Of a stretch of 64,000 bases of DNA, positions 1 through 64,000 are shown piece after piece. The DNA lies in the IMG/VR virus record IMGVR_UViG_3300022074_000013, positions 1-64,000 of that record. One strand, given 5' to 3'. The notes under the pieces were generated by a model that had not been told where the DNA came from, made no database searches, and was given only the letters and a program-made list of their open reading frames with translations. Position numbers and translations under genes: made by a program. Origin of the DNA: a virus. How positions within the stretch are numbered: position 1 is the first letter of the stretch; each line of letters begins with the position of its first letter.

Positions 1-501
1 ATCCTTAGCGGCAAGTATTCTTGTTTTCTGCTCTTCTCTTTCTTTTTCCGCTTGTTTGAGCGCTTCGGTTGCGTTGTTAAGAGCTTGACCTTGGAGACGT
101 GATTGTTTCTCTTTTAAAGCTGCAATCTCTATATCTTTTTTACCAAGGTCATTGTTTTTCTTTTCCGCAGTTGCTAATCTATCAGCACGTGCTTTCTGTG
201 CTTTAGCTAATTGTTCTTCTAACTGTTGGGTTGTTTCCGAAACTTTTTTAAATTCAGCAAAATCGATATTACCCAGTTGTCCTTCGCCAGACTTCAATCC
301 GTCTGCTACTTTAGTAAGGGTGTCTCTCATTTTTTGAGCTGCGAGTGCACCCTTAAAGGAATCTCTTGAAGAGTTTCTAAAGTTAGCTGCTGTTAGAGCA
401 ACCTCTTTATTACTATCCGCAAGAGAATCTACAACCTGTTTAAATGCTGGTTTAAGAGTCTTTGCGGCCTCTTCTAACTGTTTATCGATTTCGTTTGCCA
501 T
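1..501 (-). CDS. Tape-measure-like coiled-coil tail protein, N-terminal part (partial)
   Basis: The reading frame starts at the ATG at 501 and stays open to the left edge, giving 167 residues. The visible part is strongly charged, rich in Ala, Glu, Lys and Gln, and looks like long coiled coil, with no enzyme motif. A gene of this kind lying after a baseplate-hub/tail-chaperone gene (gp26 and its extension) is what is expected of a tail length determinator (T4 gp29 role), but this is inferred from position and composition. It could also be another long structural coiled-coil protein. The start is four bases from the stop of the upstream membrane-protein gene, so the two are translated together. 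Confidence 0.55.
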   Translation of the reverse strand, partial: MANEIDKQLEEAAKTLKPAFKQVVDSLADSNKEVALTAANFRNSSRDSFKGALAAQKMRDTLTKVADGLKSGEGQLGNIDFAEFKKVSETTQQLEEQLAKAQKARADRLATAEKKNNDLGKKDIEIAALKEKQSRLQGQALNNATEALKQAEKEREEQKTRILAAKD

Positions 502-505
502 TTAA

Positions 506-892
506 TTATTTCTTATTGTTATCAGAGTCATGTTCTTTAGCTGCACTGTTTACATATAGTCCAAACCATGCCGCCCCAGCACCAACTAAGATACTGATAA
601 GACCCGATTGTTCCATGGTAGGTGCTTCTAAATCTAGGAACCACATAACAACGTAGTAAATTAAGAATATGTAAACACTTAGAAATGCTCTAGGCCATAT
701 TCTCCATGAGTCAACTGCTTTAGCAGCGAAAATCCATTTCTGCCAAGGGTTTGCTCTATCGTTGTGGGTTAATTCAAAAATCTCTTGTTTAAGAGCATTG
801 TTTTCGGTGACCATTTCCATAAACTTACTTAAGTCTATTTCAACTTCATTACGACTCATGTCACCACTGAATTTTTCTCTATCTTCTGCCAT
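506..892 (-). CDS. Small two-helix membrane protein, holin-like
   Basis: A 128-residue protein with a charged N-terminal half (about residues 1-60, probably coiled coil) and two hydrophobic segments near the C-terminus (about residues 75-95 and 102-120), ending in a charged tail. This layout resembles phage holins of the three-TM family and related tail-associated membrane proteins, but no diagnostic motif lets me name it. I chose the ATG at 892 rather than the one at 925: AAGGAGA stands six to seven bases upstream of 892 on the minus strand, while nothing comparable precedes 925. The gene sits between the gp26 extension (stop at 894) and the tape-measure-like gene, an odd place for a lysis gene. 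Confidence 0.7.
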   Translation of the reverse strand: MAEDREKFSGDMSRNEVEIDLSKFMEMVTENNALKQEIFELTHNDRANPWQKWIFAAKAVDSWRIWPRAFLSVYIFLIYYVVMWFLDLEAPTMEQSGLISILVGAGAAWFGLYVNSAAKEHDSDNNKK

Positions 893-893
893 G

Positions 894-1097
894 TTATCTC
901 CTTTGATTATATTTGGCTTGTTCATTCTTCTGCCGTTCCTGTTCTTCTTTTAGGAACTGCAATAACAGCATAATATAAATCTCCCTTTCCCATGGCATCA
1001 TATTTTCAAGTTCTTCCAAACTGTAGTTATGATGTTGCATCAACTGAAAGTTTGTATTGTAATAATTCAATACAGACTCATGCGAAAGGCATACTAA
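894..1097 (-). CDS. -1 frame extension of gp26 (putative frameshifted tail assembly chaperone)
   Basis: This open frame of 67 codons follows gp26 in the -1 frame and has no convincing start of its own. The only internal ATG (21 codons in) lacks a ribosome binding site, and no GTG is in frame before it. Reading can enter from gp26 by a -1 slip on an eight-T run directly before the gp26 stop, giving a 305-residue fusion. The extension carries a compact acidic/aromatic motif (residues about 24-45: NYSLEELENMMPWEREIY) and a basic, Gln/Glu-rich tail. The arrangement copies the G/GT tail assembly chaperone pair of lambda-type phages, which also lies ahead of the tape measure gene. The frame and run are seen; the frameshift is inference. 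Confidence 0.6.
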   Translation of the reverse strand, partial: LVCLSHESVLNYYNTNFQLMQHHNYSLEELENMMPWEREIYIMLLLQFLKEEQERQKNEQAKYNQRR

Positions 1098-1810
1098 AAA
1101 AAACTTTGTAGGCCCTCCAAGGTTCTACTTTGTTCTTTTCCACATGTGTTACATTTGTAACTCGCATCATAAAAAATCTTTGGCATATCATCAAAATATT
1201 CACCTAGTTTTTCAATCTGTGGGAAAGTTAAGTTATCCACAAATTCACTAAGTTCTTTCTTTGATACGTCATCTGCATCATATACAGATTCACTATCAAA
1301 TATTTCAGTGATACATGCCTTCAACATTTCAATAGGTTGTTGGTTGGAATCAATCTTTTGAACGTCTTCCATAAGATTCCAATCGGGATATCTTAACACA
1401 ACACCTAGTTCATCGGTAATCATAATTCTAGGTTCTACACCTTTTGGTTTACTACACTGTACTTCATCTAGATTTACAGTGACTTCACCACTGCCATTAC
1501 ACTCTGCTTCTTGACAAGTTAGATTAAGTTTAACTGTTTCACCTACTGATACTGCTCTAATTTTAATGAACAGATATTCAATGTCAAACATAGGAAGTTT
1601 TTCAACGTCCAACCATTCGTTTTCACTGAATGATGTTACTGCCTTAATCATTTGCTTTATAGAAGCAAGTGACCGACTTTGGTCTTCACCCTCTTTCGCA
1701 ATTACTAAAACCTTTTGTTCCTTAACAAGAAACGGTCTAAATGTTACTTCACGTCCGTCACTTGGCAAGGCGCACTTATAAGTAGGTGCACTTTGTATTG
1801 GTAATGCCAT
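1094..1810 (-). CDS. 26: gp26-like baseplate hub / tail assembly protein
   Basis: A 238-residue protein resembling the T4 baseplate protein family (T4 gp26, 208 residues). After a short N-terminal strand it has a helical segment. Two Cys pairs follow: CQEAEC near residue 104 and CNTC near residue 218. They look like halves of a zinc-binding site. It ends in Ser-Phe-Phe on the T-run that precedes the stop. In T4, gp26 is a hub protein; in siphophages the equivalent protein is a chaperone that coats the tape measure. The start has GAGGAAA a few bases upstream. It lies 26 bases after the tube-initiator-like gene and appears co-transcribed with it. Confidence 0.75.
   Translation of the reverse strand: MALPIQSAPTYKCALPSDGREVTFRPFLVKEQKVLVIAKEGEDQSRSLASIKQMIKAVTSFSENEWLDVEKLPMFDIEYLFIKIRAVSVGETVKLNLTCQEAECNGSGEVTVNLDEVQCSKPKGVEPRIMITDELGVVLRYPDWNLMEDVQKIDSNQQPIEMLKACITEIFDSESVYDADDVSKKELSEFVDNLTFPQIEKLGEYFDDMPKIFYDASYKCNTCGKEQSRTLEGLQSFF
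1096..1103 (-). other. Eight-T slippery run, candidate -1 frameshift site
   Basis: On the minus strand the gp26 codons AGT TTT TTT are followed at once by the stop TAG, giving eight consecutive T. A tRNA pair on TTT TTT can slip back one base and re-pair perfectly, and the next codons in the -1 frame are open for 67 residues. I did not find an obvious stimulatory hairpin just downstream, but did not fold the region rigorously. Confidence 0.55.
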
Positions 1811-1835
1811 AATTTATTTCCTCAAATAATAAAAA

Positions 1836-2585
1836 TTAACCGCCACTACCGAATACATTGTTAACCTTACCAAGGTTAGTATCCAGTGAAGTCAGTTTTC
1901 CAAGAAGTTTATCACCTTTGCCACCAAATCTAGAAGCGACTGATAGTCCTTCCATGACAGCATTAAGTGCTCTCCTTCCTTTATTTAGTCCTGATAGTTC
2001 AGGTGGTTGAGTATATTCTACTTCCCACCCTCGATATGCAATGGTGCACCCAAACTTCAATATACTATCAGGAGAGTTTGAGTCTAATGCCATTGCATCA
2101 AAAGCTTTTGGATAACATTCATATAACTTATATTTCAATGCAGAGTTACCGTCAATCCTGTATTGTGTTATATCAACTTGTCCTATGTAATCATTGTAGT
2201 ATGCAAAGGTAGGTTGTAATTGACTACCTTCACCAGCAGTGTATACTAAAGACTGCCATGCTTCGATTATTAATCTGTCAGCGAATGTTTGGTCGCAGAA
2301 AAAAGAGAACGTAGTTTCACCACCGTCATTTACTGCGTGAGGCATTTGTCTCTTTTGTCCATATTCTGACCATGGAGTTGATTCAATTGTTCTGCCTGGC
2401 AATGAAGCAGAGTCACAACGTAACCCCTCTAAAGATAATCCCTGCGGGCCAAAAAAGTCTGCTTGGAATCTATTTGTTCTTGCACCTGTATCAAAGTTTG
2501 CTTTGAACTTATCGATTGCAGTTCCTTTGTCGTTCCCACTTAAAAAGTTGGAAACACCTTGTTTTACTAAATCTCTTAATGCCAT
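1836..2585 (-). CDS. 54: Tail-tube-fold protein, probable gp54-type tube initiator
   Basis: A 249-residue protein whose first 130 residues look like the phage tube fold: a TNRFQADFFGP strand near residue 37, a SLPG turn near residue 61, and the TPWSEYG segment typical of T4-like tube and initiator proteins. It is longer than the true tail tube encoded at 46433 (165 residues) and lies with baseplate genes, so a role as the platform on which the tube polymerises (T4 gp54, 320 residues) fits best. A second tube-like paralogue is the alternative. Its ATG overlaps the stop of the gene upstream (2585), which suggests coupled translation. Confidence 0.6.
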   Translation of the reverse strand: MALRDLVKQGVSNFLSGNDKGTAIDKFKANFDTGARTNRFQADFFGPQGLSLEGLRCDSASLPGRTIESTPWSEYGQKRQMPHAVNDGGETTFSFFCDQTFADRLIIEAWQSLVYTAGEGSQLQPTFAYYNDYIGQVDITQYRIDGNSALKYKLYECYPKAFDAMALDSNSPDSILKFGCTIAYRGWEVEYTQPPELSGLNKGRRALNAVMEGLSVASRFGGKGDKLLGKLTSLDTNLGKVNNVFGSGG

Positions 2586-3136
2586 TAAATTCTTCCTAGT
2601 GATTCTGAATATACTGTGTTTGCATTCACGTTAAATTTCGTTGTTGGTAACATGGATATTAAATCATAATACTGAGAGTCTACTTTCTTTATGTAACTCT
2701 TAAAGAATCCATATTGATATTGTTTTACACATGGTTTTGCCCACCTTAGTTTTCCGACTGACTTCACCAATTTATAATTGATATCAAATACACCGTCTGA
2801 AGCATACTCATACATAGCGTCCAGTAATCTAATTCTATATCTTGGTGCTAAGTAATGTAGGTTCAAACCCATGAAACCTGTTTTATATCTCTTAATAGGA
2901 ATGCATAAAGGAAAGTAGTCCCAATATGGGAGTTTGTCCTGTGTCTTTGCGTCATAAAAGAACATATACATTTGCCCTAGTTGAAGCGCTCCCTCAGTAT
3001 CAAATTCGTCCATTAAGGAAGTAGACCGCACTCTTATTTGTCTTAAATTGTTACGGAACCAGTTCATGGATTCGATACTTCTTGCTCTTAGTTCAGCAGG
3101 TTTCTCGTTTTGTAAATCGTCCAATAGTTGTCCCAT
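2585..3136 (-). CDS. Conserved T4-like structural or assembly protein, function unknown
   Basis: A 183-residue soluble protein rich in aromatic and basic residues. The middle (about residues 55-100) is a dense aromatic block including FFYDAKTQDKLPYWDYFP and GFMGLNLHYLAPRYR; the rest is mostly helical with several Lys/Arg clusters. I have the impression of a family common in marine T4-like phages next to gene 4, but I cannot name it with confidence. Position between gp4 and a tube initiator suggests a role in head completion or head-tail assembly. There is no signal peptide or membrane segment. Confidence 0.6.
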   Translation of the reverse strand: MGQLLDDLQNEKPAELRARSIESMNWFRNNLRQIRVRSTSLMDEFDTEGALQLGQMYMFFYDAKTQDKLPYWDYFPLCIPIKRYKTGFMGLNLHYLAPRYRIRLLDAMYEYASDGVFDINYKLVKSVGKLRWAKPCVKQYQYGFFKSYIKKVDSQYYDLISMLPTTKFNVNANTVYSESLGRI

Positions 3137-3152
3137 ACAACTATTTATGCAT

Positions 3153-3587
3153 TTAAGTCAAATGGTCTTCCGTTAATATCCTAAATTTTAATCTTCTTTC
3201 TTTGCAGTATAATTCAGCTGCTTTGAACTTTGCCTGATTGACTGCATATGTCTGTGCTTCCATAAGATATCTTTTGGAAACTCTATGTTCAGGTTTCTTT
3301 GGCGGTTTAAGTTGTTTTTTTGGTTTGACTTCTATGATTTCCCGTACAGTTTGTCCCGAAGCATTCACATACTTAATGTAAAAGTCGGGAAAGTATCTGT
3401 GAGGTCTTCTATCAAGAGGTGATATGTAAGGAATGACTACTTCTTCCGAACCCCATTCAATGATATTAGGGTTTGAATCAGCGTAGACCATGAATCTTCT
3501 TTCCCATAAAGACCTATAAAAGATTTTTGTAGGGTTTCCTTTGTATTTTTTATAGTTCTTCGGTTTAAACTTGCCACTGTAAGACAT
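3153..3587 (-). CDS. 4: Head completion protein gp4
   Basis: 144 residues from the chosen start, against 150 for T4 gp4. The N-terminus (SGKFKPKNYKKYKG), the YRSLWERRF segment and HRYFPDFYIK followed by IIEVKPKKQ are typical of this family. The D of FPDFY plus the E and K of EVKPK form a PD-(D/E)XK nuclease-like core. T4 gp4 completes filled heads before tail joining. I chose the ATG at 3587, which begins MSYSGKF as in relatives; an in-frame ATG lies six codons further upstream at 3605. The gene is the first of the minus-strand group and is divergent from gp48. Confidence 0.88.
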   Translation of the reverse strand: MSYSGKFKPKNYKKYKGNPTKIFYRSLWERRFMVYADSNPNIIEWGSEEVVIPYISPLDRRPHRYFPDFYIKYVNASGQTVREIIEVKPKKQLKPPKKPEHRVSKRYLMEAQTYAVNQAKFKAAELYCKERRLKFRILTEDHLT

Positions 3588-3592
3588 AAATA
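3585..3592 (+). promoter_or_regulatory. Late promoter box CATAAATA for gp48
   Basis: One mismatch to the T4 late consensus TATAAATA. By T4 spacing transcription would begin near 3598, leaving a leader of about 32 bases before the ATG at 3630. The box lies over the start codon of the divergent gp4 gene. Confidence 0.6.
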
Positions 3593-3629
3593 GATATATT
3601 ACCAATTAATTATTAAGACGAAGGTATTT

Positions 3630-4721
3630 ATGGCAATAGGCAAATTATTAGACAAAGTCAACCAAGCAAAGTCCGCTGTAGAATCTGTAAAAGGTATCAA
3701 GACCAAACTTAAGAACTTAGACAAGACAACTGTTCTTGACCAGTTAGGAGAACAAGCAGAAGAAGCTAAAAGAACTTTAGAGAAGAGACGGTCTTCTTTA
3801 GAGAAAAATCTTGATGCAAGAAATAAAGGTAAGTCAATTGCAAAATCGACACCTTCAACTGCAGATATAGATTTAATTTATCCACTGTATGACCAACTAG
3901 ACAACTACATTCTTTTTCAAACTAGGGCACGTGAAGCAAGAGACGGAAAGAATGGGGAAAACCTACTATCGAAAAAGAATCTAGAAATAGCATTGTATGT
4001 TAAACCCGAACATTTAGCAAGTAACTTTACTGTTAACTATAAGACTCAAGGATTCGGTGCTGGTATTCGTGGTCTTGCAGATATGTTTGACGGTGGAGAA
4101 TCAGGAAACTTTTTTGGTGACGGGGGTGACCTAGAACAGTTCGGTGCAGAAGTCAAAAATGTAGCAGGAGCTGCTATAAACAAACTTATGAATTCTGCCA
4201 CAGGAGATTTCATGAACATGAATGCTGGACGAGCAGTTAATCCAATGGAAGAACAATTGTTGGAAGGCATTGGATTCCGTTCTTTCTCATTCCAATATGA
4301 ATTCTATCCACGTTCAGAAGAAGAAGCAGATATGGTACAACAGATTATGTACTATTTCAGAACTGCAATGTTACCTGATACATATGGTAGTGCAGAGACA
4401 ACAGAAAACGAAAACTTCTTTAACTATCCAAACGTGTTTGACGTATCATTTGATGGCCCAATCAAAAAAAGACTAGACGGATTTATGCCTATGGTTTGTA
4501 CTGGTTGCGATATCCAACACGGAGATACAGAATTAGGATTCTTTGAAAACGGACAACCAACAAAGTCTGCTATGAAGTTAGACTTTACAGAAATCAAAAT
4601 TGTTACTCAAGAGAACTTCCAAAAGATTTCTCCAATTGGTCAAGGCACAGGAGATGGGGGTCAACCTATTACTGGTACTGACTACAGTATTCGTGATAGA
4701 CAGACAAGGGGTGACGGATAA
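3630..4721 (+). CDS. 48: Baseplate tail tube cap gp48
   Basis: 363 residues, almost the same as T4 gp48 (364). The first 70 residues are helical and charged. A LysM-free tube-like body follows, with FRSFSFQYEFYPRSEEEADMV near residue 215 and a C-terminal strand region (KLDFTEIKIV). gp48 closes the top of the baseplate dome and starts the tail tube together with gp54. The gene leads a tight plus-strand operon: its TAA overlaps the ATG of gp53 at 4721. Confidence 0.88.
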   Translation: MAIGKLLDKVNQAKSAVESVKGIKTKLKNLDKTTVLDQLGEQAEEAKRTLEKRRSSLEKNLDARNKGKSIAKSTPSTADIDLIYPLYDQLDNYILFQTRAREARDGKNGENLLSKKNLEIALYVKPEHLASNFTVNYKTQGFGAGIRGLADMFDGGESGNFFGDGGDLEQFGAEVKNVAGAAINKLMNSATGDFMNMNAGRAVNPMEEQLLEGIGFRSFSFQYEFYPRSEEEADMVQQIMYYFRTAMLPDTYGSAETTENENFFNYPNVFDVSFDGPIKKRLDGFMPMVCTGCDIQHGDTELGFFENGQPTKSAMKLDFTEIKIVTQENFQKISPIGQGTGDGGQPITGTDYSIRDRQTRGDG

Positions 4722-5455
4722 TGGCAAACGAACTATTTAAGAATTTTCCCGAAGTAAGATACACACTTAGTAATGGAAAGATTGTTACAATCAAAGACTT
4801 CTTTCGTAAAGCAAAGTTAGAAGGCACACAACTTAATCAAGTAATCGATTACACAGTCTATGAACTACAAGAAGGTGAAAGACCTGATATAGTTGCAAGT
4901 AAACTATATGGTAATGGTGATTTACACTGGACATTATTCCTTGCAAATGACATTACTAATTACTACGATTGGCATATGGATACTTCTACATTTGAAAATT
5001 ATATGAAATCTACATATCCTGGCCAATTTTTAGTTGCGTCTACGAGTACGGACATAGTATCTTCTACTTCTAAATTTTTAATTGGTGAAGACATAACTCA
5101 AGGAACACGTAAAGGTAAAATTTTAAAAGTTGACCCAACTTACAATAGAATTTTAGTAGAAACAACAAACGGCCAAAAATTTGTGGCCAACCAAGCGGTT
5201 ACGGGTGCGAGTAGCACTAAGGTATTTACACCTAGCAGTGTAGCAAACGGAGTAGACGGTGTTGCATATTACTATGACCCTGATGCAATCGACAAAGAAT
5301 TTAGATACAATAATAATAGTACAGGAACCTATCAACCAAGAACGTATTACGAAAAAGAATACGAAGACAACGAAGCGAGAAGAAAGATAAAAGTTATCAA
5401 ACCTGAGTTCATACGAAGAGTGGTATCTGAGTTTGAACGTGTAATGAGTGTATAA
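4721..5455 (+). CDS. 53: Baseplate wedge protein gp53
   Basis: 244 residues against 196 in T4. It has the gp53 signature: a LysM-like stretch (ERPDIVASKLYGNGDLHWTLFLAND) near residues 53-77 followed by NYYDW. A segment of about 60 residues (roughly 110-175) containing GEDITQGTRKGKILKVD looks like an inserted small beta domain of the kind found in fibre and baseplate proteins of marine phages. gp53 fastens wedges together around the hub. The start overlaps the gp48 stop and the stop overlaps the next ATG. Confidence 0.9.
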   Translation: MANELFKNFPEVRYTLSNGKIVTIKDFFRKAKLEGTQLNQVIDYTVYELQEGERPDIVASKLYGNGDLHWTLFLANDITNYYDWHMDTSTFENYMKSTYPGQFLVASTSTDIVSSTSKFLIGEDITQGTRKGKILKVDPTYNRILVETTNGQKFVANQAVTGASSTKVFTPSSVANGVDGVAYYYDPDAIDKEFRYNNNSTGTYQPRTYYEKEYEDNEARRKIKVIKPEFIRRVVSEFERVMSV

Positions 5456-6936
5456 TGTCTGAAAAGAAAAACATGCAGGGTGGTGTATTCACCATTGACG
5501 CAATTAATCTAGTAAACCAAGAAGGCGAGTCTGTAGACATACAGGGTCTTGTTTTATCTTTTCGTCTTTACGAAAGTATTTACAATAAGTTTGTTACAGG
5601 TGATATTAGTATTATAGACGGTCTTGACCTGTTAAAGAATTTTAAGATTACAGGTGACGAATATATACGTATTGCAGTCAAACAAATTGAAGGTATGGGA
5701 GAAGAAGCTCCCAAAGAGTTTACCGTAGACAGAGATTTAAAAGTCTACAAAATAACTGCAGTTAACAGAGTAGACCAATCAACCCAATCCTATGTTTTAA
5801 AGGTATGTGACCCACGCATGTTTACTGCTAGAAATACTAGAGTGTCTAGAGTCATGCGTGGTTCATATGATAAAATGTTGCAGAATGTTTTAATCAATGA
5901 AGGACATATGGAAACAGAAGAGTTTGTTCATTGGGAAGATACTAAACCTGAAAATCAACAAATGGTTGTACCTAACTGGACTATCGATAAGTTTATAGAC
6001 TTTACAGTTAACAATGCAGATAAAGGACTAGAAGAAAAAGCAGTATACAAAAATGGTATGTTCTTTTATCAAACACTAAACGGTGGTTTTACTTTTAAAT
6101 CAATCGATTCAATGTTTCAAGAAGAGTTTCCCCTTACATTCTCATATGGTTCAAGACAAGCAGATACAGAAACTGCAGACGTAGACGCAAATGCTGACGG
6201 TGGTGTTAATACTATTATTGAAGATATACAAATACCACAAAGAGCAGATACATTAAGAGGAATGGTTGGTGGTGCATATGCGTCAACACAAATAACATAT
6301 GACCCGATAAGAAAAGTAGACGAAGTAGACCTGTATTCTATAAATGACTTGTTTGAAAGGAATGCAGAAAACCATTTATCAGGGTTTCCGTTAATTAGAA
6401 CGGGTGGTCAAAATGAAGTATTTGAAAAAGTCTTTACAACAGAAAATGTAACGGACGCAAAAGTTTCTCCGCCAGTTACAGAAAAAGACGTTGACGCAAA
6501 TCTAGGTTACAAGTATGATTCGTTGAAAATTTATGATACTAAAATGGTGCATTCTTTTGACAATGCAGATAAGTTAGATACCGAAGAATCATTTAAAGGT
6601 TGGTCTGCTAAAGTCGATGCTGGTAAATTAGAACGTAGGGCAATGTTAGAGATTCTACAACAAAACAGAATCATAATCACAATACCTATGAGAACAGATT
6701 TAAATGTAGGTACAATTATTAAATTAGATATACCACCACCGCAATCTTCAACAGGTGGTGTAGATATCTCAGATAAAATGAACGACAATAGATATTTGAT
6801 TACAGACATATGTATTAATGGTATCCCTGCTGATAAGGTAGGGAAATGTTTTGTCGAGTGCGTGAAAGAAAGTTATGCTAAGAAGATTGCAGACTATACA
6901 CCATTAGATAATACAGCAGCTCCGAGGGAAGTATGA
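5455..6936 (+). CDS. 27: Baseplate hub protein, gp27-like
   Basis: 493 residues with a hub-type beta organisation. The N-terminal part (VDIQGLVLSFRLYESIYNK near residue 27) matches the barrel region of T4 gp27-like hubs, which form the trimeric cylinder holding the gp5 spike. The middle includes a FIDFTVNNAD helix and a strand-rich part ending in VGTIIKLDIPPP, similar to the fold that seats gp5. It is about 100 residues longer than T4 gp27 (391). I rely on length, fold impression and position just before gp5; sequence similarity to T4 itself is weak. Confidence 0.65.
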   Translation: MSEKKNMQGGVFTIDAINLVNQEGESVDIQGLVLSFRLYESIYNKFVTGDISIIDGLDLLKNFKITGDEYIRIAVKQIEGMGEEAPKEFTVDRDLKVYKITAVNRVDQSTQSYVLKVCDPRMFTARNTRVSRVMRGSYDKMLQNVLINEGHMETEEFVHWEDTKPENQQMVVPNWTIDKFIDFTVNNADKGLEEKAVYKNGMFFYQTLNGGFTFKSIDSMFQEEFPLTFSYGSRQADTETADVDANADGGVNTIIEDIQIPQRADTLRGMVGGAYASTQITYDPIRKVDEVDLYSINDLFERNAENHLSGFPLIRTGGQNEVFEKVFTTENVTDAKVSPPVTEKDVDANLGYKYDSLKIYDTKMVHSFDNADKLDTEESFKGWSAKVDAGKLERRAMLEILQQNRIIITIPMRTDLNVGTIIKLDIPPPQSSTGGVDISDKMNDNRYLITDICINGIPADKVGKCFVECVKESYAKKIADYTPLDNTAAPREV

Positions 6937-7172
6937 TAATTAGATTTCTAAAAGCACTTAAAAATTGGGTAGACCCAAACCATTGGGCAAACAAAATAGG
7001 TGAAAAGAGTGGTGCATATGATAAGGCACGAAACAGTAAACTCAGACAATGGGTAGACAGTTTGGAAGGTTGGCAATGGTGGGCATGGCAATTAGGCCCA
7101 TGTCTATTAGTATTCATATTATTAGAGTTGGGTTTAAATCAACTTGGTATGACAATGTTACCTTGGAGATAA
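6933..7172 (+). CDS. Small membrane-anchored protein between hub and spike genes
   Basis: 79 residues. It starts in an ATGA overlap with the hub gene. The N-terminal half is basic and Trp-rich, and one hydrophobic helix (about residues 53-73, beginning LGPCLLVFILLELGL) is near the C-terminus. I do not recognise a family. A membrane protein made from the hub/spike operon could help anchor baseplate assembly to the inner membrane (T4 baseplates are membrane associated during assembly) or act in lysis; neither is shown. The next ATG follows the stop after one base. Confidence 0.65.
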   Translation: MIIRFLKALKNWVDPNHWANKIGEKSGAYDKARNSKLRQWVDSLEGWQWWAWQLGPCLLVFILLELGLNQLGMTMLPWR

Positions 7173-7173
7173 A

Positions 7174-8484
7174 ATGAAATTTTGGTACGGGATAGTAGAA
7201 GACAGACAAGACCCATTAAAGATTGGCCGTGTGCGTGTGCGTGTACACGGAGTACATACTCATATCAAAGACCAAATCTCAACACCTGATTTACCATGGG
7301 CGCAAGTATTACTTCCAACAACAGAAGCAGGACTCTCAGGATTCGGAAAAGGTAACGGTCTCGTAGAAGGGTCTACGGTATTCGGTTTTTGGAGAGACGA
7401 AAACTATATGCAAGACCCAGTGGTTCTTGGTGTAGCAGCTGGAATGCCTGCACAGGGTTCTCGTATTACAATCAAAGACGAATTGATACAAAGAAAGATT
7501 GAAGACGGATTCAATGACCCAAGACGATTAACAATAGCAGACTATGCTGAGACGCCAGACGGTGAAACACCTACACACGATAGGACTAGAAGTTTTGGAT
7601 TGACTACTGCATTAGATACCGCACCAAAACACGTCAAGTCTCTCACGCTGAACTATGACGGAACAGGTTCAACAATAGAAGAAGTAGAACTTACCAAAGA
7701 TGATTTACCTTACTATCCAAGATACTATGACGCTTCAGATTTAAATGATAACACAACAGGTATCGCAACATATACACATAGAAGTTTTACAAAAGTTGTA
7801 GACGATAAAGTTGAGAATCTAAAACACATAAACACAAAAGAAATCTTTACAGACAATACAAAGAAAAGAGTAGTAGACGAGGAATGGGCATTCCCAGTAT
7901 CACCTGCTAAACCAGTATATCCATATAACAAATCCATGACTACAGAGTCAGGACATATCGTTGAGATAGACGATACTCTTGGTGTAGAAAGAATGGCAAT
8001 CGAACATAGAAGTGGAACGTTCCATGAGATACACCCTGATGGTTCAGAGGTAACTAGAATTGTAAATGATAATTATACTGTAGTTGCAAAAGACAATAAA
8101 CTAATTGTCGGTGGTAACGTAGACGTGTCTGTCGAAAAGGGTAATGTTAGAATCGCAGTAGCGACAGGTAATGCAGATATCTACGTAGCAGGACATACAG
8201 ATTTAATGGTAGACGGAAACGTAAATGCAAGTATAGGCGGAACACTAAATGCAGACGTGGTTGGTAATACAACATTCACTTCACCCGAAACACTTATGAC
8301 TACAAATTTAACAGTTGACGGTACAGTACATGTTACTAAAACAACACATTCAGTTGGTGACGTATCAACAGACGCTGGAAACGCACCGACTCTTGCGACT
8401 CATGTACACAAATCAACTTCTAAAGATACAGGTGTTGGTGCTAATGCTGGTGTTCAAACAGATACCACAATTCCTGATGCATAA
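7174..8484 (+). CDS. 5: Baseplate central spike gp5, without lysozyme domain
   Basis: 436 residues against 575 in T4. The N-terminal OB-fold (residues 1-95) shows the hallmarks VEDRQDPLKIGRVRVRV and LPWAQVLLP, and GSTVFGFWRDE. The lysozyme domain of T4 gp5 is absent; residues 100-265 are an unrelated linker or domain. From about residue 280 the short strands repeating every 8-10 residues form the triple-stranded beta-helix needle. Near the C-terminus THVHK, with Gly-containing repeats after it, resembles the HxH iron-binding tip of P2-type spikes. So the tip may be built in rather than supplied by a separate PAAR protein. Confidence 0.88.
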   Translation: MKFWYGIVEDRQDPLKIGRVRVRVHGVHTHIKDQISTPDLPWAQVLLPTTEAGLSGFGKGNGLVEGSTVFGFWRDENYMQDPVVLGVAAGMPAQGSRITIKDELIQRKIEDGFNDPRRLTIADYAETPDGETPTHDRTRSFGLTTALDTAPKHVKSLTLNYDGTGSTIEEVELTKDDLPYYPRYYDASDLNDNTTGIATYTHRSFTKVVDDKVENLKHINTKEIFTDNTKKRVVDEEWAFPVSPAKPVYPYNKSMTTESGHIVEIDDTLGVERMAIEHRSGTFHEIHPDGSEVTRIVNDNYTVVAKDNKLIVGGNVDVSVEKGNVRIAVATGNADIYVAGHTDLMVDGNVNASIGGTLNADVVGNTTFTSPETLMTTNLTVDGTVHVTKTTHSVGDVSTDAGNAPTLATHVHKSTSKDTGVGANAGVQTDTTIPDA

Positions 8485-8498
8485 ATTTAGAGAGGTTG

Positions 8499-8506
8499 TA
8501 TAAATA
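8499..8506 (+). promoter_or_regulatory. Late promoter TATAAATA five bases before gp25
   Basis: Perfect T4 late consensus, followed by five bases and the ATG at 8512. With the T4 start-site spacing the first transcribed base is the A of the ATG. The only purine-rich stretch (AGAGAGG) lies upstream of the box and would not be in the RNA. Confidence 0.75.
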
Positions 8507-8511
8507 GAAGT

Positions 8512-8931
8512 ATGGCAGACTTAAAATCACAGGGACAAAACGTTGCGGAAACAAAACTATACGCAGATATAGATTTTAGGTTTAGACCACACCCGATTAC
8601 GGGTGACGTTACCATTAAATATGATACAGACGCTATTAAACGTGCAGTTAGAAATATAGTTCTAACTAATTTTTATGAGAGACCCTTCAAACCAAGTTTG
8701 GGGTCTTCTTTGAGGAATCAACTTTTTGAAATGACCACGGATAGGAAAGTAAGAAGACTTGCAGTCAGAGTTCAAAAGATTATCGAAGACTTTGAACCAA
8801 GAGTTGAGAATGTAAAGGTTCAATTCGGCGAAGTATCAGATAGAAATGAATTGGACGTTACTATTTTCTACAACATAAAGAACAACTCCCAAGGACAGGA
8901 ACTAGATTTCACTGTTAGCAGGGCGAGATAG
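8512..8931 (+). CDS. 25: Baseplate wedge protein gp25
   Basis: 139 residues (T4 gp25: 132). The gp25 family pattern is clear: DIDFRFRPHPITGDV, then AIKRAVRNIVLTNFYERPFKPSLGS near residues 43-67. This EPR-type core strand pairs with sheath and gp6 in the wedge. It is a small protein at the base of the contractile sheath, where it serves as the sheath initiator. The predicted transcript from the box at 8499 is leaderless, although read-through from gp5 would also include it. Confidence 0.93.
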   Translation: MADLKSQGQNVAETKLYADIDFRFRPHPITGDVTIKYDTDAIKRAVRNIVLTNFYERPFKPSLGSSLRNQLFEMTTDRKVRRLAVRVQKIIEDFEPRVENVKVQFGEVSDRNELDVTIFYNIKNNSQGQELDFTVSRAR

Positions 8932-8941
8932 AGGACACTAA

Positions 8942-10816
8942 ATGGCAGTTAAAAGTTCATCACTAAATGTAACTGATTTAGACTTTGACGATATAAGTCA
9001 AAATCTGAAAAGTTATTTAAAAGGACAAGATAGTCTAAAAGATTATGACTTTGAAGGTTCAACACTTTCAATGTTAATAGACTTACTTGCGTATTCATCA
9101 CATATCGGAGCAGTAAACACAAACATAGCTGCTTCAGAACTATTCTTAGATTCCGCACAAATGAGAAAGAACGTTGTATCACGTGCGAAAGATTTAGGTT
9201 TCGTCCCTGCTTCAGAATCTGCCTCTACAGCAATCGTTGACCTAACTATGAATAACGTAAGAAATGCAGACGGTACATTCCCAAGTGCAAACGATATGAC
9301 TATCGAAGCAGGTACAAGATTCTCAACTCAGTATGACGGTAAAGCATACAACTTTGTTGTAAGTGCAGGTGTAACACCTCAACCAAATGGAAAAAGTTTT
9401 TCTTATACAGGAATCAATATAAAACAAGGAACAAATGCAAGTGACGTTTTTGTTTATGATAGACAAATTGCAAATCCTAAGTTTGTACTAAGTCAATCAA
9501 GAATAGATAGAACTGCAATGACTGTATCTGTAAACTCAGGTGGTACAAGTACCGCATATGCTCTTGCAAGTGATATATCAAATATTCTTTCTACAAGTAA
9601 AGTATACTTTACTCAAGAAAACGAAGACGGATTTACCGAAGTATATTTTGGTGACGGTAGTATCGGTGCAGAATTGAATGACGGAGATATTATTACAATA
9701 CAATATACGATTGTAGACGTTATTCATGCTAATGGCGCAAATACATTTAGTCTTACTGACGCAATCAATGGTTTCTCAGATTCAACAGTTGTAACTACAA
9801 ATATAGCACAGGGTGGTTCAGAAAAAGAATCTGTAGAATCAATCAAGTTTAAGGCAACAAAGTTCTATTCTTCACAAAACAGATTAGTAACATTGAATGA
9901 CTACAAAGCAAAAGTCTCAGAGTATTATCCAAATGCAGATGCAGTAGCAGTATGGGGCGGAGAAGATAATGACCCACCTGTATATGGTAAAGTTTTTGTT
10001 GCAATCAAACCATTGAATAGTGATTACTTATCAGACGTAGAAAAGACACAGGTCAAAGCAAATCTAAACAAACTAAATGTTATAACAGTTAGACCTGAAA
10101 TAGTAGACGCTGAAATTATTAAGATTTTACTTAATACTACATTTCAATTCAATGAAAAATTAACAGATTTAACAAGTGGTGAGTTAGAAACTTTAGTTAA
10201 GAACGCTATCGTTAAATATGATACAGATAATCTTAATAACTTTGATAGTATATTCAGACATTCAAATCTTCTAAGAAACATAGACGAAGTGGATAGTTCT
10301 ATTCTATCAAATGTAACTAACGTAAGACTAATGCTTAAGAAAAAGATTTTGTTACTAGGTCAAACTGCTGGAATAACAGTAGACTTTGGTAACCCGTTGT
10401 ATAACCCACACAGTGGACATAATAAACACGCTGGTGGTATTACAACGTCAACAGGATTTTACATTAGTGGCGATGCAACCAACGTCATGTTTTTTGACGA
10501 TGACGGTGAAGGTAATATCCGTAGGTACTATCTATCAGGTTCTGTAAGAGTCTATCAAGATAACCAAGCGGGTACTATCGCATATGGCACTGGTAAAATA
10601 ACAATCAATGCTCTGAACATAACTTCAACAGTTAATTCAGACAATACGATTGACTTCACTTTAATACCTAACTCAAATGATGTTATTGCAAAGAGAGGTT
10701 CGTTAATCGATATCTCTTCTGCTGATATCAAGGTCTCAAGTGAATTGGATACCGTTGCAAGCGGTGAATCGAGTGCTGGTGTAGGATTTACTCCAACGTC
10801 AACCTCGACTTATTAA
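8942..10816 (+). CDS. 6: Baseplate wedge protein gp6
   Basis: 624 residues (T4 gp6: 660). The N-terminus has the family features TDLDFDDISQNLKSYLKGQ and DYDFEGSTLSMLIDLLAY, then NIAASELFLDSAQMRKNVVSRAKDLGF (residues about 60-87), the most conserved part of gp6. The second half is beta-rich, with VTLNDYKAKVSEYYPNADAVAVWGGED near 319-345. gp6 dimers form the inner ring of the baseplate together with gp7 and gp25. The gene follows gp25 after 10 bases, with GAGGACACTAA before the ATG. Confidence 0.93.
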   Translation: MAVKSSSLNVTDLDFDDISQNLKSYLKGQDSLKDYDFEGSTLSMLIDLLAYSSHIGAVNTNIAASELFLDSAQMRKNVVSRAKDLGFVPASESASTAIVDLTMNNVRNADGTFPSANDMTIEAGTRFSTQYDGKAYNFVVSAGVTPQPNGKSFSYTGINIKQGTNASDVFVYDRQIANPKFVLSQSRIDRTAMTVSVNSGGTSTAYALASDISNILSTSKVYFTQENEDGFTEVYFGDGSIGAELNDGDIITIQYTIVDVIHANGANTFSLTDAINGFSDSTVVTTNIAQGGSEKESVESIKFKATKFYSSQNRLVTLNDYKAKVSEYYPNADAVAVWGGEDNDPPVYGKVFVAIKPLNSDYLSDVEKTQVKANLNKLNVITVRPEIVDAEIIKILLNTTFQFNEKLTDLTSGELETLVKNAIVKYDTDNLNNFDSIFRHSNLLRNIDEVDSSILSNVTNVRLMLKKKILLLGQTAGITVDFGNPLYNPHSGHNKHAGGITTSTGFYISGDATNVMFFDDDGEGNIRRYYLSGSVRVYQDNQAGTIAYGTGKITINALNITSTVNSDNTIDFTLIPNSNDVIAKRGSLIDISSADIKVSSELDTVASGESSAGVGFTPTSTSTY

Positions 10817-10888
10817 CCATGGATAAAGTGGTCAGGAGTCCCCTGAGTAGTTTACCATTAAATTGGATTAAAATAGGAGAAAATTCAA

Positions 10889-11368
10889 ATGGCAGATAAG
10901 AAAATATCAGCGTTAACTGCAGTAGCAGACGCAGACATCGGTGGTGATGATTTACTTCACATCGTTGATAACCCAGGCGGAACGCCTGTAAACAAAAAGA
11001 TGACAATTGCTCAACTTTTTGAAAATATCCCAACTCACTTAGCAGTTGACGATATTACAACAGTAACGGCAACTGCAAGTAACCTTGCTTCTTCATTCGC
11101 AACTGCGATTGATTTATCAGGTGCTTCAGGTAACGTTGCATTTACGTTAGACAACGGAACAGACGTTGGTCAGTTAAAATTGATTTATCAAAAAACTGAA
11201 CCTGCATCTTCCCATGCGGCTAACATTACTGTAACCAGTTTCGGAAGTGGAACAAGTTCAAGTAACCAAATCTCTCAGGATACTCAGGGTGATGCGGTTA
11301 TCTGTGTTTGGGACGGTTCTAACTGGTTTGTTCTATCAAACTTTAATAGTACAGTTACACTATCATAA
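10889..11368 (+). CDS. Small virion structural protein (fibre-associated type)
   Basis: 159 residues starting with KKISALTAVADADIGGDDLLHIVD. This opening is common to many marine phage tail-fibre and decoration proteins. A beta-rich second half follows, with no catalytic motif. TAGGAGAAAATTCAA is a good ribosome binding site before the ATG. The gene is placed between wedge genes gp6 and gp7, so a baseplate or fibre-attachment role is likely. I cannot assign a T4 equivalent. A 5-bp hairpin (TCAGG/CCTGA, loop of five) lies in the 72-base gap upstream, without a T-tract. Confidence 0.7.
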   Translation: MADKKISALTAVADADIGGDDLLHIVDNPGGTPVNKKMTIAQLFENIPTHLAVDDITTVTATASNLASSFATAIDLSGASGNVAFTLDNGTDVGQLKLIYQKTEPASSHAANITVTSFGSGTSSSNQISQDTQGDAVICVWDGSNWFVLSNFNSTVTLS

Positions 11369-11369
11369 T

Positions 11370-14300
11370 ATGAGTGGAATTCAGGGGGTTGACAAATTAC
11401 TACCTAGACTTAATAGTCTAGTACCCGACTTTGTTCAGGCAGAGTCGCCAGAATTTGTCGCCTTCCTGAAAGCGTACTTTGAGTTCCTAGAACATGAGAC
11501 AGTAGTTCTCAAAAGTCAATCAACTATTGACAACGTAGGATTGGAAGATGGAAGTGGTGACATACTTTATGAAACTGCAACCATCTCTCCTTCTACAACT
11601 GTAGACAATAAAATATTATTAGAGCAAACAGTTACTAATCCAACTGCAAGTGCTGACCCATTTACTGTAGGTGAGTATCTTGTTGGTGATAAATCTAAAA
11701 CAGTCGCAAAGATTAATGTCGTTAACGGAGACCAATTATTCGTTAAGACTATTTCAGGTTTTGGTTTCAAACCTCTTGAAAATGTAACTGGTAGAACAGG
11801 TGGACAAACTGGTGTTGTTTCCACATATAAAGAATCTAGTATTCGTGCAAATAATAAAATCTTAGAATACTCAGACGTAGATAAAACAACAGAAAACTTC
11901 TTAGAATTTTTCCAAAAAGATTTCATGCCCTCTCTTGATGCGAGTTTAAACTCAAACAAGAGAAGTACAATAAAACATATCAGAGACCTTTATCAAAAGA
12001 AAGGTTCCCCTGATTCATTAAAGTTCCTTTTAAGACTTCTATACGGGCAGGAAGCAGAGGTATCATATCCATTCGATAATACAATCAAGTCAAGTGAATC
12101 TTCTTATGTTTCAGAAAGAAGAATGGTTGTTAATATCCCCATAGAAAAAGATAGACCACAAGCAACAGATACCATAACTGAATATGAAGGTGGAGTTGTT
12201 TACGCACAGGGTATCGTTAACATTGTATATCCAGTGGTTGGTTCTGAAACATTATTTTCACTTGATATAACAAACATAGCAAGTAAAGAATTTAGAGAAG
12301 GTTCTACTATAGAACTTTTAGATAGAGATACTAAAGTAAAAAGAGCAGGAACAGTATCAGGTATCATTTCAACATTCAATGATAACGATTCTTCAATATA
12401 CATTGACCACGGTGATGACGGAGACATTCTTCTAGAAGACGGTGGTGGTTTGATATTAGAATCAAGTTTTGCTTCGATAGGTTCTTTGTATGCAATAAAT
12501 GACGATATTAATTTCCAAGGTTCAAAAAACCAGTTAGGTCAAGTAGGTCTTTCAACTTCTGTAGTAGAAGGTATACAAACAGGTTCTGTAGAAGAAGTAT
12601 ATATTGAAGCAGACGGTTCAGGATACGAAGGTGGTGATTTAGTTATCTTTGATAATACTGGTACTAACGGTAGTGGTGCATTTGGTATGATTGGTTCTGC
12701 TGGTGACGAACTATTCCAAGAGGCAGGAACAAGATTTGGATACTATCAGTTTACTGCAACAGCAGGACAAACAGTTTTCAGTGGTTACGATAATTACGGA
12801 CAACAAGTAATTTATGAAGACCACAACAGACACGTATTTGTAAATGACGTAGAACAAACAACAGGTTTTAGTACACAGGGAAGTATACTAACATTCAATT
12901 CAGGATTGAGTGCTGGTGACCAAGTAGAAATATACACAGAGTATATGAGAATTACTTTAGAAGACGGTTCACCTTTAAATCTAGAAACAACAAATTCAAA
13001 CATAAGAAAAGTAACTCTAATAAATGGTGGACGTGGTTACAGTACATTACCTCTATGTGGCCCAGGCGGATACATTTATCCTGCGAGTGTGTCAACATTT
13101 ACACAGGGTGAAGTTGTCACGGGCGCTGGCGGGGCGACAGCAGTAATCGGACTAGTTAATAACGAAAAGAATAGACTAGAAGTATATCGTAGGGCAACAG
13201 ATACTGGTTCATTTGTAGTAGGAGAAACTTTAACTGGTGGTGGAAGTGGTGCGACTTCTACAATCTTACAACAAAATGTTTCTTCGGGAAGTGGTGCGAA
13301 ACTATTTGCATTTTCAAAAAGTATTGGTAGAGTTGGAACAATTAATATCAAAGCACAAGGTAATAGATATACCTCAGACGCACATGTATCTCAAAGTTCA
13401 ACATATCCTTTATTGATATCCGCACCAAGTGTTGCTCTAACAAAAGATACAATTATTACAGGTTCAGTATCAGGTTCAACTGCGAGAGTATTAGACTTTA
13501 ACTCCAATACACAATTACTTAAAGTTCAAGACATGACTAACATGTTCTTAGAAAATGAATCAGTCACATTCCCTAACGGCGGAACATTTAAAATTCATGC
13601 ATTTAATCCATTCACTGGTAGAGGAACGAAGTCAGGTGAAGGATTTATAAACAAAGGAACAACAGGTGATACTGGTGCTCTATCAGCTTCAGGTATGTCA
13701 ATTACTGATAGTAAATTCTATCAATCACATTCTTATGTTGTAAGAATCGGTGAGAGTATTAATAAGTTCCGTTCAATAGTAAAAGATTTAGTTCACCCTG
13801 CAGGTCACATATTCTTTGGTGAGGTTGCGGTAACAAATAATGTTTCTATGAATGTTGCTGACGCAGACCATGTAAGATTTAGACCAACTATTGTTATCAA
13901 TGCTGGTGGTGACGATACTGCAAATGCAAGTGCTCAATTAGCAACTAGAACTGCACAGAGACAAGAAGTTGAAATATACTCATTATCTACAGAAGAACAT
14001 GACTTAGCATATGCACCAATGATTGCATTGGTTAATGAATCAATACCAGCCCCAAGTACAGACCCAAGAACAGGTGGGTCAATTACTGAACCAAGAACAG
14101 AACACGGTGATTCTTCACATAGACAAAGACATATAAACATTCTTAAAATTGTTTCTAAGAATGCAGAGGTAACTCAAGTTGGTATGTATCCATTGAACGG
14201 AATACCAACAACCATATCCTTAGAAAGTGGTGACGGAACCTTTGACCCATATTTTGTTTTACAAACAAATGTAAACGGTGGGCCAGAAAGAAGACCTACA

Positions 14301-14927
14301 CGTAATGGTAAACCACTTCCAGTTAATCCGCACCACGAAGAAGTTATTGTTATGGAAAATGGTGATAGAATAGAAGTAGAAGAAGTTGCGTGTACATTAA
14401 GAATGGAACCTCGAAGAGACGCAGAAGTAAAAGGTATCTTTGGTGACGTAATGATAATGGAAGACGGAAGTAATGTGCGTCTAGAATCTGCTACAACTAT
14501 AGAAGAAGTTGATTATTTTGTAACAGAAAGAAGCAGAGAGAATTTGATAGAAAGATATATGCAGACAGAGGACGGGTTCTCTATCTGTATGGAAAATGAC
14601 GATAGACTAGTTGTCGAAGGTGTCAGTGAAAATGCTGTAACTTCATCATTTGTATCTTTTGGAACTTCGTTCAATGACCTAAATATAATCAGTGGTCAAC
14701 AAGTATATGATATTGCATACTATATTAAGGACGAAACTGATAATGACGACTTCTTATTAGAAGACGGTACAGGTGTTATCATGAGTGAAGTATCAAAACC
14801 CGAAGGACTTAGAATCCAAGACATGGAAACTTTGTTCCCCAACACCTTTATTCCAAAATTTTCCGACCATGCTAGAGATAGGACTAACGTAACCTATTCA
14901 GCATACGTTAAATCAGGAACAAATTAG
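11370..14927 (+). CDS. 7: Baseplate wedge protein gp7
   Basis: 1185 residues (T4 gp7: 1032). I chose the ATG at 11370 (MSGIQGVDKLLPRLNSLVPDF), just after the preceding stop. An in-frame ATG at 11247 would overlap the previous gene by 120 bases and adds sequence that reads as a shadow. The first 230 residues carry PEFVAFLKAYFEFLE and RDLYQKKGSPDSLKFLLRLLYG, typical of marine gp7. Most of the rest is beta-rich with repeated gtVsGi/GaTA strand modules. gp7 forms the wedge heterotrimer with gp6 and reaches out to the fibre attachment points. Confidence 0.85.
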   Translation: MSGIQGVDKLLPRLNSLVPDFVQAESPEFVAFLKAYFEFLEHETVVLKSQSTIDNVGLEDGSGDILYETATISPSTTVDNKILLEQTVTNPTASADPFTVGEYLVGDKSKTVAKINVVNGDQLFVKTISGFGFKPLENVTGRTGGQTGVVSTYKESSIRANNKILEYSDVDKTTENFLEFFQKDFMPSLDASLNSNKRSTIKHIRDLYQKKGSPDSLKFLLRLLYGQEAEVSYPFDNTIKSSESSYVSERRMVVNIPIEKDRPQATDTITEYEGGVVYAQGIVNIVYPVVGSETLFSLDITNIASKEFREGSTIELLDRDTKVKRAGTVSGIISTFNDNDSSIYIDHGDDGDILLEDGGGLILESSFASIGSLYAINDDINFQGSKNQLGQVGLSTSVVEGIQTGSVEEVYIEADGSGYEGGDLVIFDNTGTNGSGAFGMIGSAGDELFQEAGTRFGYYQFTATAGQTVFSGYDNYGQQVIYEDHNRHVFVNDVEQTTGFSTQGSILTFNSGLSAGDQVEIYTEYMRITLEDGSPLNLETTNSNIRKVTLINGGRGYSTLPLCGPGGYIYPASVSTFTQGEVVTGAGGATAVIGLVNNEKNRLEVYRRATDTGSFVVGETLTGGGSGATSTILQQNVSSGSGAKLFAFSKSIGRVGTINIKAQGNRYTSDAHVSQSSTYPLLISAPSVALTKDTIITGSVSGSTARVLDFNSNTQLLKVQDMTNMFLENESVTFPNGGTFKIHAFNPFTGRGTKSGEGFINKGTTGDTGALSASGMSITDSKFYQSHSYVVRIGESINKFRSIVKDLVHPAGHIFFGEVAVTNNVSMNVADADHVRFRPTIVINAGGDDTANASAQLATRTAQRQEVEIYSLSTEEHDLAYAPMIALVNESIPAPSTDPRTGGSITEPRTEHGDSSHRQRHINILKIVSKNAEVTQVGMYPLNGIPTTISLESGDGTFDPYFVLQTNVNGGPERRPTRNGKPLPVNPHHEEVIVMENGDRIEVEEVACTLRMEPRRDAEVKGIFGDVMIMEDGSNVRLESATTIEEVDYFVTERSRENLIERYMQTEDGFSICMENDDRLVVEGVSENAVTSSFVSFGTSFNDLNIISGQQVYDIAYYIKDETDNDDFLLEDGTGVIMSEVSKPEGLRIQDMETLFPNTFIPKFSDHARDRTNVTYSAYVKSGTN

Positions 14928-14930
14928 ATT

Positions 14931-14951
14931 TTATAACATAAGTTGTTATAA
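14931..14951 (+). promoter_or_regulatory. Hairpin overlapping the gp8 late promoter
   Basis: A perfect 7-bp inverted repeat (TTATAAC and GTTATAA) with a 7-base loop lies directly after the gp7 stop. Its right arm overlaps the first TATAAATA box at 14947. It could be a weak terminator of gp7 read-through or may simply reflect the AT-rich promoter. Confidence 0.4.
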
Positions 14952-14954
14952 ATA
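14947..14954 (+). promoter_or_regulatory. Late promoter TATAAATA, first of two for gp8
   Basis: Perfect consensus; predicted start near 14960, inside the second box. Confidence 0.7.
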
Positions 14955-14958
14955 GAAG

Positions 14959-14966
14959 TATAAATA
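14959..14966 (+). promoter_or_regulatory. Late promoter TATAAATA, second of two for gp8
   Basis: Perfect consensus 12 bases after the first box. The predicted start near 14972 leaves about 20 bases of leader with TTAGGAGA as ribosome binding site before the ATG at 14993. Confidence 0.75.
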
Positions 14967-14992
14967 CATTATATCTTAGGAGATAGAATCAA

Positions 14993-16471
14993 ATGGCAGC
15001 AATAATAACAGAAAAGTTTCGTATCCATAATGCGAGACAGTTTAAGGAAGATTTTGGTGAAGCCGCTTCATCGACATTCCTTTTTATAGGACGACCACAA
15101 CAGTGGGACGCATCAGACACAACCCCAACACCTTCAAACTCTATTGGAGAAATGATAGACGCATATAACGATATGATTGCAATGAAGAAAATTACTTCTT
15201 CGGACGTATCACATGCTCTAGTAAGAAGGGATTGGACAACAGGAACAACGTATGACGAGTATGCACATGATTATAGTGCAACAAATACTTCTCCTGCTTC
15301 TAGTTCAAACAACTTGTTTGACTCAAGATATTTTGTGATTACAGACGATTACAATGTATACAAATGTTTAAGGACAGGAAGAGATAGTTCAGGTAACGTA
15401 GTTGCATCTACAGTTAAACCTACAGGAACTGCAACAACTCCATTCGCAACCGCAGATAGTTCAGCTGCCTCAGGACGTGGTTATATTTGGAAGTATATGT
15501 ATTCAGTTTCTGCTTCAGAAACTATTAAGTTTGTAACAAACGATTTTATCCCTGTAAAAACATTAGGTGCACAAACAGAAGTCAATGGTGACTTAGGTGC
15601 ATTCGGTTCTGCTGGTGCAGATGACGGTTCAACTCAATATGACGTAGAAACAGCCGCTGTAGACGGTGGAATTCACCACGTAGTAGTTACTAACGGTGGT
15701 GCTGGATATACTAACGGTACTTACAATAGTGTCGCAGTAGTTGGAGACGGAAGTGGTGCAACAGTATCAGTTAAAGTAGCTGGTGGTGCTGTAACAGAAG
15801 TATTTGTAAACAGCATAGGTTCAGACGAAGGAACTGGTTACAGACGTGCTTCAATTAATATTGACGATATTTCAGGTATCGGTACACCTTCAACAAGTGC
15901 AGTAGTAAAACCAATCATATCACCAGTTTATGGACATGGTGCTAACCCAGTTGAAGAACTAGGTGGTATCTATGTTATCGTAAACTCAAGATTAGAATTC
16001 GCAGAAGGAAGCGGTGACTTCCCAGTCGATAACGATTTCCGAAGAATTGGTCTAGTTCAAGACCCATTCCAAGATGACACAACTACAGTTTCAACAGATA
16101 CAACTCTAAGCGCAATGTACAAAATGACATTGAGTTCAGTAACAGGTCTTTCAAAAGACGATACTATTATGAGTGCAGCTTCTGACGCAACTGGTGTCGC
16201 AAAAAGTATTATAGTCTCAATTGATACAAGTAATAAGTTCGTTTATCACTTACCTCAAGAAAACGTTAAAGGTGAAGTTGTAAACTTTGCTACTAGTGGT
16301 ACGAACACAGTTTTCCTAGGGTCTTCAAGTATAGGAACAGTTAGTGCAGTTGATTCAGATTATCCCGAAGTGCAACCGCATTCGGGTGAAATCATTTACA
16401 TAGAGAACAGAGGTGCGGTATCTAGGGCTTCAGACCAAATTGAAGATATCAAACTTATTGTTCAAATGTAA
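14993..16471 (+). CDS. 8: Baseplate wedge protein gp8
   Basis: 492 residues against 334 in T4, the extra length being a beta-rich region in the second half. Family features include FKEDFGE and TFLFIGRPQQW near the N-terminus. ITDDYNVYKCL (near residue 117) is followed by the KPTGT loop and GYIWKYMYSV (near residue 163), which is the strongest gp8 hallmark. gp8 dimers sit on the wedge and link gp7 to gp10-type proteins. The gene has its own pair of late boxes. Confidence 0.9.
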   Translation: MAAIITEKFRIHNARQFKEDFGEAASSTFLFIGRPQQWDASDTTPTPSNSIGEMIDAYNDMIAMKKITSSDVSHALVRRDWTTGTTYDEYAHDYSATNTSPASSSNNLFDSRYFVITDDYNVYKCLRTGRDSSGNVVASTVKPTGTATTPFATADSSAASGRGYIWKYMYSVSASETIKFVTNDFIPVKTLGAQTEVNGDLGAFGSAGADDGSTQYDVETAAVDGGIHHVVVTNGGAGYTNGTYNSVAVVGDGSGATVSVKVAGGAVTEVFVNSIGSDEGTGYRRASINIDDISGIGTPSTSAVVKPIISPVYGHGANPVEELGGIYVIVNSRLEFAEGSGDFPVDNDFRRIGLVQDPFQDDTTTVSTDTTLSAMYKMTLSSVTGLSKDDTIMSAASDATGVAKSIIVSIDTSNKFVYHLPQENVKGEVVNFATSGTNTVFLGSSSIGTVSAVDSDYPEVQPHSGEIIYIENRGAVSRASDQIEDIKLIVQM

Positions 16472-16496
16472 TTGATAATTAAAAAGAGATAAAAAT

Positions 16497-19400
16497 ATGC
16501 CTGAGAAAGTAGACTTAAATGTATCGCCTTATTATGACGATTATGATGAAGATAAAAAGTATCATAAGGTACTTTATCGTCCTAGTAGACCGATACAGGC
16601 AAGAGAGTTAACACAAGCTCAATCTATTCTACAAAACCAAATTGAAAGATTTGGTGACCACATGTTCAAAGAAGGAAGTATCATTACTGGTGCTGAATCA
16701 AACGTGGACATGGACGTTATGTATGTAAAAGTTGAGAGTACCAACCCTAATGGTTTGGGAACAACTGGTGTAGAAAATTATAGAACTACTTTTGATAACA
16801 AATATCTACAAGGTGAAACTACAGGTGCAGTTGCACAGGTAGTAACTTCATATGCAGAAACTTCAACTGACCCTATCACGTACATTGTCAGAATGTATAA
16901 GTCAGGTTCTGATACAAATAACTCTATTAGATTTTCAGCAGGAGAAGAACTAAAAGAAGTCACAATAGATGCAAACGGTTCAGCTTCTTCTGCAAGTAAC
17001 AACAACGAATTAAAAATTAAGGACTCAACTCATACACCAGTTGGACGTTCTTCATTAGCAGAAATCCAAGAAGGTATTATTTTTACTAGAGGGTTTTTTA
17101 CTAAGGTTAATCAACAACAAATAACACTTGAAAAATATTCAGGTGCACCAAGTTATAGAGTCGGACTAGAGATTGCAGAAACTTTAGTTGGTTCTTCAAC
17201 AGACTCTACATTATTTGATAATGCACAGGGTTCTTCTAACGAGAACGCAGCTGGTGCTGACAGATTAAAAATAGAATTAACTTTAGCAAAACATCTTATA
17301 GATTCCACTACAGACGCAAACTTCATTGAGTTAATGAGAGTTAACAATGGAATCATGGAACTGTCAATCCAAAGACCTGAGTACAATGCATTTGCAAACT
17401 TACTTGCACAAAGAACATTTGATACTTCGGGTGATTTTATTGTAAACCAATTTGTACCAAATCTTAAAGAACATTTAGATGACGGAACTAATGGTGGTGT
17501 ATATTCAACAATTAACGGTGGTGACGAATCTAAATTCGTAGTTAAAACTTCTGCTGGTAAAGCATATGTTAAAGGATACCAAGTAGATAAACTAGTAGGC
17601 TCTACTATACCAATCAGAAAAGCAAGAAGCACCGCAAGTCTTACAGGTGCATCAACACCAGTTAGACTAGGTAACTTTGTAAAAGTAATAAACTCACACG
17701 GTCTTCCTGAATTCGGTAATGAGTCAGGAACAGACGCACAGAAACCATATGGTATCGTAAAACTTTTTGACGCAGTAACAGCAACGCCTGGAACTGAAAA
17801 CACTAGTGGACAAATTGGTTTCGCAAGAATTAGAAACTTTGATATGGCAACTGCTGGAACTTCAAACAGTTCAGAAGTTTGGGATAATGCAACTAGGTTT
17901 AATGCATATCTATTTGATATCAAAATGTTTACCAAACTTAAGTACAGTGCACATAGTGGTACTGCAGTAGTTGGTGATAAGATTACAGGTTCAGTATCAG
18001 GTGCAACTGCTATTGTCGGTTATGACGATGGTTCAGGTGCATTATACGTCCATGACGTAGTAGGAACATTTACTTCAGCAGACGCAATCAGTTCAACAAA
18101 TGGTTCTTTTGCAATGTCAGCTGGTCAACATACTGGTGAGAATTTTAGAGGAACTGCTAACGAAGTAAGAACATATAATATTGACAGAGTTCGTGGAATA
18201 TCACAAGCACCAAATGTAACCGCAAGAGAAACATTCACTGCAGACATATACACAGACCAAGACTTTATATTAACTGGTCAAGTATCAATGTCTTCTACAA
18301 GTGTAACAGGTTTTGCAACTAAATTTACTGCAGAACTTAAAGAAGGTGATATAGTTATTGACGGTGCTGGTAACGAAAGAGTTATTTCTTCTATAACCAG
18401 TGATATAGCTGCTACACTAACAGGTGCGGTAGGAACTGCTTTAACAAACGCAAACGCAACTAGACGAAGAACAAGAGTATTTGACCAAGAACAAGTTGCG
18501 TCCATATTTGCATGGCCAAGAGACTATGTAAAAACACATACACCCGACCAAGTACAAGTAAGAAGGTCACAAAACGTAACATTGTCAAGTGGTACAATTA
18601 CACTTACATGTGGTTCAGGAGAATCCTTTTCAACAAGAACAGATGATAACTATATCTTCTCAGTTGTAGAAGCACAAACATCAGGTTCACCTACATTAGT
18701 AAATGGTGACATGGTTGACGTTGTCAACAACTTAAGTGGTGCACCATTTACAGATACAATTTCAGGAAACAACTTAGAATTCAGTGGGTTCCCAACTGCT
18801 GATGACGGTGCAATTCTAAAAGTAACATTTACTGTAGATATTAATTCACCAGTTAACAGAGATAAGTCACTAAAACAAGCAAGGTGTCTCTCAGTTGTAA
18901 ACTCTAGAACCACAGGTGGATTCTACGGAACATGTTATAACGATAAAGAAATATCCCTAGGTGTTGCAGACGTATTTAAAGTTCGTGCAATCTATGAAGG
19001 TAATGGTGCAACTGCACCTCTACCACCTTCGGGAACAATTACAGAGACATCAAGTCCTGCTATACCATTTCAAAGTTTTGAGGTCATAAAAGGTAATACC
19101 TCAGACGCACGTGCGGTAATTGTAAATTACAATGGTTCTACAAATAAGAGTTATTTTTATTATACCACATTAAACAAAACATTTATAGAAGGTGAAGTTC
19201 TTGTAGGACAGACTTCAAAAGCAACTGGTAACTTAACTAATTTTGACCAAGGTGCAACAAACATAACAGACAGATATTACTTTGACGATGGACAAAGAGA
19301 TGGATTCTATGACCATGGTAGATTACAATTGAAGCCAGGAAATCCAACTGCTAACAATCAGATACTAGTTTTACTTGATTACTTTACTTCAAGTGGTAAC

Positions 19401-22400
19401 GGTGACTTCTTTGACGTAAATTCATACAGTGGTATCGATTATGAAACTATTCCTAGATACGTTCCAAGTAAAGTAGACTTAGGTGGTTTAGAACCTGACG
19501 GTGAGTTTGAATTAGCAGACGCAGTAGACTTTAGACCAGTATTAGGACAACTATTAGGTACAACTACTTTTGGTTCAGCAACACCTAACCCCGAATCACC
19601 AATTAATATTAGTAATACGACTTCGGGTATTGTTTCATCACCATTTGCATATGCAAGTAAATCATTTGAATCTGCTGTAACAGGTATCTCAGCAACAGGT
19701 GCTAGTGCGGTAGACGTACCAGTGCCAGGCTCAAACGTAGTTGGTGATATTAGTTTCTATGTTGGAAGAATTGACAAAGTCTTCTTACACAAAGACGGTG
19801 AATTCCAAATAGCTCAAGGAACACCTGCATTGACTCCTATGAAACCAAAAGGTATTGACGATGCAATTGAATTATACGAGTTAAGAATTCCACCTTACAC
19901 AGACGATTTAAAGAGAGTAAGATTAAGAAGTGTAGACCATAGAAGGTTTACAATGAAAGATATCGGTAAGATATCAAATCGTGTTGCTAACTTAGAAAGA
20001 TTAACAACACTATCTCTATTAGAAAGAGATACACAAACAATGCAGTTTAAAGATGCAGACGGATTTGATAGATTCAAATCAGGTTTTGTTGTGGATTCAT
20101 TTAAAGGACATAATGTCGGAGACGTTAACCATATAGATTATAATTGTTCAGTCGATACGAAATCAGGCGTACTGAGACCTAAGAACTTCCAAAACTTCTT
20201 CGATATTGAATTCGATTCAGTTAACAGTTCAGAGTTTCAAAAGACGGGTGACTTAATTACTTTACCTTATACAAGTACAACTTATGTAAATCAAAGTAAA
20301 GCGTCAAGGGCAATGAATGTTAACCCTTATCACGTATTTGCATTTATTGGAAATGTAAGTCTGACTCCTGCTTCTGATATATGGCAAGACCAAACACAAT
20401 TACCCGAAGTAAGAATAAACAGAGAAGGTAACTTTGACGCATTGTTAGCTGAAAGTGCAGACCTTGGAACTGTTTGGAATGCATGGCAAACAAACTGGGT
20501 AGGAGAACCTACAACTGTGTCTACAGAGGTTCTATCGACTTCTAGTGGTTCATGGAGTGGTGACCCAGCACAAGGTGGTGAATGGGTATCGGGTACAGAA
20601 GTATCAAGAGAAATAACAAATACGATTGAAACACAAAGTAGAACTGGTATTAGAACTACTGTAGTAGAAGATTTTGTAGAAGATAGAAATGACAGAGTTG
20701 TAAGTATATCTGTTATTCCATTTATACGTGCTCAAACAATTGAGATTGACGCAGTAAACTTAAAACCTGATTCATTCCATTACGTATTCTTTGACCAACA
20801 AGACGTAAACAGATTCGTAAGACCATTCAATGCAACTTATTCTCAGGACGGTGGAACAGGTGTTACATCAGGAATTAAAGCAGATGGTAACGGTAGAGTT
20901 CGTGCATACTTTGATTTACCTAATAATGGGCCAGATAGATTCCCTACAGGTCAAAGAGACTTAAAAGTAACGTCAAGTGTATACAATGAATCTAACCCTT
21001 CATCGGGTGGTCAAGCACAATTTAGTGCTCAAGGTTTACTACAAACTAATCAAACAGAAATTATTTCTACTAGAAATGGTAGAACTATAGTAGGTGCTAC
21101 AGCGGGTGAAAGACAGATAACAAGACGTGGTGAACAAATGAACTCACGTAATGTGGATACTGACGCACCACCAGTACCATTACCTGACCCTAATTTTCCA
21201 GCAACTCCACCAGCGGAACCTGACCCACCAAGGGAAGACCCGCCGTTGCCACCGCCACCAATACCTAACATAAATCTACCGTTAAACATAGATTTTGATT
21301 TTGATTTCAATGTATTTGAATTTGGTGGGTGGATGGATCCGCTTGCACAATCATTCTTAGTTGATAAAAGTGGTGGTATGTACTTAACAGAAGTAGACTT
21401 GTTCTTTAAAACTAAAGACGAGAGTTTACCTGTATCTGTAGAAATTAGAAACATGGTTAATGGATATCCTGGCCAAATTATATTACCGTTCTCAGAGGTT
21501 ACAAAAAATCCTGCAGACGTTAATTTGTCACAGGACGGTTCAGTTTCTACAACATTCACATTCCAAAGTCCAGTATTCTTAGAACAGAATCAAGAATATT
21601 GTTTTGTAGTTCTTTCAAACTCTAACAAGTATGAAGCATTCATTTCAAGAATGGGTGAAACAGACTTAGTAACAGGACAAACAATTTCAGGACAACCATA
21701 TGCTGGTTCATTATTCGCATCTCAAAATGCTTCAACATGGACTGCAGAACAAACAGATGACCTCAAGTTCCATTTGAAGTATGCAAGGTTTGATATTTCT
21801 AAGAGACCTATTGTTAAATTTAATAACAAAGCATTAGAAGCTTCACCTTTACAAAATAATCCAATCGAATCATATGCTGGTGAAAACTACGTAAGAGTTT
21901 ATGCATATGGACACGGTATGTATGATAATTCTTCTAACGCTGTTATAGCGGGAGTTACAGGAGAAAAAACTGGTGCGATTATAAACATAGAAGCAGAAGG
22001 TTCAATAGCAACAACTGGAACCATGGGTTCTACTTCAACAGGAGTTGCGACAACTACTGACGGTTCAGGAACAGGTTGTAAATTAGATATCACTGTATCA
22101 AGTGGAAGTATAACTTCAATTAAAATTGCAGACCCTGGCTTTGGATATACAACTTCAAACAAACTAACAGTAACAAACTTTGGTAGTGCAACTAACACAG
22201 TAGAAATTGACATTGACACAGTAGACCAAACAATCGGTGGTATTCCAATATCATGTATCAATGGAACATACACCGCTATCTCAGGAACAGACATTGATAG
22301 TTATACGGTAATACCTGACTTGTCTAGTACAGACCTTAAAACAGGTTATGTTGCTCTAGAAAGCACACAAAGTGGTGGTGGAAACGCAACCGCACAAAGA

Positions 22401-23159
22401 AACTATTACTTCGATACAATACACACAATGATACCAAGTGTTCAATTGAAAGGAACATTGTTGCATACTAATATTAGAACAACTGCAATGAAATCGCCAG
22501 AAGGTGTTGGTGGAACTGCATATGTTAAAAACAATACTGCAGAGTTTATCACATTAAATGATAACCACTTCTTAGACCAACCTTCGATTGTTGCTTCACC
22601 TATCAATGAAACTAATGAAATGGCAAGTGTGAAGTCATTTACTTGTACTTTGCAAATGCAATCACCTAGGGGTAACTTGTCACCAATGATTGACATTTCT
22701 TCTTTAGGTGCATTAGGTATCATGAACAGATTAAATAACATAGACAGTAGTTCAGATGTACCTACAGGAATCACATATGTTGATTCTACGGAACCCGATG
22801 GTGACAACAATGCATTTGTATACTGTACAAGAAAGGCGTCTCTGGCTACGCCTGGCACCGCCGTGAAGGTAATGTTAGACGGATTTAGACCTTCGGGAAC
22901 TGATTTAAAAGTTCTTTACAAGGTGTTAGAAAACGATAACTCGACACCATTCGATGATATCGGTTGGAGATATTTTAATACAGACGGTTCGCCAGATATC
23001 GCTGTAGGAAATGACGCAAGAAACTTTAAAGAATATAATTATACTCAAGAGGGACTAGCAGAGTTCTCAGCATTTGCAATTAAGATTGTAGGACAGTCAA
23101 CTAATACTTCCACAGTCCCACTTGTAAGTAACCTGAGAGCGATTGCATTAGCAACATAA
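16497..23159 (+). CDS. Giant baseplate wedge / proximal fibre protein, DUF4815-like
   Basis: 2220 residues. The N-terminal part (MPEKVDLNVSPYYDDYD, then YRPSRPIQARELTQAQSILQ near residue 31) matches the DUF4815-type protein found after gp8 in cyanophages and pelagiphages, in the T4 gp10 position. A long beta-rich body follows. Residues about 1556-1610 are a proline-rich linker (PLPDPNFPATPPAEPDPP and more) running into an Asp/Phe-rich strand. Then DPLAQSFLVDKSGGMYLTEVD starts a separate C-terminal jelly-roll-like part of about 600 residues. It is probably the fibre connector between wedge and tail fibres; enzymatic motifs were not seen. Confidence 0.8.
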   Translation: MPEKVDLNVSPYYDDYDEDKKYHKVLYRPSRPIQARELTQAQSILQNQIERFGDHMFKEGSIITGAESNVDMDVMYVKVESTNPNGLGTTGVENYRTTFDNKYLQGETTGAVAQVVTSYAETSTDPITYIVRMYKSGSDTNNSIRFSAGEELKEVTIDANGSASSASNNNELKIKDSTHTPVGRSSLAEIQEGIIFTRGFFTKVNQQQITLEKYSGAPSYRVGLEIAETLVGSSTDSTLFDNAQGSSNENAAGADRLKIELTLAKHLIDSTTDANFIELMRVNNGIMELSIQRPEYNAFANLLAQRTFDTSGDFIVNQFVPNLKEHLDDGTNGGVYSTINGGDESKFVVKTSAGKAYVKGYQVDKLVGSTIPIRKARSTASLTGASTPVRLGNFVKVINSHGLPEFGNESGTDAQKPYGIVKLFDAVTATPGTENTSGQIGFARIRNFDMATAGTSNSSEVWDNATRFNAYLFDIKMFTKLKYSAHSGTAVVGDKITGSVSGATAIVGYDDGSGALYVHDVVGTFTSADAISSTNGSFAMSAGQHTGENFRGTANEVRTYNIDRVRGISQAPNVTARETFTADIYTDQDFILTGQVSMSSTSVTGFATKFTAELKEGDIVIDGAGNERVISSITSDIAATLTGAVGTALTNANATRRRTRVFDQEQVASIFAWPRDYVKTHTPDQVQVRRSQNVTLSSGTITLTCGSGESFSTRTDDNYIFSVVEAQTSGSPTLVNGDMVDVVNNLSGAPFTDTISGNNLEFSGFPTADDGAILKVTFTVDINSPVNRDKSLKQARCLSVVNSRTTGGFYGTCYNDKEISLGVADVFKVRAIYEGNGATAPLPPSGTITETSSPAIPFQSFEVIKGNTSDARAVIVNYNGSTNKSYFYYTTLNKTFIEGEVLVGQTSKATGNLTNFDQGATNITDRYYFDDGQRDGFYDHGRLQLKPGNPTANNQILVLLDYFTSSGNGDFFDVNSYSGIDYETIPRYVPSKVDLGGLEPDGEFELADAVDFRPVLGQLLGTTTFGSATPNPESPINISNTTSGIVSSPFAYASKSFESAVTGISATGASAVDVPVPGSNVVGDISFYVGRIDKVFLHKDGEFQIAQGTPALTPMKPKGIDDAIELYELRIPPYTDDLKRVRLRSVDHRRFTMKDIGKISNRVANLERLTTLSLLERDTQTMQFKDADGFDRFKSGFVVDSFKGHNVGDVNHIDYNCSVDTKSGVLRPKNFQNFFDIEFDSVNSSEFQKTGDLITLPYTSTTYVNQSKASRAMNVNPYHVFAFIGNVSLTPASDIWQDQTQLPEVRINREGNFDALLAESADLGTVWNAWQTNWVGEPTTVSTEVLSTSSGSWSGDPAQGGEWVSGTEVSREITNTIETQSRTGIRTTVVEDFVEDRNDRVVSISVIPFIRAQTIEIDAVNLKPDSFHYVFFDQQDVNRFVRPFNATYSQDGGTGVTSGIKADGNGRVRAYFDLPNNGPDRFPTGQRDLKVTSSVYNESNPSSGGQAQFSAQGLLQTNQTEIISTRNGRTIVGATAGERQITRRGEQMNSRNVDTDAPPVPLPDPNFPATPPAEPDPPREDPPLPPPPIPNINLPLNIDFDFDFNVFEFGGWMDPLAQSFLVDKSGGMYLTEVDLFFKTKDESLPVSVEIRNMVNGYPGQIILPFSEVTKNPADVNLSQDGSVSTTFTFQSPVFLEQNQEYCFVVLSNSNKYEAFISRMGETDLVTGQTISGQPYAGSLFASQNASTWTAEQTDDLKFHLKYARFDISKRPIVKFNNKALEASPLQNNPIESYAGENYVRVYAYGHGMYDNSSNAVIAGVTGEKTGAIINIEAEGSIATTGTMGSTSTGVATTTDGSGTGCKLDITVSSGSITSIKIADPGFGYTTSNKLTVTNFGSATNTVEIDIDTVDQTIGGIPISCINGTYTAISGTDIDSYTVIPDLSSTDLKTGYVALESTQSGGGNATAQRNYYFDTIHTMIPSVQLKGTLLHTNIRTTAMKSPEGVGGTAYVKNNTAEFITLNDNHFLDQPSIVASPINETNEMASVKSFTCTLQMQSPRGNLSPMIDISSLGALGIMNRLNNIDSSSDVPTGITYVDSTEPDGDNNAFVYCTRKASLATPGTAVKVMLDGFRPSGTDLKVLYKVLENDNSTPFDDIGWRYFNTDGSPDIAVGNDARNFKEYNYTQEGLAEFSAFAIKIVGQSTNTSTVPLVSNLRAIALAT

Positions 23160-23163
23160 TATT

Positions 23164-23403
23164 ATGTCAAAGTTCGCTTACGAAAAAGGACATGCAAAAG
23201 TAGAAGGACATTCGACTCTACTTAGAGAAGAAAGTTCAAGTGCGATTATTAATAATGATATCAACGGATATCAAGCTGCTATTAGAAGAAAAAAAGTTTT
23301 TCAAATACAGCGAGAGGAAATAAATACTTTAAAAGTAGAAATGACAGAGATAAAACAACTATTAGGTGAAATATTAGAGAGAACAAATGGCAAAAACGAT
23401 TGA
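23164..23403 (+). CDS. Small coiled-coil protein upstream of tail fibre
   Basis: 79 residues, charged and helical, with a C-terminal heptad stretch (INTLKVEMTEIKQLLGEILERT). No membrane segment. It begins four bases after the giant wedge gene and overlaps the next fibre gene by 17 bases, so it is translationally linked to fibre production. I do not recognise a family; a fibre chaperone or trimeric adaptor is a reasonable guess from place and coiled coil only. Confidence 0.6.
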   Translation: MSKFAYEKGHAKVEGHSTLLREESSSAIINNDINGYQAAIRRKKVFQIQREEINTLKVEMTEIKQLLGEILERTNGKND

Positions 23404-24976
23404 CCAATTTAGTACGTTAGAAAACTTTAGAACTCGTTACAACGATTTAGCAAATGACGTTGGGGATATCTCTGGCTTAAGAACAGACGTTACAGGAAAC
23501 CTAATAGACGCAATCAATAGTATAGAAGATAAAACATTCTTCTATCAAGAGTTTCTTTATACTGCGACCAGTGGACAAACTGCATTTACAGGAAATGACG
23601 CATTTAGTAATGACCTAGTATTCAAGAAAGATAGAATACAGGTTTATAAAAATGGTGCATTGTTAAGAGTTGGTGACGACTATGTTTTAGCAAGTCAACA
23701 ATCAGACGGAACATTCAAACAGATTACACTTATTTCAGGTGCTACCACAGGTGATAAAATCGCAATCCATGCCTTTACTGGTTCATTCTTAACAGTTCAA
23801 GGTGGTGGTGTCGGTGGTAGTTCTCTATTTACAGAAACTGCAAACAATACAATCTTTAACCATAATAGTAATGGTATAGTATTAAACGCAACCAATACTC
23901 CTTCTATCACTTCATTAGATACTGGTATAAACATTCAGTTAGAAGGTGTAACTAAAGTTGACGGTAATCTATCAGTTGATACTGGTCATACATTTACTGC
24001 TCCAACAATTACAGACGGAACAGGAACATTTACTGGTGGTAATGGTACTGGTTGGACAAGTATAACTTCTACTTCGTTTGCTGGTAACTTAACAGGTAAC
24101 GTTGCAGGTGATACTACAGGAACACACATTGGGCCGTTGAGTTCAAGTTCAGGTAATATTCAAGTTAATTCAGCAACATACATAACAGAATTTAGAGGTG
24201 GTGGTTCAACCGAAGGACAGATTAGACTTAACTGTCATGTTAACTCTCATGGTCAAACTATTAGACCTCAACCACATAGTGAAGGTGTTACAAATACATT
24301 AACACTTCCTGCAGGTGGTGACCAAGAATTAGTTGGTACAACTGATACTCAGACTTTAACAAATAAAACTATTACAGGTACATTTACAGGAACTTTAACA
24401 GGTACAACTTCTGATATTTCTAATCATAGTATTACAGGATTGAGTGACGTTGGTGGAAGTGCCCCAAGTGACGGACAGATACTTGTTTATAGTTCAAGTA
24501 ATAGCAGATACGAAGCTACAGACCAAAATACTTCTGACAGTGTGACAGAAGGTTCAAGTAATTTATATTTTACAAACGAAAGAGTTGACGATAGAGTTAA
24601 TGCACTGATAGTTGGTGGAACAGGTATAGCAACTGTATATGACGATGCAAGTAACACATTAACAATTAATGGTTCTGCTCAATACGGTAATGAAGATGTC
24701 CTAGATTTCTTAGGTGGCGGTGGACTAGTAGGTGGAAATGGTATAGATTTAACTTATAATGATTCCGCTAATACATTAACCATTCACAGTGATATTGAAG
24801 GTGGTGCTGGTATGCTTGCAACTACAGAAGCTACAGGAGAAAACACCATAAATATCGGCGCAGGTAAAGGTATAAAAGTCAATGCAGATGATGTGCAAAT
24901 TGACTACGAAGTAACTAACTCAGCTCCAGGCTCAGTTGGTTCAACTTCTGACGGTCACCTTTGGTTTGTGATATAG
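23387..24976 (+). CDS. Tail fibre protein
   Basis: 529 residues. After a short helical head, the segment FFYQEFLYTATSGQTAFTG is the strand module seen at the start of many marine fibre proteins. The rest is low-complexity beta rich in Thr, Gly, Asn and Ser. It includes NLYFTNERVDDRVNALIVGGTGI (about residues 393-415), a motif also present twice in the fibre at 30191. It ends in APGSVGSTSDGHLWFVI, a typical terminal head-to-fibre or tip motif. No peptidase or lyase motif was visible. The ATG lies inside the preceding gene, after GGTGAAATATTAGAGAGAAC. Confidence 0.75.
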   Translation: MAKTIDQFSTLENFRTRYNDLANDVGDISGLRTDVTGNLIDAINSIEDKTFFYQEFLYTATSGQTAFTGNDAFSNDLVFKKDRIQVYKNGALLRVGDDYVLASQQSDGTFKQITLISGATTGDKIAIHAFTGSFLTVQGGGVGGSSLFTETANNTIFNHNSNGIVLNATNTPSITSLDTGINIQLEGVTKVDGNLSVDTGHTFTAPTITDGTGTFTGGNGTGWTSITSTSFAGNLTGNVAGDTTGTHIGPLSSSSGNIQVNSATYITEFRGGGSTEGQIRLNCHVNSHGQTIRPQPHSEGVTNTLTLPAGGDQELVGTTDTQTLTNKTITGTFTGTLTGTTSDISNHSITGLSDVGGSAPSDGQILVYSSSNSRYEATDQNTSDSVTEGSSNLYFTNERVDDRVNALIVGGTGIATVYDDASNTLTINGSAQYGNEDVLDFLGGGGLVGGNGIDLTYNDSANTLTIHSDIEGGAGMLATTEATGENTINIGAGKGIKVNADDVQIDYEVTNSAPGSVGSTSDGHLWFVI

Positions 24977-24993
24977 TGAATGAGTAATGTGTA

Positions 24994-26406
24994 ATGTCAG
25001 ACGAAATATATATAAACACCAAGAACACTCCGCATAGTCAACTAGGACAATTAGGTAGTTCAGGCAATTTTCAACAACCGTATCAAGGTCAAGCAGCTGT
25101 TACGGGTACTTTGCAGGCACAAAGAGCTGTAACTGGTCAAACTCCGACTACTTATCAGGCAAGATATCCATTTACTTACCAAGCAAACGCACGTGGAAGA
25201 TATCCATATCCTGCAAACTCTCAGACGCCATATCCTGCTTCAGCACAAGGACAATATCCATTTACTTATCCTGCGATAGGACAAAATCCCTATACGTTTG
25301 AATATATCGCAAGATATCCATTCGCTTATCAAGCAAGGTATCCGTATCCTGCAAACTATACAGCACAGGGAAGATATCCTGCTAATGCAAGTGGTACATA
25401 TCCTTATCAACAAAATTATCAAATAGCATATACTTTTCCGTATACCTATAGCGCCCGTAGACCTAGTCCTGCTAACCACCGTGGTACATATCCATATTCA
25501 GCGAGGACACAGGTAGTCAATAGGGCAAGATATCCGTTTACTACATCTACTCCCCTTTTTGGGCCTCACGGATATCAAGTTCCATATCCGTTCTTTTTTA
25601 GTTTTGACCCTAAAGACCCAGGCACAAATGCCCAAGGTCGAAGGCCTGCTAATAGACAAGGATATTATCAAGGGTCACAGAATGTAAGAGGTCGTACACC
25701 TTCTATTGCCAATGGAAGAAGACCTGTAAATGGTACAACTCCTTGGCCAGAACCTGAATTGAATTCACAGTTTCCGATTCCTTATGCGTATCAACAGCCT
25801 TATTCGTTTACTCCAAGAACACAACAACCATATATTGCAACTGGAAGATATCCATTTACACAGCAAAGTCAACAACCTTATATTACCAATGGGCAGGGAC
25901 AGGGTAGTACACAACACCAAAAAAATGCTCAAGGGCCTTATCCATTCACTTATCAAGCAAGATATCCATACCCTGCAACTTACCAAGCAAGAGGAAGATA
26001 TCCTGCTAGTGCACGTGGTATGTATCCAGCTCAAGCAAATGGACAACAACCGTTTAGTTATCAAGCAAACGCACGTGGAAGATATCCATTCATTTATACT
26101 GCACGTCAGCCAGGCACTTATCAAGCACAGGGAAGGTATCCATTTACATATCCTGCAAATGCTAGAGGAAGATATCCTGCTAGTGCACAGAATCCATATC
26201 CGTTCCAGCAGAACTATCAACAAAATTATATTTTCCAACAACCATATTCTACAACTAGAAGTATTGGTGCAGCTGCCAAAGTTAAAGCGGTGTACTTGAA
26301 TGACGCTGGAACTTTAAGAAAATTACAAGAAGTATATGTAAATAATCAAGGAACACTAGAAAAAACTCACCAAACAGTTCCAGCAGCTCAATTTAGTAAA
26401 TCATAA
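24994..26406 (+). CDS. Dipeptide-periodic Pro/Tyr/Gln/Ala/Arg repeat protein A
   Basis: 470 residues. After a short start, residues about 50-415 are built of Pro, Tyr, Phe, Gln, Ala, Asn, Arg, Gly, Thr and almost no acidic residues. Modules such as TYQARYPF, YPANARGRYP and QNPYPFQQ recur. Proline-to-proline distances are nearly always even (22 consecutive even intervals before a central break near FFFSFDPKDPG, 17 after it), so the true period is two residues. The C-terminus is ordinary sequence with two copies of a VYLNDAGTLRK / VYVNNQGTLEK module. It is surely a virion or fibre-associated protein by place; the function is unknown. A paralogue lies at 32779. Confidence 0.75.
   Translation: MSDEIYINTKNTPHSQLGQLGSSGNFQQPYQGQAAVTGTLQAQRAVTGQTPTTYQARYPFTYQANARGRYPYPANSQTPYPASAQGQYPFTYPAIGQNPYTFEYIARYPFAYQARYPYPANYTAQGRYPANASGTYPYQQNYQIAYTFPYTYSARRPSPANHRGTYPYSARTQVVNRARYPFTTSTPLFGPHGYQVPYPFFFSFDPKDPGTNAQGRRPANRQGYYQGSQNVRGRTPSIANGRRPVNGTTPWPEPELNSQFPIPYAYQQPYSFTPRTQQPYIATGRYPFTQQSQQPYITNGQGQGSTQHQKNAQGPYPFTYQARYPYPATYQARGRYPASARGMYPAQANGQQPFSYQANARGRYPFIYTARQPGTYQAQGRYPFTYPANARGRYPASAQNPYPFQQNYQQNYIFQQPYSTTRSIGAAAKVKAVYLNDAGTLRKLQEVYVNNQGTLEKTHQTVPAAQFSKS
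25144..26250 (+). repeat. Degenerate repeat region of protein A
   Basis: Coding repeat with six-base (two-codon) underlying period. Frequent coding words are GGAAGATATCC, TATCAAGCA and CCTGCAAATGC in varied order, so it is not a simple tandem array. The array is interrupted between about 25591 and 25800 by non-repeat residues. Confidence 0.75.
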
Positions 26407-26410
26407 TAGG

Positions 26411-26418
26411 TATAAATA
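26411..26418 (+). promoter_or_regulatory. Late promoter TATAAATA five bases before 26424
   Basis: Perfect consensus followed by five bases and the ATG at 26424; predicts a leaderless transcript. No ribosome binding site fits between the box and the ATG. Confidence 0.75.
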
Positions 26419-26423
26419 GTTAA

Positions 26424-26756
26424 ATGGCAATAATCGCAAACATATTCATAGACCAAGGTACAGACTTTGCTATACAAGTTGACCTAACAGATACAGTAGG
26501 TGATGTATTGAATCTCACTGGATTTACTGCGACTGCCCAATTAAGAAAAACATATGGTTCTTCAAATGCGGCCGCAACCTTTACATGTTCACATAATGGA
26601 GTTGGTGGAACAGTTACAATGACATTAACTGATACTATTACAACTGCTTTAGAAGCAGGAAGATATGTATATGATTTATTGATAACGGACAGTGGCGGTT
26701 CAATAAGTCGTGTCGTTGAAGGACAAGCAACAGTAACGCCAGGCGTAACGAGGTAA
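26424..26756 (+). CDS. Small Ig-like virion protein
   Basis: 110 residues forming one predicted beta-sandwich: NIFIDQGTDFAIQVDLTDTVGDVLNL, then ATAQLRKTYGSS and AGRYVYDLLITDSGG. This pattern resembles the BppU/Ig-like baseplate upper-protein domain used to hold fibres in many phages. It lacks a signal peptide and enzyme motifs. It is followed after two bases by the 68-residue gene, so the two are co-expressed. Confidence 0.65.
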   Translation: MAIIANIFIDQGTDFAIQVDLTDTVGDVLNLTGFTATAQLRKTYGSSNAAATFTCSHNGVGGTVTMTLTDTITTALEAGRYVYDLLITDSGGSISRVVEGQATVTPGVTR

Positions 26757-26758
26757 AC

Positions 26759-26965
26759 ATGGCAATTAAAGGAAAACTTAGAGGAACAGGAAATATCAAA
26801 GTACAAACTTTAAAAGTTGGAGTTACAGACGTTAATCTATCAGCAAAATCCATTCAGGAACTACAAGACGTAGAAGCTTCAGAAACTGATAAAGGGTATC
26901 TACAATACGACCAAACCACCGATAAGTGGAAAACTACCACAGTCATTGACGGTGGCACTTTCTAA
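26759..26965 (+). CDS. Small fibre-associated protein ending IDGGTF
   Basis: 68 residues: a basic N-terminus, VGVTDVNLSAKSIQELQDV, then GYLQYDQTTDKWKTTTVIDGGTF. The last part is the fibre-type 'yLqyD..tdKW' strand found at the ends of longer marine fibre proteins. The last six residues are shared with the 477-residue fibre protein that follows. It could be a split-off fibre terminus or an adaptor. Confidence 0.6.
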   Translation: MAIKGKLRGTGNIKVQTLKVGVTDVNLSAKSIQELQDVEASETDKGYLQYDQTTDKWKTTTVIDGGTF

Positions 26966-26968
26966 TCG

Positions 26969-26976
26969 TATAAATA
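26969..26976 (+). promoter_or_regulatory. Late promoter TATAAATA with long leader
   Basis: Perfect consensus directly after the 26759 gene. The predicted start near 26982 gives a leader of about 113 bases before the ATG at 27095. Confidence 0.7.
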
Positions 26977-26981
26977 GTATA

Positions 26982-27094
26982 AGACACATATCAAGGGAAC
27001 AACCAGTGAGTTCCGACCCACATTGTGAGTGGATAGGTTCATTATGGATATACCCATGTGGGATTAATAACAGAATTATACGAGGAAAAAATAA
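26982..27094 (+). other. Structured untranslated leader of the 27095 fibre gene
   Basis: No reading frame. Two hairpins stand side by side: GGAAC/GTTCC (26996-27014, loop of nine) and CCAC/GTGG (27018-27032, loop of seven). A CCCATGTGGG palindrome follows near 27053, and ACGAGGAAAAAATAA precedes the ATG. The longest leader among the late genes here. It is not a tRNA by eye. Confidence 0.45.
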
Positions 27095-28528
27095 ATGGCA
27101 ACAGTAATTCAAATTAAAAGAACGACTGGTGTTTCTAGCCCTACAGTATCGGATTTAGCAGAAGCGGAATTGGCGTATGTCCAAGACCGTTCTAATGACG
27201 GTGCGTCCTCAAAGTTGTTCATTGAGTCTGTAGATTCAAGTTCAAACCCAGTTATACATGAAATTGGTGGTAAATTTTTTACTGATATCATAAAGGGTTC
27301 TACACCCACACCTGCTAACTTAATTGTTGGTAATGGTGCGACTGCTGGTGCAGAGATTCAACTTAGAGAAGATTCTGACAACGGTACAAACTATGTTGCT
27401 TTGAAATCGCCAAATGCGGTTGGTTCAAATGTAACATTTACACTGATGGGTGCAGACGGTTCTGCTAATCAGGTAATTGAAACCGATGGTTCAGGAAATT
27501 TAGGTTTTAGGACAGTAACATCAACAATTGACGGTGCAACAGACACTAATATCACTTCAGCAGCTGACGGTGCAATGTTACTGTATGATACAGGAACATC
27601 TAAGTGGATAGATAACGTAATGTCAGGTGACGCTACTATGGCGGACACTGGTGTTATGACTATCTCAAATGACGCAGTCACACTTGCTAAAATTGCAGAC
27701 GCAGTTATTATTACAGAATCAGAAGGTATCTCAAGTAATGATGTAGATACGGGGTTCCCAACAGCGGCTGCTGTTAAGGACTATGTTGATTCAAACATAA
27801 CTGCTCAAGATTTAGACGTTACAGGTGATTCAGGAACAGGTGCGGTAGACTTAGATTCTCAAGCGCTAAATATCGTAGGAACAACAAACGAGATTGTAAC
27901 TTCTGCGAGTGGACAAACAATCACAGTAGCTTTACCTGATGACGTAACTGTAGGAAATAGTCTAACAGTAACAGGTAACTTAACGGTTAACGGTACTACC
28001 ACAACTGTTAACTCAACAACTACAACAGTAGACGACCCAATCTTTACAGTTGGTGGAGACAGTGCTCCTGGCTCAGACGACAACAAAGACAGAGGTATCG
28101 AGTTTAGATACCATGACGGTTCTTCTGCTAAAATTGGTTTCTTTGGATATGACGATTCAGTAAATAAGTTTACGTTTATCTCAGACGCTACAAACACTTC
28201 CGAAGTATTTTCAGGTTCAGCAGGTAATGTTGCATTTGGAAACATGGAAGGTGTTGGTTTAGCATTAAGTGGTTCAATAACTTCTGTAGACGGTTCTGCA
28301 CCAACTAACGGTCAGATTCTAATGGGACATACTTCAAATGGAGATATGCAATTAGGAACAATCACTGCAGGTGAAGGTATTGACGTAACTAATGGTGCTG
28401 GTAGCATAACAATTACGGGAGAAGACGCAACAACGTCAAACAAAGGTATCGCAAGTTTTGCTAGTGCAAACTTTACAGTATCAAGTGGTGCAGTAACTAT
28501 CACTGGTATTGACGGTGGGACATTTTAA
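27095..28528 (+). CDS. Tail fibre protein
   Basis: 477 residues. The start MATVIQIKRTTG followed by LAEAELAYVQD is the common head of marine phage fibres (a 'VIQIKRS..P..L..GELAY' module). The body is Thr/Ser/Gly/Asp-rich beta with repeated GVMTISNDAVTLAKIAD and NLTVNGTTTTVNST segments. It ends VTITGIDGGTF, sharing IDGGTF with the small protein at 26759. No enzymatic motif. Good ribosome binding site (ACGAGGAAAA). Confidence 0.75.
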   Translation: MATVIQIKRTTGVSSPTVSDLAEAELAYVQDRSNDGASSKLFIESVDSSSNPVIHEIGGKFFTDIIKGSTPTPANLIVGNGATAGAEIQLREDSDNGTNYVALKSPNAVGSNVTFTLMGADGSANQVIETDGSGNLGFRTVTSTIDGATDTNITSAADGAMLLYDTGTSKWIDNVMSGDATMADTGVMTISNDAVTLAKIADAVIITESEGISSNDVDTGFPTAAAVKDYVDSNITAQDLDVTGDSGTGAVDLDSQALNIVGTTNEIVTSASGQTITVALPDDVTVGNSLTVTGNLTVNGTTTTVNSTTTTVDDPIFTVGGDSAPGSDDNKDRGIEFRYHDGSSAKIGFFGYDDSVNKFTFISDATNTSEVFSGSAGNVAFGNMEGVGLALSGSITSVDGSAPTNGQILMGHTSNGDMQLGTITAGEGIDVTNGAGSITITGEDATTSNKGIASFASANFTVSSGAVTITGIDGGTF

Positions 28529-28548
28529 TTATTAGAATAGGGTAATAC

Positions 28549-29688
28549 ATGGCAACAGTCATAACGTTCAAGAAGTCATCGACTCAGAACGCTGTTCCAA
28601 CTACCTCAGATATCACTCTTGGGGAATTGGCAGTAAATACTTACCACGGTAGGTTTTACACTGAGAAGAATGACGGTTCAGCTGCCATTGTAGAAGTAGG
28701 GTCTAATCCTGCATCATTCACTATTAATGACGCAATCACATTCCCCACTTCTGACGGTTCAGCTGACCAAATAATTACAACCGATGGTTCGGGGACTTTG
28801 ACGTGGGCAGACCAAAGTGGCGGAAGTTATGGAACAGGTGCAACTTTTACCTTTTCTCTAACAGGAACCACAACCACTATATCAGGAAATGATGATGATG
28901 GGCAAGCATTGTCATATGATATTGGAAAAGAAGCAGTATATCTAAACGGTGTACTATTACAAGACGGTGGTGTTGACTACGCAACAACAAGTTCCTCAGT
29001 AATTACTCTTCAAGCAAATGGTGAAAGTGGTGACGTTGTTTGTATTAAAACACCTAAAAATCCAGGCGTATTAGTTGAAACTGCAAGTTCAGCATTGACA
29101 ACTACTGATTCAAACCAAACTATTCTTTCAATTGCTTCTGCTGGAACAAAGTCAACTAAAATATCTTTGACTGCAGTTCATTCAACAGGTTCACATTCAT
29201 GCGAAGTTCTCATGGGTAATGACGGTAGTAACGCATTCTTTTCACAATACGGTGACGTAACAACTACAGGTTCATTCTTGTATGATTTATCCACAACAAT
29301 GTCAAGTGGTAATCAATTATTGAGAGCGACACCTGCTAATACTAATACAACTTTCTTTTTAACTTACAGTAGATTACCAGCACTCAAAAACGGTGAGTTG
29401 ACAACTACAACTACAACTGCAGACCAAACATTAGATACGTGTTCAGTTGCATATGAAGGAGTTAAGTATTCATTACTTGCAGTTCATTCAAGTGGGTCAC
29501 ATGCGTGTGAGGTTGTAGTAGGTACAGACGGTACAAACGCATTCTTCTCACAATATGGCGATGTTATAACTGCAAGTTCTTTATTCACTCTAAATACATC
29601 AGTTAGTTCAGGAAATACTAATCTATTAGTAACTCCTGCTAATACGAATACTACGTTCTATTGGAACGTGACTAAGAGAGGAGAATAA
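28549..29688 (+). CDS. Tail fibre protein with duplicated C-terminal domain
   Basis: 379 residues. The head MATVITFKKSSTQNAVP and LGELAVNTYHGRFY is paralogous to the 27095 protein. The C-terminal half holds two copies of a domain of about 95 residues (about 185-282 and 283-379). Both show LTAVHSTGSHSCEV / LAVHSSGSHACEV, then NAFFSQYGDV, then TPANTNTTF. The 137-residue gene that follows has a third, diverged copy. The domain reads as a beta-sandwich; a role in host-surface binding is inferred from location. Confidence 0.72.
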   Translation: MATVITFKKSSTQNAVPTTSDITLGELAVNTYHGRFYTEKNDGSAAIVEVGSNPASFTINDAITFPTSDGSADQIITTDGSGTLTWADQSGGSYGTGATFTFSLTGTTTTISGNDDDGQALSYDIGKEAVYLNGVLLQDGGVDYATTSSSVITLQANGESGDVVCIKTPKNPGVLVETASSALTTTDSNQTILSIASAGTKSTKISLTAVHSTGSHSCEVLMGNDGSNAFFSQYGDVTTTGSFLYDLSTTMSSGNQLLRATPANTNTTFFLTYSRLPALKNGELTTTTTTADQTLDTCSVAYEGVKYSLLAVHSSGSHACEVVVGTDGTNAFFSQYGDVITASSLFTLNTSVSSGNTNLLVTPANTNTTFYWNVTKRGE

Positions 29689-30101
29689 TGCCAAGGTCAT
29701 TAGCATTCAAACTTGCAGAAATTTCTAGGCACATAGAATATGATGCCACTAATGACGATATTGTTGTAAGTAAAGAATTAGTTTCTTCAAGAAGGAAATC
29801 GGGTTCTACAACTACGACTGCGACAACTCAAGTCGCACTGGATACGTTTGCACATGCAACATTCTCAACTGCAAGATACATTGTATCCGTAACTCAAGGT
29901 TCAGATTATCATTCTACAGAACTTGTTATATCTCATAACGGTTCTAGTGCAGATATCCTTGAGTATGGTATTCTCAAATCAGGTAGTGATTTAGCAACAT
30001 TCAGTGCTGATATCAGCGGTGCAAATGCAAGATTACTCATAACTCCTGCCTCTTCAAGTTCAACTGTCTTTAAATTTGATAGACAACTAGTAGAATCTTA
30101 A
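29688..30101 (+). CDS. Small virion protein, third copy of the fibre C-terminal domain
   Basis: 137 residues starting in an overlap with the stop of the 28549 gene. After a short N-terminus (LAFKLAEISRHIEYDATND) it carries SVTQGSDYHSTELVISHNGSS, then LEYGILKSGS and LLITPASSSSTVFKFD. These line up with the duplicated domain of the neighbour (HS.GSH..E / QYGDV / TPANTNTTF). So it looks like a detached domain copy that may pack against that fibre. Confidence 0.65.
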   Translation: MPRSLAFKLAEISRHIEYDATNDDIVVSKELVSSRRKSGSTTTTATTQVALDTFAHATFSTARYIVSVTQGSDYHSTELVISHNGSSADILEYGILKSGSDLATFSADISGANARLLITPASSSSTVFKFDRQLVES

Positions 30102-30108
30102 TCCTAAA

Positions 30109-30181
30109 CTCCGTTTAGTTATAAATAACAGTAGACATTTTTAATAATGCTGTGAACTGGGATAGTGAACAGTAAACGGAG
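30109..30181 (+). promoter_or_regulatory. Inverted repeat that can hide the ribosome binding site of the 30191 fibre gene
   Basis: CTCCGTTTA at 30109-30117 is the exact complement of TAAACGGAG at 30173-30181. The second arm contains the GGAGG ribosome binding site of the GTG start. The first arm lies upstream of the late start site predicted from the box at 30120, so only read-through RNA could form this 9-bp pairing. Confidence 0.5.
30120..30127 (+). promoter_or_regulatory. Late promoter TATAAATA of the 30191 fibre gene
   Basis: Perfect consensus; predicted start near 30133, leader of about 58 bases that begins after the first arm of the inverted repeat. Confidence 0.72.
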
Positions 30182-30190
30182 GCGAACAGC

Positions 30191-32755
30191 GTGGCTGCAA
30201 AGAATTTTCATGTAAAAAACGGACTGAGTATCGGTACAACCGAGGTAATCAACAGCTCAGGTCTTATACAAACAGCCGCACTAGGAAGTGATTTTAACGA
30301 AAAGGTTGACGACAGAGTCAACGCATTAATCGTTGCAGGAACAGGTATTTCTACCTCATATGATGATAGTGCAGGCACATTAACAATCAACGGACAAGTC
30401 GGGGATATCACGGGCGTAACTGCTGGTGACGGTCTTTCAGGTGGTGGAACAAGTGGTGCGATAACACTCGCACTGGATAGTTCAGTAGCTGGTGACGGTC
30501 TTGCACATTCAAGTGGTGTTCTATCAGTCGGAGTAGACGATAGTTCAATCGAAACAGATTCAGACGCATTAAGAATTAAAGCAAGTGGTGTTACTAATGC
30601 CATGTTGGCAGGTTCTATTGCAAACGATAAACTATCAAATTCATCAATTACAGTTTCAGACGGCAGTAATACAACTGCGACAGCATTAGGTGGAACAATA
30701 ACCTTTGCTGGTGGTGAAGGTATAGATGTTGCAGAAAGTTCAGGCACAGTCACATATTCAGCGGAACTTGCAACAGAAACAAACGCTGGTGTCGCAACAT
30801 TTGACGGAACAGACTTTACTGTATCAGCTGGTGATGTCACGGTAAACGCAGAAAGAATTCAAGATATCGTTGGTGCAATGGTATCAGGAAATACTGAAAG
30901 TGGTATCACAGTTACATATGAAGACGGTGACGGTACTTTAGACTTCTCTACTACACTAGGTGGTCTTGCTGGTACTTCTGATAATATCACAGAAGGTTCA
31001 ACAAATTTATTCCTTACCAACGAAAGAGTAGACGATAGAGTAAACGCACTATTGACTGCTGGTACAAACATGTCATTGACATATGACGATGCAGCTAATA
31101 CTTTAACAATTGCGTCTTCGGGTAAAACAGAAGAAGAAATAGAAGACATTGTTGGTGCACAACTTGCTACAAACGGTTCACACACAAATATCACTGCAAC
31201 ATATGACGATGCTGGTGACGGTGCGGTAGACCTTGCAATTACAGACGCAACAATCAGAGGAAAGGTTTCCGTAACAGATTCAGGTGGAGACGGTTCACTT
31301 GCATACAATAACTCTACAGGTGTTATCACATATACAGGCCCAAGTGCGTCAGAAGTAAGAGCACATATCTCAGGTGGAACAGGTGTTACTGTATCAAGTG
31401 GTGAAATTGCAATTGGACAAGCAGTTGCAACAAGTTCAAATGTAACTTTCGCAGACGTAGCTGCAACAGGTAATTTGACAGTTACAGGTAACTTAGATGT
31501 AAACGGAACAACCACAACTTTAGACACTACAAACTCAACAATTACAGATAGATTGATTGAGTTAGGAAATGGTACAACAGGAACACCTGCAAATGATATG
31601 GGTATTGTTCTTGAAAGAGGAGACTCAGACAACGCATTTATAGGTTGGGATGAAAGTGCAGACAAATTCTTAGTAGGTACAGGTTCATTTACAGGTGCAA
31701 GTACAGGTGACTTAACAGTTACTACAGGAACACTTGTAGCAAACTTAGAAGGTAACGTAACTGGTAACGTAACTGGTGACTTGACTGGTAACGTAACTGG
31801 TAACGTTAGTGGAACTGCAGCTACAGTAACAGGTGCAGCTCAAACAAACATTACAAGTCTTGGAACTCTTACAGCATTAACAGTAGACGATATTAGTATT
31901 GACGGTTCAAAGATATCTATAGCCGATAACTCAGCAACTGCTCTTACCATTTCAGAAGGTAGTAATGACTATTTAACTTTTAATACTACAGACTCAGCAG
32001 AAACAATATTATTAGGAAAACCTCTTGATACAAATGGTAATGCAATTATTTTTGATGTAGATGGTGATACATCAATTGCTGGTTCACCTATTGATGATAT
32101 GTTGATATTTAAATCTGGTGGAGCTTCATGGTTATTAGCTTCTGCAAATGTTGGTTTATCACCAAATGTTGCATTCCCCCTTGGTAATTCAAGTTATCCG
32201 TTTACCCATTTATATGTGGACAATATTTTTGTTGATGGTAATACAATTAAATCAGAAAATTCAGATGGCGATTTAATATTTAAAGGCAACGATGGCGGTT
32301 CAGAAATAACTGCTCTTACACTTGATATGTCTGAAGCAGGTGCAGCTACTTTTAATGCAGGAGTAACTGCTACTACATTTACAGGTGCATTAACTGGTAA
32401 CGTTACTGGTAACTTAACTGGTAATGTCACAGGTAATGTTAGTGGAACTTCAGGTTCAACAACAGGTAATGCCGCTACAGCAACTGCATTACAAAATGCA
32501 AGAACAATCAACGGAGTATCTTTTGACGGAACTGGAAACGTAACAACCTTGACTGCAGGAACAGGTGTTTCTGTATCAGGAACCGAAGTTGCAATCGGAC
32601 AAGCAGTTGCTACAAACAGTAACGTGACCTTTAATCAGATACACACCGACTACGCAAGTAATAGTGGACAAGTTGCAAGGAACATTTACCAATCAACTTC
32701 TGCTCCAAGTGGTGGAGACGGACAAGTCGGCGACTTATGGATTTTATACTCTTAA
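30191..32755 (+). CDS. Large tail fibre protein (GTG start)
   Basis: 854 residues. The GTG start is chosen because GGAGG lies ten bases upstream and MAAKNFHVKNGLSIGTTEVI is the usual head of this fibre type. Two copies of ERVDDRVNAL, and runs such as NVTGNVTGDLTGNVTG, show the collagen-like or beta-prism style repetition of marine fibres. The end STSAPSGGDGQVGDLWILYS is a typical fibre terminus. Around 31975-32345 the codon choice shifts (Asp GAT before G becomes common), which suggests a recombined segment. Own late promoter at 30120. Confidence 0.75.
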   Translation: MAAKNFHVKNGLSIGTTEVINSSGLIQTAALGSDFNEKVDDRVNALIVAGTGISTSYDDSAGTLTINGQVGDITGVTAGDGLSGGGTSGAITLALDSSVAGDGLAHSSGVLSVGVDDSSIETDSDALRIKASGVTNAMLAGSIANDKLSNSSITVSDGSNTTATALGGTITFAGGEGIDVAESSGTVTYSAELATETNAGVATFDGTDFTVSAGDVTVNAERIQDIVGAMVSGNTESGITVTYEDGDGTLDFSTTLGGLAGTSDNITEGSTNLFLTNERVDDRVNALLTAGTNMSLTYDDAANTLTIASSGKTEEEIEDIVGAQLATNGSHTNITATYDDAGDGAVDLAITDATIRGKVSVTDSGGDGSLAYNNSTGVITYTGPSASEVRAHISGGTGVTVSSGEIAIGQAVATSSNVTFADVAATGNLTVTGNLDVNGTTTTLDTTNSTITDRLIELGNGTTGTPANDMGIVLERGDSDNAFIGWDESADKFLVGTGSFTGASTGDLTVTTGTLVANLEGNVTGNVTGDLTGNVTGNVSGTAATVTGAAQTNITSLGTLTALTVDDISIDGSKISIADNSATALTISEGSNDYLTFNTTDSAETILLGKPLDTNGNAIIFDVDGDTSIAGSPIDDMLIFKSGGASWLLASANVGLSPNVAFPLGNSSYPFTHLYVDNIFVDGNTIKSENSDGDLIFKGNDGGSEITALTLDMSEAGAATFNAGVTATTFTGALTGNVTGNLTGNVTGNVSGTSGSTTGNAATATALQNARTINGVSFDGTGNVTTLTAGTGVSVSGTEVAIGQAVATNSNVTFNQIHTDYASNSGQVARNIYQSTSAPSGGDGQVGDLWILYS

Positions 32756-32778
32756 TAAGGGTAACAGGATAATATAAT

Positions 32779-34152
32779 ATGGCATCAGGCTCACAGAAGG
32801 TTAAAACACCTACAGGCTGGAACGCAACTCAAGGTGCGTGGGTTAAAACGCCTGACGGTTGGCGTGCAGTAGAGCAAGTCTATATTAAAACGCCTGACGG
32901 GTGGAATAATGCTAGTGGTCAAGAAGATACACAACAACCTGCTCGAAGACCTGCAACTGGTAGACTTCAAGCACAAAGACCTGCAACTGGTCAATTACAG
33001 GCACAAAGACCTGCAATAGGAACAACACCTGCAAGAAGACCTGCGACTGGTAGACTTCAAGCACAAAGACCTGCATCAGGACAGTCGCCAAGCACTTATC
33101 AGGCGCAAGGAAGATATCCATATCCTGCCAATGCACAGGCACCTTATCCTGCTAATGGACAACAGCCAGGCACATATCCTGCTAACGCTCAGACGCCTGG
33201 CACATATCCTGCAAATGCTAGAGGAAGATATCCTGCTAACGGACAATCGCCAGGCACATATCCTGCTAATGCGAGACAGCCAGGAACTTATCAGGCAAGA
33301 TATCCATTTACTTATCCTGCTAACTCACAAAGTCCATTTACGTATCAGGCAAGATATCCATTTACATACCCTGCTAACTCACAGTCACCATTTACGTATC
33401 AGGCAAGATATCCGTTTATTGCACCTACAACATATCAGGCACCTACAACGTATCAGGCAAGATATCCATTTATTACACCTGCGAGACAACCTTTCACTTT
33501 CTCATTCATGAAAGACGGGATAGTTTATAACGGTCAGAATCCTTTTACTACAAGTGCAAGGGGTAGGTATCCTGCTAATACAACGTATCCTGCTAACACG
33601 AATACAAATGCACGTGGAAGATATCCTGCCAACGCAAGGCAGCCAGGAACTTATCAGAATAACGCAAGAGGAAGATACCCTGCTAATGCAAGACAGCCAG
33701 GCACATATCAAAACAATGCACGTGGAAGATATCCTGCGAACTCACAGTCACCATTTACTTATCAGACGCCTTATAGAACTCCGTTTACATATCAGGCAAG
33801 ATATCCATTTACATATCAAGCGTCTTATAGAATTCCGTCTACTTATCAGGCGTCTTATAGAACACCGTTTACGTATCAGGCAAGACAACCTAGCACGTAT
33901 CAAGCACAAGGAAGATATCCGTATCCTGCTAACGCACAGACATCATATAATTTCCAACAGAACTATCAGAACCCATACCCGTTCCAACAGAATTATCAAA
34001 ATCCGTATCCGTTCCAACAGAACTATCAGAACCCGTATCCGTTCCAACAGAACTATCAGAACCCGTACCCATACCAGCAGAACTATCAAAACCCTGTTCA
34101 ACGTTGGGACGGTGTGTTACAACAACAATGGCCTGCAACACCTATTTCGTAA
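32779..34152 (+). CDS. Dipeptide-periodic Pro/Tyr/Gln/Ala/Arg repeat protein B
   Basis: 457 residues, paralogue of the protein at 24994. The N-terminus has three copies of a KTPxGW module (KTPTGWNATQG, KTPDGWRAVEQ, KTPDGWNNASG). Residues about 54-440 are repeat: PATGRLQAQR units first, then YPANxQxP and TYQARYPF units. At the end come five near-perfect copies of a ten-residue unit (FQQNYQNPYP). I count 31 even proline intervals, one interval of 17 across a central non-repeat insert (FTFSFMKDGIVYNGQN), then 25 more even ones. Pro and Tyr/Phe stay in opposite phases. Acidic residues are nearly absent from the array. Probably an extended fibre or adhesin component. Confidence 0.75.
   Translation: MASGSQKVKTPTGWNATQGAWVKTPDGWRAVEQVYIKTPDGWNNASGQEDTQQPARRPATGRLQAQRPATGQLQAQRPAIGTTPARRPATGRLQAQRPASGQSPSTYQAQGRYPYPANAQAPYPANGQQPGTYPANAQTPGTYPANARGRYPANGQSPGTYPANARQPGTYQARYPFTYPANSQSPFTYQARYPFTYPANSQSPFTYQARYPFIAPTTYQAPTTYQARYPFITPARQPFTFSFMKDGIVYNGQNPFTTSARGRYPANTTYPANTNTNARGRYPANARQPGTYQNNARGRYPANARQPGTYQNNARGRYPANSQSPFTYQTPYRTPFTYQARYPFTYQASYRIPSTYQASYRTPFTYQARQPSTYQAQGRYPYPANAQTSYNFQQNYQNPYPFQQNYQNPYPFQQNYQNPYPFQQNYQNPYPYQQNYQNPVQRWDGVLQQQWPATPIS
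32938..34104 (+). repeat. Degenerate repeat region of protein B
   Basis: Coding repeat with two-codon period. One sub-block (about 33292-33414) repeats an 18-residue unit of alternating ARYPFT, YPANSQ and SPFTYQ; other parts use different module orders. Confidence 0.75.
33951..34100 (+). repeat. Five tandem 30-bp units in repeat protein B
   Basis: Five units of 30 bases beginning with TTCCAACAGAACTATCAGAA or a close variant. The third and fourth are almost identical and the fifth is diverged. Each encodes FQQNYQNPYP or a variant. Such a tract could gain or lose units by slippage without breaking the frame. Confidence 0.85.
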
Positions 34153-34165
34153 CACACTAAATATA

Positions 34166-34185
34166 CTCACATAAGTGAGATTTTT
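34166..34185 (+). terminator. Weak rho-independent terminator after repeat protein B
   Basis: CTCAC, loop ATAA, GTGAG, then A and five T. The stem is only 5 bp and ends four bases before the ATG at 34189, so it may act on translation start as much as on termination. Confidence 0.45.
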
Positions 34186-34188
34186 ATT

Positions 34189-35715
34189 ATGACAGAAATT
34201 GACCATTTAATTGATTTTATTCCATTTCGCCTAGACTGGACGCAAGAAAGTGTTCGTAGACAACTCTTTTATAAGAGCGGTCACCATATTGGCAATATTC
34301 CTGTTAACGAAGACGGTTCTATTGATACTGAATGTGACACATATAAAGTTGTACAATACTTTGTAGATAATGTTTATGTTCCTAATGTGAAATTAGTAAC
34401 TTGGGGTGATATTAAAAAGTGCGGATTCATGCCTTTGGAATCATTTGGATTAGACTATCAAGCGTCTAATTATTTAAAGTATATTCCTAATTTCCATACT
34501 TACGGTGCTAGTATGAAAAAAATAACTACCGCAACGGGAGATATTACTGGTGGAAATGAAGATGGAAATGATATAACTGGTTCGGGATTTTATCATGGGT
34601 GTAAAGGACATTGGTTATTACATGATATTCAGAAGAATGGTTTAAATCAACCGATAACTATTGTATTACAAAAAAGCGGAAGAAACGATAGAATTGAATA
34701 CAACCCACATATACACCCTGGCTCAGTACGACAAGGTGTATTCGGTGCGACAGACGATGAAAGTATGACCTGTATTGTTTGGGACGCATATAACGCCTTT
34801 GATTGGATAGAACCTTTAACTACTGATGAGTGGTTAAGAAGTTTTACTACACCACAGTTTGACGGCATGAGACCGACACAATTACATGTATCTTACAATT
34901 ATACTAGTATTGAAGTGCAAACTTCGGGTGAATGGAATAATGGAAGGTCAGAACCCGATAGACAATGGAGAGAAAAAGTAAAGGATTTTTCTAAAAAGGT
35001 ATCAGAAAAATTCAATGGAAAACCTTTAAACATATATCTTGGGTATGATTCAAGACATGAAGATATAACAGACGTACAAATAAATTCTATTAATCAAGCA
35101 TGTCAAAGAGCAGTTAATGACTCACAGTGTAGATTTGAACCTGAAATAAAACTACTTGACGTATCAAAGATTCCCGAATATACTAGAGAGTACGCAAATC
35201 AATCGACAGAATTTACTTATAGCAGATTCTTAATTCCATACTTAGAAAATTATGAAGGGTTTAGTATATTCATAGATAATGATTTTGTATGGAAACAACC
35301 TTGGTATGAAATGTTTTATTTTCTACACCCCGACAATGCAGTAGCATGTGTTCAATATGAATATGAACTAGAAAAAATGTCTAAGACTAAAATGGGTGGT
35401 GAAGAGAATGTTATGTATCCTAAAAAGTTGTGGTCTAGTTTCATGATATTTAATAATGCTCATGAAGACTGTAAAAAATTAACACCCGAAGTTGTAAATA
35501 CTGCGAGTGGTCAATACTTACACCAGTTTGAATGGACTGATAGTATTGATAGAATCCCTGACAAATATGTCTTTACAGAAGGCATGTCAGACGAAGATAA
35601 AAGATATCATGCGGTGCATTATACAAGAGGTGGCCCATGGATAAAAGATATGGACTGTAGTGACATATCGCAATTAAAGTTATACGAAAAGTATAAAAAT
35701 ATACTCAATAAATAA
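34189..35715 (+). CDS. ParB-like domain fused to a GT-A glycosyltransferase
   Basis: 508 residues. The N-terminal half has a ParB/sulfiredoxin-like pattern: HWLLHDIQKNGLNQPITIVL (about 141-160) then HPGSVR (176-181). The C-terminal half (about 275-508) is a glycosyltransferase of GT-A type. It shows PLNIYLGYDSRHED, then FTYSRFLIPYLENYEGFSIFID with a DND metal-binding motif at 363-365, and HYTRGGPW near the end (GT8-like). It probably transfers a sugar to a surface glycan or a virion/DNA target; the fused ParB-like part may guide or regulate it. There is no ribosome binding site before the ATG. Confidence 0.65.
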   Translation: MTEIDHLIDFIPFRLDWTQESVRRQLFYKSGHHIGNIPVNEDGSIDTECDTYKVVQYFVDNVYVPNVKLVTWGDIKKCGFMPLESFGLDYQASNYLKYIPNFHTYGASMKKITTATGDITGGNEDGNDITGSGFYHGCKGHWLLHDIQKNGLNQPITIVLQKSGRNDRIEYNPHIHPGSVRQGVFGATDDESMTCIVWDAYNAFDWIEPLTTDEWLRSFTTPQFDGMRPTQLHVSYNYTSIEVQTSGEWNNGRSEPDRQWREKVKDFSKKVSEKFNGKPLNIYLGYDSRHEDITDVQINSINQACQRAVNDSQCRFEPEIKLLDVSKIPEYTREYANQSTEFTYSRFLIPYLENYEGFSIFIDNDFVWKQPWYEMFYFLHPDNAVACVQYEYELEKMSKTKMGGEENVMYPKKLWSSFMIFNNAHEDCKKLTPEVVNTASGQYLHQFEWTDSIDRIPDKYVFTEGMSDEDKRYHAVHYTRGGPWIKDMDCSDISQLKLYEKYKNILNK

Positions 35716-35733
35716 GAATAGAGGTAATATATT

Positions 35734-36291
35734 ATGAATCAACTTGTTTTTACAGAAGATAACAATCTTCACATCACCAAACCAAACGGTTTGAGATACC
35801 AATTTGACAATGTCGAAAAACCAAATTTAGGTTTTGATTTTGACGTTATTGTTTATGACGGAGACAGCGAATTTAAAATTGTCGGTTACAACGATGACAT
35901 TCCTTTCGATGAACAGGATAAACATGCACTTGTAGACGAAGAAAGAGACGCTATCGAACAGTTTATTGAACAGTCAGAACCACCAAATGGTATGTCCTTA
36001 AACAATCAGTTTATGGCAGACTTAGAAAATTTAACTCACGACAAAATAGAAGACTGTGCAATAAGATATAATTTTAGAAATCTTAACGAATGTGTATATG
36101 CTGGACGAGAAGGTTCTAATCATACGTATAGGTCAGAAGCACGTAGAGTTTTAGAATATGCAGATGCAACTTGGTCAATATGTTTTCAAACGCAAGAAGA
36201 AATAATGGCAACAAGAGAAGACCATTTGAAACCTTTTGACGAATACGTAGTAGTGTTGCCTGAAACAGTATCACCAAATAATATTTGTTAA
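35734..36291 (+). CDS. Unrecognised acidic protein in the accessory island
   Basis: 185 residues, acidic, without membrane segments. The first half is beta-like (FTEDNNLHITKPNGLRYQFDN, then VIVYDGDSEFKIVGYNDD); the second is helical with several Cys and Trp. TAGAGGTAATATATT precedes the ATG. It lies between the glycosyltransferase fusion and an oxygenase, whose GTG start comes one base after its stop, so it is probably part of the same surface-modification cassette. I cannot assign a family. Confidence 0.6.
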   Translation: MNQLVFTEDNNLHITKPNGLRYQFDNVEKPNLGFDFDVIVYDGDSEFKIVGYNDDIPFDEQDKHALVDEERDAIEQFIEQSEPPNGMSLNNQFMADLENLTHDKIEDCAIRYNFRNLNECVYAGREGSNHTYRSEARRVLEYADATWSICFQTQEEIMATREDHLKPFDEYVVVLPETVSPNNIC

Positions 36292-36292
36292 A

Positions 36293-37054
36293 GTGAACGT
36301 TGTCTACCACGACAAACCTTTCAGACTAACGAAAGATAATTATCCGTTAGGGGATACCTTTCATGTTATCGATAATTATTTGGCGGACGAATTACACCAC
36401 CATTGGGATAAGTCATTAGTCGCAAGTAACCTTTGGTCTAAAACTAATCAAGTTGCGTCCGATAGTAAAACAGGATTACCACATCATTCCTTTTGGGGTG
36501 GAACATTTTTTAGAGATGTTCCTAATCATGAACACGTAGATTGGTGTCAAGGAAATCAGATAAATCGTTCAGATACTTACTTTGCTTCATATTTTAATAC
36601 TAGAGTAATGAATGACTTTGGTTTTCGTTGGGTTGAGTTTGATTACATGGGTTTGAATTCACAAACTCAAGGACTAGACGGTACATGTCATAATGATTGT
36701 GCGCCTGAATGTGAGTGGAACATATCTTTTTTGTATTACTTAAATACATTTTGGAATCCTAAATGGGGCGGTGACTTAAGAGTGTATGATGAAAATATTG
36801 GTAGCGGTGTTGCAGAAGAAATGAACAAACACGAAATAGGAAGAATAGAATTTAAACCAAACAGATTACTTATGTTTGACGGAAGGATACCTCATGGTGC
36901 AGAAGCACCAAAACCTTCTGCAAGATATGTAGATAGACGTTCATGTGTATTGCGTGGTTCAGAAATAAGATTAGTACCTCAAGAAGAACAAAGAAAAGAA
37001 GTTGCACCAAGACAACTAAGATATCAGAGATATATGAGATATGCCGACAATTGA
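36293..37054 (+). CDS. 2-oxoglutarate/Fe(II) oxygenase, prolyl-hydroxylase type (GTG start)
   Basis: 253 residues. Iron ligands are visible as H133-N-D135 (in TCHNDC) and H201 (in PHGAEAP), followed by Arg residues around 211-216 that could bind 2-oxoglutarate. WNISFLYYLN and WGGDLRVYD form the usual double-stranded beta-helix strands. The enzyme would hydroxylate a peptide, nucleoside or small molecule using O2 and 2-oxoglutarate; the substrate is unknown. The start is GTG directly after the previous stop. The next gene begins inside this one at 37041. Confidence 0.8.
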   Translation: MNVVYHDKPFRLTKDNYPLGDTFHVIDNYLADELHHHWDKSLVASNLWSKTNQVASDSKTGLPHHSFWGGTFFRDVPNHEHVDWCQGNQINRSDTYFASYFNTRVMNDFGFRWVEFDYMGLNSQTQGLDGTCHNDCAPECEWNISFLYYLNTFWNPKWGGDLRVYDENIGSGVAEEMNKHEIGRIEFKPNRLLMFDGRIPHGAEAPKPSARYVDRRSCVLRGSEIRLVPQEEQRKEVAPRQLRYQRYMRYADN

Positions 37055-37910
37055 GTTTAAAACATATAATGATACCGCATTTGAATTAATGCGTCCTGTA
37101 CCTGCAAGTAAAATGCAACCCGATTGGTGGAAAAAATCTAAAGTGCATATGATTGATAAAGGGGTGGTTGGGATATCATTAAGAGCTTGTCCTGCAATGC
37201 ATGATTGGTTATCAACAGGATATTATATCGCAACAAATAGAGATATACATTGTGAATTCAATCAAACTCTTGTAAGTGGTGGTGATTGGCATGCTACCGT
37301 TCCGCCTGACGGTGAAAATTTTGAAGCTTCATATGCTTCACCTACACATTCAAAACACCAACTAATGAATGATAATTTCTCATTCTTAAAAGGAGATGGT
37401 TCTGATGAAAATCCTCATGACGCATTCAAATTTAGAGTACCTTGGTCTGTAGTAACACCGCCTGGCTATTCTTGTTTATATCTTGACCCCTTTTTACATC
37501 AGAATAAATATTTTAGAACATGGCAAGGAACAATGGATACTGATATGTTTAATACCTTAACAGATAATACGCAGATTATTATGTATCCATTAAGTGACAA
37601 GTCTTTTGTTATACCTAAAGGAACACCCATAGTACAGATAGTTCCTTATAGGAGAGAACAGTGGACTGCGTCTTATATTAACATGGACGGGAGTGCATAT
37701 ATAAATGAAGTAAGTCATTTAACAAGTGAATACGGCAAACCTTCAATATCTGAATTGTGTGAAGTTGAGGGTGATGCAAGTTCGCCAGACGGACAGGTGC
37801 CTGGCGGATTTTACAGAAAATACATGTGGACGACTAAAGCAAAAAACTTTAAGGACGCTCCACCTAATGAATGCCCCTTTGACCCAAAAACAGGAGAAAT
37901 GAAAAAGTGA
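37041..37910 (+). CDS. DUF6065-like cupin-type protein
   Basis: 289 residues. The pattern of AMHDWLSTGYYI, then TPPGYSCLYLDP and FVIPKGTPIVQIVPYRRE, resembles DUF6065 proteins, a beta-rich family met in phages and bacteria near oxygenases and sugar genes. Characteristic positions are Trp/His-rich in the first 60 residues (MQPDWWKKSK). No catalytic assignment is possible. It overlaps the upstream oxygenase by 14 bases and the downstream gene by 4 bases, a translationally coupled run. Confidence 0.65.
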   Translation: MPTIEFKTYNDTAFELMRPVPASKMQPDWWKKSKVHMIDKGVVGISLRACPAMHDWLSTGYYIATNRDIHCEFNQTLVSGGDWHATVPPDGENFEASYASPTHSKHQLMNDNFSFLKGDGSDENPHDAFKFRVPWSVVTPPGYSCLYLDPFLHQNKYFRTWQGTMDTDMFNTLTDNTQIIMYPLSDKSFVIPKGTPIVQIVPYRREQWTASYINMDGSAYINEVSHLTSEYGKPSISELCEVEGDASSPDGQVPGGFYRKYMWTTKAKNFKDAPPNECPFDPKTGEMKK

Positions 37911-38545
37911 AATACGAAGGATATACAGAGTTCGAGGCTAATAAAACTAAAGGTGATAACAATGTTGGAGTTGATATCGATAGTTTATACGAAGGACAAA
38001 CTAATGTTCAAATAGAAGGTTTTGATGTAGGTACAGACGCCAGTACACCTGCTTTTTATATTTGGAATTCTATGAACTGGCACGAAGATACTTATTGTGG
38101 TTGGAAAACTTTTAAAGGTGAACAAGACCATAATACACTGTCAACAGTATGGGAAACGAGGTGGTGGCATTCAATCCAACCAGCACCTTACAAGTATGTG
38201 GGTGGCCCTTATAGAGCTGCTGTTGCAGATTATACTTTTGGTGTGTTTGGATTATTCTTTTGTCAAAGGTTTGTTCCAATTACAGATTTGAGAGTCACTT
38301 ATGACAAAGCAATTAAAGTAGGTGATACTATAGAATGTGTAATAACAAACACTGTAATTGAAAATGACATTTTGAAACAAGAGTTAATTCAAAGAATTTA
38401 CGGTAGTGATGAAATTGTTGGTCGTGCTTGGGCAAGTCACTTCATGAAGAAGAAAGAAGACTATAAAGAAAAACAACAAGACTTAACTGAATTAAATGGT
38501 GACGGTAATCGTGACCGAGGAAGGTACGGGGAAGATGTCAGTTAG
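37907..38545 (+). CDS. Unknown protein, weakly hotdog-like (GTG start)
   Basis: 212 residues starting with GTG in an overlap with the previous stop. The second half, FVPITDLRVTYDKAIKVGDTIECVI followed by alternating strands to VGRAWASHFMKKK (about 125-185), recalls the thioesterase hotdog fold, but catalytic residues are not evident. The first half is Trp- and Tyr-rich (WNSMNWHEDTYCGWKTF). A C-terminal charged tail overlaps the next gene. Treat the fold idea as a hypothesis. Confidence 0.55.
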   Translation: MKYEGYTEFEANKTKGDNNVGVDIDSLYEGQTNVQIEGFDVGTDASTPAFYIWNSMNWHEDTYCGWKTFKGEQDHNTLSTVWETRWWHSIQPAPYKYVGGPYRAAVADYTFGVFGLFFCQRFVPITDLRVTYDKAIKVGDTIECVITNTVIENDILKQELIQRIYGSDEIVGRAWASHFMKKKEDYKEKQQDLTELNGDGNRDRGRYGEDVS

Positions 38546-39296
38546 ATTACTGTTTCCACATTACGTATTTCAAAGAAATATGTTAGACCCAAATCTTGAC
38601 GAAAGTCAAGGATATGATTTGGAGTATAACGAAATGTTAGTTGCAGAAGTTGACGCAATGCGTAAGCGTGACCCTAAAGGTAGACTTGTATCTAATTCAC
38701 CTAACCCTGCTACAATGCATAGGTCGGGTTGGCAGTCTAATGACGGTTGTGAAAGTAGTCCAGTCTTTCAGAAATGTATGAATCGTATCAGTAAGTTTTT
38801 TTCTGACGAGGTTTTACCTTTTCATGGTATTCAAAATTCTAATGGTCTTAAAATGAGGCCAGGCAATTCATGGGCAAACATAAATGAAACTATGTCTTGG
38901 AATAGACCTCATACTCATAATGGTTGTTGGTATTCAGGTGTTTTATATCTAAAAGCAGACGGAGATGAAGGTAACTTTTCTGCAATTGATACAGACTCTA
39001 AAGTTCTGTCTATGTTTCCGCACCACCAAAGAGTTAGAACTAATTGGGACGTTCAACCTAGAACAGGAGATATTCATATATTTTCTAGTGGTTTAATGCA
39101 TATGGTTGAACCTAATATGACTGACAAAGAAAGATATAGCATATCGTTCAATATGGATTTACATGACGTGGTAGGCCCAACTGGATTCTTTCCTGATAAT
39201 GGTGCTGGTTACTTTGGTCAAGACTTTACTGTTGATGAATGGAATCCTGATGAATTTTCATTTAATTTAGACGAAAGAGGAAATCCAATACGTTAA
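38535..39296 (+). CDS. 2-oxoglutarate/Fe(II) oxygenase family protein
   Basis: 253 residues from the ATG at 38535, which I prefer to the in-frame ATG at 38496 because MSVRLLFPHYVF is the natural start and GGGGAAG precedes it. It fits the putative 2OG-Fe(II) oxygenase family of TIGR02466 type, with H126-T-H128 in RPHTHNG, SGVLYLKADGDEGN, H189 in LMHMVEPN and R200 in ERYSISFN. It is therefore a different subfamily from the neighbour at 36293. It closes the accessory island; the next gene has its own late box. Confidence 0.75.
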   Translation: MSVRLLFPHYVFQRNMLDPNLDESQGYDLEYNEMLVAEVDAMRKRDPKGRLVSNSPNPATMHRSGWQSNDGCESSPVFQKCMNRISKFFSDEVLPFHGIQNSNGLKMRPGNSWANINETMSWNRPHTHNGCWYSGVLYLKADGDEGNFSAIDTDSKVLSMFPHHQRVRTNWDVQPRTGDIHIFSSGLMHMVEPNMTDKERYSISFNMDLHDVVGPTGFFPDNGAGYFGQDFTVDEWNPDEFSFNLDERGNPIR

Positions 39297-39299
39297 TTC

Positions 39300-39307
39300 C
39301 ATAAATA
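39300..39307 (+). promoter_or_regulatory. Late promoter CATAAATA five bases before 39313
   Basis: One mismatch to consensus; five bases to the ATG, so the transcript would be leaderless. No ribosome binding site is present. Confidence 0.65.
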
Positions 39308-39312
39308 ACCGT

Positions 39313-39582
39313 ATGGAAGAAAACCTAATAGCCTTTGACGCACACTTACTTTGGAATATAGTTCTAACCTTTATTCTCATGCCTTTAGGTTTCTTAATCC
39401 GTAACCTATTATCTGAACAAAAAAGAATTGATATTCTTATCAATAAAACACGTGAAGAAGTCGCCAAAGACTACGTAACACGTGAACAACTATCCAAAGA
39501 ACTAGAAAGATTAATGGATACCTTAGACAGAATCGATACCAAAATCGATAGACTACAGAATAAAACTTACTTCCAAGAATAA
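39313..39582 (+). CDS. Small membrane protein with cytoplasmic coiled coil
   Basis: 89 residues: one hydrophobic helix at about residues 12-31 (LLWNIVLTFILMPLGFLI), then a long charged coiled coil ending ETKIDRLQ-like (IDTKIDRLQNKTYFQE). The layout is like XhlA-type haemolysin/holin accessory proteins and other small phage membrane proteins common in marine myoviruses. The direction of insertion is not evident. It stands between the accessory island and neck genes under its own late box, consistent with a lysis-time function, which is not proven. Confidence 0.65.
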   Translation: MEENLIAFDAHLLWNIVLTFILMPLGFLIRNLLSEQKRIDILINKTREEVAKDYVTREQLSKELERLMDTLDRIDTKIDRLQNKTYFQE

Positions 39583-39586
39583 TTCT

Positions 39587-39594
39587 TATAAATA
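39587..39594 (+). promoter_or_regulatory. Late promoter TATAAATA for gp13
   Basis: Perfect consensus. The predicted start is near 39600, within the left arm of the hairpin at 39593-39619. Confidence 0.72.
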
Positions 39595-39619
39595 GTAGTA
39601 TTAAAGGAAAATACTACTA
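39593..39619 (+). promoter_or_regulatory. Hairpin presenting the gp13 ribosome binding site
   Basis: TAGTAGTATT (39593-39602) and AATACTACTA (39610-39619) are perfect 10-bp complements around the loop AAAGGAA. The loop holds the ribosome binding site and the last stem base is the A of the ATG. RNA from the late box would start near 39600 and lose seven of the ten bases of the left arm. Confidence 0.6.
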
Positions 39620-40434
39620 TGGCCGCACCAAATTCTAAAGACACATTTAAACAGTACATCAAGCGTGCTCTTGGAGCTCCAGTAATAGAAATCAATATAG
39701 ATGATGACCAACTGGACGACAGAGTAGACGAAGCATTACAATACTTTCGTGAATATCATTATGACGGTAGTATCAAAACATATTTAAAACACCAATTGAG
39801 TGCTAACGATATCGCTGGATTAAAAACAGACGAAACGTTTACAGAAAACGCAGCTGGTACTCACGCAAAAACAGACCAACAATATAAACAACAACAAAAC
39901 TATATTGTTTTACCTGAGTTTATATTATCAGTTATAAACATATTTCCATTTGCAGATAAACATAATCTTAATATGTTTGATATTAGATATCAATTAAGAC
40001 TCAACGACATATACGATTTAACAAACACTAGTATTCTATACTATGAAATGGTTCAACAGCATATCAGTATGTTAGACCAAATCTTAGTGGGTCAAACACC
40101 TATCAGATACAATACTCACATGAATAGACTATATCTTGACATGGACGCTGACCAAATCAACGCAGGTGAGTTTATCATTATAGAGTGTTACAGAAAGATA
40201 GACCCAAATGATTTTACAGACATATACAATGACATGTGGTTGAAAAGATATGCAACTGCTTTGGTCAAGTATCAATGGGGACAGAACTTATCTAAGTTTG
40301 GTGGTATCGCACTGCCAGGCGGAGTGGTGCTTGAACCCGATAACATAAAGACAGAAGCACTAGAAGAAAAAACAAGGTTAGAGGAAGAATCTAGATTGAA
40401 CTACGAAATGCCTGTATTAGATATGATGGGGTAA
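39619..40434 (+). CDS. 13: Neck protein gp13
   Basis: 271 residues (T4 gp13: 309). The family start is clear: KDTFKQYIKRALGAPVIEINIDDDQLDDRVDEALQYFREYHYDG, followed later by LYLDMDADQINAGEFIIIECYRKIDP. gp13 forms the neck collar with gp14 and closes filled heads for tail joining. It heads the block gp13-gp14-gp15-gp16-gp17, all within a few bases of one another. Translation may be controlled by the hairpin at its start. Confidence 0.92.
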   Translation: MAAPNSKDTFKQYIKRALGAPVIEINIDDDQLDDRVDEALQYFREYHYDGSIKTYLKHQLSANDIAGLKTDETFTENAAGTHAKTDQQYKQQQNYIVLPEFILSVINIFPFADKHNLNMFDIRYQLRLNDIYDLTNTSILYYEMVQQHISMLDQILVGQTPIRYNTHMNRLYLDMDADQINAGEFIIIECYRKIDPNDFTDIYNDMWLKRYATALVKYQWGQNLSKFGGIALPGGVVLEPDNIKTEALEEKTRLEEESRLNYEMPVLDMMG

Positions 40435-40437
40435 TAA

Positions 40438-41304
40438 ATGCCAACTAACGTATTCTTTAACCATGCAGTTCAGAGTGAACAACATCTATATGAAGATTTA
40501 GTTGTTGAATCTCTTAGAATGTATGGACAAGAGACATTCTACTTACCAAGACAGATAGTTGAAACAGATACTATTTTTGACGAAGACGTGCAGTCCAAAT
40601 TTGGTGACGCATACTCAGTAGAAATGTACATTGAAAACGCCGAAGGATTTGAGGGCGAAGGCGACCTCATGTCTAAATTTGGTGTAGAGATACGTGACCA
40701 AGCAACATTTGTTTTATCGGTAAGAAGTTGGGAAAGGTTTGTCGCCACAGACCAAAATTTAGCAACTAGTCTTAGACCTAACGAAGGAGATTTAATTTAT
40801 CTTCCTTTATCAGGTTCATTATTTGAAATTAAATTTGTAGAACACGAACAGCCTTTCTATCAAGTAGGTAAACTATTTGTATTTAAACTACAGGCAGAAC
40901 TATTTGAATACGCAGGTGAAGATTTTGATACTGGTTCAGACGCAGACTTTGTTGAGGCAGAACAAGCATACAGAGTTGACTTGAGAATGACCGCTGATGC
41001 ATCACCACCAAGTCCATATACTCTTGGTGAAAATGTAACATTAAATGGAACTGTTGTAGGTGAGGTTGTTGGATTTAGAGCTGACATAGCACCTGGCCAA
41101 TTAGAAGTAATACACGTAACTACTACATTTAAAGTTGGTGATACTATTGTTGGTGCAAGTTCGGGTACTTCAAGAGTTATCAATAGTATAGAAGATGTGA
41201 TATCTATGTCTCAGGACGGAAATGCTCAGAACTTAGACTTTGAAGGTAAAGCAGATAACTATCTAGACTTCTCAGAAACGAATCCATTTGGTGAGGTTAC
41301 ATAA
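40438..41304 (+). CDS. 14: Neck protein gp14
   Basis: 288 residues (T4 gp14: 256). Family features: FFNHAVQSEQHLYEDLVVESLRMYGQE near the start, then DVQSKFGDAYSVEMYIENAEGFEGEGDLMSKFG. About residues 185-245 form a small inserted beta module (VTLNGTVVGEVVGF and VGDTIVGASSGTSRV) also seen in fibre and baseplate proteins here. It overlaps the gp15 ATG at 41304. Confidence 0.92.
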   Translation: MPTNVFFNHAVQSEQHLYEDLVVESLRMYGQETFYLPRQIVETDTIFDEDVQSKFGDAYSVEMYIENAEGFEGEGDLMSKFGVEIRDQATFVLSVRSWERFVATDQNLATSLRPNEGDLIYLPLSGSLFEIKFVEHEQPFYQVGKLFVFKLQAELFEYAGEDFDTGSDADFVEAEQAYRVDLRMTADASPPSPYTLGENVTLNGTVVGEVVGFRADIAPGQLEVIHVTTTFKVGDTIVGASSGTSRVINSIEDVISMSQDGNAQNLDFEGKADNYLDFSETNPFGEVT

Positions 41305-42350
41305 TGTTTGGTACACGTTTTTATAACGAAACAATGAAACGAGCAGTTTCAATATTTGGAACTTTGTTCAATAACATTGACGTTGCTGATATTAAAACAG
41401 ACGGAACTGTTTTGAATATAAGAAAGGTTCCCATAAGTTATGGCCCAAAAGCAAAGTTTCTTGCGAGACTTCAAAACGAAACAAATCTGAATGACGGAAA
41501 CAGAACTGCTATCTCATTACCTAGAATAGCATTTGAAATTTCAGGTATCGAATACGATACGTCTAGACAAAACAATAAACTAATTAGAAATACTAAGAAT
41601 ACTCAAGAGACTGATAAAGTCAATCGTAGGTTTCAATATGCACCTGCACCATATAATATAAACTTTACATTGTCTGTAATGGCAAACAAGATGAATGACG
41701 CATTACAGATAGTAGAACAGATACTTCCATATTTTCAACCCGATTACACAGTCACCATGAAAATGATAGACGATATGTCTGATAATAGAGACGTTCCTGT
41801 CATTTTAAATTCAGTATCGTTTGAAGATACTTATCAAGGTGGTTTCGAGGAAAGACGTACAATTACATATGACTTAGAATTTCAAATGCAGTTATACTTT
41901 TTTGGCCCTGTTTATCAAGGTAAGATTATTAAAAACGTTATCGAAAGAGATTACATTGGTGACGGTAATACAGGATTTACATCTTCCGAAATAACTAGCG
42001 CAGGTCTTGTAAAAGAAGTTAAAAGTTATGAACCTGCATTTGAAAATAGAACTAACAATGCGGTTTCAAATTCTTCAACAGTTACATTTACAACAGCACT
42101 AGACGCTGATATAAGTGTAGGAGACGAAGTATTTGGAACTGGAAATACAACTAATCCAACTATAAGTAGTATTGCAACTGATAAACTAAGTATGGTTCTT
42201 AGTGCAAATATTACTCTTGACGCAAACAAGAGTTTGAAATTTGTTGGTTCAGTAAATACTAATGATACGTTTGTAGTAGCGGAAACAGTTTCATTCTATG
42301 ACGATGGAACAAACAAAACCTACACAGACAACTTAACAGATGATGCATAA
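41304..42350 (+). CDS. 15: Tail terminator / sheath stabiliser gp15
   Basis: 348 residues (T4 gp15: 272). The N-terminus FGTRFYNETMKRAVSIFGTLFNNI and the segment VPISYGPKAKFLARLQ near residue 48 are typical. PRIAFEISGIEYD and NIRFLT-like NINFTLSVMANKMNDALQIVEQILPYFQPDYTVTM follow. gp15 hexamers cap the tail and join it to the neck. The last 90 residues are a Thr/Asn/Ser-rich extension absent from T4, resembling the inserted beta modules of gp14. Confidence 0.9.
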   Translation: MFGTRFYNETMKRAVSIFGTLFNNIDVADIKTDGTVLNIRKVPISYGPKAKFLARLQNETNLNDGNRTAISLPRIAFEISGIEYDTSRQNNKLIRNTKNTQETDKVNRRFQYAPAPYNINFTLSVMANKMNDALQIVEQILPYFQPDYTVTMKMIDDMSDNRDVPVILNSVSFEDTYQGGFEERRTITYDLEFQMQLYFFGPVYQGKIIKNVIERDYIGDGNTGFTSSEITSAGLVKEVKSYEPAFENRTNNAVSNSSTVTFTTALDADISVGDEVFGTGNTTNPTISSIATDKLSMVLSANITLDANKSLKFVGSVNTNDTFVVAETVSFYDDGTNKTYTDNLTDDA

Positions 42351-42352
42351 TT

Positions 42353-42766
42353 ATGACAAAAAAAGTAGACGAAAAGTTAAACGACTTGCTCGATATTAAC
42401 ACCTCTTTAAAAAAAGAAACCAAAGCGGTTCCTGTGATTCGACCTGATAAAGAGCAGAACATAGAGACTGACTACAGGTATGCGAGAGAACACCTCTACG
42501 ACCTCATAGAACGAGGCCAAGACGCAATTGACGGTATCCTAGACCTATCTAAAGAGACAGAACACCCACGTGCCTACGAGGTTGCAGGACAGTTAATTAA
42601 GACTGTAGGGGAAACTGCAGAGAAACTTATAGACCTTCAAAGTAAAATGAAGAAACTAGAACAAGACGATACTAAAATCAGAGACCAACATAATCATTTA
42701 TACGTGGGGTCAACCAGTGAACTACAAAAGTTCCTAAAGAAAAATAATGGTACAAGCGAAGAATGA
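42353..42766 (+). CDS. 16: Terminase small subunit gp16
   Basis: 137 residues (T4 gp16: 164), nearly all helical and charged. IETDYRYAREHLYDLIERGQDAIDGILDLSKETEHPRAYEVAGQLIK (about 38-84) is the conserved central coiled coil that forms the ring recognising DNA ends for packaging. It starts two bases after gp15 and overlaps the gp17 start by 20 bases. Confidence 0.92.
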   Translation: MTKKVDEKLNDLLDINTSLKKETKAVPVIRPDKEQNIETDYRYAREHLYDLIERGQDAIDGILDLSKETEHPRAYEVAGQLIKTVGETAEKLIDLQSKMKKLEQDDTKIRDQHNHLYVGSTSELQKFLKKNNGTSEE

Positions 42767-44348
42767 AGGTTATCTAGGCAACACGCAAATTAAACGTGTT
42801 GGTATAGAAACCAAATATACAGAAGAAGAGTTAGCGGAATACATGAAGTGTTCCAAAGACCCATGCCATTTTATTGAACAATACACACAGATTATCTCTC
42901 TTGACGAAGGTATGGTTCCATTCAAACTTCGTGGATATCAGGATAAACTAATTCAACATTACGACAGTAATAGATTCAGTGTCGTACTTGCAAGTAGACA
43001 GAGTGGTAAATCAATCACCTCATGTGCATATCTATTGTGGTTCTTATTGTTCCACCCCGAAGTAACTGTAGCTGTACTTGCAAACAAAGGTGCGATTGCG
43101 AGAGAAATGATAGCACGTATCGTAACTATGTTAGAGTCTGTTCCATTTTTCTTACAGCCAGGCGTAAAGATTTTAAACAAAGGTAATATAGAGTTTGGTA
43201 ACGATAGTAAGGTTGTTGCAGCTGCAACTTCCAGTAGTAGTATCCGTGGACTCTCAATAAATATGTTGTACCTTGATGAGTTTGCATTCGTAGACGATGC
43301 AGAGACATTCTATACTGCAACATATCCCGTTATTACATCAGGTAAAGATTCAAAGGTTATTATTACTTCCACTGCAAACGGTGTGGGTAATATGTTTCAT
43401 AAAATATACGAGAGTGCAGTACATGGACAATCAGAATACAAAGACTTCACAATTAACTGGTATGACGTGCCAGGCAGAGACGAAGCATGGAAAGAACAAA
43501 CAATTGCAAACACCTCAGAAGCACAGTTTGAACAAGAGTACGGAAACTCGTTTTTGGGAACTGGTAACACTCTCATTAACTCGAATACTTTACTTGGGTT
43601 AAAAGCATATGACCCTGAATGGTCAAAAGAAGAATTCTACATGTATGAAAAACCCATAGAAGGTCACCAATATGTTATGTGTTGTGACGTTGCGAAAGGG
43701 AGAGGTATCGACTTCTCAACGTTTAGTATCTTTGACGTATCTTCTAAACCATTCAAACAAGTTGCGACATTTAGAAACTCTTTAATATCACCATTATTGT
43801 TTCCCGATTTGATTGCAAAGTATGGTAAAGCATATAATGACGCAACTGTTATCATAGAAAACAATAATGAAGGAAGTATTGTTGCGTCACAATTGCATTA
43901 TGATTTAGAATATCCTAATGTTTTCGTACAAGGACAACTAAAAGCAGAAGATATTGGTGTAACAATGTCTAGAAAAATCAAAAGAATTGGTTGTTCTACA
44001 TTAAAAGAACTATTAGAAGAAGATAGATTGCAATTATTAGACAGATGGACTATCACTGAGCTCATGACTTTTGTAAATAAGGGTAGAAGCTTTGAGGCTG
44101 ATAGAGGTTATCATGACGATATGGTAATGACATGTGTACTATTTTCATGGTTTGTAACTACAGATTACTTCTATCATTTAACAAATTATCAAGTCAAAGA
44201 GTTGTTATATTCTGAACAGCAGAAACTTATTGAAGAGGATATGTTACCTGCAGGGATTTTCGGGGACAGACCGATAGAAGAAGAGTCTTTTGTAGATAGT
44301 TCAGGGGATAGGTGGTTTGCTGACCCGTTAGACAATATAAAGTTATAA
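42747..44348 (+). CDS. 17: Terminase large subunit gp17
   Basis: 533 residues (T4 gp17: 610). The ATPase has an adenine-binding and Walker A region (LASRQSGKS, about 81-89) and Walker B MLYLDEFAF (173-181). The nuclease domain starts near YVMCCDVAKGRGIDFSTFSIFD (about 310-331), with the acidic residues of an RNase H fold, and DDMV near 450. It is the motor that packages DNA into proheads. The stop overlaps the late box for gp18. Confidence 0.95.
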   Translation: MVQAKNEGYLGNTQIKRVGIETKYTEEELAEYMKCSKDPCHFIEQYTQIISLDEGMVPFKLRGYQDKLIQHYDSNRFSVVLASRQSGKSITSCAYLLWFLLFHPEVTVAVLANKGAIAREMIARIVTMLESVPFFLQPGVKILNKGNIEFGNDSKVVAAATSSSSIRGLSINMLYLDEFAFVDDAETFYTATYPVITSGKDSKVIITSTANGVGNMFHKIYESAVHGQSEYKDFTINWYDVPGRDEAWKEQTIANTSEAQFEQEYGNSFLGTGNTLINSNTLLGLKAYDPEWSKEEFYMYEKPIEGHQYVMCCDVAKGRGIDFSTFSIFDVSSKPFKQVATFRNSLISPLLFPDLIAKYGKAYNDATVIIENNNEGSIVASQLHYDLEYPNVFVQGQLKAEDIGVTMSRKIKRIGCSTLKELLEEDRLQLLDRWTITELMTFVNKGRSFEADRGYHDDMVMTCVLFSWFVTTDYFYHLTNYQVKELLYSEQQKLIEEDMLPAGIFGDRPIEEESFVDSSGDRWFADPLDNIKL

Positions 44349-44351
44349 ATA
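44344..44351 (+). promoter_or_regulatory. Late promoter TATAAATA for gp18
   Basis: Perfect consensus overlapping the gp17 stop; predicted start near 44357. The leader of about 34 bases includes AACAGGAGAAAA before the ATG. Confidence 0.75.
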
Positions 44352-44390
44352 AAACAGTAAACAACTTTTGACATTAACAGGAGAAAAAGT

Positions 44391-46421
44391 ATGGCATTTC
44401 AAGTATCACCAGGCGTACAGGTTAAAGAGATTGACCTTACAAATGTTGTGCCTGCAGTATCCAGTACAACTGGTGCTTTCGCAGGGACATTCCAATGGGG
44501 CCCTGTTGATGAAGTAGTAACAATTTCAGACCAAAAGGGACTAGTAGAGAATTTTCACGAACCTGCTAACACCAACGGAGCTGCAGAGGACTACTATTCA
44601 GCTGAAGGATTTTTAAGATATGGTTCTTCTCTAAGAGTAGTTAGAATAAACTCTACAGGATTGTTTAGTGCGAATTCAGCTGGACATGGTTCAACGCTAA
44701 TAAAGAATAGTGACGAATATGTTCAATCTTACCAAAGTGGTGCCTTATCAGGTACAGCAGGAAGGTGGGTAGCCCGTCACGCAGGAGTTTTAGGAAACTC
44801 CTTAAAAGTATCTGTTTGTTCAACAGCAACTGCCTTCGAGACAGACAACGCTGGAACATCTACAGGAAATAACGCAGTTGGAGCGCTTTCAATAACAGGT
44901 GTTGCAAACGCAACTACATTGTTTAGAGTAAGAGATATTATCACATTTGATAATCACTTAGGACAAGAATACAGAATTACCGCAAGTTCAGGTACAACTC
45001 TTACTATTGAAGCAATTAACCAACCTGCAAACACAGGATTAACAACAGCAGTTGACGGTTCAAGTACACCAGTCAATATAAACAGGAAATGGGAGTTCCA
45101 TTCTTTCTTTGATAAAGCTCCAGGCACTTCCGCATCTGCAGCTGCTGTCGGTGCATCATTAGACGAATGTCACGTAGTAGTAAGTGACGAAGACGGTGTG
45201 TGGAGTGGAACTCAAAACGAAGTTCTAGAAACATTCGGTTTCGTATCACTTGCAAGTGACGCTAAAGACGCTCAAGGTGCATCAAACTACTACAGAGACG
45301 TAATTGAAAGAAAATCAACATACGTATACTGGGCAGGTCACTCTACAGGAGATGACGGTTCACCAGTAACTGGTACTCACGATAGTGGTAATGAACACAG
45401 AACATTAGCAGAATCTTTATCAGATGGTTTCGGTGTAATGACTCTTCCAGTAAATGACACACTTTCAGGTGGTTCAAATGGTAGAATGCCAACAGCCGCT
45501 GAGAAGTTCGGTGCATGGTCAACACACTTCGGTGACGCTGAAACAGTAGATATCTCATTCTTAATCGTAGGTTCTTCAAGAACTGATAACGGTTCGGGAA
45601 CAGAACAAGATATCTTAACAGATTGGACAACTTTAACAAACCAAGCGATTCTTCTTTGTGAATCTAGAAAAGATTGTATGGCAATCGTATCACCAAGAAA
45701 GAATGACGTAGTTGGAGTTTCCTCAGAATCAACACAATCCGCAAATGTAATTGCCTCCGCTAATACTGCAACAAGTTCTTCTTATTCAGTTATGGATAGT
45801 GGTTGGTTATACATTTACGAAAGATATAACGACAAATACTGTTGGATTCCAGGCAATGGACATACTGCAGGTCTAATGGCAAGAAGTGACTTATTAAGAG
45901 ACCCATGGTTCTCACCTGCTGGTTTCTCAAGAGGTCAATACTTAGGTGTAACTAAACTTGCATTTAATCCTTCACAATCGTCTAGAGACGACTTATACAG
46001 TGCAAGGGTTAACCCAATTGTTACATTCCCAGGCCAAGGAACAGTCCTATTTGGTGACAAAACTATGTTATCAACACCTTCTGCATTCGATAGAATCAAT
46101 GTAAGAAGATTGTTCATAGTCCTAGAAAAGGCAATCGCAACTGCCGCTAAAGCACAACTCTTTGAATTCAATGACGCATTCACAAGAGCACAGTTTAGAG
46201 CTGCTGTAGAACCTTTCTTAAGAGACGTGAAGAACAGACGTGGTCTTGTAGATTTCCAAGTATTATGTGACGAAACAAACAACACTGATAGTGTTATCGA
46301 TAGAAATGAATTTGTATGTTCTATCTTCGTTAAACCTAACAGGTCGATTAACTTCATTACATTGAACTTTGTTGCCGCTAGAAGTGGTGTAGAGTTTAGT
46401 GAATTATACGGTGCAGTCTAA
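44391..46421 (+). CDS. 18: Tail sheath protein gp18
   Basis: 676 residues (T4 gp18: 659). It has the sheath start SPGVQVKEIDLTNVVPAVSSTTGAFAG and the conserved C-terminal domain with DRINVRRLFIVLEKAIATAAKAQLFEFND and VDFQVLCDETNN. Strands in these regions interlock neighbouring subunits. The protein forms the contractile sheath; the late promoter and strong ribosome binding site suit high expression. Confidence 0.95.
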   Translation: MAFQVSPGVQVKEIDLTNVVPAVSSTTGAFAGTFQWGPVDEVVTISDQKGLVENFHEPANTNGAAEDYYSAEGFLRYGSSLRVVRINSTGLFSANSAGHGSTLIKNSDEYVQSYQSGALSGTAGRWVARHAGVLGNSLKVSVCSTATAFETDNAGTSTGNNAVGALSITGVANATTLFRVRDIITFDNHLGQEYRITASSGTTLTIEAINQPANTGLTTAVDGSSTPVNINRKWEFHSFFDKAPGTSASAAAVGASLDECHVVVSDEDGVWSGTQNEVLETFGFVSLASDAKDAQGASNYYRDVIERKSTYVYWAGHSTGDDGSPVTGTHDSGNEHRTLAESLSDGFGVMTLPVNDTLSGGSNGRMPTAAEKFGAWSTHFGDAETVDISFLIVGSSRTDNGSGTEQDILTDWTTLTNQAILLCESRKDCMAIVSPRKNDVVGVSSESTQSANVIASANTATSSSYSVMDSGWLYIYERYNDKYCWIPGNGHTAGLMARSDLLRDPWFSPAGFSRGQYLGVTKLAFNPSQSSRDDLYSARVNPIVTFPGQGTVLFGDKTMLSTPSAFDRINVRRLFIVLEKAIATAAKAQLFEFNDAFTRAQFRAAVEPFLRDVKNRRGLVDFQVLCDETNNTDSVIDRNEFVCSIFVKPNRSINFITLNFVAARSGVEFSELYGAV

Positions 46422-46432
46422 GGGAGAAATAA

Positions 46433-46930
46433 ATGGCAACAATAGATGAATTTAAAGCGCAACTAATCGCTGGTGGCCCTAGAGCTAATAGGTTCCGAGT
46501 CTTCATACCTAGAACAGGTAATAAGATAGAGTTTCTATGTCAAGCTGCTCAGATTCCCGCTATGACTGTCGGTCAGGTCACAGTTCCATTCAGAGGAATG
46601 AACTTGAAACTTGCTGGAGACAGAACCTTTGAACCATGGGCAGTTACTGTAATCAACGATGTTGAATTCAGTGTAAGAAATGCCCTAGAATCATGGCAGT
46701 TGGATATCAGTCAGTTAGACTCAGGTATCGGTGCGATTAATAACGATTACTTGTTATCACGAGCATTCGTTGAACAGTTAAACAAAGATGACTCAGTCCT
46801 TGCGAGATACGAATTCTTCAATATGTTCCCTCAAAATATCGGTGGTATTGAACTGAATATGGGAACTGCTGACGAAGTTGAAACTTTTGAAGTTTCATTT
46901 GACTATTCTCACTGGGAAAGAGTTATTTAA
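46433..46930 (+). CDS. 19: Tail tube protein gp19
   Basis: 165 residues (T4 gp19: 163). Typical: GGPRANRFRVFIPR, CQAAQIPAMTVGQVTVPFRGMNLKLAGDR, then FEPWAVTVINDVEFSVRNALESW and EVSFDYSHWE at the end. It polymerises into the inner tube. The gene follows gp18 after 11 bases with AAGGGAGAAATAA as ribosome binding site. Confidence 0.96.
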   Translation: MATIDEFKAQLIAGGPRANRFRVFIPRTGNKIEFLCQAAQIPAMTVGQVTVPFRGMNLKLAGDRTFEPWAVTVINDVEFSVRNALESWQLDISQLDSGIGAINNDYLLSRAFVEQLNKDDSVLARYEFFNMFPQNIGGIELNMGTADEVETFEVSFDYSHWERVI

Positions 46931-46959
46931 TTAAAGTGAAATACACCCTTTTAGGGGAG

Positions 46960-46967
46960 TATAAATA
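46960..46967 (+). promoter_or_regulatory. Late promoter TATAAATA five bases before gp20
   Basis: Perfect consensus, then five bases and the ATG at 46973. TTAGGGGAG lies upstream of the box and would be missing from the late transcript, leaving it leaderless. Confidence 0.75.
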
Positions 46968-46972
46968 TTAGT

Positions 46973-48508
46973 ATGGAAATTTTTGGGTTTGAAATATCCC
47001 GTAAAAAGGATGAACTACGAAGCATAGAGGTGTCTAAGGCACCTTCCTTCGTCCCCCCTGTTGAAGATGACGGTACACCCGTCATTCAACAACAACCAGG
47101 CGGGTTCATATCAGGTGGAGCATATGGTTCCTACATTGATATGGAAGGTGGTATCAAGAATGAGGTTGGTCTCATTACAAGATACCGTGAAATATCTCTA
47201 ATCCCTGAGTGTGACTCAGCGATTGAAGATATTGTTAATGAGTGTATTACATCGGATTCTCAAGACAAGATTGTATCACTCGACCTCAGAAACGTAAAAC
47301 TTTCTGATAGTATCAAAAACAAGATACATGACGAGTTTAATCATATTCTTGCCTTAATGAAGTTCAATCAGAACTCTCACGAATTATTCCGAAAATGGTA
47401 CATAGATGGAAGGATATACTTCCATAAGGTCGTTGACGGCAAACGTCCGAAAGCAGGTATTGTAGACCTAAGAAACATTGACCCACTTAAAATTAAGAAG
47501 GTCAGAAATGTAATCAAAGGTAAATCGGACAAAGCAGGTGTTGACGTAATAAAACAAGTTGAAGAATTTTTTGTCTTCAACGATAAAGGTTTTGATAAAT
47601 CTTCAGCGAATGACGGAACGTCCGTGAAGATTGCTCCCGAAGCAGTATCATATACTACATCGGGTTTATTAGACTACACAAAGAACGTAGTCATTGGGTA
47701 TCTTCATAAAGCATTGAAGACTGCAAACCAGTTATCAATGATGGAAGACGCACTAGTTATCTATAGGATATCACGTGCACCCGAAAGAAGGATTTTCTAC
47801 ATTGACGTAGGTAACCTTCCAAAGGCAAAAGCAGAACAGTATTTGTCTGAGGTTATGAACAAGTATAGAAATAAACTTGTTTACAATGCAGACACAGGTG
47901 AAATCAAAGATGATAGAAAACATATGTCTATGTTGGAAGATTTTTGGTTACCTAGGAGAGAAGGTGGACGTGGGACAGAGATAACAACTTTGCCAGGCGG
48001 ACAAAATCTCTCGGAGATAGAAGACATTGAATACTTTAAGTCGAAGTTATACAAGAGTTTAAGTATTCCAGCTTCTAGAATGGAAGCAGACGCAGGATTC
48101 AATTTGGGACGTGCGTCCGAAATCCAAAGAGATGAACTTAAGTTTAATAAGTTCACGAATAGACTTCAAAAGAAGTTTAGTAGAGTATTTGTTGACGTTT
48201 TAAGAACTCAATTGATACTAAAAGAAATTGTAAGTGGCGAAGAATTTGACAAAATGGTCAAAGACTTCGTACAGTTTGATTATGCTAGCGATAACCACTT
48301 CGCAGAGTTGAAAGACGCTGAAATTATGCGTGAGAGACTTGAGACTTTATCAACCGTAGACGAGTATGTTGGTAAGTATTATTCTCAGGAGTTTGTACGT
48401 AAGAATATCTTAATGCAAACAGAAGAAGAAATGAAACTTATGGACAAACAAATGGAAGACGAGGGTGGAGACGAAGAAGGTGGTGACGATGAATTTGGGG
48501 GATTTTAA
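46973..48508 (+). CDS. 20: Portal protein gp20
   Basis: 511 residues (T4 gp20: 524). The family pattern is unmistakable: LITRYREISLIPECDSAIEDIVNECI near residue 63, then GKRPKAGIVDLRNIDPLKIKKVR and APERRIFYIDVGNLPKAKAEQYL near 268. ISRMEADAGFNLGRASEIQRDELKF-like sequence (ASRMEADAGFNLGR) near 370 follows. It makes the dodecameric head vertex. The C-terminus is a short acidic Gly/Glu/Asp tail. Confidence 0.95.
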   Translation: MEIFGFEISRKKDELRSIEVSKAPSFVPPVEDDGTPVIQQQPGGFISGGAYGSYIDMEGGIKNEVGLITRYREISLIPECDSAIEDIVNECITSDSQDKIVSLDLRNVKLSDSIKNKIHDEFNHILALMKFNQNSHELFRKWYIDGRIYFHKVVDGKRPKAGIVDLRNIDPLKIKKVRNVIKGKSDKAGVDVIKQVEEFFVFNDKGFDKSSANDGTSVKIAPEAVSYTTSGLLDYTKNVVIGYLHKALKTANQLSMMEDALVIYRISRAPERRIFYIDVGNLPKAKAEQYLSEVMNKYRNKLVYNADTGEIKDDRKHMSMLEDFWLPRREGGRGTEITTLPGGQNLSEIEDIEYFKSKLYKSLSIPASRMEADAGFNLGRASEIQRDELKFNKFTNRLQKKFSRVFVDVLRTQLILKEIVSGEEFDKMVKDFVQFDYASDNHFAELKDAEIMRERLETLSTVDEYVGKYYSQEFVRKNILMQTEEEMKLMDKQMEDEGGDEEGGDDEFGGF

Positions 48509-48511
48509 TAA

Positions 48512-48691
48512 ATGACTGAAATAGCAAAAAAGATAGTTGACGAAATAGAACAAGGTAAGTTGCAAGACGCTAAGGATTCTATTTTTGACGGCATTAAAGA
48601 GAAAGCTGCCCAAGCAGTGGACATGAAGAGAGTGGAAGCAACGGTTGATTGGATGAAAAATGAACCTGAAGCTACAGCAGAGGAAGAGTAA
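48512..48691 (+). CDS. 67: Prohead core protein, gp67-like
   Basis: 59 residues, starting four bases after the portal stop. It is charged and helical (MTEIAKKIVDEIEQGKLQDAKD at the start) and ends in an acidic tail. T4 gene 67 (80 residues) has the same place between genes 20 and 68 and the same small, charged, helical character. It would be an internal scaffold component cut up by the prohead protease. Identity rests mainly on gene order. Confidence 0.7.
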   Translation: MTEIAKKIVDEIEQGKLQDAKDSIFDGIKEKAAQAVDMKRVEATVDWMKNEPEATAEEE

Positions 48692-48988
48692 ATGAAATCT
48701 TTTGCATCTATATCAAGAGAACTTTATGAGGCGAAATTTAAGTTGCCTAAAAAACATAAAGAACTTAAAGTAGATACAATGAAAACTGGTGGAAAGACCT
48801 ACAACATTACCTATAGTAAAATGGGTAAAGACATTTACGCATTCGTTAATAATAATGAAACAGGGCCTTACAAGGACTTGAAGGACGCAGAAAAATCTGT
48901 GAAGGAATTATCCAAACTCTTTAAACAAATGAATTTTGAAGGGGTAACAGAAGAGGAAATTTTCAATGAAATTAATTTCAGAGTATAA
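48692..48988 (+). CDS. 68: Prohead core protein, gp68-like
   Basis: 98 residues, basic in the first half (EAKFKLPKKHKELKVD) and helical at the end. It starts with the base after the gp67-like stop and overlaps the gp21 start by 23 bases. T4 gp68 (141 residues) is the core protein in this place. Sequence alone would not identify it; the order 20-67-68-21-22-23 does. Confidence 0.65.
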   Translation: MKSFASISRELYEAKFKLPKKHKELKVDTMKTGGKTYNITYSKMGKDIYAFVNNNETGPYKDLKDAEKSVKELSKLFKQMNFEGVTEEEIFNEINFRV

Positions 48989-49610
48989 CGAAGCAAAACC
49001 ATTAATCGAATCAAAAGAAAATGGTAAAAAAGATTACTTTATCGAAGGTGTCTTTATGCAAGCAGACATAAAGAATCGTAACGGAAGAATCTATCCCAAA
49101 GAAATCATGGCAAAAGAAGTCAATCGTTACGTAAAAGAATTCGTAAACGAACAAAGAGCATTCGGTGAGTTAGGACACCCCGAAGGGCCAACAATCAATT
49201 TAGACAAAGTATCCCACATGATTACCGAACTTCACGAAGACGGTAGTAATTGGGTAGGTAAAGCAAAAATTTTGAGCACTCCAAATGGTGAGATTGTAAA
49301 AAATCTTATCAATGACGGTGCAAAACTAGGTGTCTCTTCAAGAGGACTTGGTTCATTAGAACAAAAATCAGACGCACAGTATGTGAAGTCGGACTTTCAA
49401 CTTGCAACTGCAGGTGATATTGTCGCAGACCCTTCAGCGCCAGATGCCTTCGTAGACGGTATCATGGAAGGTGTTGAGTGGATTATGGACAATGGAATCC
49501 TAAAAAGACAAGAAATGGAGTCTATGAGAGAAGTTTTAAAGAACGAAAAGCAGGTTAGACTTGAAGAAACAAAAATTAATTTATGGAAAACGTTCGTTAA
49601 GAACTTATAA
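48966..49610 (+). CDS. 21: Prohead protease gp21
   Basis: 214 residues (T4 gp21: 212). It has the herpesvirus-like serine protease pattern: H71 in FGELGHPEGP, S124 in LGVSSRGLGS, and Asp in AGDIVADPSAPDAF near 151-160. GVFMQADIKNRNGRIYPKEI near residue 28 is the conserved entry. The protease cleaves core proteins and the major capsid protein after LxE-type sites during head maturation. Confidence 0.95.
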   Translation: MKLISEYNEAKPLIESKENGKKDYFIEGVFMQADIKNRNGRIYPKEIMAKEVNRYVKEFVNEQRAFGELGHPEGPTINLDKVSHMITELHEDGSNWVGKAKILSTPNGEIVKNLINDGAKLGVSSRGLGSLEQKSDAQYVKSDFQLATAGDIVADPSAPDAFVDGIMEGVEWIMDNGILKRQEMESMREVLKNEKQVRLEETKINLWKTFVKNL

Positions 49611-49612
49611 CA

Positions 49613-49620
49613 TATAAATA
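49613..49620 (+). promoter_or_regulatory. Late promoter TATAAATA for gp22
   Basis: Perfect consensus just after gp21; predicted start near 49626. The short leader has ACAGGAGAAAA as ribosome binding site. Confidence 0.75.
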
Positions 49621-49648
49621 AAAAAGTAAACTCAAACAGGAGAAAAAT

Positions 49649-51013
49649 ATGGCAGAGTTAGATACAAACCAAGATGAGCTATTAGAGGCAGGACAACCTG
49701 ACGCTAAAGCTGAGAAAGGTGACAAAAACCCGCCTAAGCAAGGTTCAAGTGATTCCGCTAAAATAGAAAGTGGAAAAGCTGAAGTCGTCAAACCCGAAGA
49801 AAATCCTGTTGACAAAGCTGTCGATTCTGTAGATAAAGCAGAAGATGGAGTCAAAGAGATTTCCGCAGACCCACAACAAAAGGGTGAAGGGAAACCTGAT
49901 AAGGCTGAAAAAATCAAAGAAGGCGAAGGCGCTGACGAAGAAGCAGAAGTTTCTGAAGCAGAAGAAAAAGTTCCTTCCAAGATGGAAACAATCAAAGCTA
50001 TGGTCAACACAATGAAGGAAATGAATAAAGAAGACCTTCAAGGTATTTTCTCTTCTATTTCAGAAGATGAGGTTGACGAGTCTTTGACTAAGGCAGAAAT
50101 CGCAAGAAACATTGTCGAACTAGTTAAAAAACTAGATGACGAAAAGGTTCAAGAGATGTACGGCAAGATGAAAGGTGTCGAGGACGAAGAGGAAGAAGAC
50201 GAAGACAAGAAGATGAAAAAAGAATCTGTTGACGAAGAAACTTCCGAAGAACTCGAATCTAAACTTGTAGAGATTGAAATTGAAGACGACCTAAATGCAA
50301 TCTCAGAAGCATTAGACTTGTCAGAAGAGAACCGAGAAAAAGCTAAAACAATCTTTAAAGCTGCAGTATCAAGTAAAGTTGCAGAAGTTGAAAAAGGATT
50401 GAAAGAAGCTTACGAAACAGAATTACAAACCTCAGTAGATAAGGTCAAAGCCGACTTAAGTGAAGCAGTTGACAAATACTTGTCTTACGTTGCTGACGAG
50501 TGGACGAAAGAAAACGAATTAGCTATCGAGAGAGGTTTGAAAGCTGAAATGACTGAAAACTTTATTTCAGGATTGAAAACATTGTTCGTAGAACATTATG
50601 TTGACGTTCCCGAAGATAAGTATGACGTGATTGATGAGCTTTCTAATCGTCTCGATGAGATGGAAGTTAAACTTGACTCCGAAGTTCAAACAAATATGGA
50701 CATCGCAGAAGAGTTGAACACTCTCAAGAGAGAAAATGTGGTAAGGGATGCGTCTTCGGACTTAACTGAATCACAGAAAGAGAAATTAGAATCACTTGCA
50801 AACGGTGTAGACTTCAATGACGAAGCTGACTTCCAAGAGAAGATTGGTGAAATCAAAGAAGCATACTTCGGTATTGAAGGTGAATCTATTTCTGAGGATA
50901 CCGTAGTTGAAGAAGGAACTGGAACGCTTGAAGATGAAAACTCTTCACCTGTTATAGACCCTTCCCTTCAAAGGTATTCTGACGCAATTAGTAAACTAAA
51001 ACCATTAGGTTAA
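49649..51013 (+). CDS. 22: Prohead core scaffold gp22
   Basis: 454 residues, much longer than T4 gp22 (269). The first 200 residues are a very acidic Glu/Asp/Lys/Ala low-complexity region with tracts such as VEDEEEEDEDKKMKKE. The rest is helical coiled coil, with the family segment FISGLKTLFVEHYVDVPEDKYDVIDEL near 308-334. It is the main scaffold around which gp23 assembles and is removed by gp21. It lies directly before the capsid gene. Confidence 0.88.
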   Translation: MAELDTNQDELLEAGQPDAKAEKGDKNPPKQGSSDSAKIESGKAEVVKPEENPVDKAVDSVDKAEDGVKEISADPQQKGEGKPDKAEKIKEGEGADEEAEVSEAEEKVPSKMETIKAMVNTMKEMNKEDLQGIFSSISEDEVDESLTKAEIARNIVELVKKLDDEKVQEMYGKMKGVEDEEEEDEDKKMKKESVDEETSEELESKLVEIEIEDDLNAISEALDLSEENREKAKTIFKAAVSSKVAEVEKGLKEAYETELQTSVDKVKADLSEAVDKYLSYVADEWTKENELAIERGLKAEMTENFISGLKTLFVEHYVDVPEDKYDVIDELSNRLDEMEVKLDSEVQTNMDIAEELNTLKRENVVRDASSDLTESQKEKLESLANGVDFNDEADFQEKIGEIKEAYFGIEGESISEDTVVEEGTGTLEDENSSPVIDPSLQRYSDAISKLKPLG

Positions 51014-51033
51014 TTTAAAGGAGATTAAAAACA

Positions 51034-52347
51034 ATGTTTTTATCTGAAAACTTACAGGAAAAGTGGCAACCTATCCTAGAGCATTCTGATTTGCCAAAAA
51101 TCGAAGACTCTTACAAGAAGGCTGTTACCGCAGTAATCCTAGAAAACCAAGAAAAAGCTCTTAACGAAGATAGAGTTTCTCTTGACGAAGCTGCACCTTT
51201 AAATGCTACTGGCAGTTCTGCTGTATCTAACTGGGATCCAATCCTAATTAGTCTAGTAAGACGAGCTATGCCTAACTTGGTTGCTTACGACATTTGTGGT
51301 GTTCAACCAATGACTGGGCCAACAGGACTTATCTTTGCTATGAAAGCAAGGTATAACGACTATCCGACTCAAGGACGTGAAGGTAAAACTGAAGCTTTAG
51401 GGCTTGACGAACCTCATACTCCTTATTCGGCTGCTGCTCAGACAACTTCAGCTGGTGCATTAACAGCTGCAATCAGTGACCCATTTGACACTAGTTCGCC
51501 TTCTTATGAAGACACAACTGGTTCAGGTATGTCTACTGCAACTGCAGAAGCATTAGGTGATGTCGAAGCTTCCAACGGATTCGCTCAAATGGCTTTCACA
51601 ATTGAGAAAGCTACAGTAACTGCTAAATCAAGAGCACTTAAAGCGGAATATACTTTAGAATTGGCACAAGACCTTAAAGCAATTCACGGTCTAGACGCTG
51701 AATCTGAACTCGCTAACATACTATCATCTGAAATCCTTGCGGAAATCAACAGAGAAGTAGTAAGAAACGTTAACATACAAGCTAAAGTAGGTGCATCTGC
51801 AACTGCTTCTGCTGGTACTTTCAACTTAGATGTTGATGCTAACGGACGTTGGTCAGTTGAGAAATTCAAAGGTCTATTATTCCAAATAGAAAGAGAATCA
51901 AATGTAATCGCAAAAGAAACAAGACGTGGTAAAGGTAACTTTATCCTTTGTTCTTCTGACGTTGCATCTGCTTTATCAATGGCTGGTGTATTAGATTATA
52001 CTCCTGCGCTTAACACTGACATTAACGTTGACGATACTGGTAATACTTTTGCTGGTGTTCTAAACGGTAGAGTTAAAGTTTATATCGACCCATATGCTGG
52101 TGTTGATTACTTGACTGTCGGTTACAGAGGGTCTAACCCTTATGACGCTGGACTTTTCTATTGCCCATACGTTCCATTACAAATGGTTCGTGCCGTTGGT
52201 GAGAATACTTTCCAACCAAAAATTGGTTTCAAAACTAGATACGGAATGGTATCTAACCCATTCGTAGGTTCTACACCTGCTAATGGTCTAGCTTCTGCTG
52301 GTACAAACCAATACTACAGAAAGTTCGCAGTATCTAACATTCTATAA
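51034..52347 (+). CDS. 23: Major capsid protein gp23
   Basis: 437 residues against 521 in T4. The N-terminal propeptide (about 52 residues) ends in VSLDE followed by AAPLNATG, a good LxE site for gp21. The HK97-type body includes NLVAYDICGVQPMTGPTGLIFAMKARY (about 88-114), SRALKAEYTLELAQDLKAIHGLDAE and the strand GNFILCSSDVASAL. AAGGAGATTAAAAACA precedes the ATG; no late box lies directly upstream, so it is probably expressed from the gp22 promoter. Two terminators follow. Confidence 0.96.
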   Translation: MFLSENLQEKWQPILEHSDLPKIEDSYKKAVTAVILENQEKALNEDRVSLDEAAPLNATGSSAVSNWDPILISLVRRAMPNLVAYDICGVQPMTGPTGLIFAMKARYNDYPTQGREGKTEALGLDEPHTPYSAAAQTTSAGALTAAISDPFDTSSPSYEDTTGSGMSTATAEALGDVEASNGFAQMAFTIEKATVTAKSRALKAEYTLELAQDLKAIHGLDAESELANILSSEILAEINREVVRNVNIQAKVGASATASAGTFNLDVDANGRWSVEKFKGLLFQIERESNVIAKETRRGKGNFILCSSDVASALSMAGVLDYTPALNTDINVDDTGNTFAGVLNGRVKVYIDPYAGVDYLTVGYRGSNPYDAGLFYCPYVPLQMVRAVGENTFQPKIGFKTRYGMVSNPFVGSTPANGLASAGTNQYYRKFAVSNIL

Positions 52348-52375
52348 AGAATAGTTACTCAACCGAAATTAAAAA

Positions 52376-52399
52376 CCCCAGTTCGCTGGGGTTTTTTTT
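52376..52399 (+). terminator. Rho-independent terminator 1 after gp23
   Basis: CCCCAG, loop TTCG, CTGGGG, then eight T, 29 bases after the gp23 stop. It ends the head gene block. Confidence 0.9.
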
Positions 52400-52451
52400 G
52401 TTCTAAATAAAAGTGATACAAATCATTCGTGCAGGACGGTAGTATCTAAAA

Positions 52452-52479
52452 CCCCACTTCGGTGGGGTTTTTCTTTTTT
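52452..52479 (+). terminator. Rho-independent terminator 2 after gp23
   Basis: CCCCAC, loop TTCG closed by a C-G pair (the very stable UUCG tetraloop), GTGGGG, then TTTTTCTTTTTT. It backs up the first terminator 60 bases downstream. The 52 bases between the two hold no gene; the remaining gap to 52528 carries the promoter described next. Confidence 0.9.
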
Positions 52480-52497
52480 GTGTCTCAATTGTGACAG

Positions 52498-52525
52498 TTG
52501 TGTGACACTTTCGTGTCTATATACT
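52498..52525 (+). promoter_or_regulatory. Candidate sigma-70-type promoter after the terminators
   Basis: TTGTGT, 16 bases, TATACT. A 5-bp hairpin (GACAC/GTGTC, 52504-52517) lies in the spacer and could be a protein site. It would restart transcription for the small gene at 52528 and beyond. Based on hexamer match only. Confidence 0.4.
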
Positions 52526-52527
52526 AT

Positions 52528-52647
52528 ATGGCGTATATAAAACAAATAAACAAAAGATTTCATAAATTTATGAAGTGCGGTAGACTACCCAAGGTTATCA
52601 AACTAGCAGGACTCAGTGAGTTAAAGTTAGAATCAGAACAGTCTTAG
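52528..52647 (+). CDS. Small basic protein, unrecognised
   Basis: 39 residues, basic in the first 25 (AYIKQINKRFHKFMKCGRLPK), then a short helix ending SEQS. It begins a few bases after the TATACT box, with no ribosome binding site, so if real it is translated from a very short or absent leader. No family is recognised. Support is moderate: position after a promoter and a sensible composition. Confidence 0.4.
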   Translation: MAYIKQINKRFHKFMKCGRLPKVIKLAGLSELKLESEQS

Positions 52648-52653
52648 AAATTA

Positions 52654-52661
52654 CCTAAATA
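52654..52661 (+). promoter_or_regulatory. Late-type box CCTAAATA five bases before 52667
   Basis: TAAATA core with two mismatches to TATAAATA, and the same five-base spacing to the ATG as at gp25 and gp20. Confidence 0.5.
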
Positions 52662-52666
52662 GGTAT

Positions 52667-53203
52667 ATGACTACGATTAACAAATCTATACTTCAAAAGA
52701 ACAACTTTAGACTTCTCATCGATAAAGTTCCAACGGTGGAATACTTCGTGCGTACTGCAAATATTCCTGGCATATCATTCAGTGAGACTGCTGTACCAGC
52801 AGGTATAGGACTGGACGCATATTTTCCAGGCGATAAAGTTGAATTTGAAAAGTTATCTGTATCGTTTTTGGTAGACGAAGATTTACAGAACTTCAAAGAA
52901 GTATATGATTGGATGGATTCTATTGTACCTATACAAGACCCGTCTAAGTACAAAACACTTGTTGGTACAACTGCAACAGCAACAAACCAGTTTTCAAGTG
53001 CAGGTAATGACCTAAGTCAATATAGCATGATTACACTCGTACTAAATACAAATAAGAATATACCAAACAGATTCTTTAAATTTTATGACGCATTTCCAAC
53101 GTCACTAAGTGGATTGGAACTTGCATCAGGAGAGAGTGGTGAAGCTGTAATATGTACAGTAGACTTTAGATTTACTTATTATGAGATAGGAACCACTAGT
53201 TAA
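52667..53203 (+). CDS. Tail-tube-fold virion protein
   Basis: 178 residues. NFRLLIDKVPTVEYFVRTANIPGISF (about 12-37) and VEFEKLSVSFLVDEDLQNFKEVYDWM (about 57-82) are the strand-turn-helix pattern of tube-fold proteins common in marine T4-like phages. It ends with FRFTYYEI, like other tube proteins. Its place after the capsid gene and apart from gp19 suggests a tube-related completion protein (T4 gp3 would be a candidate by size, 176 residues), but the identification is open. Confidence 0.6.
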   Translation: MTTINKSILQKNNFRLLIDKVPTVEYFVRTANIPGISFSETAVPAGIGLDAYFPGDKVEFEKLSVSFLVDEDLQNFKEVYDWMDSIVPIQDPSKYKTLVGTTATATNQFSSAGNDLSQYSMITLVLNTNKNIPNRFFKFYDAFPTSLSGLELASGESGEAVICTVDFRFTYYEIGTTS

Positions 53204-53216
53204 AAACACATTTTCG

Positions 53217-53225
53217 TGATATAAT
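53217..53225 (+). promoter_or_regulatory. Extended -10 promoter of uvsY
   Basis: TGA followed by TATAAT (53220-53225): a perfect extended -10 element for host sigma-70-type polymerase. Six bases later comes the uvsY ATG, so the start point would be at or next to the start codon. The region around -35 (TAGTTA) is poor, as is usual for extended -10 promoters. Confidence 0.6.
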
Positions 53226-53231
53226 TATAGT

Positions 53232-53675
53232 ATGAACTTAGAAGAGCTACGCAAAGAGTGGGCTAAGGATTGTGAAGTTGACGATATCGAACTAGATAAA
53301 TCGTCTCTAGAAGTCCCCAAACTACACGCAAAATATCAAGAATTCTTGACCGATAATATATTGGTTCTCAAGAACTTAGAATTCCAATACAATATCCTGC
53401 TTAAAAATAAGTGGTTATGGTATAACGGAAAGATGTCTGAGGAACAAATAAAAGAACTTGGTTGGGAAGACGACCCCTTTGACGGTCTCAAAGTCATGAA
53501 GAATGATATGCAGATATGGTATAACGCTGACCAAGACTTACAAAGAATGAATGGTAAAGTGGAGTATCAAAAAATCGTTATCAACTTCTTGAAAGAGTGT
53601 ATGCAAAATATCACTTGGAGACACCAAACGATTAAGAATACAATCGACTGGCGAAAGTTTATGGCGGGACAATGA
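53232..53675 (+). CDS. uvsY: Recombination mediator UvsY
   Basis: 147 residues (T4 UvsY: 137). Features: NLEELRKEWAKDCEVDDIELDKSS at the start, PKLHAKYQEFLTDN, KNKWLWYNGKMSEEQI near 58, DDPFDGLKVMKNDMQIWYNADQDL, and RHQTIKNTIDWRKFMAGQ at the end. UvsY loads the UvsX recombinase on single-stranded DNA covered by gp32. The start follows an extended -10 element after six bases and has no ribosome binding site. It overlaps the next gene in ATGA. Confidence 0.9.
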   Translation: MNLEELRKEWAKDCEVDDIELDKSSLEVPKLHAKYQEFLTDNILVLKNLEFQYNILLKNKWLWYNGKMSEEQIKELGWEDDPFDGLKVMKNDMQIWYNADQDLQRMNGKVEYQKIVINFLKECMQNITWRHQTIKNTIDWRKFMAGQ

Positions 53676-54376
53676 TACTCAATAATTATATGTTTACAGC
53701 ACCTGAATTCTTTACTAGAGAAGAAGTTGCACAAATACATCAACATGCCAAAGGAATTCCATTAGATTTAGGACGTACAGGAAACGGACAAATGAATGAC
53801 CCTGATAGGGCACCTGACTCAGTAGACATGTCCGTGGCAGCTGAAATAAGACAATCAAAGGTAAAATGGTTTCTTGGTCAAGACCCAAGGTATAGAATGC
53901 CTGACAATATCATGGAAAAGATTAATGAGATTGTTGCCCAAGGAATGGACGAGTGTGGTTGGAACTTCAATTTATCTTGGATAGAAAACTTTCAATACAC
54001 AATCTACGACTACGAACCTGATTTACCTACAGGTGATTTCTATACATGGCATACAGACCATGGTGGTGAGTCAATCATGAGTATGGAAGGAATGCCAGAA
54101 CACAGAAAGATTAGTATGACTATACAATTATCTGACCCTTTAGATTATGAAGGTGGTAAGTTTCAATGGTTAGAACCAAATCCACAGTTTGATAAAATTA
54201 AGTTTGGTGATAAAAAACTTGATATCGATAAAGCAGTAAGAACTTTACCATTCAGTGCACAAGCAATCGGTTCAATATGTTTATTTCCAAGTTGGTTATA
54301 TCACCAAGTCACACCAGTAACGAGAGGAACTAGAGTATCAATAGTAGGTTGGTACAACGGCCCAGCATGGACTTAA
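53672..54376 (+). CDS. 2-oxoglutarate/Fe(II) oxygenase, P4H type
   Basis: 234 residues. Iron ligands H127-T-D129 (in YTWHTDHGG) and H211 (in YHQVTPV), with R221 (in GTRVSIVGW) placed to bind 2-oxoglutarate; GGKFQWLEPN and SICLFPSWLYHQ complete the barrel strands. It is coupled to uvsY through an ATGA overlap and runs into uvsW. The same gene position holds such an oxygenase in several cyanophages as I remember. The substrate is unknown; a protein or modified base is possible. Confidence 0.85.
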   Translation: MILNNYMFTAPEFFTREEVAQIHQHAKGIPLDLGRTGNGQMNDPDRAPDSVDMSVAAEIRQSKVKWFLGQDPRYRMPDNIMEKINEIVAQGMDECGWNFNLSWIENFQYTIYDYEPDLPTGDFYTWHTDHGGESIMSMEGMPEHRKISMTIQLSDPLDYEGGKFQWLEPNPQFDKIKFGDKKLDIDKAVRTLPFSAQAIGSICLFPSWLYHQVTPVTRGTRVSIVGWYNGPAWT

Positions 54377-55770
54377 AAATTTCTAAAGTCAATGAAGTCT
54401 TTATGAAGATTTCGTGTGACGACTCAATCGCTAAAGACTTGCACGATTACTTTTCATTTAAAGTACCTAACGCAAAATTTATGCCTTCCTATAAAAATAG
54501 ACGTTGGGACGGTAAAGTATATCTGTTCAGTATCAAGACACACAAAATCTATATTGGATTACTTCCATACATTGCTGAGTTCTGTGAAGAAAGACAATAC
54601 AAGTATTCGGTAGAAGAAGACGTTATTACTAAGAATGAAATTACCGAAGACGAATACAATAAGTTTATAGACCAATTAAACCTACCGTTTGAACCTAGAG
54701 ATTATCAAAAGGAAGCATTTCTAAAGAGTATCGAATACGGAAGAAAGTTACTAGTATCACCGACTGCGAGTGGTAAGTCATTAATCATTTATTTACTTGC
54801 ACGTTATTATAATAAAAAAACAATTGTCATTGTACCTACTACTTCTTTGGTAGAACAAATGACAAAAGATTTTCAGGAGTATGGATATGATAAAGAAATT
54901 TGCAAAATATACAGCGGGCAACCTGTATTCGATTCAGACATTACGATTACAACTTGGCAGTCTTTATCTAAAGCACCTACTGACGTTCTTGCGAAGTTTG
55001 AAGTTGTTGTCGGAGACGAAGCCCACCTCTTCAAAGCAAACGTCCTCAAAGGAATCCTCGAAAAAATGAGAAGTACCGCAGTACGTTTTGGTACTACAGG
55101 TACGTTAGACGGTACAGAAGTCCACAGGCTACAGTTAGAAGGACTCTTTGGGCCAGCGACTAAGGTTATATCAACTTTCGACCTTATTGAGGAAGGTACA
55201 ATTGCAAGTATAGACATTGACGTTATCATATTGGAACATGAGAAAACTGCTAAGTTAAAGTATCAGGACGAAATGGATTACTTAGTAGGGAATCAAAAGA
55301 GAAATGATTTCATATGTAATCTTGTTTACTCACTAAAAGGGAACACACTTTGTTTGTTTCAGTATGTAGAAAAACATGGATTTGTTTTATACACATTAAT
55401 GAAAGAAAGAATAGATAATCTTCATTATGTTTATGGTGGAACTGATACAAAAGATAGAGAAGAGATTAGAGGATTGGTAGAGAAACAAGATGACGCCTGT
55501 ATTCTTGCGTCATATGGCACCTTCAGCACTGGTGTTAATATAAAGAAGATAGATAACATAATTTTTGCTTCGCCTTCTAAATCTAGAATACGTAACTTAC
55601 AATCCATTGGACGTGGATTGAGAAAGGGTAATGGTAAAGAAAATCTAAGACTATTTGATATCGCAGACGATTTGTGGGGAGACAACTACACATTACGTCA
55701 CTTAAAAGACCGTATAAATATTTACAACGAGGAACAATTTCCTTATAACATTAAACAATTTAAATTATGA
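54367..55770 (+). CDS. uvsW: DNA/RNA helicase UvsW
   Basis: 467 residues (T4 UvsW: 503) from the ATG at 54367 (MDLKISKVNEVF); an in-frame TTG at 54349 is less likely. The N-terminal substrate-gripping domain (VPNAKFMPSYKNRRWDGKVYLF) is followed by the SF2 helicase: YQKEAFLKSI, Walker A SPTASGKS (about 131-138), DEAH at 217-220, TTGTLDG, and motif VI with QSIGRGLRKG. UvsW unwinds branched DNA and R-loops and converts origin replication to recombination-dependent replication. A TATAAATA box lies inside its 3' end (55713). Confidence 0.94.
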   Translation: MDLKISKVNEVFMKISCDDSIAKDLHDYFSFKVPNAKFMPSYKNRRWDGKVYLFSIKTHKIYIGLLPYIAEFCEERQYKYSVEEDVITKNEITEDEYNKFIDQLNLPFEPRDYQKEAFLKSIEYGRKLLVSPTASGKSLIIYLLARYYNKKTIVIVPTTSLVEQMTKDFQEYGYDKEICKIYSGQPVFDSDITITTWQSLSKAPTDVLAKFEVVVGDEAHLFKANVLKGILEKMRSTAVRFGTTGTLDGTEVHRLQLEGLFGPATKVISTFDLIEEGTIASIDIDVIILEHEKTAKLKYQDEMDYLVGNQKRNDFICNLVYSLKGNTLCLFQYVEKHGFVLYTLMKERIDNLHYVYGGTDTKDREEIRGLVEKQDDACILASYGTFSTGVNIKKIDNIIFASPSKSRIRNLQSIGRGLRKGNGKENLRLFDIADDLWGDNYTLRHLKDRINIYNEEQFPYNIKQFKL

Positions 55771-56303
55771 ACCAACTAAATATAGATATGGATAACGTAA
55801 CATCTTTAGCACCAAACAAGTATGAGGTAATCAAACTCAAGACTGGTTTAGATATAGTCGGAATGGTAAGAGATTCACAGGAAGGTATACACATTACACT
55901 TCCTATGATATGTCAATTACAATTGACTCAAACTAATGATACCCTATCAACGTTTATTCCTTATGCACCTCTCAGTGCAGAACCGACTTTATTCATTCCC
56001 GACAATCACATTGTACATAGGAATAAACTTAACGAGCAATTCGTTAAATACTATGACAATGCATCTGCTAGGTGGTTAGAAATGGTTGAGAACGGAACCA
56101 TACCAGTTAAGTCAGGAAAAGAATATCAAGACGATATAAAAGCATATGTGGATAGAGCAATGCAGAGTATCATGGACGCAACTGGAGGCCCAATCACACC
56201 CGAAGAACTCAGGAGATTGGAAATATTGGAAGATGAAGATTTTGATTTAGAAACAGAGTATGAACAACATCTGATTACTAAAGGCAAAAAGATTCTTCAC
56301 TAA
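55767..56303 (+). CDS. Conserved marine T4-like protein of unknown function
   Basis: 178 residues. The first 60 (YEVIKLKTGLDIVGMVRDSQEGIHITLPMIC) have an Sm-like beta look; FIPYAPLSAEPTLFIPDNHIVH and WLEMVENGTIPV follow, with a helical acidic C-terminus. I recall close relatives between uvsW and late sigma genes of cyanophages, always annotated as unknown. It overlaps uvsW by four bases and the next ATG by one. Confidence 0.7.
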   Translation: MNQLNIDMDNVTSLAPNKYEVIKLKTGLDIVGMVRDSQEGIHITLPMICQLQLTQTNDTLSTFIPYAPLSAEPTLFIPDNHIVHRNKLNEQFVKYYDNASARWLEMVENGTIPVKSGKEYQDDIKAYVDRAMQSIMDATGGPITPEELRRLEILEDEDFDLETEYEQHLITKGKKILH

Positions 56304-56551
56304 TGGCAATTTGGTATTTAAATATGTTACAAGAAGACGAACAAGGTATGAAACAGTTCGACCATTTGTTACACCAGTATTGGAGTGACGATAAGTTGAA
56401 AAAGGCAGAGGTATATGTAACTGACCAAGGGTATGGTTGCAGGTATTACGAAGACCATATGTGGAAGAAGGATATCGTGTATAAGAATCATTCTGAATCA
56501 TATGCAGAGTCAGCTGCTGAGAATTATGTCTTAGGAATTTTACAGTTATAA
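56303..56551 (+). CDS. Small conserved protein of unknown function
   Basis: 82 residues: IWYLNMLQEDEQGMKQFDHLLHQYW, then KAEVYVTDQGYGCRYYED and a helical C-terminus with SESYAESAAENYVLGIL. It reads as a soluble alpha/beta protein. Joined to the preceding gene by an overlapping stop and start. Similar small proteins occur in this place in other marine myoviruses, by memory; no function is known to me. Confidence 0.65.
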   Translation: MAIWYLNMLQEDEQGMKQFDHLLHQYWSDDKLKKAEVYVTDQGYGCRYYEDHMWKKDIVYKNHSESYAESAAENYVLGILQL

Positions 56552-56554
56552 ATA
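56547..56554 (+). promoter_or_regulatory. Late promoter TATAAATA upstream of 56616
   Basis: Perfect consensus overlapping the stop of the previous gene; predicted start near 56560, leader about 56 bases. Confidence 0.7.
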
Positions 56555-56615
56555 AAACGGATTGATATAACATTCAGTTATATTGTTTCATTAACCCTGT
56601 TTATATGGAGAAACC

Positions 56616-56789
56616 ATGACCACAATTGCATACGCAATGAAGAGCATGGTGCGAAAGGTTGACGGACTAAGAGAAAATGGCATTTATTGCCGATTCTGCG
56701 ATGCAGTGCAAATGGTCACACTAATGACTCTTCCAATAGCGATACCTTTTATAATAATGTATCTTACGATACTACAGTATAGATTGTAA
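56616..56789 (+). CDS. Very small membrane protein
   Basis: 57 residues: a basic amphipathic first half (MKSMVRKVDGLRENG), a Cys pair (YCRFC), and one hydrophobic helix (VTLMTLPIAIPFIIMYLTIL, about 34-53). TATGGAGAAACC gives a good ribosome binding site and a late box is upstream, so I believe it is a real gene. Function unknown; inner-membrane insertion is expected. A lysis accessory role is one option. Confidence 0.6.
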   Translation: MTTIAYAMKSMVRKVDGLRENGIYCRFCDAVQMVTLMTLPIAIPFIIMYLTILQYRL

Positions 56790-56798
56790 TCATTATAT

Positions 56799-56820
56799 AA
56801 GCTAGCTTGTCGGGGCGACA
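56799..56820 (+). other. Palindrome and hairpin in the gap before 56878
   Basis: AAGCTAGCTT (56799-56808) is a perfect palindrome and is followed by TGTCG, loop GGG, CGACA (56808-56820). There is no T-tract, so it does not look like a terminator. Nothing else was recognised in the 88-base gap. Confidence 0.35.
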
Positions 56821-56877
56821 TAGTTAGGATATCAGATAGAAATGATTCTGTCTAGATACTTTTTACATTAAATTATT

Positions 56878-57141
56878 ATGAGTAAACGAAAAATCTTAGA
56901 TTCTTGGAAAAGACCAATAGAAGTAGAGGACTCCGATTCCGATATAATTCCTGAACAGTTAAAGTTCCAATTCCAACCTAGAGACGCTACACCTGAACAG
57001 ATTGCTAAATGGCAAGAGACGGAAGGTAAATGGTGGGCGGATAGAGCTTTATTGTTTGTTGCAATTGCGTCAGTGATACAGTTTTCTGCAATGGGTATGA
57101 TGTTGTTATCCTTTTATCTGATACAACTTTCAGTTGGATAA
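56878..57141 (+). CDS. Small membrane protein with acidic N-terminus
   Basis: 87 residues. Residues 1-58 are charged and soluble (RPIEVEDSDSDIIPEQLKFQFQPRDATPEQ), followed by one long hydrophobic segment near 58-85 that could be a helical hairpin (ALLFVAIASVIQFSAMGMMLL and more). No ribosome binding site is seen before the ATG. Unknown function. Confidence 0.55.
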   Translation: MSKRKILDSWKRPIEVEDSDSDIIPEQLKFQFQPRDATPEQIAKWQETEGKWWADRALLFVAIASVIQFSAMGMMLLSFYLIQLSVG

Positions 57142-57144
57142 ATA
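57137..57144 (+). promoter_or_regulatory. Late-type box GATAAATA upstream of gp55
   Basis: One mismatch to the late consensus, overlapping the stop of the membrane protein gene. It could add late expression of gp55, with a start near 57150. Confidence 0.45.
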
Positions 57145-57156
57145 CTAAAAACCCTC

Positions 57157-57185
57157 TTACATATTAGTAAGTATTAACATATAAT
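57157..57185 (+). promoter_or_regulatory. Candidate sigma-70-type promoter of gp55
   Basis: TATAAT at 57180-57185, 17 bases after TTACAT. The gp55 ATG follows TATAAT after six bases, the same spacing as at uvsY, so the RNA would begin at or beside the start codon. Confidence 0.55.
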
Positions 57186-57191
57186 AGATAC

Positions 57192-57764
57192 ATGACTAAA
57201 AAAACCACTGATAAGAAACAAGCGGAACATTACGTAAATAACAAAGAGTTTACAGCTGCCGTTGCGGAGTACAATGCGTCCGTTAAACTTGCAGAAGAAA
57301 AAGGTAAACAACCACCACGTATGACAGAATATATTGGTGAGTGTATTTACAAGATTGCAACCCGTTTGTCCACACGTCCAAATTTCATTAACTATACCTA
57401 TAGAGATGAAATGATTTGTGACGCTATAGAAAACTGTCTACAGTATATAAACAACTTCAACGTTGAAAAATCTAACAATGCATTCGCATACGTTACACAA
57501 ATTTGTTACTATGCATTCCTAAGACGTATTCAAAAAGAAAAGAAACAAGTCTTTATCAAGCAAAAACAGATAGAAGAAGCGGGTATTACAATGGACGCTT
57601 ATACTACTATTGACGGTTCTCATGACCCTACATTTGTAAATACAAACGTAGAATGGATGCAGGAACACATGAACCACGTGGAATATGAACCACGTAAAAG
57701 TAAAAAGAAGTCAGGTAAAGCAAAAGCAAATCTTGACCAAGACTTGAGCAAAAACAACACTTAA
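57192..57764 (+). CDS. 55: Late transcription sigma factor gp55
   Basis: 190 residues (T4 gp55: 185). EYIGECIYKIATRLSTRPNFINYTYRDEMICDAIENCLQYINNFN (about 46-90) is the sigma region 2-like helix pair, and AFAYVTQICYYAFLRRIQKEKKQ follows; both are diagnostic. The basic C-terminus (KSKKKSGKAKAN) leads to the sliding-clamp contact region. gp55 gives polymerase recognition of TATAAATA and thus controls the late boxes listed here. It overlaps gp47 by one base. Confidence 0.94.
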   Translation: MTKKTTDKKQAEHYVNNKEFTAAVAEYNASVKLAEEKGKQPPRMTEYIGECIYKIATRLSTRPNFINYTYRDEMICDAIENCLQYINNFNVEKSNNAFAYVTQICYYAFLRRIQKEKKQVFIKQKQIEEAGITMDAYTTIDGSHDPTFVNTNVEWMQEHMNHVEYEPRKSKKKSGKAKANLDQDLSKNNT

Positions 57765-58831
57765 TGAAAATAGCTATTTTGAATGACACACATTGCGGTG
57801 TCAGGAACGATATGGTTGAAATGTCTGATTATCAGGGACGTTTCTATAAAGAGATATTCTTTCCATATCTAGACCAACACGATATCAAACATATCATTCA
57901 TATGGGTGATTATTTTGATAGACGAAAATTCATAAACTTTGCGTCCATGCAAAGAAACATTGAGCACTTTGTAAAACCTATGATAGAAAGAGGTATTACA
58001 ATGGACTTGATAATAGGTAACCATGATACCTATTATAAGAACACTAACGAAGTAAACTCACCTGCCTTATTACTATACGGTCAACCTAATATCACTGTAC
58101 ATGAAGAACCTGTAGTTAAAGAATATGACGGTTTAGATGTTGCACTTGTTCCATGGATTAATAATGAAAACTATGCAGACAATATAGAGTTCTTTCAATC
58201 CGCACCAGCACCAATCTGTATGGGACACTTTGAAATAGAAGGTGCCATGATGAATCCTGCAATGGTATGTTCACACGGATTAAACCCAAGTTACTTGAAG
58301 AGATTTGAAAAAGTTTACAGTGGTCACTTCCACCACAAAACAGACGTAGAGAATATACGCTACGTAGGTTCACAAATGCAATTCACTTGGTCAGATTTTG
58401 GAGACGAAAAATATTTCCATATCTTTGATACTGATACAAGAGAAATGTTACCTGTGCATAATCCACTAACAATGTTTGAAAAGGCATTCTATAATGATAC
58501 CGAAGAATCTTTTGAATCGATTGCTAATGACGATTATGAAAAGTACAGAGGAAAGTTTGTAAAGGTAATCGTAATAGAAAAGGAGAACCCATATTGGTTT
58601 GATACATTCCTAGACAAACTTCATGGTGTCAATCCGTTACACGTATCAGTTGTAGACGATAACAAACACATGGACTTCTTTGATGATGAAGAAATAGAAA
58701 ATGTTGAAGACACATTGACTATCTTATCAAAGTACGTTGAAGGTCTAGAGATACAAGGTAAGAAAAAAGAACTAGACAAAATAATGAAGTCACTGTACCA
58801 TGAAGCATTGGAAGAACATAACTTTTTATGA
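57764..58831 (+). CDS. 47: Recombination endonuclease subunit gp47 (Mre11-like)
   Basis: 355 residues (T4 gp47: 339). Metallophosphoesterase motifs are present: D8-T-H10 (ILNDTHCG), GD49 (HMGDYFDRR), GNHD at 85-88, and H residues in GHFEIEG and SGHFHHK. With gp46 it resects DNA ends for recombination. The operon is gp55-gp47-gp46 with overlapping ends. Confidence 0.95.
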   Translation: MKIAILNDTHCGVRNDMVEMSDYQGRFYKEIFFPYLDQHDIKHIIHMGDYFDRRKFINFASMQRNIEHFVKPMIERGITMDLIIGNHDTYYKNTNEVNSPALLLYGQPNITVHEEPVVKEYDGLDVALVPWINNENYADNIEFFQSAPAPICMGHFEIEGAMMNPAMVCSHGLNPSYLKRFEKVYSGHFHHKTDVENIRYVGSQMQFTWSDFGDEKYFHIFDTDTREMLPVHNPLTMFEKAFYNDTEESFESIANDDYEKYRGKFVKVIVIEKENPYWFDTFLDKLHGVNPLHVSVVDDNKHMDFFDDEEIENVEDTLTILSKYVEGLEIQGKKKELDKIMKSLYHEALEEHNFL

Positions 58832-60543
58832 TAAATTTTAAAAAAGTAAGATACAAAAATCTATTATCAAGTGGTAACAAGTTTACCGAAATACGATTAG
58901 ACAAACACCAAACGACTCTTATATTAGGTGAGAACGGCAGTGGTAAGTCTACACTTCTTGACGCTTTATGTTTTGGATTGTATGGACGTGGGTTTCGTAA
59001 TCTAAAGAAAGATTTACTTATCAATAGTATCAACGAGAAAGGTCTAGAAGTAGAGATTGAATTCTCTATTGGTACAAAACAATACAAGGTAATCCGTGGT
59101 GCAAAACCAAACAAGTTTGAATTATATCTTGATGACGTAATGCTTAATCAAGACGCAAACGTAAGAGACTACCAAGAACACTTAGAAAAACAAATTCTGA
59201 AAATGAGTTTCCGCTCATTTACACAGGTCGCAATATTAGGTTCTGCTAACTTTACTCCGTTCATGCAGTTGAAAGCAAAGGACAGAAGAAACTTAGTGGA
59301 AGACCTATTGGATATCTCTATATTCTCTACTATGCAAGACATACTAAGGAAAAGGATATCAACACATCAAAATGAAATCACTGAGACTAGTCATGAAATC
59401 AATATTATGGAAGAGAGGATTCATGGATTGAATGAGCAACTTAATGTACTACGTGAAAACCGAGAGAGTAAAATCTTAAAGTATGAATCCACAGTAGGGG
59501 AAACCCAAGATAACATTAATCAACTCATGGAGAACATAGATGAAAAGACGCAAGATGTGGTGGCGCAAGCACGACTTATCGAGGATAAAGATACTAAAGA
59601 AAATAAACTCACAGAACTTATGGACTTGGAACGACAACTCGAAACGGCTCGTAAGAAAACAATTAGAGAAATCAAATTCTACGAAGACAATGACGAATGT
59701 CCCACCTGCGAGCAGTCCTTAGATGAAACGCACAAGAAAGAACACATTGAACAGAAGGAGACTAAGAAGACGGAGTTGTCAACTGCTATCGAAGAAATTG
59801 AAAAACAAATCGGAGAGTGTTCAAGAAGACTTGAAGAAATAAGAGAAATTCAATCTAAGATAGAAGAGATACAGAAAAAAATAAGTCTCTTACAAACAGA
59901 AGTAGTATCCAATCAAAAGTATATTACTAAACTGCAAAAAGAAATCGAAGACCTAAAAGGTGAAGCAACTGCAGGTTCAGATGCAGAAGATAAAATTGTA
60001 GATTCAGAAGATAAACTCGAAGTTCTTTTACAGAAGAAAGAAACACAAACAGAAACTTCTCACTACTATGATATCGCTTCAACACTTCTTAGAGACCAAG
60101 GTGTAAAACAAAAGATTATCAAACAGTATGTTCCTATTATGAACAAACTAATCAACAAATATCTAGCACAACTAGAGTTCTATGTTGGTTTTGAGATTGA
60201 CGAATCTTTTGAAGAAACAATCAAATCTAGATTCAGAGACGTATTCAAATACGATAATTTCTCTCAGGGTGAAAAGATGAGAATTGACTTATCATTACTA
60301 TTCACTTGGAGAAGTATTGCAAGAATGAAAAATAGTGTTAACACTAATTTACTTATTCTTGACGAAGTATTTGATAGTAGTTTAGATAGTGCTGGTACAG
60401 ACGACTTCTTAAAACTATTGAATGGTATGCCTGAAAGAACAAACGCATTTATCATATCTCATAAAGGGGACGCATTGTATGATAAGTTCAATGACGTACT
60501 ACGTTTTGAGAAATATAAGAACTTTTCAAGGGTTATGGAGTGA
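58828..60543 (+). CDS. 46: Recombination endonuclease subunit gp46 (Rad50/SbcC-like)
   Basis: 571 residues (T4 gp46: 560). Walker A GENGSGKST at 34-42, a long coiled coil with a zinc hook CPTC at 291-294, signature motif FSQGEKMRIDLSLL near 480, and Walker B LLILDEVFD (DE at 512-513). It is the ATPase partner of gp47. It overlaps gp47 by four bases. Confidence 0.95.
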   Translation: MINFKKVRYKNLLSSGNKFTEIRLDKHQTTLILGENGSGKSTLLDALCFGLYGRGFRNLKKDLLINSINEKGLEVEIEFSIGTKQYKVIRGAKPNKFELYLDDVMLNQDANVRDYQEHLEKQILKMSFRSFTQVAILGSANFTPFMQLKAKDRRNLVEDLLDISIFSTMQDILRKRISTHQNEITETSHEINIMEERIHGLNEQLNVLRENRESKILKYESTVGETQDNINQLMENIDEKTQDVVAQARLIEDKDTKENKLTELMDLERQLETARKKTIREIKFYEDNDECPTCEQSLDETHKKEHIEQKETKKTELSTAIEEIEKQIGECSRRLEEIREIQSKIEEIQKKISLLQTEVVSNQKYITKLQKEIEDLKGEATAGSDAEDKIVDSEDKLEVLLQKKETQTETSHYYDIASTLLRDQGVKQKIIKQYVPIMNKLINKYLAQLEFYVGFEIDESFEETIKSRFRDVFKYDNFSQGEKMRIDLSLLFTWRSIARMKNSVNTNLLILDEVFDSSLDSAGTDDFLKLLNGMPERTNAFIISHKGDALYDKFNDVLRFEKYKNFSRVME

Positions 60544-60549
60544 TAAATA
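60542..60549 (+). promoter_or_regulatory. Late-type box GATAAATA four bases before 60554
   Basis: One mismatch to consensus, overlapping the gp46 stop; four bases to the ATG of the di-iron protein. Near-leaderless or leaderless by the same logic as the five-base boxes. Confidence 0.55.
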
Positions 60550-60553
60550 AACG

Positions 60554-61618
60554 ATGCAAATATTAAAAACAGAAACACCCAAAGAAGTACGAGACTTTCC
60601 AGCGAAAGAAGAACTAAACCCTACAGACGTTGTAGAGATATTCCAAACACCTTTAACAGGTTCTTACAATTGGGACTACACAGTCCAAGATAATCGTATC
60701 AAAAAACTATACGAACTAGGTAAGAAGTTAAATTGGAATGTAGAAGTTGACGTTGATTGGTCACCGCCATTCAAACCAATGACATCTGAGTTCTTTGAAT
60801 TCCAAGACAATCAATGGAAGAATCACGAACAATACAAAACATTAACCCAAGAAGAAAAGGAAGAATTTCACCAAGATTTAAATTCATGGTCAGTAAGTCA
60901 ATTCCTTCATGGAGAACAAGGTGCATTATTAGTTGCGTCACAATTAGCCAGTTGTGCACCCACATTCAATGCAAAACTCTATGCAGCTTCTCAGACATTT
61001 GACGAAGCACGACATGTCGAAGCTTTTAACAAATATCTACAGACAAGACTCAAACGTTCATGGCCAATTGGCAGAAGTCTAAAAGGATTACTTGATAAAA
61101 TTTTAACTGACCCACGTTGGGATTTAAAATTTATAGGTATGCAAGTTGTCATTGAAGGTTTAGCATTAGCCGCTTTTCAAGCAAGTCGAGAAACAAGTAC
61201 CGACCCTGTATACAAAGAAATGATAGGACTTATCATTAGGGACGAAGCAAGACATGTAACTTTTGGTATCAACTATCTAACTGATTTTGTCCAAACACTT
61301 TCAGAAGAAGAACAAATAGACAGGGCAAACTTTGCCTTGGAAGCATGTACTGTAAGTAGAAATAGACTTAAACCAACTGCTGTATGGGAAAAGTATGGAT
61401 TTGACGTTGATTATACATTAGACTACGAAAAACATAATATCTTTACCTCACAATTCCAAGACATACTATTTACTAGAATCATGCCAAACCTTAAAAAGAT
61501 TGGACTACTGCGTGAAGAACTTATACCTGAATACGAAAAGTTAGGTGTTATGGGATACGCAGAAGGTGACAGTGATTATGAAACAAGTTGGGAAGAATTA
61601 TCGAAACCACTTAAGTGA
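60554..61618 (+). CDS. Ferritin-like di-iron carboxylate protein
   Basis: 354 residues, mainly helical. All six expected ligands of a four-helix-bundle di-iron site are present: E121 (HGEQGALL), E151 and H154 (DEARHVEAF), E201 (VIEGLAL), E231 and H234 (DEARHVTFG). The spacing (29, 46 and 29 residues between the glutamate-bearing helices) is symmetrical, as in ribonucleotide-reductase-R2-like and AurF-like oxygenases. The family is known as ferritin-like proteins of unknown function; it is not a canonical NrdB, lacking the radical Tyr context. It may oxidise a fatty acid, aromatic amine or tRNA base. Likely an auxiliary metabolic gene. Confidence 0.8.
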   Translation: MQILKTETPKEVRDFPAKEELNPTDVVEIFQTPLTGSYNWDYTVQDNRIKKLYELGKKLNWNVEVDVDWSPPFKPMTSEFFEFQDNQWKNHEQYKTLTQEEKEEFHQDLNSWSVSQFLHGEQGALLVASQLASCAPTFNAKLYAASQTFDEARHVEAFNKYLQTRLKRSWPIGRSLKGLLDKILTDPRWDLKFIGMQVVIEGLALAAFQASRETSTDPVYKEMIGLIIRDEARHVTFGINYLTDFVQTLSEEEQIDRANFALEACTVSRNRLKPTAVWEKYGFDVDYTLDYEKHNIFTSQFQDILFTRIMPNLKKIGLLREELIPEYEKLGVMGYAEGDSDYETSWEELSKPLK

Positions 61619-61621
61619 AAA

Positions 61622-61629
61622 TATAAATA
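61622..61629 (+). promoter_or_regulatory. Late promoter TATAAATA five bases before 61635
   Basis: Perfect consensus followed by five bases and the ATG; a leaderless transcript is predicted and no ribosome binding site is present. Confidence 0.75.
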
Positions 61630-61634
61630 GTATT

Positions 61635-63017
61635 ATGAAGTCTTTCTCACAATTCACAGACAAAATTACCGTAACGAATCCTAAGCATGTGATTCGTGAG
61701 TTAACTGTGTCACCACACTACAAAAACAGAAACGGATTCAATCCTTATTATGTTCTAGACATAGACGATAAAGATGTCAAAGCAACAGTAGGTGCAGGAA
61801 AGATACTTTATAAATCAGTAGAGAATCCTACAGGTGAACTTCTCAAAAAATTAGGTAATGGTAAATACTATTTTCAAGTAGAACTAGACGGTTCTGATAC
61901 TCCGTATTACATTCAATCAACTAAAGCAAAAGTCAAAGCACACTTTGGAAGTAAGAGTAGAAAGGATTCAACTGCTTCTTCCAACGTGAATGAATTACTA
62001 ACCGTACACTTCTTAATACACCCCGACCAAATTCAAAATCAATTTGACTTTGAGAAATGGGTTGCAGGACAAAGTGGCGGAACAGGAGTTCTTGCAGGTT
62101 CAGGAAAAGAAGTCACCTATGAAGACATAGTTATGTTATTAGATAAAGACGAAACTTCATTGAGAGATATTCTAATCGGAATGAACAATGCAAAAGCAGT
62201 TGCAAAAGATTTAAAAGGAAGGTCAATCAAAAATGTATATTGGGTTCCAAGAGGTAAACCTGCAGGGATAGGTGGTAAGAATCCTTCGGACGTTATCGTT
62301 CAAACTGCAGACGGATATCAAGGATACTCTAACAAGATATCAGGTGGTGCAGACGCTACACCTAAAATCAATACAAACTTAGTTGCATTCTATTCTAAAG
62401 TAGGAGATAAGGGACAACTTGGTAGAATTAAATCTATGATTGATAACGCATGGGTCAAAGCGACTTCCATGATAGACCCCAAATATAAGAATGCTCACAA
62501 AGCAATCAACTCATTTAATATCAAGAAAGAAAAGTATAGTGAGTCCTCTTCACAAAGAGCATTCGCTACAATAGCAAAAGAATTCCAAAAAGATAAATTA
62601 GATTTCTATTCAAAAGATTTCTATTGGCCTTTTAGGAATGCTTTACTAGACGACTTTTCAAAATATGTTTCTTCACCAAGAAACCTACTATACTTTTTGA
62701 ATACTATAGGTTACTATACATATGACGACCCTAATTCAACACCATGTCCATATAAACTATTGATAGGTAGTGAGAAGGGTTCAACAATTAAAGACGTTAG
62801 TGGAGACGACAGTTTTAGACAAATGTTAATGTCAGATAATGCTAGTGATTTTAGTAAAATAAAATCTTCGTATGACGGTAAACAACAAACGTTTAAGTTG
62901 TCTTGGCATTATAAACCTTTAAAGATTGACGCAACCATGCCAGTTGTTTTAAGAACTAGACAAGCAGGGGGTTGGTCAGGTAAATCTTTATATGTAACCA
63001 GTAGTGGAATAAAATAA
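61635..63017 (+). CDS. Unrecognised 460-residue protein, possibly virion or DNA-interacting
   Basis: I chose the ATG at 61635 (MKSFSQFTDKI) directly after a late box; an open frame runs further upstream to 61545 but overlaps the di-iron gene. The N-terminus MKSFSQFTD followed by HVIRELTVSPHYKNRNGFNPYYVLD resembles the start of many marine phage proteins that begin with a head-targeting-like peptide. Later parts: GGTGVLAGSGKEVTYEDIVMLLD and KNVYWVPRGKPAGIGGKNPSDVIV. No catalytic motif is certain. Late expression suggests a capsid-internal or structural role. Confidence 0.6.
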   Translation: MKSFSQFTDKITVTNPKHVIRELTVSPHYKNRNGFNPYYVLDIDDKDVKATVGAGKILYKSVENPTGELLKKLGNGKYYFQVELDGSDTPYYIQSTKAKVKAHFGSKSRKDSTASSNVNELLTVHFLIHPDQIQNQFDFEKWVAGQSGGTGVLAGSGKEVTYEDIVMLLDKDETSLRDILIGMNNAKAVAKDLKGRSIKNVYWVPRGKPAGIGGKNPSDVIVQTADGYQGYSNKISGGADATPKINTNLVAFYSKVGDKGQLGRIKSMIDNAWVKATSMIDPKYKNAHKAINSFNIKKEKYSESSSQRAFATIAKEFQKDKLDFYSKDFYWPFRNALLDDFSKYVSSPRNLLYFLNTIGYYTYDDPNSTPCPYKLLIGSEKGSTIKDVSGDDSFRQMLMSDNASDFSKIKSSYDGKQQTFKLSWHYKPLKIDATMPVVLRTRQAGGWSGKSLYVTSSGIK

Positions 63018-63018
63018 T

Positions 63019-63630
63019 ATGTATGAACTAGTTGAAGAGGCCGCAAAGGTCTTACGTAATCCTACTGAAAAGTTTGATTTCGATAATCCGCAAACAGACC
63101 CAAAAGAATTACAAGCAGGTCTCGTAGAAACCATGGGAAAATATGGTGGACTTGGTTTAAGTGCTAATCAAGTCGGTGTAGACCTGAGTGTTTTTGTTAT
63201 GCAAACACAGGACGAAGGAATCGTTGCATTTTTCAATCCTGAGTTAGTTCAGATATCTCAAGAAACAGAAATGATGAAGGAAGGTTGTCTTTCTTTTCCC
63301 GACATATATATTATGCTCAAGCGACCAAAAGTAGTTGTAATGGACTACCAAACAGTTGACGGTGAAAAACGTTCAATAAAGTTAGAAGGATTGGGTGCAA
63401 GGTGTGTGCAACATGAAATAGACCACTTAAATGGTATTATATTTTTACAACGTGCATCACAATTAAAAATAGAACGTGCTCTAAAATCAAGACCAAAAGA
63501 AAGAGCAAAGAGATTAGAATATGAACAACGCAGAGCAATCGCAGAAGCCCTACGAACCGCAAATGCTGAAAAATCTGTTGACTCCGAACGAGTGCCAACA
63601 GATAATACACTTTCACAAAACGCATCATAA
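63019..63630 (+). CDS. def: Peptide deformylase
   Basis: 203 residues. The three PDF motifs are intact: GLGLSANQVG (Q51), EGCLSFP (metal ligand C90), and QHEIDHLNG (H132, E133, H136). It removes formyl groups from new proteins; phage versions are short at the C-terminus, but this one has a basic helical extension of about 55 residues after the catalytic helix. It is a common auxiliary gene of marine myoviruses. It starts one base after the previous stop; the tail overlaps the next gene by 110 bases. Confidence 0.92.
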   Translation: MYELVEEAAKVLRNPTEKFDFDNPQTDPKELQAGLVETMGKYGGLGLSANQVGVDLSVFVMQTQDEGIVAFFNPELVQISQETEMMKEGCLSFPDIYIMLKRPKVVVMDYQTVDGEKRSIKLEGLGARCVQHEIDHLNGIIFLQRASQLKIERALKSRPKERAKRLEYEQRRAIAEALRTANAEKSVDSERVPTDNTLSQNAS

Positions 63631-64000
63631 CTTAAGAACCGTAGGAAACGGTGCTGGTTACAAGGGTATAAGATTTTGTCATGTCCAAACACAATGGGTA
63701 CGAACTCTAATAGATAGAGTTTGGATACGATTAGTTGCTCAAGTTTATAAAACCCAAGGTAAAATTGTTTATCCCGAAATGATTGGAATCAATGAATGGG
63801 TTATTGGTGGATATCAAGACCCACATTTAGATACTTACTCTACGCAGTCAGAACACTTACCAAACTTTGACCCCAACGAAAAACAAAGAGAGTGGACTTG
63901 TATTTTATATTTAAATGATAATTTCTCAGGTGGTGAAACTTATGTACCTAACGGAGAAACTTTTGTTCCTGAAACAGGTGCAGGATTATTGTTTCAAGGC
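63521..64000 (+). CDS. 2-oxoglutarate/Fe(II) oxygenase, P4H type (partial, runs off right edge)
   Basis: 160 codons are visible to the edge. The ATG at 63521 gives a start inside the deformylase gene (MNNAEQSQKPYEPQML); a second in-frame ATG at 63563 begins MLKNLLTPNECQQI, the usual P4H opening, and cannot be excluded. The first iron ligands are seen as H-L-D in QDPHLDTYS, followed by EWTCILYLNDNFSGGETYVPNG; the second His lies beyond the window. It is the fourth oxygenase in the window. Confidence 0.75.
   Translation, partial: MNNAEQSQKPYEPQMLKNLLTPNECQQIIHFHKTHHNLRTVGNGAGYKGIRFCHVQTQWVRTLIDRVWIRLVAQVYKTQGKIVYPEMIGINEWVIGGYQDPHLDTYSTQSEHLPNFDPNEKQREWTCILYLNDNFSGGETYVPNGETFVPETGAGLLFQG

Follow-up and report, generated by a model that had tools for sequence, protein, structure and literature searches.

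gp26 and the frame downstream of it in a marine T4-like virus probably encode two forms of a tail assembly chaperone through a -1 ribosomal frameshift

The window analysed here (64,000 nucleotides, positions 1 to 64,000 of IMG/VR record IMGVR_UViG_3300022074_000013) derives from a 94,775-base record of a marine virus with T4-like structural genes, for which megablast found no near-identical named phage. On the minus strand, gp26 occupies positions 1810-1094 and encodes 238 residues in the zero frame, the putative short form of a tail assembly chaperone, matching PF12322 (T4_baseplate; E 2e-58) and PHROG 150 (E 3e-65). Its 3' end reads CTA CAA AGT TTT TTT TAG, with the stop codon at 1096-1094 and a run of eight Ts at 1103-1096, as the first-pass annotation had described. 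Within this run lies the candidate slippery heptamer T TTT TTT (1103-1097, minus strand). A slip of one base back at this site would enter an open -1 frame of 67 codons plus TAA (1097-894, minus strand, with the TAA at 896-894), and so give a predicted fusion of 305 residues; the lengths previously reported for the open frame, the fusion and the shorter protein are all correct. The extension would form the C-terminal domain of the long form and corresponds to the gp51 module. A Shine-Dalgarno (SD)-like GGAGGG is found at 1118-1113 on the same strand, 9 nt upstream of the slip site. The sole other eight-base homopolymer in the window is TTTTTTTT, at 52392-52399 on the plus strand.

The extension is followed on the minus strand by a gene for a membrane-type protein of 128 residues (892-506; PHROG 10198, function unknown), which lies outside the frameshift. 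Its longest open reading frame would begin within the extension, at 925; the start is nevertheless most likely the ATG at 892, since the SD sequence AAAGGAG that precedes it fits this position. Next comes the 5' part of a tape-measure-like gene (501-1, minus strand), cut by the contig end. The complete copy in a near-identical contig (L001) encodes 697 residues and matches tape-measure PHROGs with E values of 5e-8 to 2e-5; matches to a tape measure PHROG are also found downstream of the locus in HTVC008M. Thus, a tape-measure-like gene does lie downstream, as initially proposed, but it is not adjacent to the extension, the 128-residue gene being placed between the two.

To what extent is this arrangement shared? 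In a tblastn search, 1,692 phage records matched the gp26 part and 600 the extension; in the best-scoring relatives the two match as separate pieces. The extension occupies the -1 frame in each of 13 named phages inspected and in 78/78 of the IMG/VR loci that reach the junction (out of 80); because one of the search patterns was the extension motif, loci having an extension were favoured, though not any particular frame or heptamer. Together with the window and named phages, these make a set of 90 loci of the frameshift type, 68 of them non-redundant at 90% nucleotide identity. An alignment of relatives had been suggested as a check, and in all 90 loci the run is retained, the -1 frame holds the extension and a T-TTT-TTN heptamer stands in frame at the gp26 stop or shortly upstream of it. 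The site search required TTT-TT within the last 24 codons and left the first base of the heptamer free, and this base is a T in every locus. Among the 68 non-redundant loci the variants are TTTTTTC (31), TTTTTTT (28), TTTTTTA (8) and TTTTTTG (1). Seven sequences have no such site, namely six records of the T-even type (gp26 or gp51) and one Ackermannvirus.

Two distant loci deserve mention. Klebsiella phage Magnus (Ackermannviridae; L096, 3200-3440) has a gp51-like extension after gp26, again in the -1 frame, and its junction, GAG ATT TTC ATT TAA, holds no T-TTT-TTN heptamer. The very distant gp26 of the jumbo Agrobacterium phage Atu_ph07 (L100, 3560-3840) ends in CAT TTT TTC GCA TGA, with the -1 frame open.

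The conservation of the heptamer exceeds what the encoded amino acids would bring about. Given these residues and the codon usage, it is expected in about 43% of loci and is observed at the junction in 68/68, whereas of the 62 other FF dipeptides in these genes, 8 are coded by the heptamer. Away from the junction, the 15,706 remaining gp26 codons contain 14 in-frame copies of T-TTT-TTN. Given the relatedness of the loci, these counts are not independent, and no joint p-value is claimed. Homopolymers are prone to sequencing error, and the two frames could in principle be a single open reading frame broken by such an error or by decay of the gene. This reading, an assembly error included, is refuted by the relatives: the same arrangement is common to 90 loci, isolate genomes among them, both parts are under purifying selection, the 99% identical L001, from a separate metagenome, has the identical run of eight Ts, and loci at about 80% identity retain it. 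We consider an artefact or a decayed gene practically inconceivable here.

The run could also act at another level, with RNA polymerase slipping on the Ts and inserting an extra U, and the fusion then being translated from a minority of altered mRNAs. In the window itself the run is eight Ts long, and one added T would put the extension in frame. Efficient transcriptional slippage, however, generally requires longer runs than six or seven Ts, and 40 of the 68 non-redundant loci have six Ts only and a further 15 seven only. Moreover, an SD-like element at ribosomal spacing would have no role in such a process. Ribosomal slippage is therefore favoured, on account of the 40 loci with six Ts only, and a transcriptional origin of the fusion appears very improbable.

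The extension behaves as a protein-coding sequence in the -1 frame from the slip site onward. With E 8e-27 it hits PHROG 634 ("baseplate hub assembly catalyst"), the family of gp51 in T4-like phages, and it also matches the C-terminal end of the gp26 PHROG 150. Over the 18 codons after the heptamer, no -1-frame stop occurs in the 90 loci, whereas the zero frame is stopped in 90/90 and the +1 frame in 88/90. Over this stretch, pN/pS is 0.39 in the -1 frame versus 1.27 and 1.76 in the other frames (1,362 pairs).

These data bear on the possibility that gp51 is a separate small gene, translated from an internal start or by re-initiation after the gp26 stop. A separate gp51 is annotated in HTVC008M, S-PM2, P-SSM2, phiN3, ME01, Melnitz and Sf-CH8, and 51 of the 68 loci share an ATG, the commonest one, at codon 21 after the site. 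Yet the conserved stretch of 18 codons lies upstream of this ATG and evolves as protein in the -1 frame. Furthermore, among 115 ATG or GTG candidates in the first 22 codons of the 68 non-redundant loci, none has an anti-SD pairing of -6 kcal/mol or better, compared with 58% of gp26 starts; the earlier statement that the extension has no credible start of its own is thus borne out. The gp51 of T-even phages, considered below, is in addition a continuous fusion across exactly the same junction. Because candidate starts have no SD and -1-frame purifying selection acts before the commonest ATG, an independently started gp51 fails to explain the data and was rejected as the general explanation, there being only a very slight chance that it is correct. 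In Vibrio phage nt-1 (L089, 2490-2520) an ATG overlaps the gp26 stop (TAATG), and T-TTT-TTC is kept too. Coupled re-initiation could add product in nt-1, the one clear case in which it is plausible.

The public records examined do not depict the gene as a single unit. In L084, L085, L087, L088, L092, L099 and L111 and in L086 and L112, the extension is given as a separate truncated gp51 or omitted, and no joined gp26-extension CDS was found in the frameshift-type annotated records examined. Since these records separate or omit the extension, many public gp51 annotations are probably wrong.

Which signals might assist slippage? Just before the site, anti-SD pairing averages -6.8 kcal/mol, compared with -0.9 (sd 1.0) along gp26 (12-nt window, 68 loci), and this position has the strongest pairing along the gene. 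The best SD-like hexamer lies 9-11 nt from the heptamer in 42/68 loci, and GG at -11/-10 is invariant. The pairing is stronger than in synonymously resampled sequences (mean -7.0 versus -5.4), with the encoded glycine and its neighbour accounting for part of the excess. Stimulation of -1 frameshifting by an upstream SD has been described at spacings of 9-14 nt, dnaX being among the examples (PMC5009743). The pattern suggests that GGAGGG probably stimulates slippage in the window phage. No conserved downstream RNA structure was detected, with no consensus pair in 10 loci and a z of -0.58 for the window.

The relationship to the T4 group provides additional clues. The T-even phage RB32 has one gene for gp26 (208 aa) and another, divergent one for gp51 (249 aa). 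In profile comparisons, the frameshift-type short form matches T-even gp26 (E 9e-31), the fusion matches T-even gp51 from end to end (E 9e-32) and the extension alone matches gp51 201-254 (E 1e-11). T-even gp26 and gp51 also match each other (E 2e-21), while the controls gp25, gp27 and gp28 gave no match to the fusion. Pfam likewise assigns residues 1-201 of gp51 to the gp26 family (E 4e-55). Judged from these similarities, gp26 and gp51 are paralogues. T-even gp26 retains the "GLKEFF" end, coded GAG TTC TTT, and the slippery site is gone; the T-evens thus appear to use two genes where the window phage would frameshift. In a phylogenetic tree of gp26 and gp51, the T-even gp26 and gp51 sequences each form one group on long branches, which neither dates nor roots the duplication.

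Predicted structures are consistent with this correspondence. The AlphaFold2 model of natural gp51 (pLDDT 88) has a gp26-like domain followed by helices at the position of the extension, and the model of the window gp26 (pLDDT 87) matches other gp26 models in BFVD. Neither sequence nor fold comparison gave a significant relative in the PDB. Among solved tail chaperones, the gp26 model has no significant match (HK97 gp13, 2ob9: E 2.6, TM 0.33 by target), and none of these appears among the matches listed for the gp51 model. From the gp26/gp51 homologies, the loss of the site in T-evens and the gp51 model, it follows that the two-gene and frameshift states should make equivalent protein pairs. 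The initial proposal that T4 gp26 belongs among the tail chaperones stands with regard to homology with T-even gp26 and gp51; the link is not new, however, and T-even gp26 is without the slip site.

A further T4-group protein, gp28 (PF11110; 3539-4072 in RB32, L081), whose gene immediately precedes that of the tape measure, gp29, seems to be distantly related to gp26. The hhalign score of gp28 against gp26 is 41, whereas 60 column shuffles reached 20.6 at most; RB32 gp26 also matches PHROG 1140 (E 9e-4), and neither gp51 nor the marine short form was matched by gp28. We tentatively put forward a scenario, perhaps slightly less probable than its negation, in which an internal SD and T-TTT-TTN set the ratio of short to long product at an ancestral T4-like locus, the T-evens lost this signal as duplication gave rise to gp26 and gp51, and gp28 may be one more copy that has diverged.

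Taken together, every sequence-level check that the first-pass annotation proposed supports its frameshift reading of the locus, and gp26 with its -1 extension is very probably one gene for two forms of tail assembly chaperone. The majority of ribosomes would terminate at the gp26 stop and release the short form of 238 residues. A minority would pause on T TTT TTT, probably aided by GGAGGG, 9 nt upstream, pairing with the anti-SD, whereupon both tRNA-Phe would slip one base back and the 67 further codons would be read, giving the long form of 305 residues. By analogy with lambda G/GT, the common N-terminal domain may coat the tape measure protein, while the extra C-terminal domain of the minor form may recruit tail tube subunits, both forms leaving thereafter. 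The rate of slippage, the stoichiometry of the two forms and their binding partners would likewise be expected to resemble those of the lambda system.

If so, the orphan "gp51" of marine T4-like phages would be the frameshifted end of gp26 and not a small gene, and the classical T4 "hub assembly catalyst" would find its place in the chaperone scheme known from lambda G/GT. A conserved element of six bases and a site of seven bases also make the ratio of short to long form open to experiment.

The principle has precedents. A 2016 review still presented T4 as the exception to G-T frameshifting (PMC5009743), and in a review of T4, gp26 and gp51 are described as hub assembly chaperones, gp51 being needed for assembly and absent from the particle (PMC3004832). 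Vladimirov, Gautam and Davidson (2022, Virology 566:9-15), as cited in the PRFect paper (PMC10885494), reported T4-like phages with one short and one long gene in place of a frameshift, and, as cited elsewhere (PMC12846349), polyT slippery signals in T4-like TAC-N genes. To the extent relayed by these citing papers, frameshifting in T4-like phages is essentially already published, and the window phage represents a further case of a known system, because both the short and long genes and the polyT signals have been cited for T4-like phages. A prior description of the SD-like element or of the similarity between gp26 and gp28 was not found in the open-access papers searched, and both may be unreported.

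The proteins in the window phage would be the same as in T4-like phages, the short form being gp26 and the long form gp51; in T-evens they are separate genes with no slip site, whereas here one gene with a -1 frameshift would suffice. A -1 frameshift at the 3' end of the short open reading frame, with a conserved GTTTTT motif, is also known for the chaperone of Vandenendeviridae and Andersonviridae (PMC12846349), phage families other than that of the window phage. With E. coli dnaX the locus shares an SD-like stimulator upstream, the 9-11 nt spacing of the 42 loci falling in the published range, but dnaX combines an A heptamer with a downstream stem-loop, whereas here the heptamer is of Ts, no stem-loop is conserved and a stop codon lies at or adjoining the slip site. 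Finally, lambda G/GT is alike in its short and long products with a common N-terminal part, the -1 slip at the end of the short open reading frame and a locus before the tape measure gene. It differs in slipping on G GGA AAG (PMC7618472), compared with T TTT TTT here, and the window phage has one extra gene between the extension and the tape measure.

Follow-up and report, generated by a model that had tools for sequence, protein, structure and literature searches.

Marine phage array proteins with residue-by-residue complementary arms, inferred to form long two-stranded fibre ribbons

Marine phages encode long array proteins, probably virion fibres, whose two halves, or two separate gene products, match each other residue by residue in opposite directions, much as the two strands of DNA do, so that each appears to zip up into one very long two-stranded protein ribbon. 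We identified two such proteins on the forward strand of a 64,000-nucleotide stretch of viral DNA (positions 1 to 64,000 of IMG/VR record IMGVR_UViG_3300022074_000013, hereafter the window), at 24994-26406 (type 1, 470 aa) and 32779-34152 (type 2, 457 aa). In many related viral contigs the type 2 protein is split into two genes, A and B, and these split pairs allowed the complementarity to be measured directly. The best explanation is that both window proteins are register-locked antiparallel beta-hairpins belonging to a class of two-stranded beta-ribbons 50-170 nm in length, a reading to which we assign a probability of roughly 0.87.

A preliminary description of the window had reported that successive proline-to-proline distances in both proteins are almost invariably even, and this observation is confirmed. 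The type 2 protein has 31 consecutive even distances, then one of 17, then 25 even ones, exactly as described, with 58/62 even in all; the type 1 protein has runs of 24 and 18 even distances around an irregular centre, with 49/55 even (the runs of 22 and 17 given earlier leave out outlying ones). Shuffles preserving composition give an even fraction of 0.46-0.47 with longest runs of about 5, and shuffles preserving dipeptide content, which had been named in advance as the refuting control, give 0.53 and 0.57, with 0 of 2000 reaching either the observed fraction or the observed run length. Among 99 distinct array ORFs in related viral contigs, 3642/3987 P-P distances (91%) are even. Over the family, proline makes up 28% of residues in one phase and 0.5% in the other, while the corresponding values are 0.2% and 21% for Y, 0.5% and 10% for F, and 2.4% and 18% for A. 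The earlier interpretation, that module order is shuffled while selection acts on a dipeptide alternation as in silk-like extended strands, is only partly supported: the two-residue period reflects extended beta strands (a geometry that is itself inferred), the phase is under strict selection, the proteins belong to a fibre cluster and no known fold or family matches the arrays, but the order of modules in one arm is fixed by the facing order in the other.

The evidence for this comes first from length and register. Across 40 distinct A/B pairs, the two arrays (173-432 residues) have equal length (r=0.98, slope 0.98), with a mean difference of 7.6 residues against 58 in permutations; sister-pair contrasts give r=0.92, and the two arms of 7 fused proteins give r=0.98. 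A few pairs break the length rule, those labelled L054 and L022 by 18-36 residues and L129 by a 44-residue shift, always in near-perfect tandem repeats, and these are probably assembly collapse but possibly real. Read antiparallel, mutual information between facing residues peaks at one offset at 1.57 bits, against 0.35-0.39 for swapped partners and 0.25 for a parallel reading, and the peak persists with the proline phase removed (1.43 vs 0.16). The proline ladders of matched partners overlap with a Jaccard index of 0.76, against 0.25 for swapped ones. No consistent register was found for A:A or B:B pairing.

The facing residues follow a near-deterministic code. P faces Q (49%) or R (45%), R faces P (98%), Q faces P (81%), F faces A (75%) or G (12%), phase-1 R faces Y (90%) and E faces S (99%), and the code is the same whether read A:B or B:A (r 0.97 and 0.85). 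The preferred pairs are P:Q/R, T:N/S and I:Q/N/A/D/S on one face and Y:A/R/G/N/V, F:A/G, E:S, H:N and Q:T/S on the other. Two aromatics face each other in only 0.5% of rungs, and P:P occurs in 0.3% against 8.1% expected. Scored by this code, each A ranks its own B first in 30/30 leave-relatives-out tests (1.27 vs -1.73 bits per position), in the same register in 30/30, and first in 5/5 new independent pairs. Learned only from split pairs, the code picks the same single hairpin register in 7/7 single-chain proteins, including that of the window (128 bits, next register -111; in a comparison with phase-keeping shuffles, 111 bits vs -439, sd 50). Partner and register are also maintained through change. 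Indels in A are mirrored in B at facing sites; between L048 and L017, for example, changes of -8, -2 and -12 at 75, 95 and 129 of A are matched by -8, -2 and -12 in B facing 76, 98 and 130. The odds ratio for substitution at facing sites is 12.1 at the register and about 2-3 at distant offsets.

These results contradict the silk-like or amyloid-like alternative, in which interchangeable modules selected only for alternation would stack non-specifically. The strict alternation of residue classes and the repeat-rich, low-complexity sequence are consistent with it, but module order is not free, and proline confined to one phase would block the outer edge that a silk or amyloid sheet needs; we consider it very unlikely. 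Even less likely is that complementarity is a by-product of shared composition gradients or DNA-level repeats without physical pairing. Modules are indeed position-dependent along the arms and DNA tandem repeats are abundant, but swapped partners at the same register lose the signal, parallel reading gives none, no DNA-level inverted repeats were found between arms (the window arms share no 12-mers with each other's reverse complement), and the code transfers from split pairs to fused and type 1 proteins.

Within the type 2 protein, an N-terminal base domain with three KTPxGW motifs (aa 1-48, 32779-32922), matched in 67 of 75 related loci, precedes the N-arm (aa 49-243, 32923-33507). Rung i of this first strand faces 491-i, with 145 of 196 rungs favourable and 0 P:P rungs. 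The tip turn (aa 244-247, 33508-33519) is the fold centre given by the pair code and lies at the centre of the FTFSFMKDGIV insert, so that the FxFSF stretch earlier described as a mid-array insert is the predicted hairpin tip. The C-arm (aa 248-441, 33520-34101) returns antiparallel to the N-arm and is followed by a C-terminal anchor, RWDGVLQQQWPATPIS (aa 442-457, 34102-34149), conserved at the end of every fused protein and of protein B. The type 1 protein also appears to fold back on itself: its local antiparallel self-fold score is 103, against at most 45 for C-halves of other phages and 30 for a parallel fold, and mutual information between N- and C-arms is 1.18 bits. Its N-arm (aa 38-172, 25105-25509) pairs with its C-arm (aa 278-412, 25825-26229) at a 1-based index sum of 450 (446 for aa 38-43). 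The intervening tip region (aa 173-277, 25510-25824) was delimited by HMM segmentation and by its lack of pairing; it is irregular, with the phase broken, and is a candidate receptor-binding head, a function that is inferred. The C-terminal base domain of type 1 (KVKAVYLNDAGTLRKLQEVYVNNQGTLEK, 26251-26403) is conserved in relatives and is the only non-array part with a family match (phrog_13729, E 6e-6). BLAST gave no alignment between the two base domains, and no register stands out between type 1 and type 2 (0.52 vs 0.47 bits for swapped partners).

In the model that we favor, the N-arm runs out to a tip and the C-arm returns, zipped rung by rung in a single register. The type 2 protein would have about 194 rungs, or roughly 64 nm at 0.33 nm per residue, and the type 1 protein about 135 paired rungs and a tip region of about 105 aa. 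In most relatives the type 2 hairpin is cut at the tip into A and B, whose products would form the same ribbon as a heterodimer of up to 527 rungs. In a two-stranded antiparallel ladder every second residue points its NH outward, and in this view proline there costs no inter-strand hydrogen bond and blocks the free edge against aggregation, such that spacings and indels must be even and mirrored in the partner; that the proline phase is the outward one is inferred. Sequence statistics establish the pairing, its antiparallel direction, the register, the code and the compensatory change, whereas the beta geometry, the oligomeric state, the location in the virion and a role in adsorption are inferences from them and from gene position. 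AlphaFold2 was uninformative for the whole type 2 protein and for its tip segment (pLDDT 36 and 42), predicting at low confidence only a short tip hairpin with an index sum of 493, two residues from the expected register. It therefore remains possible, although unlikely, that the arms associate antiparallel and in register without forming a beta-ladder, for example as paired extended or polyproline-like chains in a larger solenoid or trimeric prism, particularly as a fibre this long probably needs more than two strands. However, alternation of two with a constant index sum over 190-527 residues is the signature of an antiparallel beta-ladder, polyproline II has a period of three, and a solenoid or trimeric beta-helix would give additional, shorter-range pairings that were not seen. 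An isolated two-stranded ribbon 60-170 nm long would be flexible, and a higher-order bundle is inferred to be likely, despite the absence of register signal between types 1 and 2.

The ribbon probably serves as a virion fibre, with the base domain on the virion and the tip, an irregular head or in many relatives a Hint autoprocessing domain, outward. This role rests on gene position, between a VrlC-like baseplate protein and a neck protein. Downstream of type 2 lies a glycosyltransferase-like ORF (34189-35715), present in 68 of 75 related loci, whose C-terminal part resembles phage nucleotide-diphospho-sugar transferases, which also matches phrog_28018 and which is a possible modifier. Two 2OG-Fe(II) oxygenases follow, each in 68 of 75 loci: one at 36293-37054 (PF13640, E 2e-9), a possible prolyl hydroxylase whose only isolate match is annotated as prolyl 4-hydroxylase alpha (26%), and a second at 38496-39296 (PF13759, E 8e-19). 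All three are on the forward strand. Alternatively, types 1 and 2 may be extracellular fibres of the infected cell, exported by a phage-encoded curli system, as the same viral record encodes CsgG and CsgF and such operons are reported in pelagimyophages (PMC7029224). We consider this improbable, because that operon has its own curlin-repeat protein (PF07012) and a second secreted-looking repeat protein with N-terminal signal-like sequences, whereas types 1 and 2 begin MSDEIYIN and MASGSQKV with no evident signal peptide and lie among baseplate and tail-fibre genes.

Searches of Pfam, PHROGs, NCBIfam and PDB returned no match to a known fibre family or solved fibre; PHROG matches to B arrays were short and weak. 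No isolate in the phage collection searched carries the family. Matches to protein A in phiRM10 and F23s1 lie antisense to annotated features and were set aside as chance, Vibrio and Acinetobacter hits cover only the Hint domain, and Pseudomonas phage matches to protein B are an unrelated SAASNTG repeat with 4 prolines and no self-pairing. Literature searches for a described equivalent found none. At its broadest, and we consider this likely, though with less confidence than the ribbon itself, the arrangement would be a genetically encoded protein duplex: two proteins, often from two genes, complementary rung by rung under a general amino-acid pairing code over up to 527 residues, evolving by paired compensatory indels and substitutions as the strands of an RNA helix do. 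In lineages with a Hint domain at the tip of A, that domain may self-cleave and join A to B, closing the hairpin to give the topology of the window's single-chain form, or may attach the tip to the host surface. Sequence-programmed pairing over hundreds of residues is a property of nucleic acids that proteins mainly approach through coiled coils. Here nature seems to have evolved a beta-strand version with a readable code, partner specificity and independent natural examples across at least 201 viral contigs, offering orthogonal fibre-building parts of set length and giving structure predictors a clear case that they now miss. It also suggests how common marine T4-like phages build a class of long fibres missing from all isolates searched.

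Several known systems resemble parts of this arrangement. Bacterial intein-like (BIL)/Hint domains are found in relatives only: about half of split protein A relatives end in one at the hairpin tip, supported by Vint, Hint and Intein_splicing profile hits, with Cys1 in 20/20, TxxH in 19/20 and terminal His-Asn in 19/20. There the domain caps a fibre strand and is followed by a 4-14 residue tail without Cys/Ser/Thr at +1, while the window's own protein lacks it and none was found in its genome record. Curli (CsgA/CsgB) are likewise beta-rich extracellular fibres, with a system in the same phage genome, but curlin repeats form stacked beta-arcs after Sec and CsgG export, and types 1 and 2 match no curlin model or other Pfam family. 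Silk fibroin and other dipeptide-alternating beta fibres share the alternating residue classes in extended strands, but silk strands are interchangeable, whereas here order is dictated by one partner and prolines would block further sheet growth. Trimeric phage tail fibres and needles (T4 gp34/gp37/gp12, the triple-stranded beta-helix of gp5, and the adenovirus shaft) are, like the inferred ribbons, long beta-rich rods encoded in the tail-fibre region with base and tip domains, but they are homotrimers with intertwined or repeat-hairpin folds and no two-gene complementarity, whereas the oligomeric state here is only inferred. In heterodimeric coiled coils, two chains choose partner and register through a side-chain code and orthogonal pairs exist, but these are alpha-helical with a seven-residue period and a few deciding positions, whereas here an inferred beta-ladder has a two-residue period in which every rung is informative over 170-527 residues.

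To assess whether the even proline spacing of the two repeat proteins was genuine, we examined the ORFs beginning at 24994 (type 1) and 32779 (type 2), both of which are present as claimed. In the type 2 protein, 31 even P-P distances are followed by one of 17 and then by 25 even ones, while in the type 1 protein 49 of 55 distances are even. Neither composition shuffles nor dipeptide-preserving shuffles reach these values (0 of 2000), and thus the observation withstood the test on which it had been staked, namely comparison with shuffled sequences of equal dipeptide content. The window belongs to a T4-like marine myovirus, whose virus record (G000) spans 94.8 kb. A VrlC-like protein at 16497-23159 has its best isolate matches in Methylophilales phage Melnitz and in Pelagibacter phages Mosig and HTVC008M, and gp8-like and neck proteins are found around it.

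A first scan of IMG/VR uncovered 75 loci encoding relatives of the type 2 protein, and a second scan found 201 contigs. No isolate in the phage collection searched matches the family. Two Pseudomonas phages (L168:1053-2375 and L169:1113-2138) instead carry an unrelated 8-residue SAASNTG[D/N/Y] tandem repeat, with a copy number that varies between phages, inside an otherwise ordinary protein of unknown function. The family also occurs on contigs of two GTDB metagenome-assembled genomes named Flavobacteriales and Sphingobacteriales (L086 and L087), a weak hint at Bacteroidota hosts, although binning may have misplaced these phage contigs. Parity holds throughout, with 3642 of 3987 P-P distances even in 99 distinct array ORFs. 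In most relatives, the type 2 protein is encoded by two adjacent genes: protein A contains the KTPxGW base domain and an array, often ending in a Hint domain, and protein B contains an array and the RWDxxxxQQWPATPxS end. The gene order is A-B in 41 loci and B-A in 13, so these are separate chains and not a broken gene.

Array lengths were measured objectively with an HMM trained on the phase composition. In 40 distinct pairs, A and B differ by 7.6 residues on average (58 when permuted), with r=0.98, a slope of 0.98, and lengths ranging from about 170 to 430 residues; contrasts between sister pairs give r=0.92. The two arms of single-chain proteins match as well (201 and 193 in the window; 183 and 183 in the relative L005). 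Since single-chain forms join the arms through a short tip, arms lying side by side over their full length must be antiparallel. When A is anchored at its start and B, reversed, at its RWD end, prolines line up at one offset in nearly all phages (Jaccard 0.76, against 0.25 for swapped partners). Mutual information between facing residues peaks two residues away, at 1.57 bits, and is symmetric around that offset, whereas swapped partners give 0.35-0.39 and parallel reading gives 0.25. The proline-free phase alone gives 1.43 against 0.16. At the peak the pairing is nearly deterministic and the same in both directions: proline faces Gln (49%) or Arg (45%), Arg in that phase faces Pro in 98%, and Asn faces Thr in 76%. 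In the other phase, Phe faces Ala (75%) or Gly (12%), Arg faces Tyr (90%), Val faces Tyr (74%), Glu faces Ser (99%), and His faces Asn (60%). Two aromatics meet in 0.5% of rungs and two prolines in 0.3%, where 8.1% would be expected for the latter.

This code was then assessed for its predictive value. With relatives removed from training, each A ranks its own B first in 30 of 30 cases (1.27 vs -1.73 bits per position), always in the same register. New pairs from the second scan, dissimilar to training, give 5 of 5, four of them in the same register; the fifth re-locks after a 44-residue shift in a tandem repeat. The code learned only on split pairs, when applied to single-chain proteins, selects exactly the same landmark-relative register in 7 of 7. 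In the window, where residue i faces 491-i, the score is 128 bits over 194 pairs and every other register is below -100, while phase-keeping shuffles of the C-arm score -439 (sd 50, max -259) against 111 observed. Of 58 proline rungs in this protein, 49 face Gln or Arg and none faces proline. The same code finds a hairpin in the window's type 1 protein, pairing aa 38-172 with aa 278-412 (score 103; C-halves of other phages at most 45; parallel 30), and N vs C mutual information over nine phages is 1.18 bits at one offset. About 105 irregular residues at the tip of this protein could be a head domain. No register was found between types 1 and 2.

Compensatory evolution is also evident between close relatives, where indels in A are mirrored in B at the facing place. 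In the comparison of L048 with L017, A differs by -8, -2 and -12 at 75, 95 and 129, and B by -8, -2 and -12 facing 76, 98 and 130; L040/L042 show +14, +2 and +2 at 116, 176 and 195 and facing 114, 176 and 197; and L064/L029 show -46 and -46. Substitutions at facing sites co-occur with an odds ratio of 12.1, against about 2-3 at distant offsets, and in 118 of 138 double substitutions the native pairs score better than the chimeras. Length mismatches between A and B of 18, 36 or 44 residues occur in L022, L038, L054 and L129, in near-perfect tandem repeats, with those of L022 and L038/L054 being multiples of 18 residues. We take these exceptions as probable assembly collapse, so A/B complementarity could serve as an assembly check.

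A constant index sum over hundreds of residues, together with strict alternation, is the signature of an antiparallel beta-ladder. In such a ladder, alternate residues point NH and CO either to the partner or outward. Proline has no NH and would in this view be tolerated only in the outward phase, which would explain the even spacing, and the prolines would also keep the free edges from aggregating. One aromatic per rung, facing a small or flat residue, would give a face of constant thickness. At 0.33 nm per residue, the type 2 ribbon of the window would be about 64 nm long and that of the longest relative (L115, 527 rungs) about 174 nm. AlphaFold2 models were of low confidence (pLDDT 36 and 42), with a tip hairpin placed in both runs within two residues of the expected register. 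Whereas the pairing, its register and its code are read from sequence statistics and are held with very high confidence, the step to beta-ribbon geometry is inference, to which we assign a probability of about 0.87, and the role in the virion is likewise inferred and considered probable.

The genes lie in the host-recognition region between VrlC and neck genes, a region described for pelagimyophages (PMC7029224), and bracket fibre ORFs. The likely role is therefore a virion fibre with base domains on the tail and the tip outward. A fixed downstream cassette (34189-39296 in the window), comprising a glycosyltransferase-like gene, an unknown, a 2OG-Fe(II) oxygenase, a second unknown and a second 2OG-Fe(II) oxygenase, follows the type 2 or A/B genes in 68 of the 75 loci, and the remaining seven include loci that hold little or no downstream DNA. 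These candidate modifying enzymes might act on the arrays, for example by prolyl hydroxylation, although this is a guess. In L030, L035, L065 and about half of the A genes of split relatives, the C-terminus of protein A carries, after a Gly run, a Hint (intein-like) domain with intact catalytic motifs (Cys1, TxxH and terminal His-Asn), placed exactly at the hairpin tip where A and B meet; the His-Asn is followed by 4-14 residues with no Cys/Ser/Thr at +1. Outside the window, the same viral record carries a curli operon (L171:3176-7185, about 74175-78184 of G000:C1) encoding CsgF (PF10614), CsgG (PF03783), a FecR-domain protein, a curlin-repeat protein (Curlin_rpt, PF07012, E 9e-7) and a second repeat protein with a signal-like N-terminus. 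Export of types 1 and 2 through this CsgG system is an unlikely alternative, weakened because the operon has its own curlin-repeat protein and types 1 and 2 show no evident signal peptide. A neighboring phage ORF of 616 aa (L171:7729-9579, about 78728-80578 of G000:C1) resembles, by visual inspection alone, a membrane-bound adenylate/guanylate cyclase with an N-terminal sensor region.

Taken together, the even proline spacing reported in the preliminary description is confirmed. Its interpretation is partly supported: the two-residue period is taken to reflect extended beta strands, but selection on a dipeptide alternation alone with shuffled module order, as in silk, is not supported. Searches of Pfam, PHROGs, NCBIfam, PDB and the literature consulted returned no protein system with a pairing code of this length, and we know of none that has been described. 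In place of the silk-like reading, these proteins are best described by register-locked, sequence-complementary two-stranded pairing.
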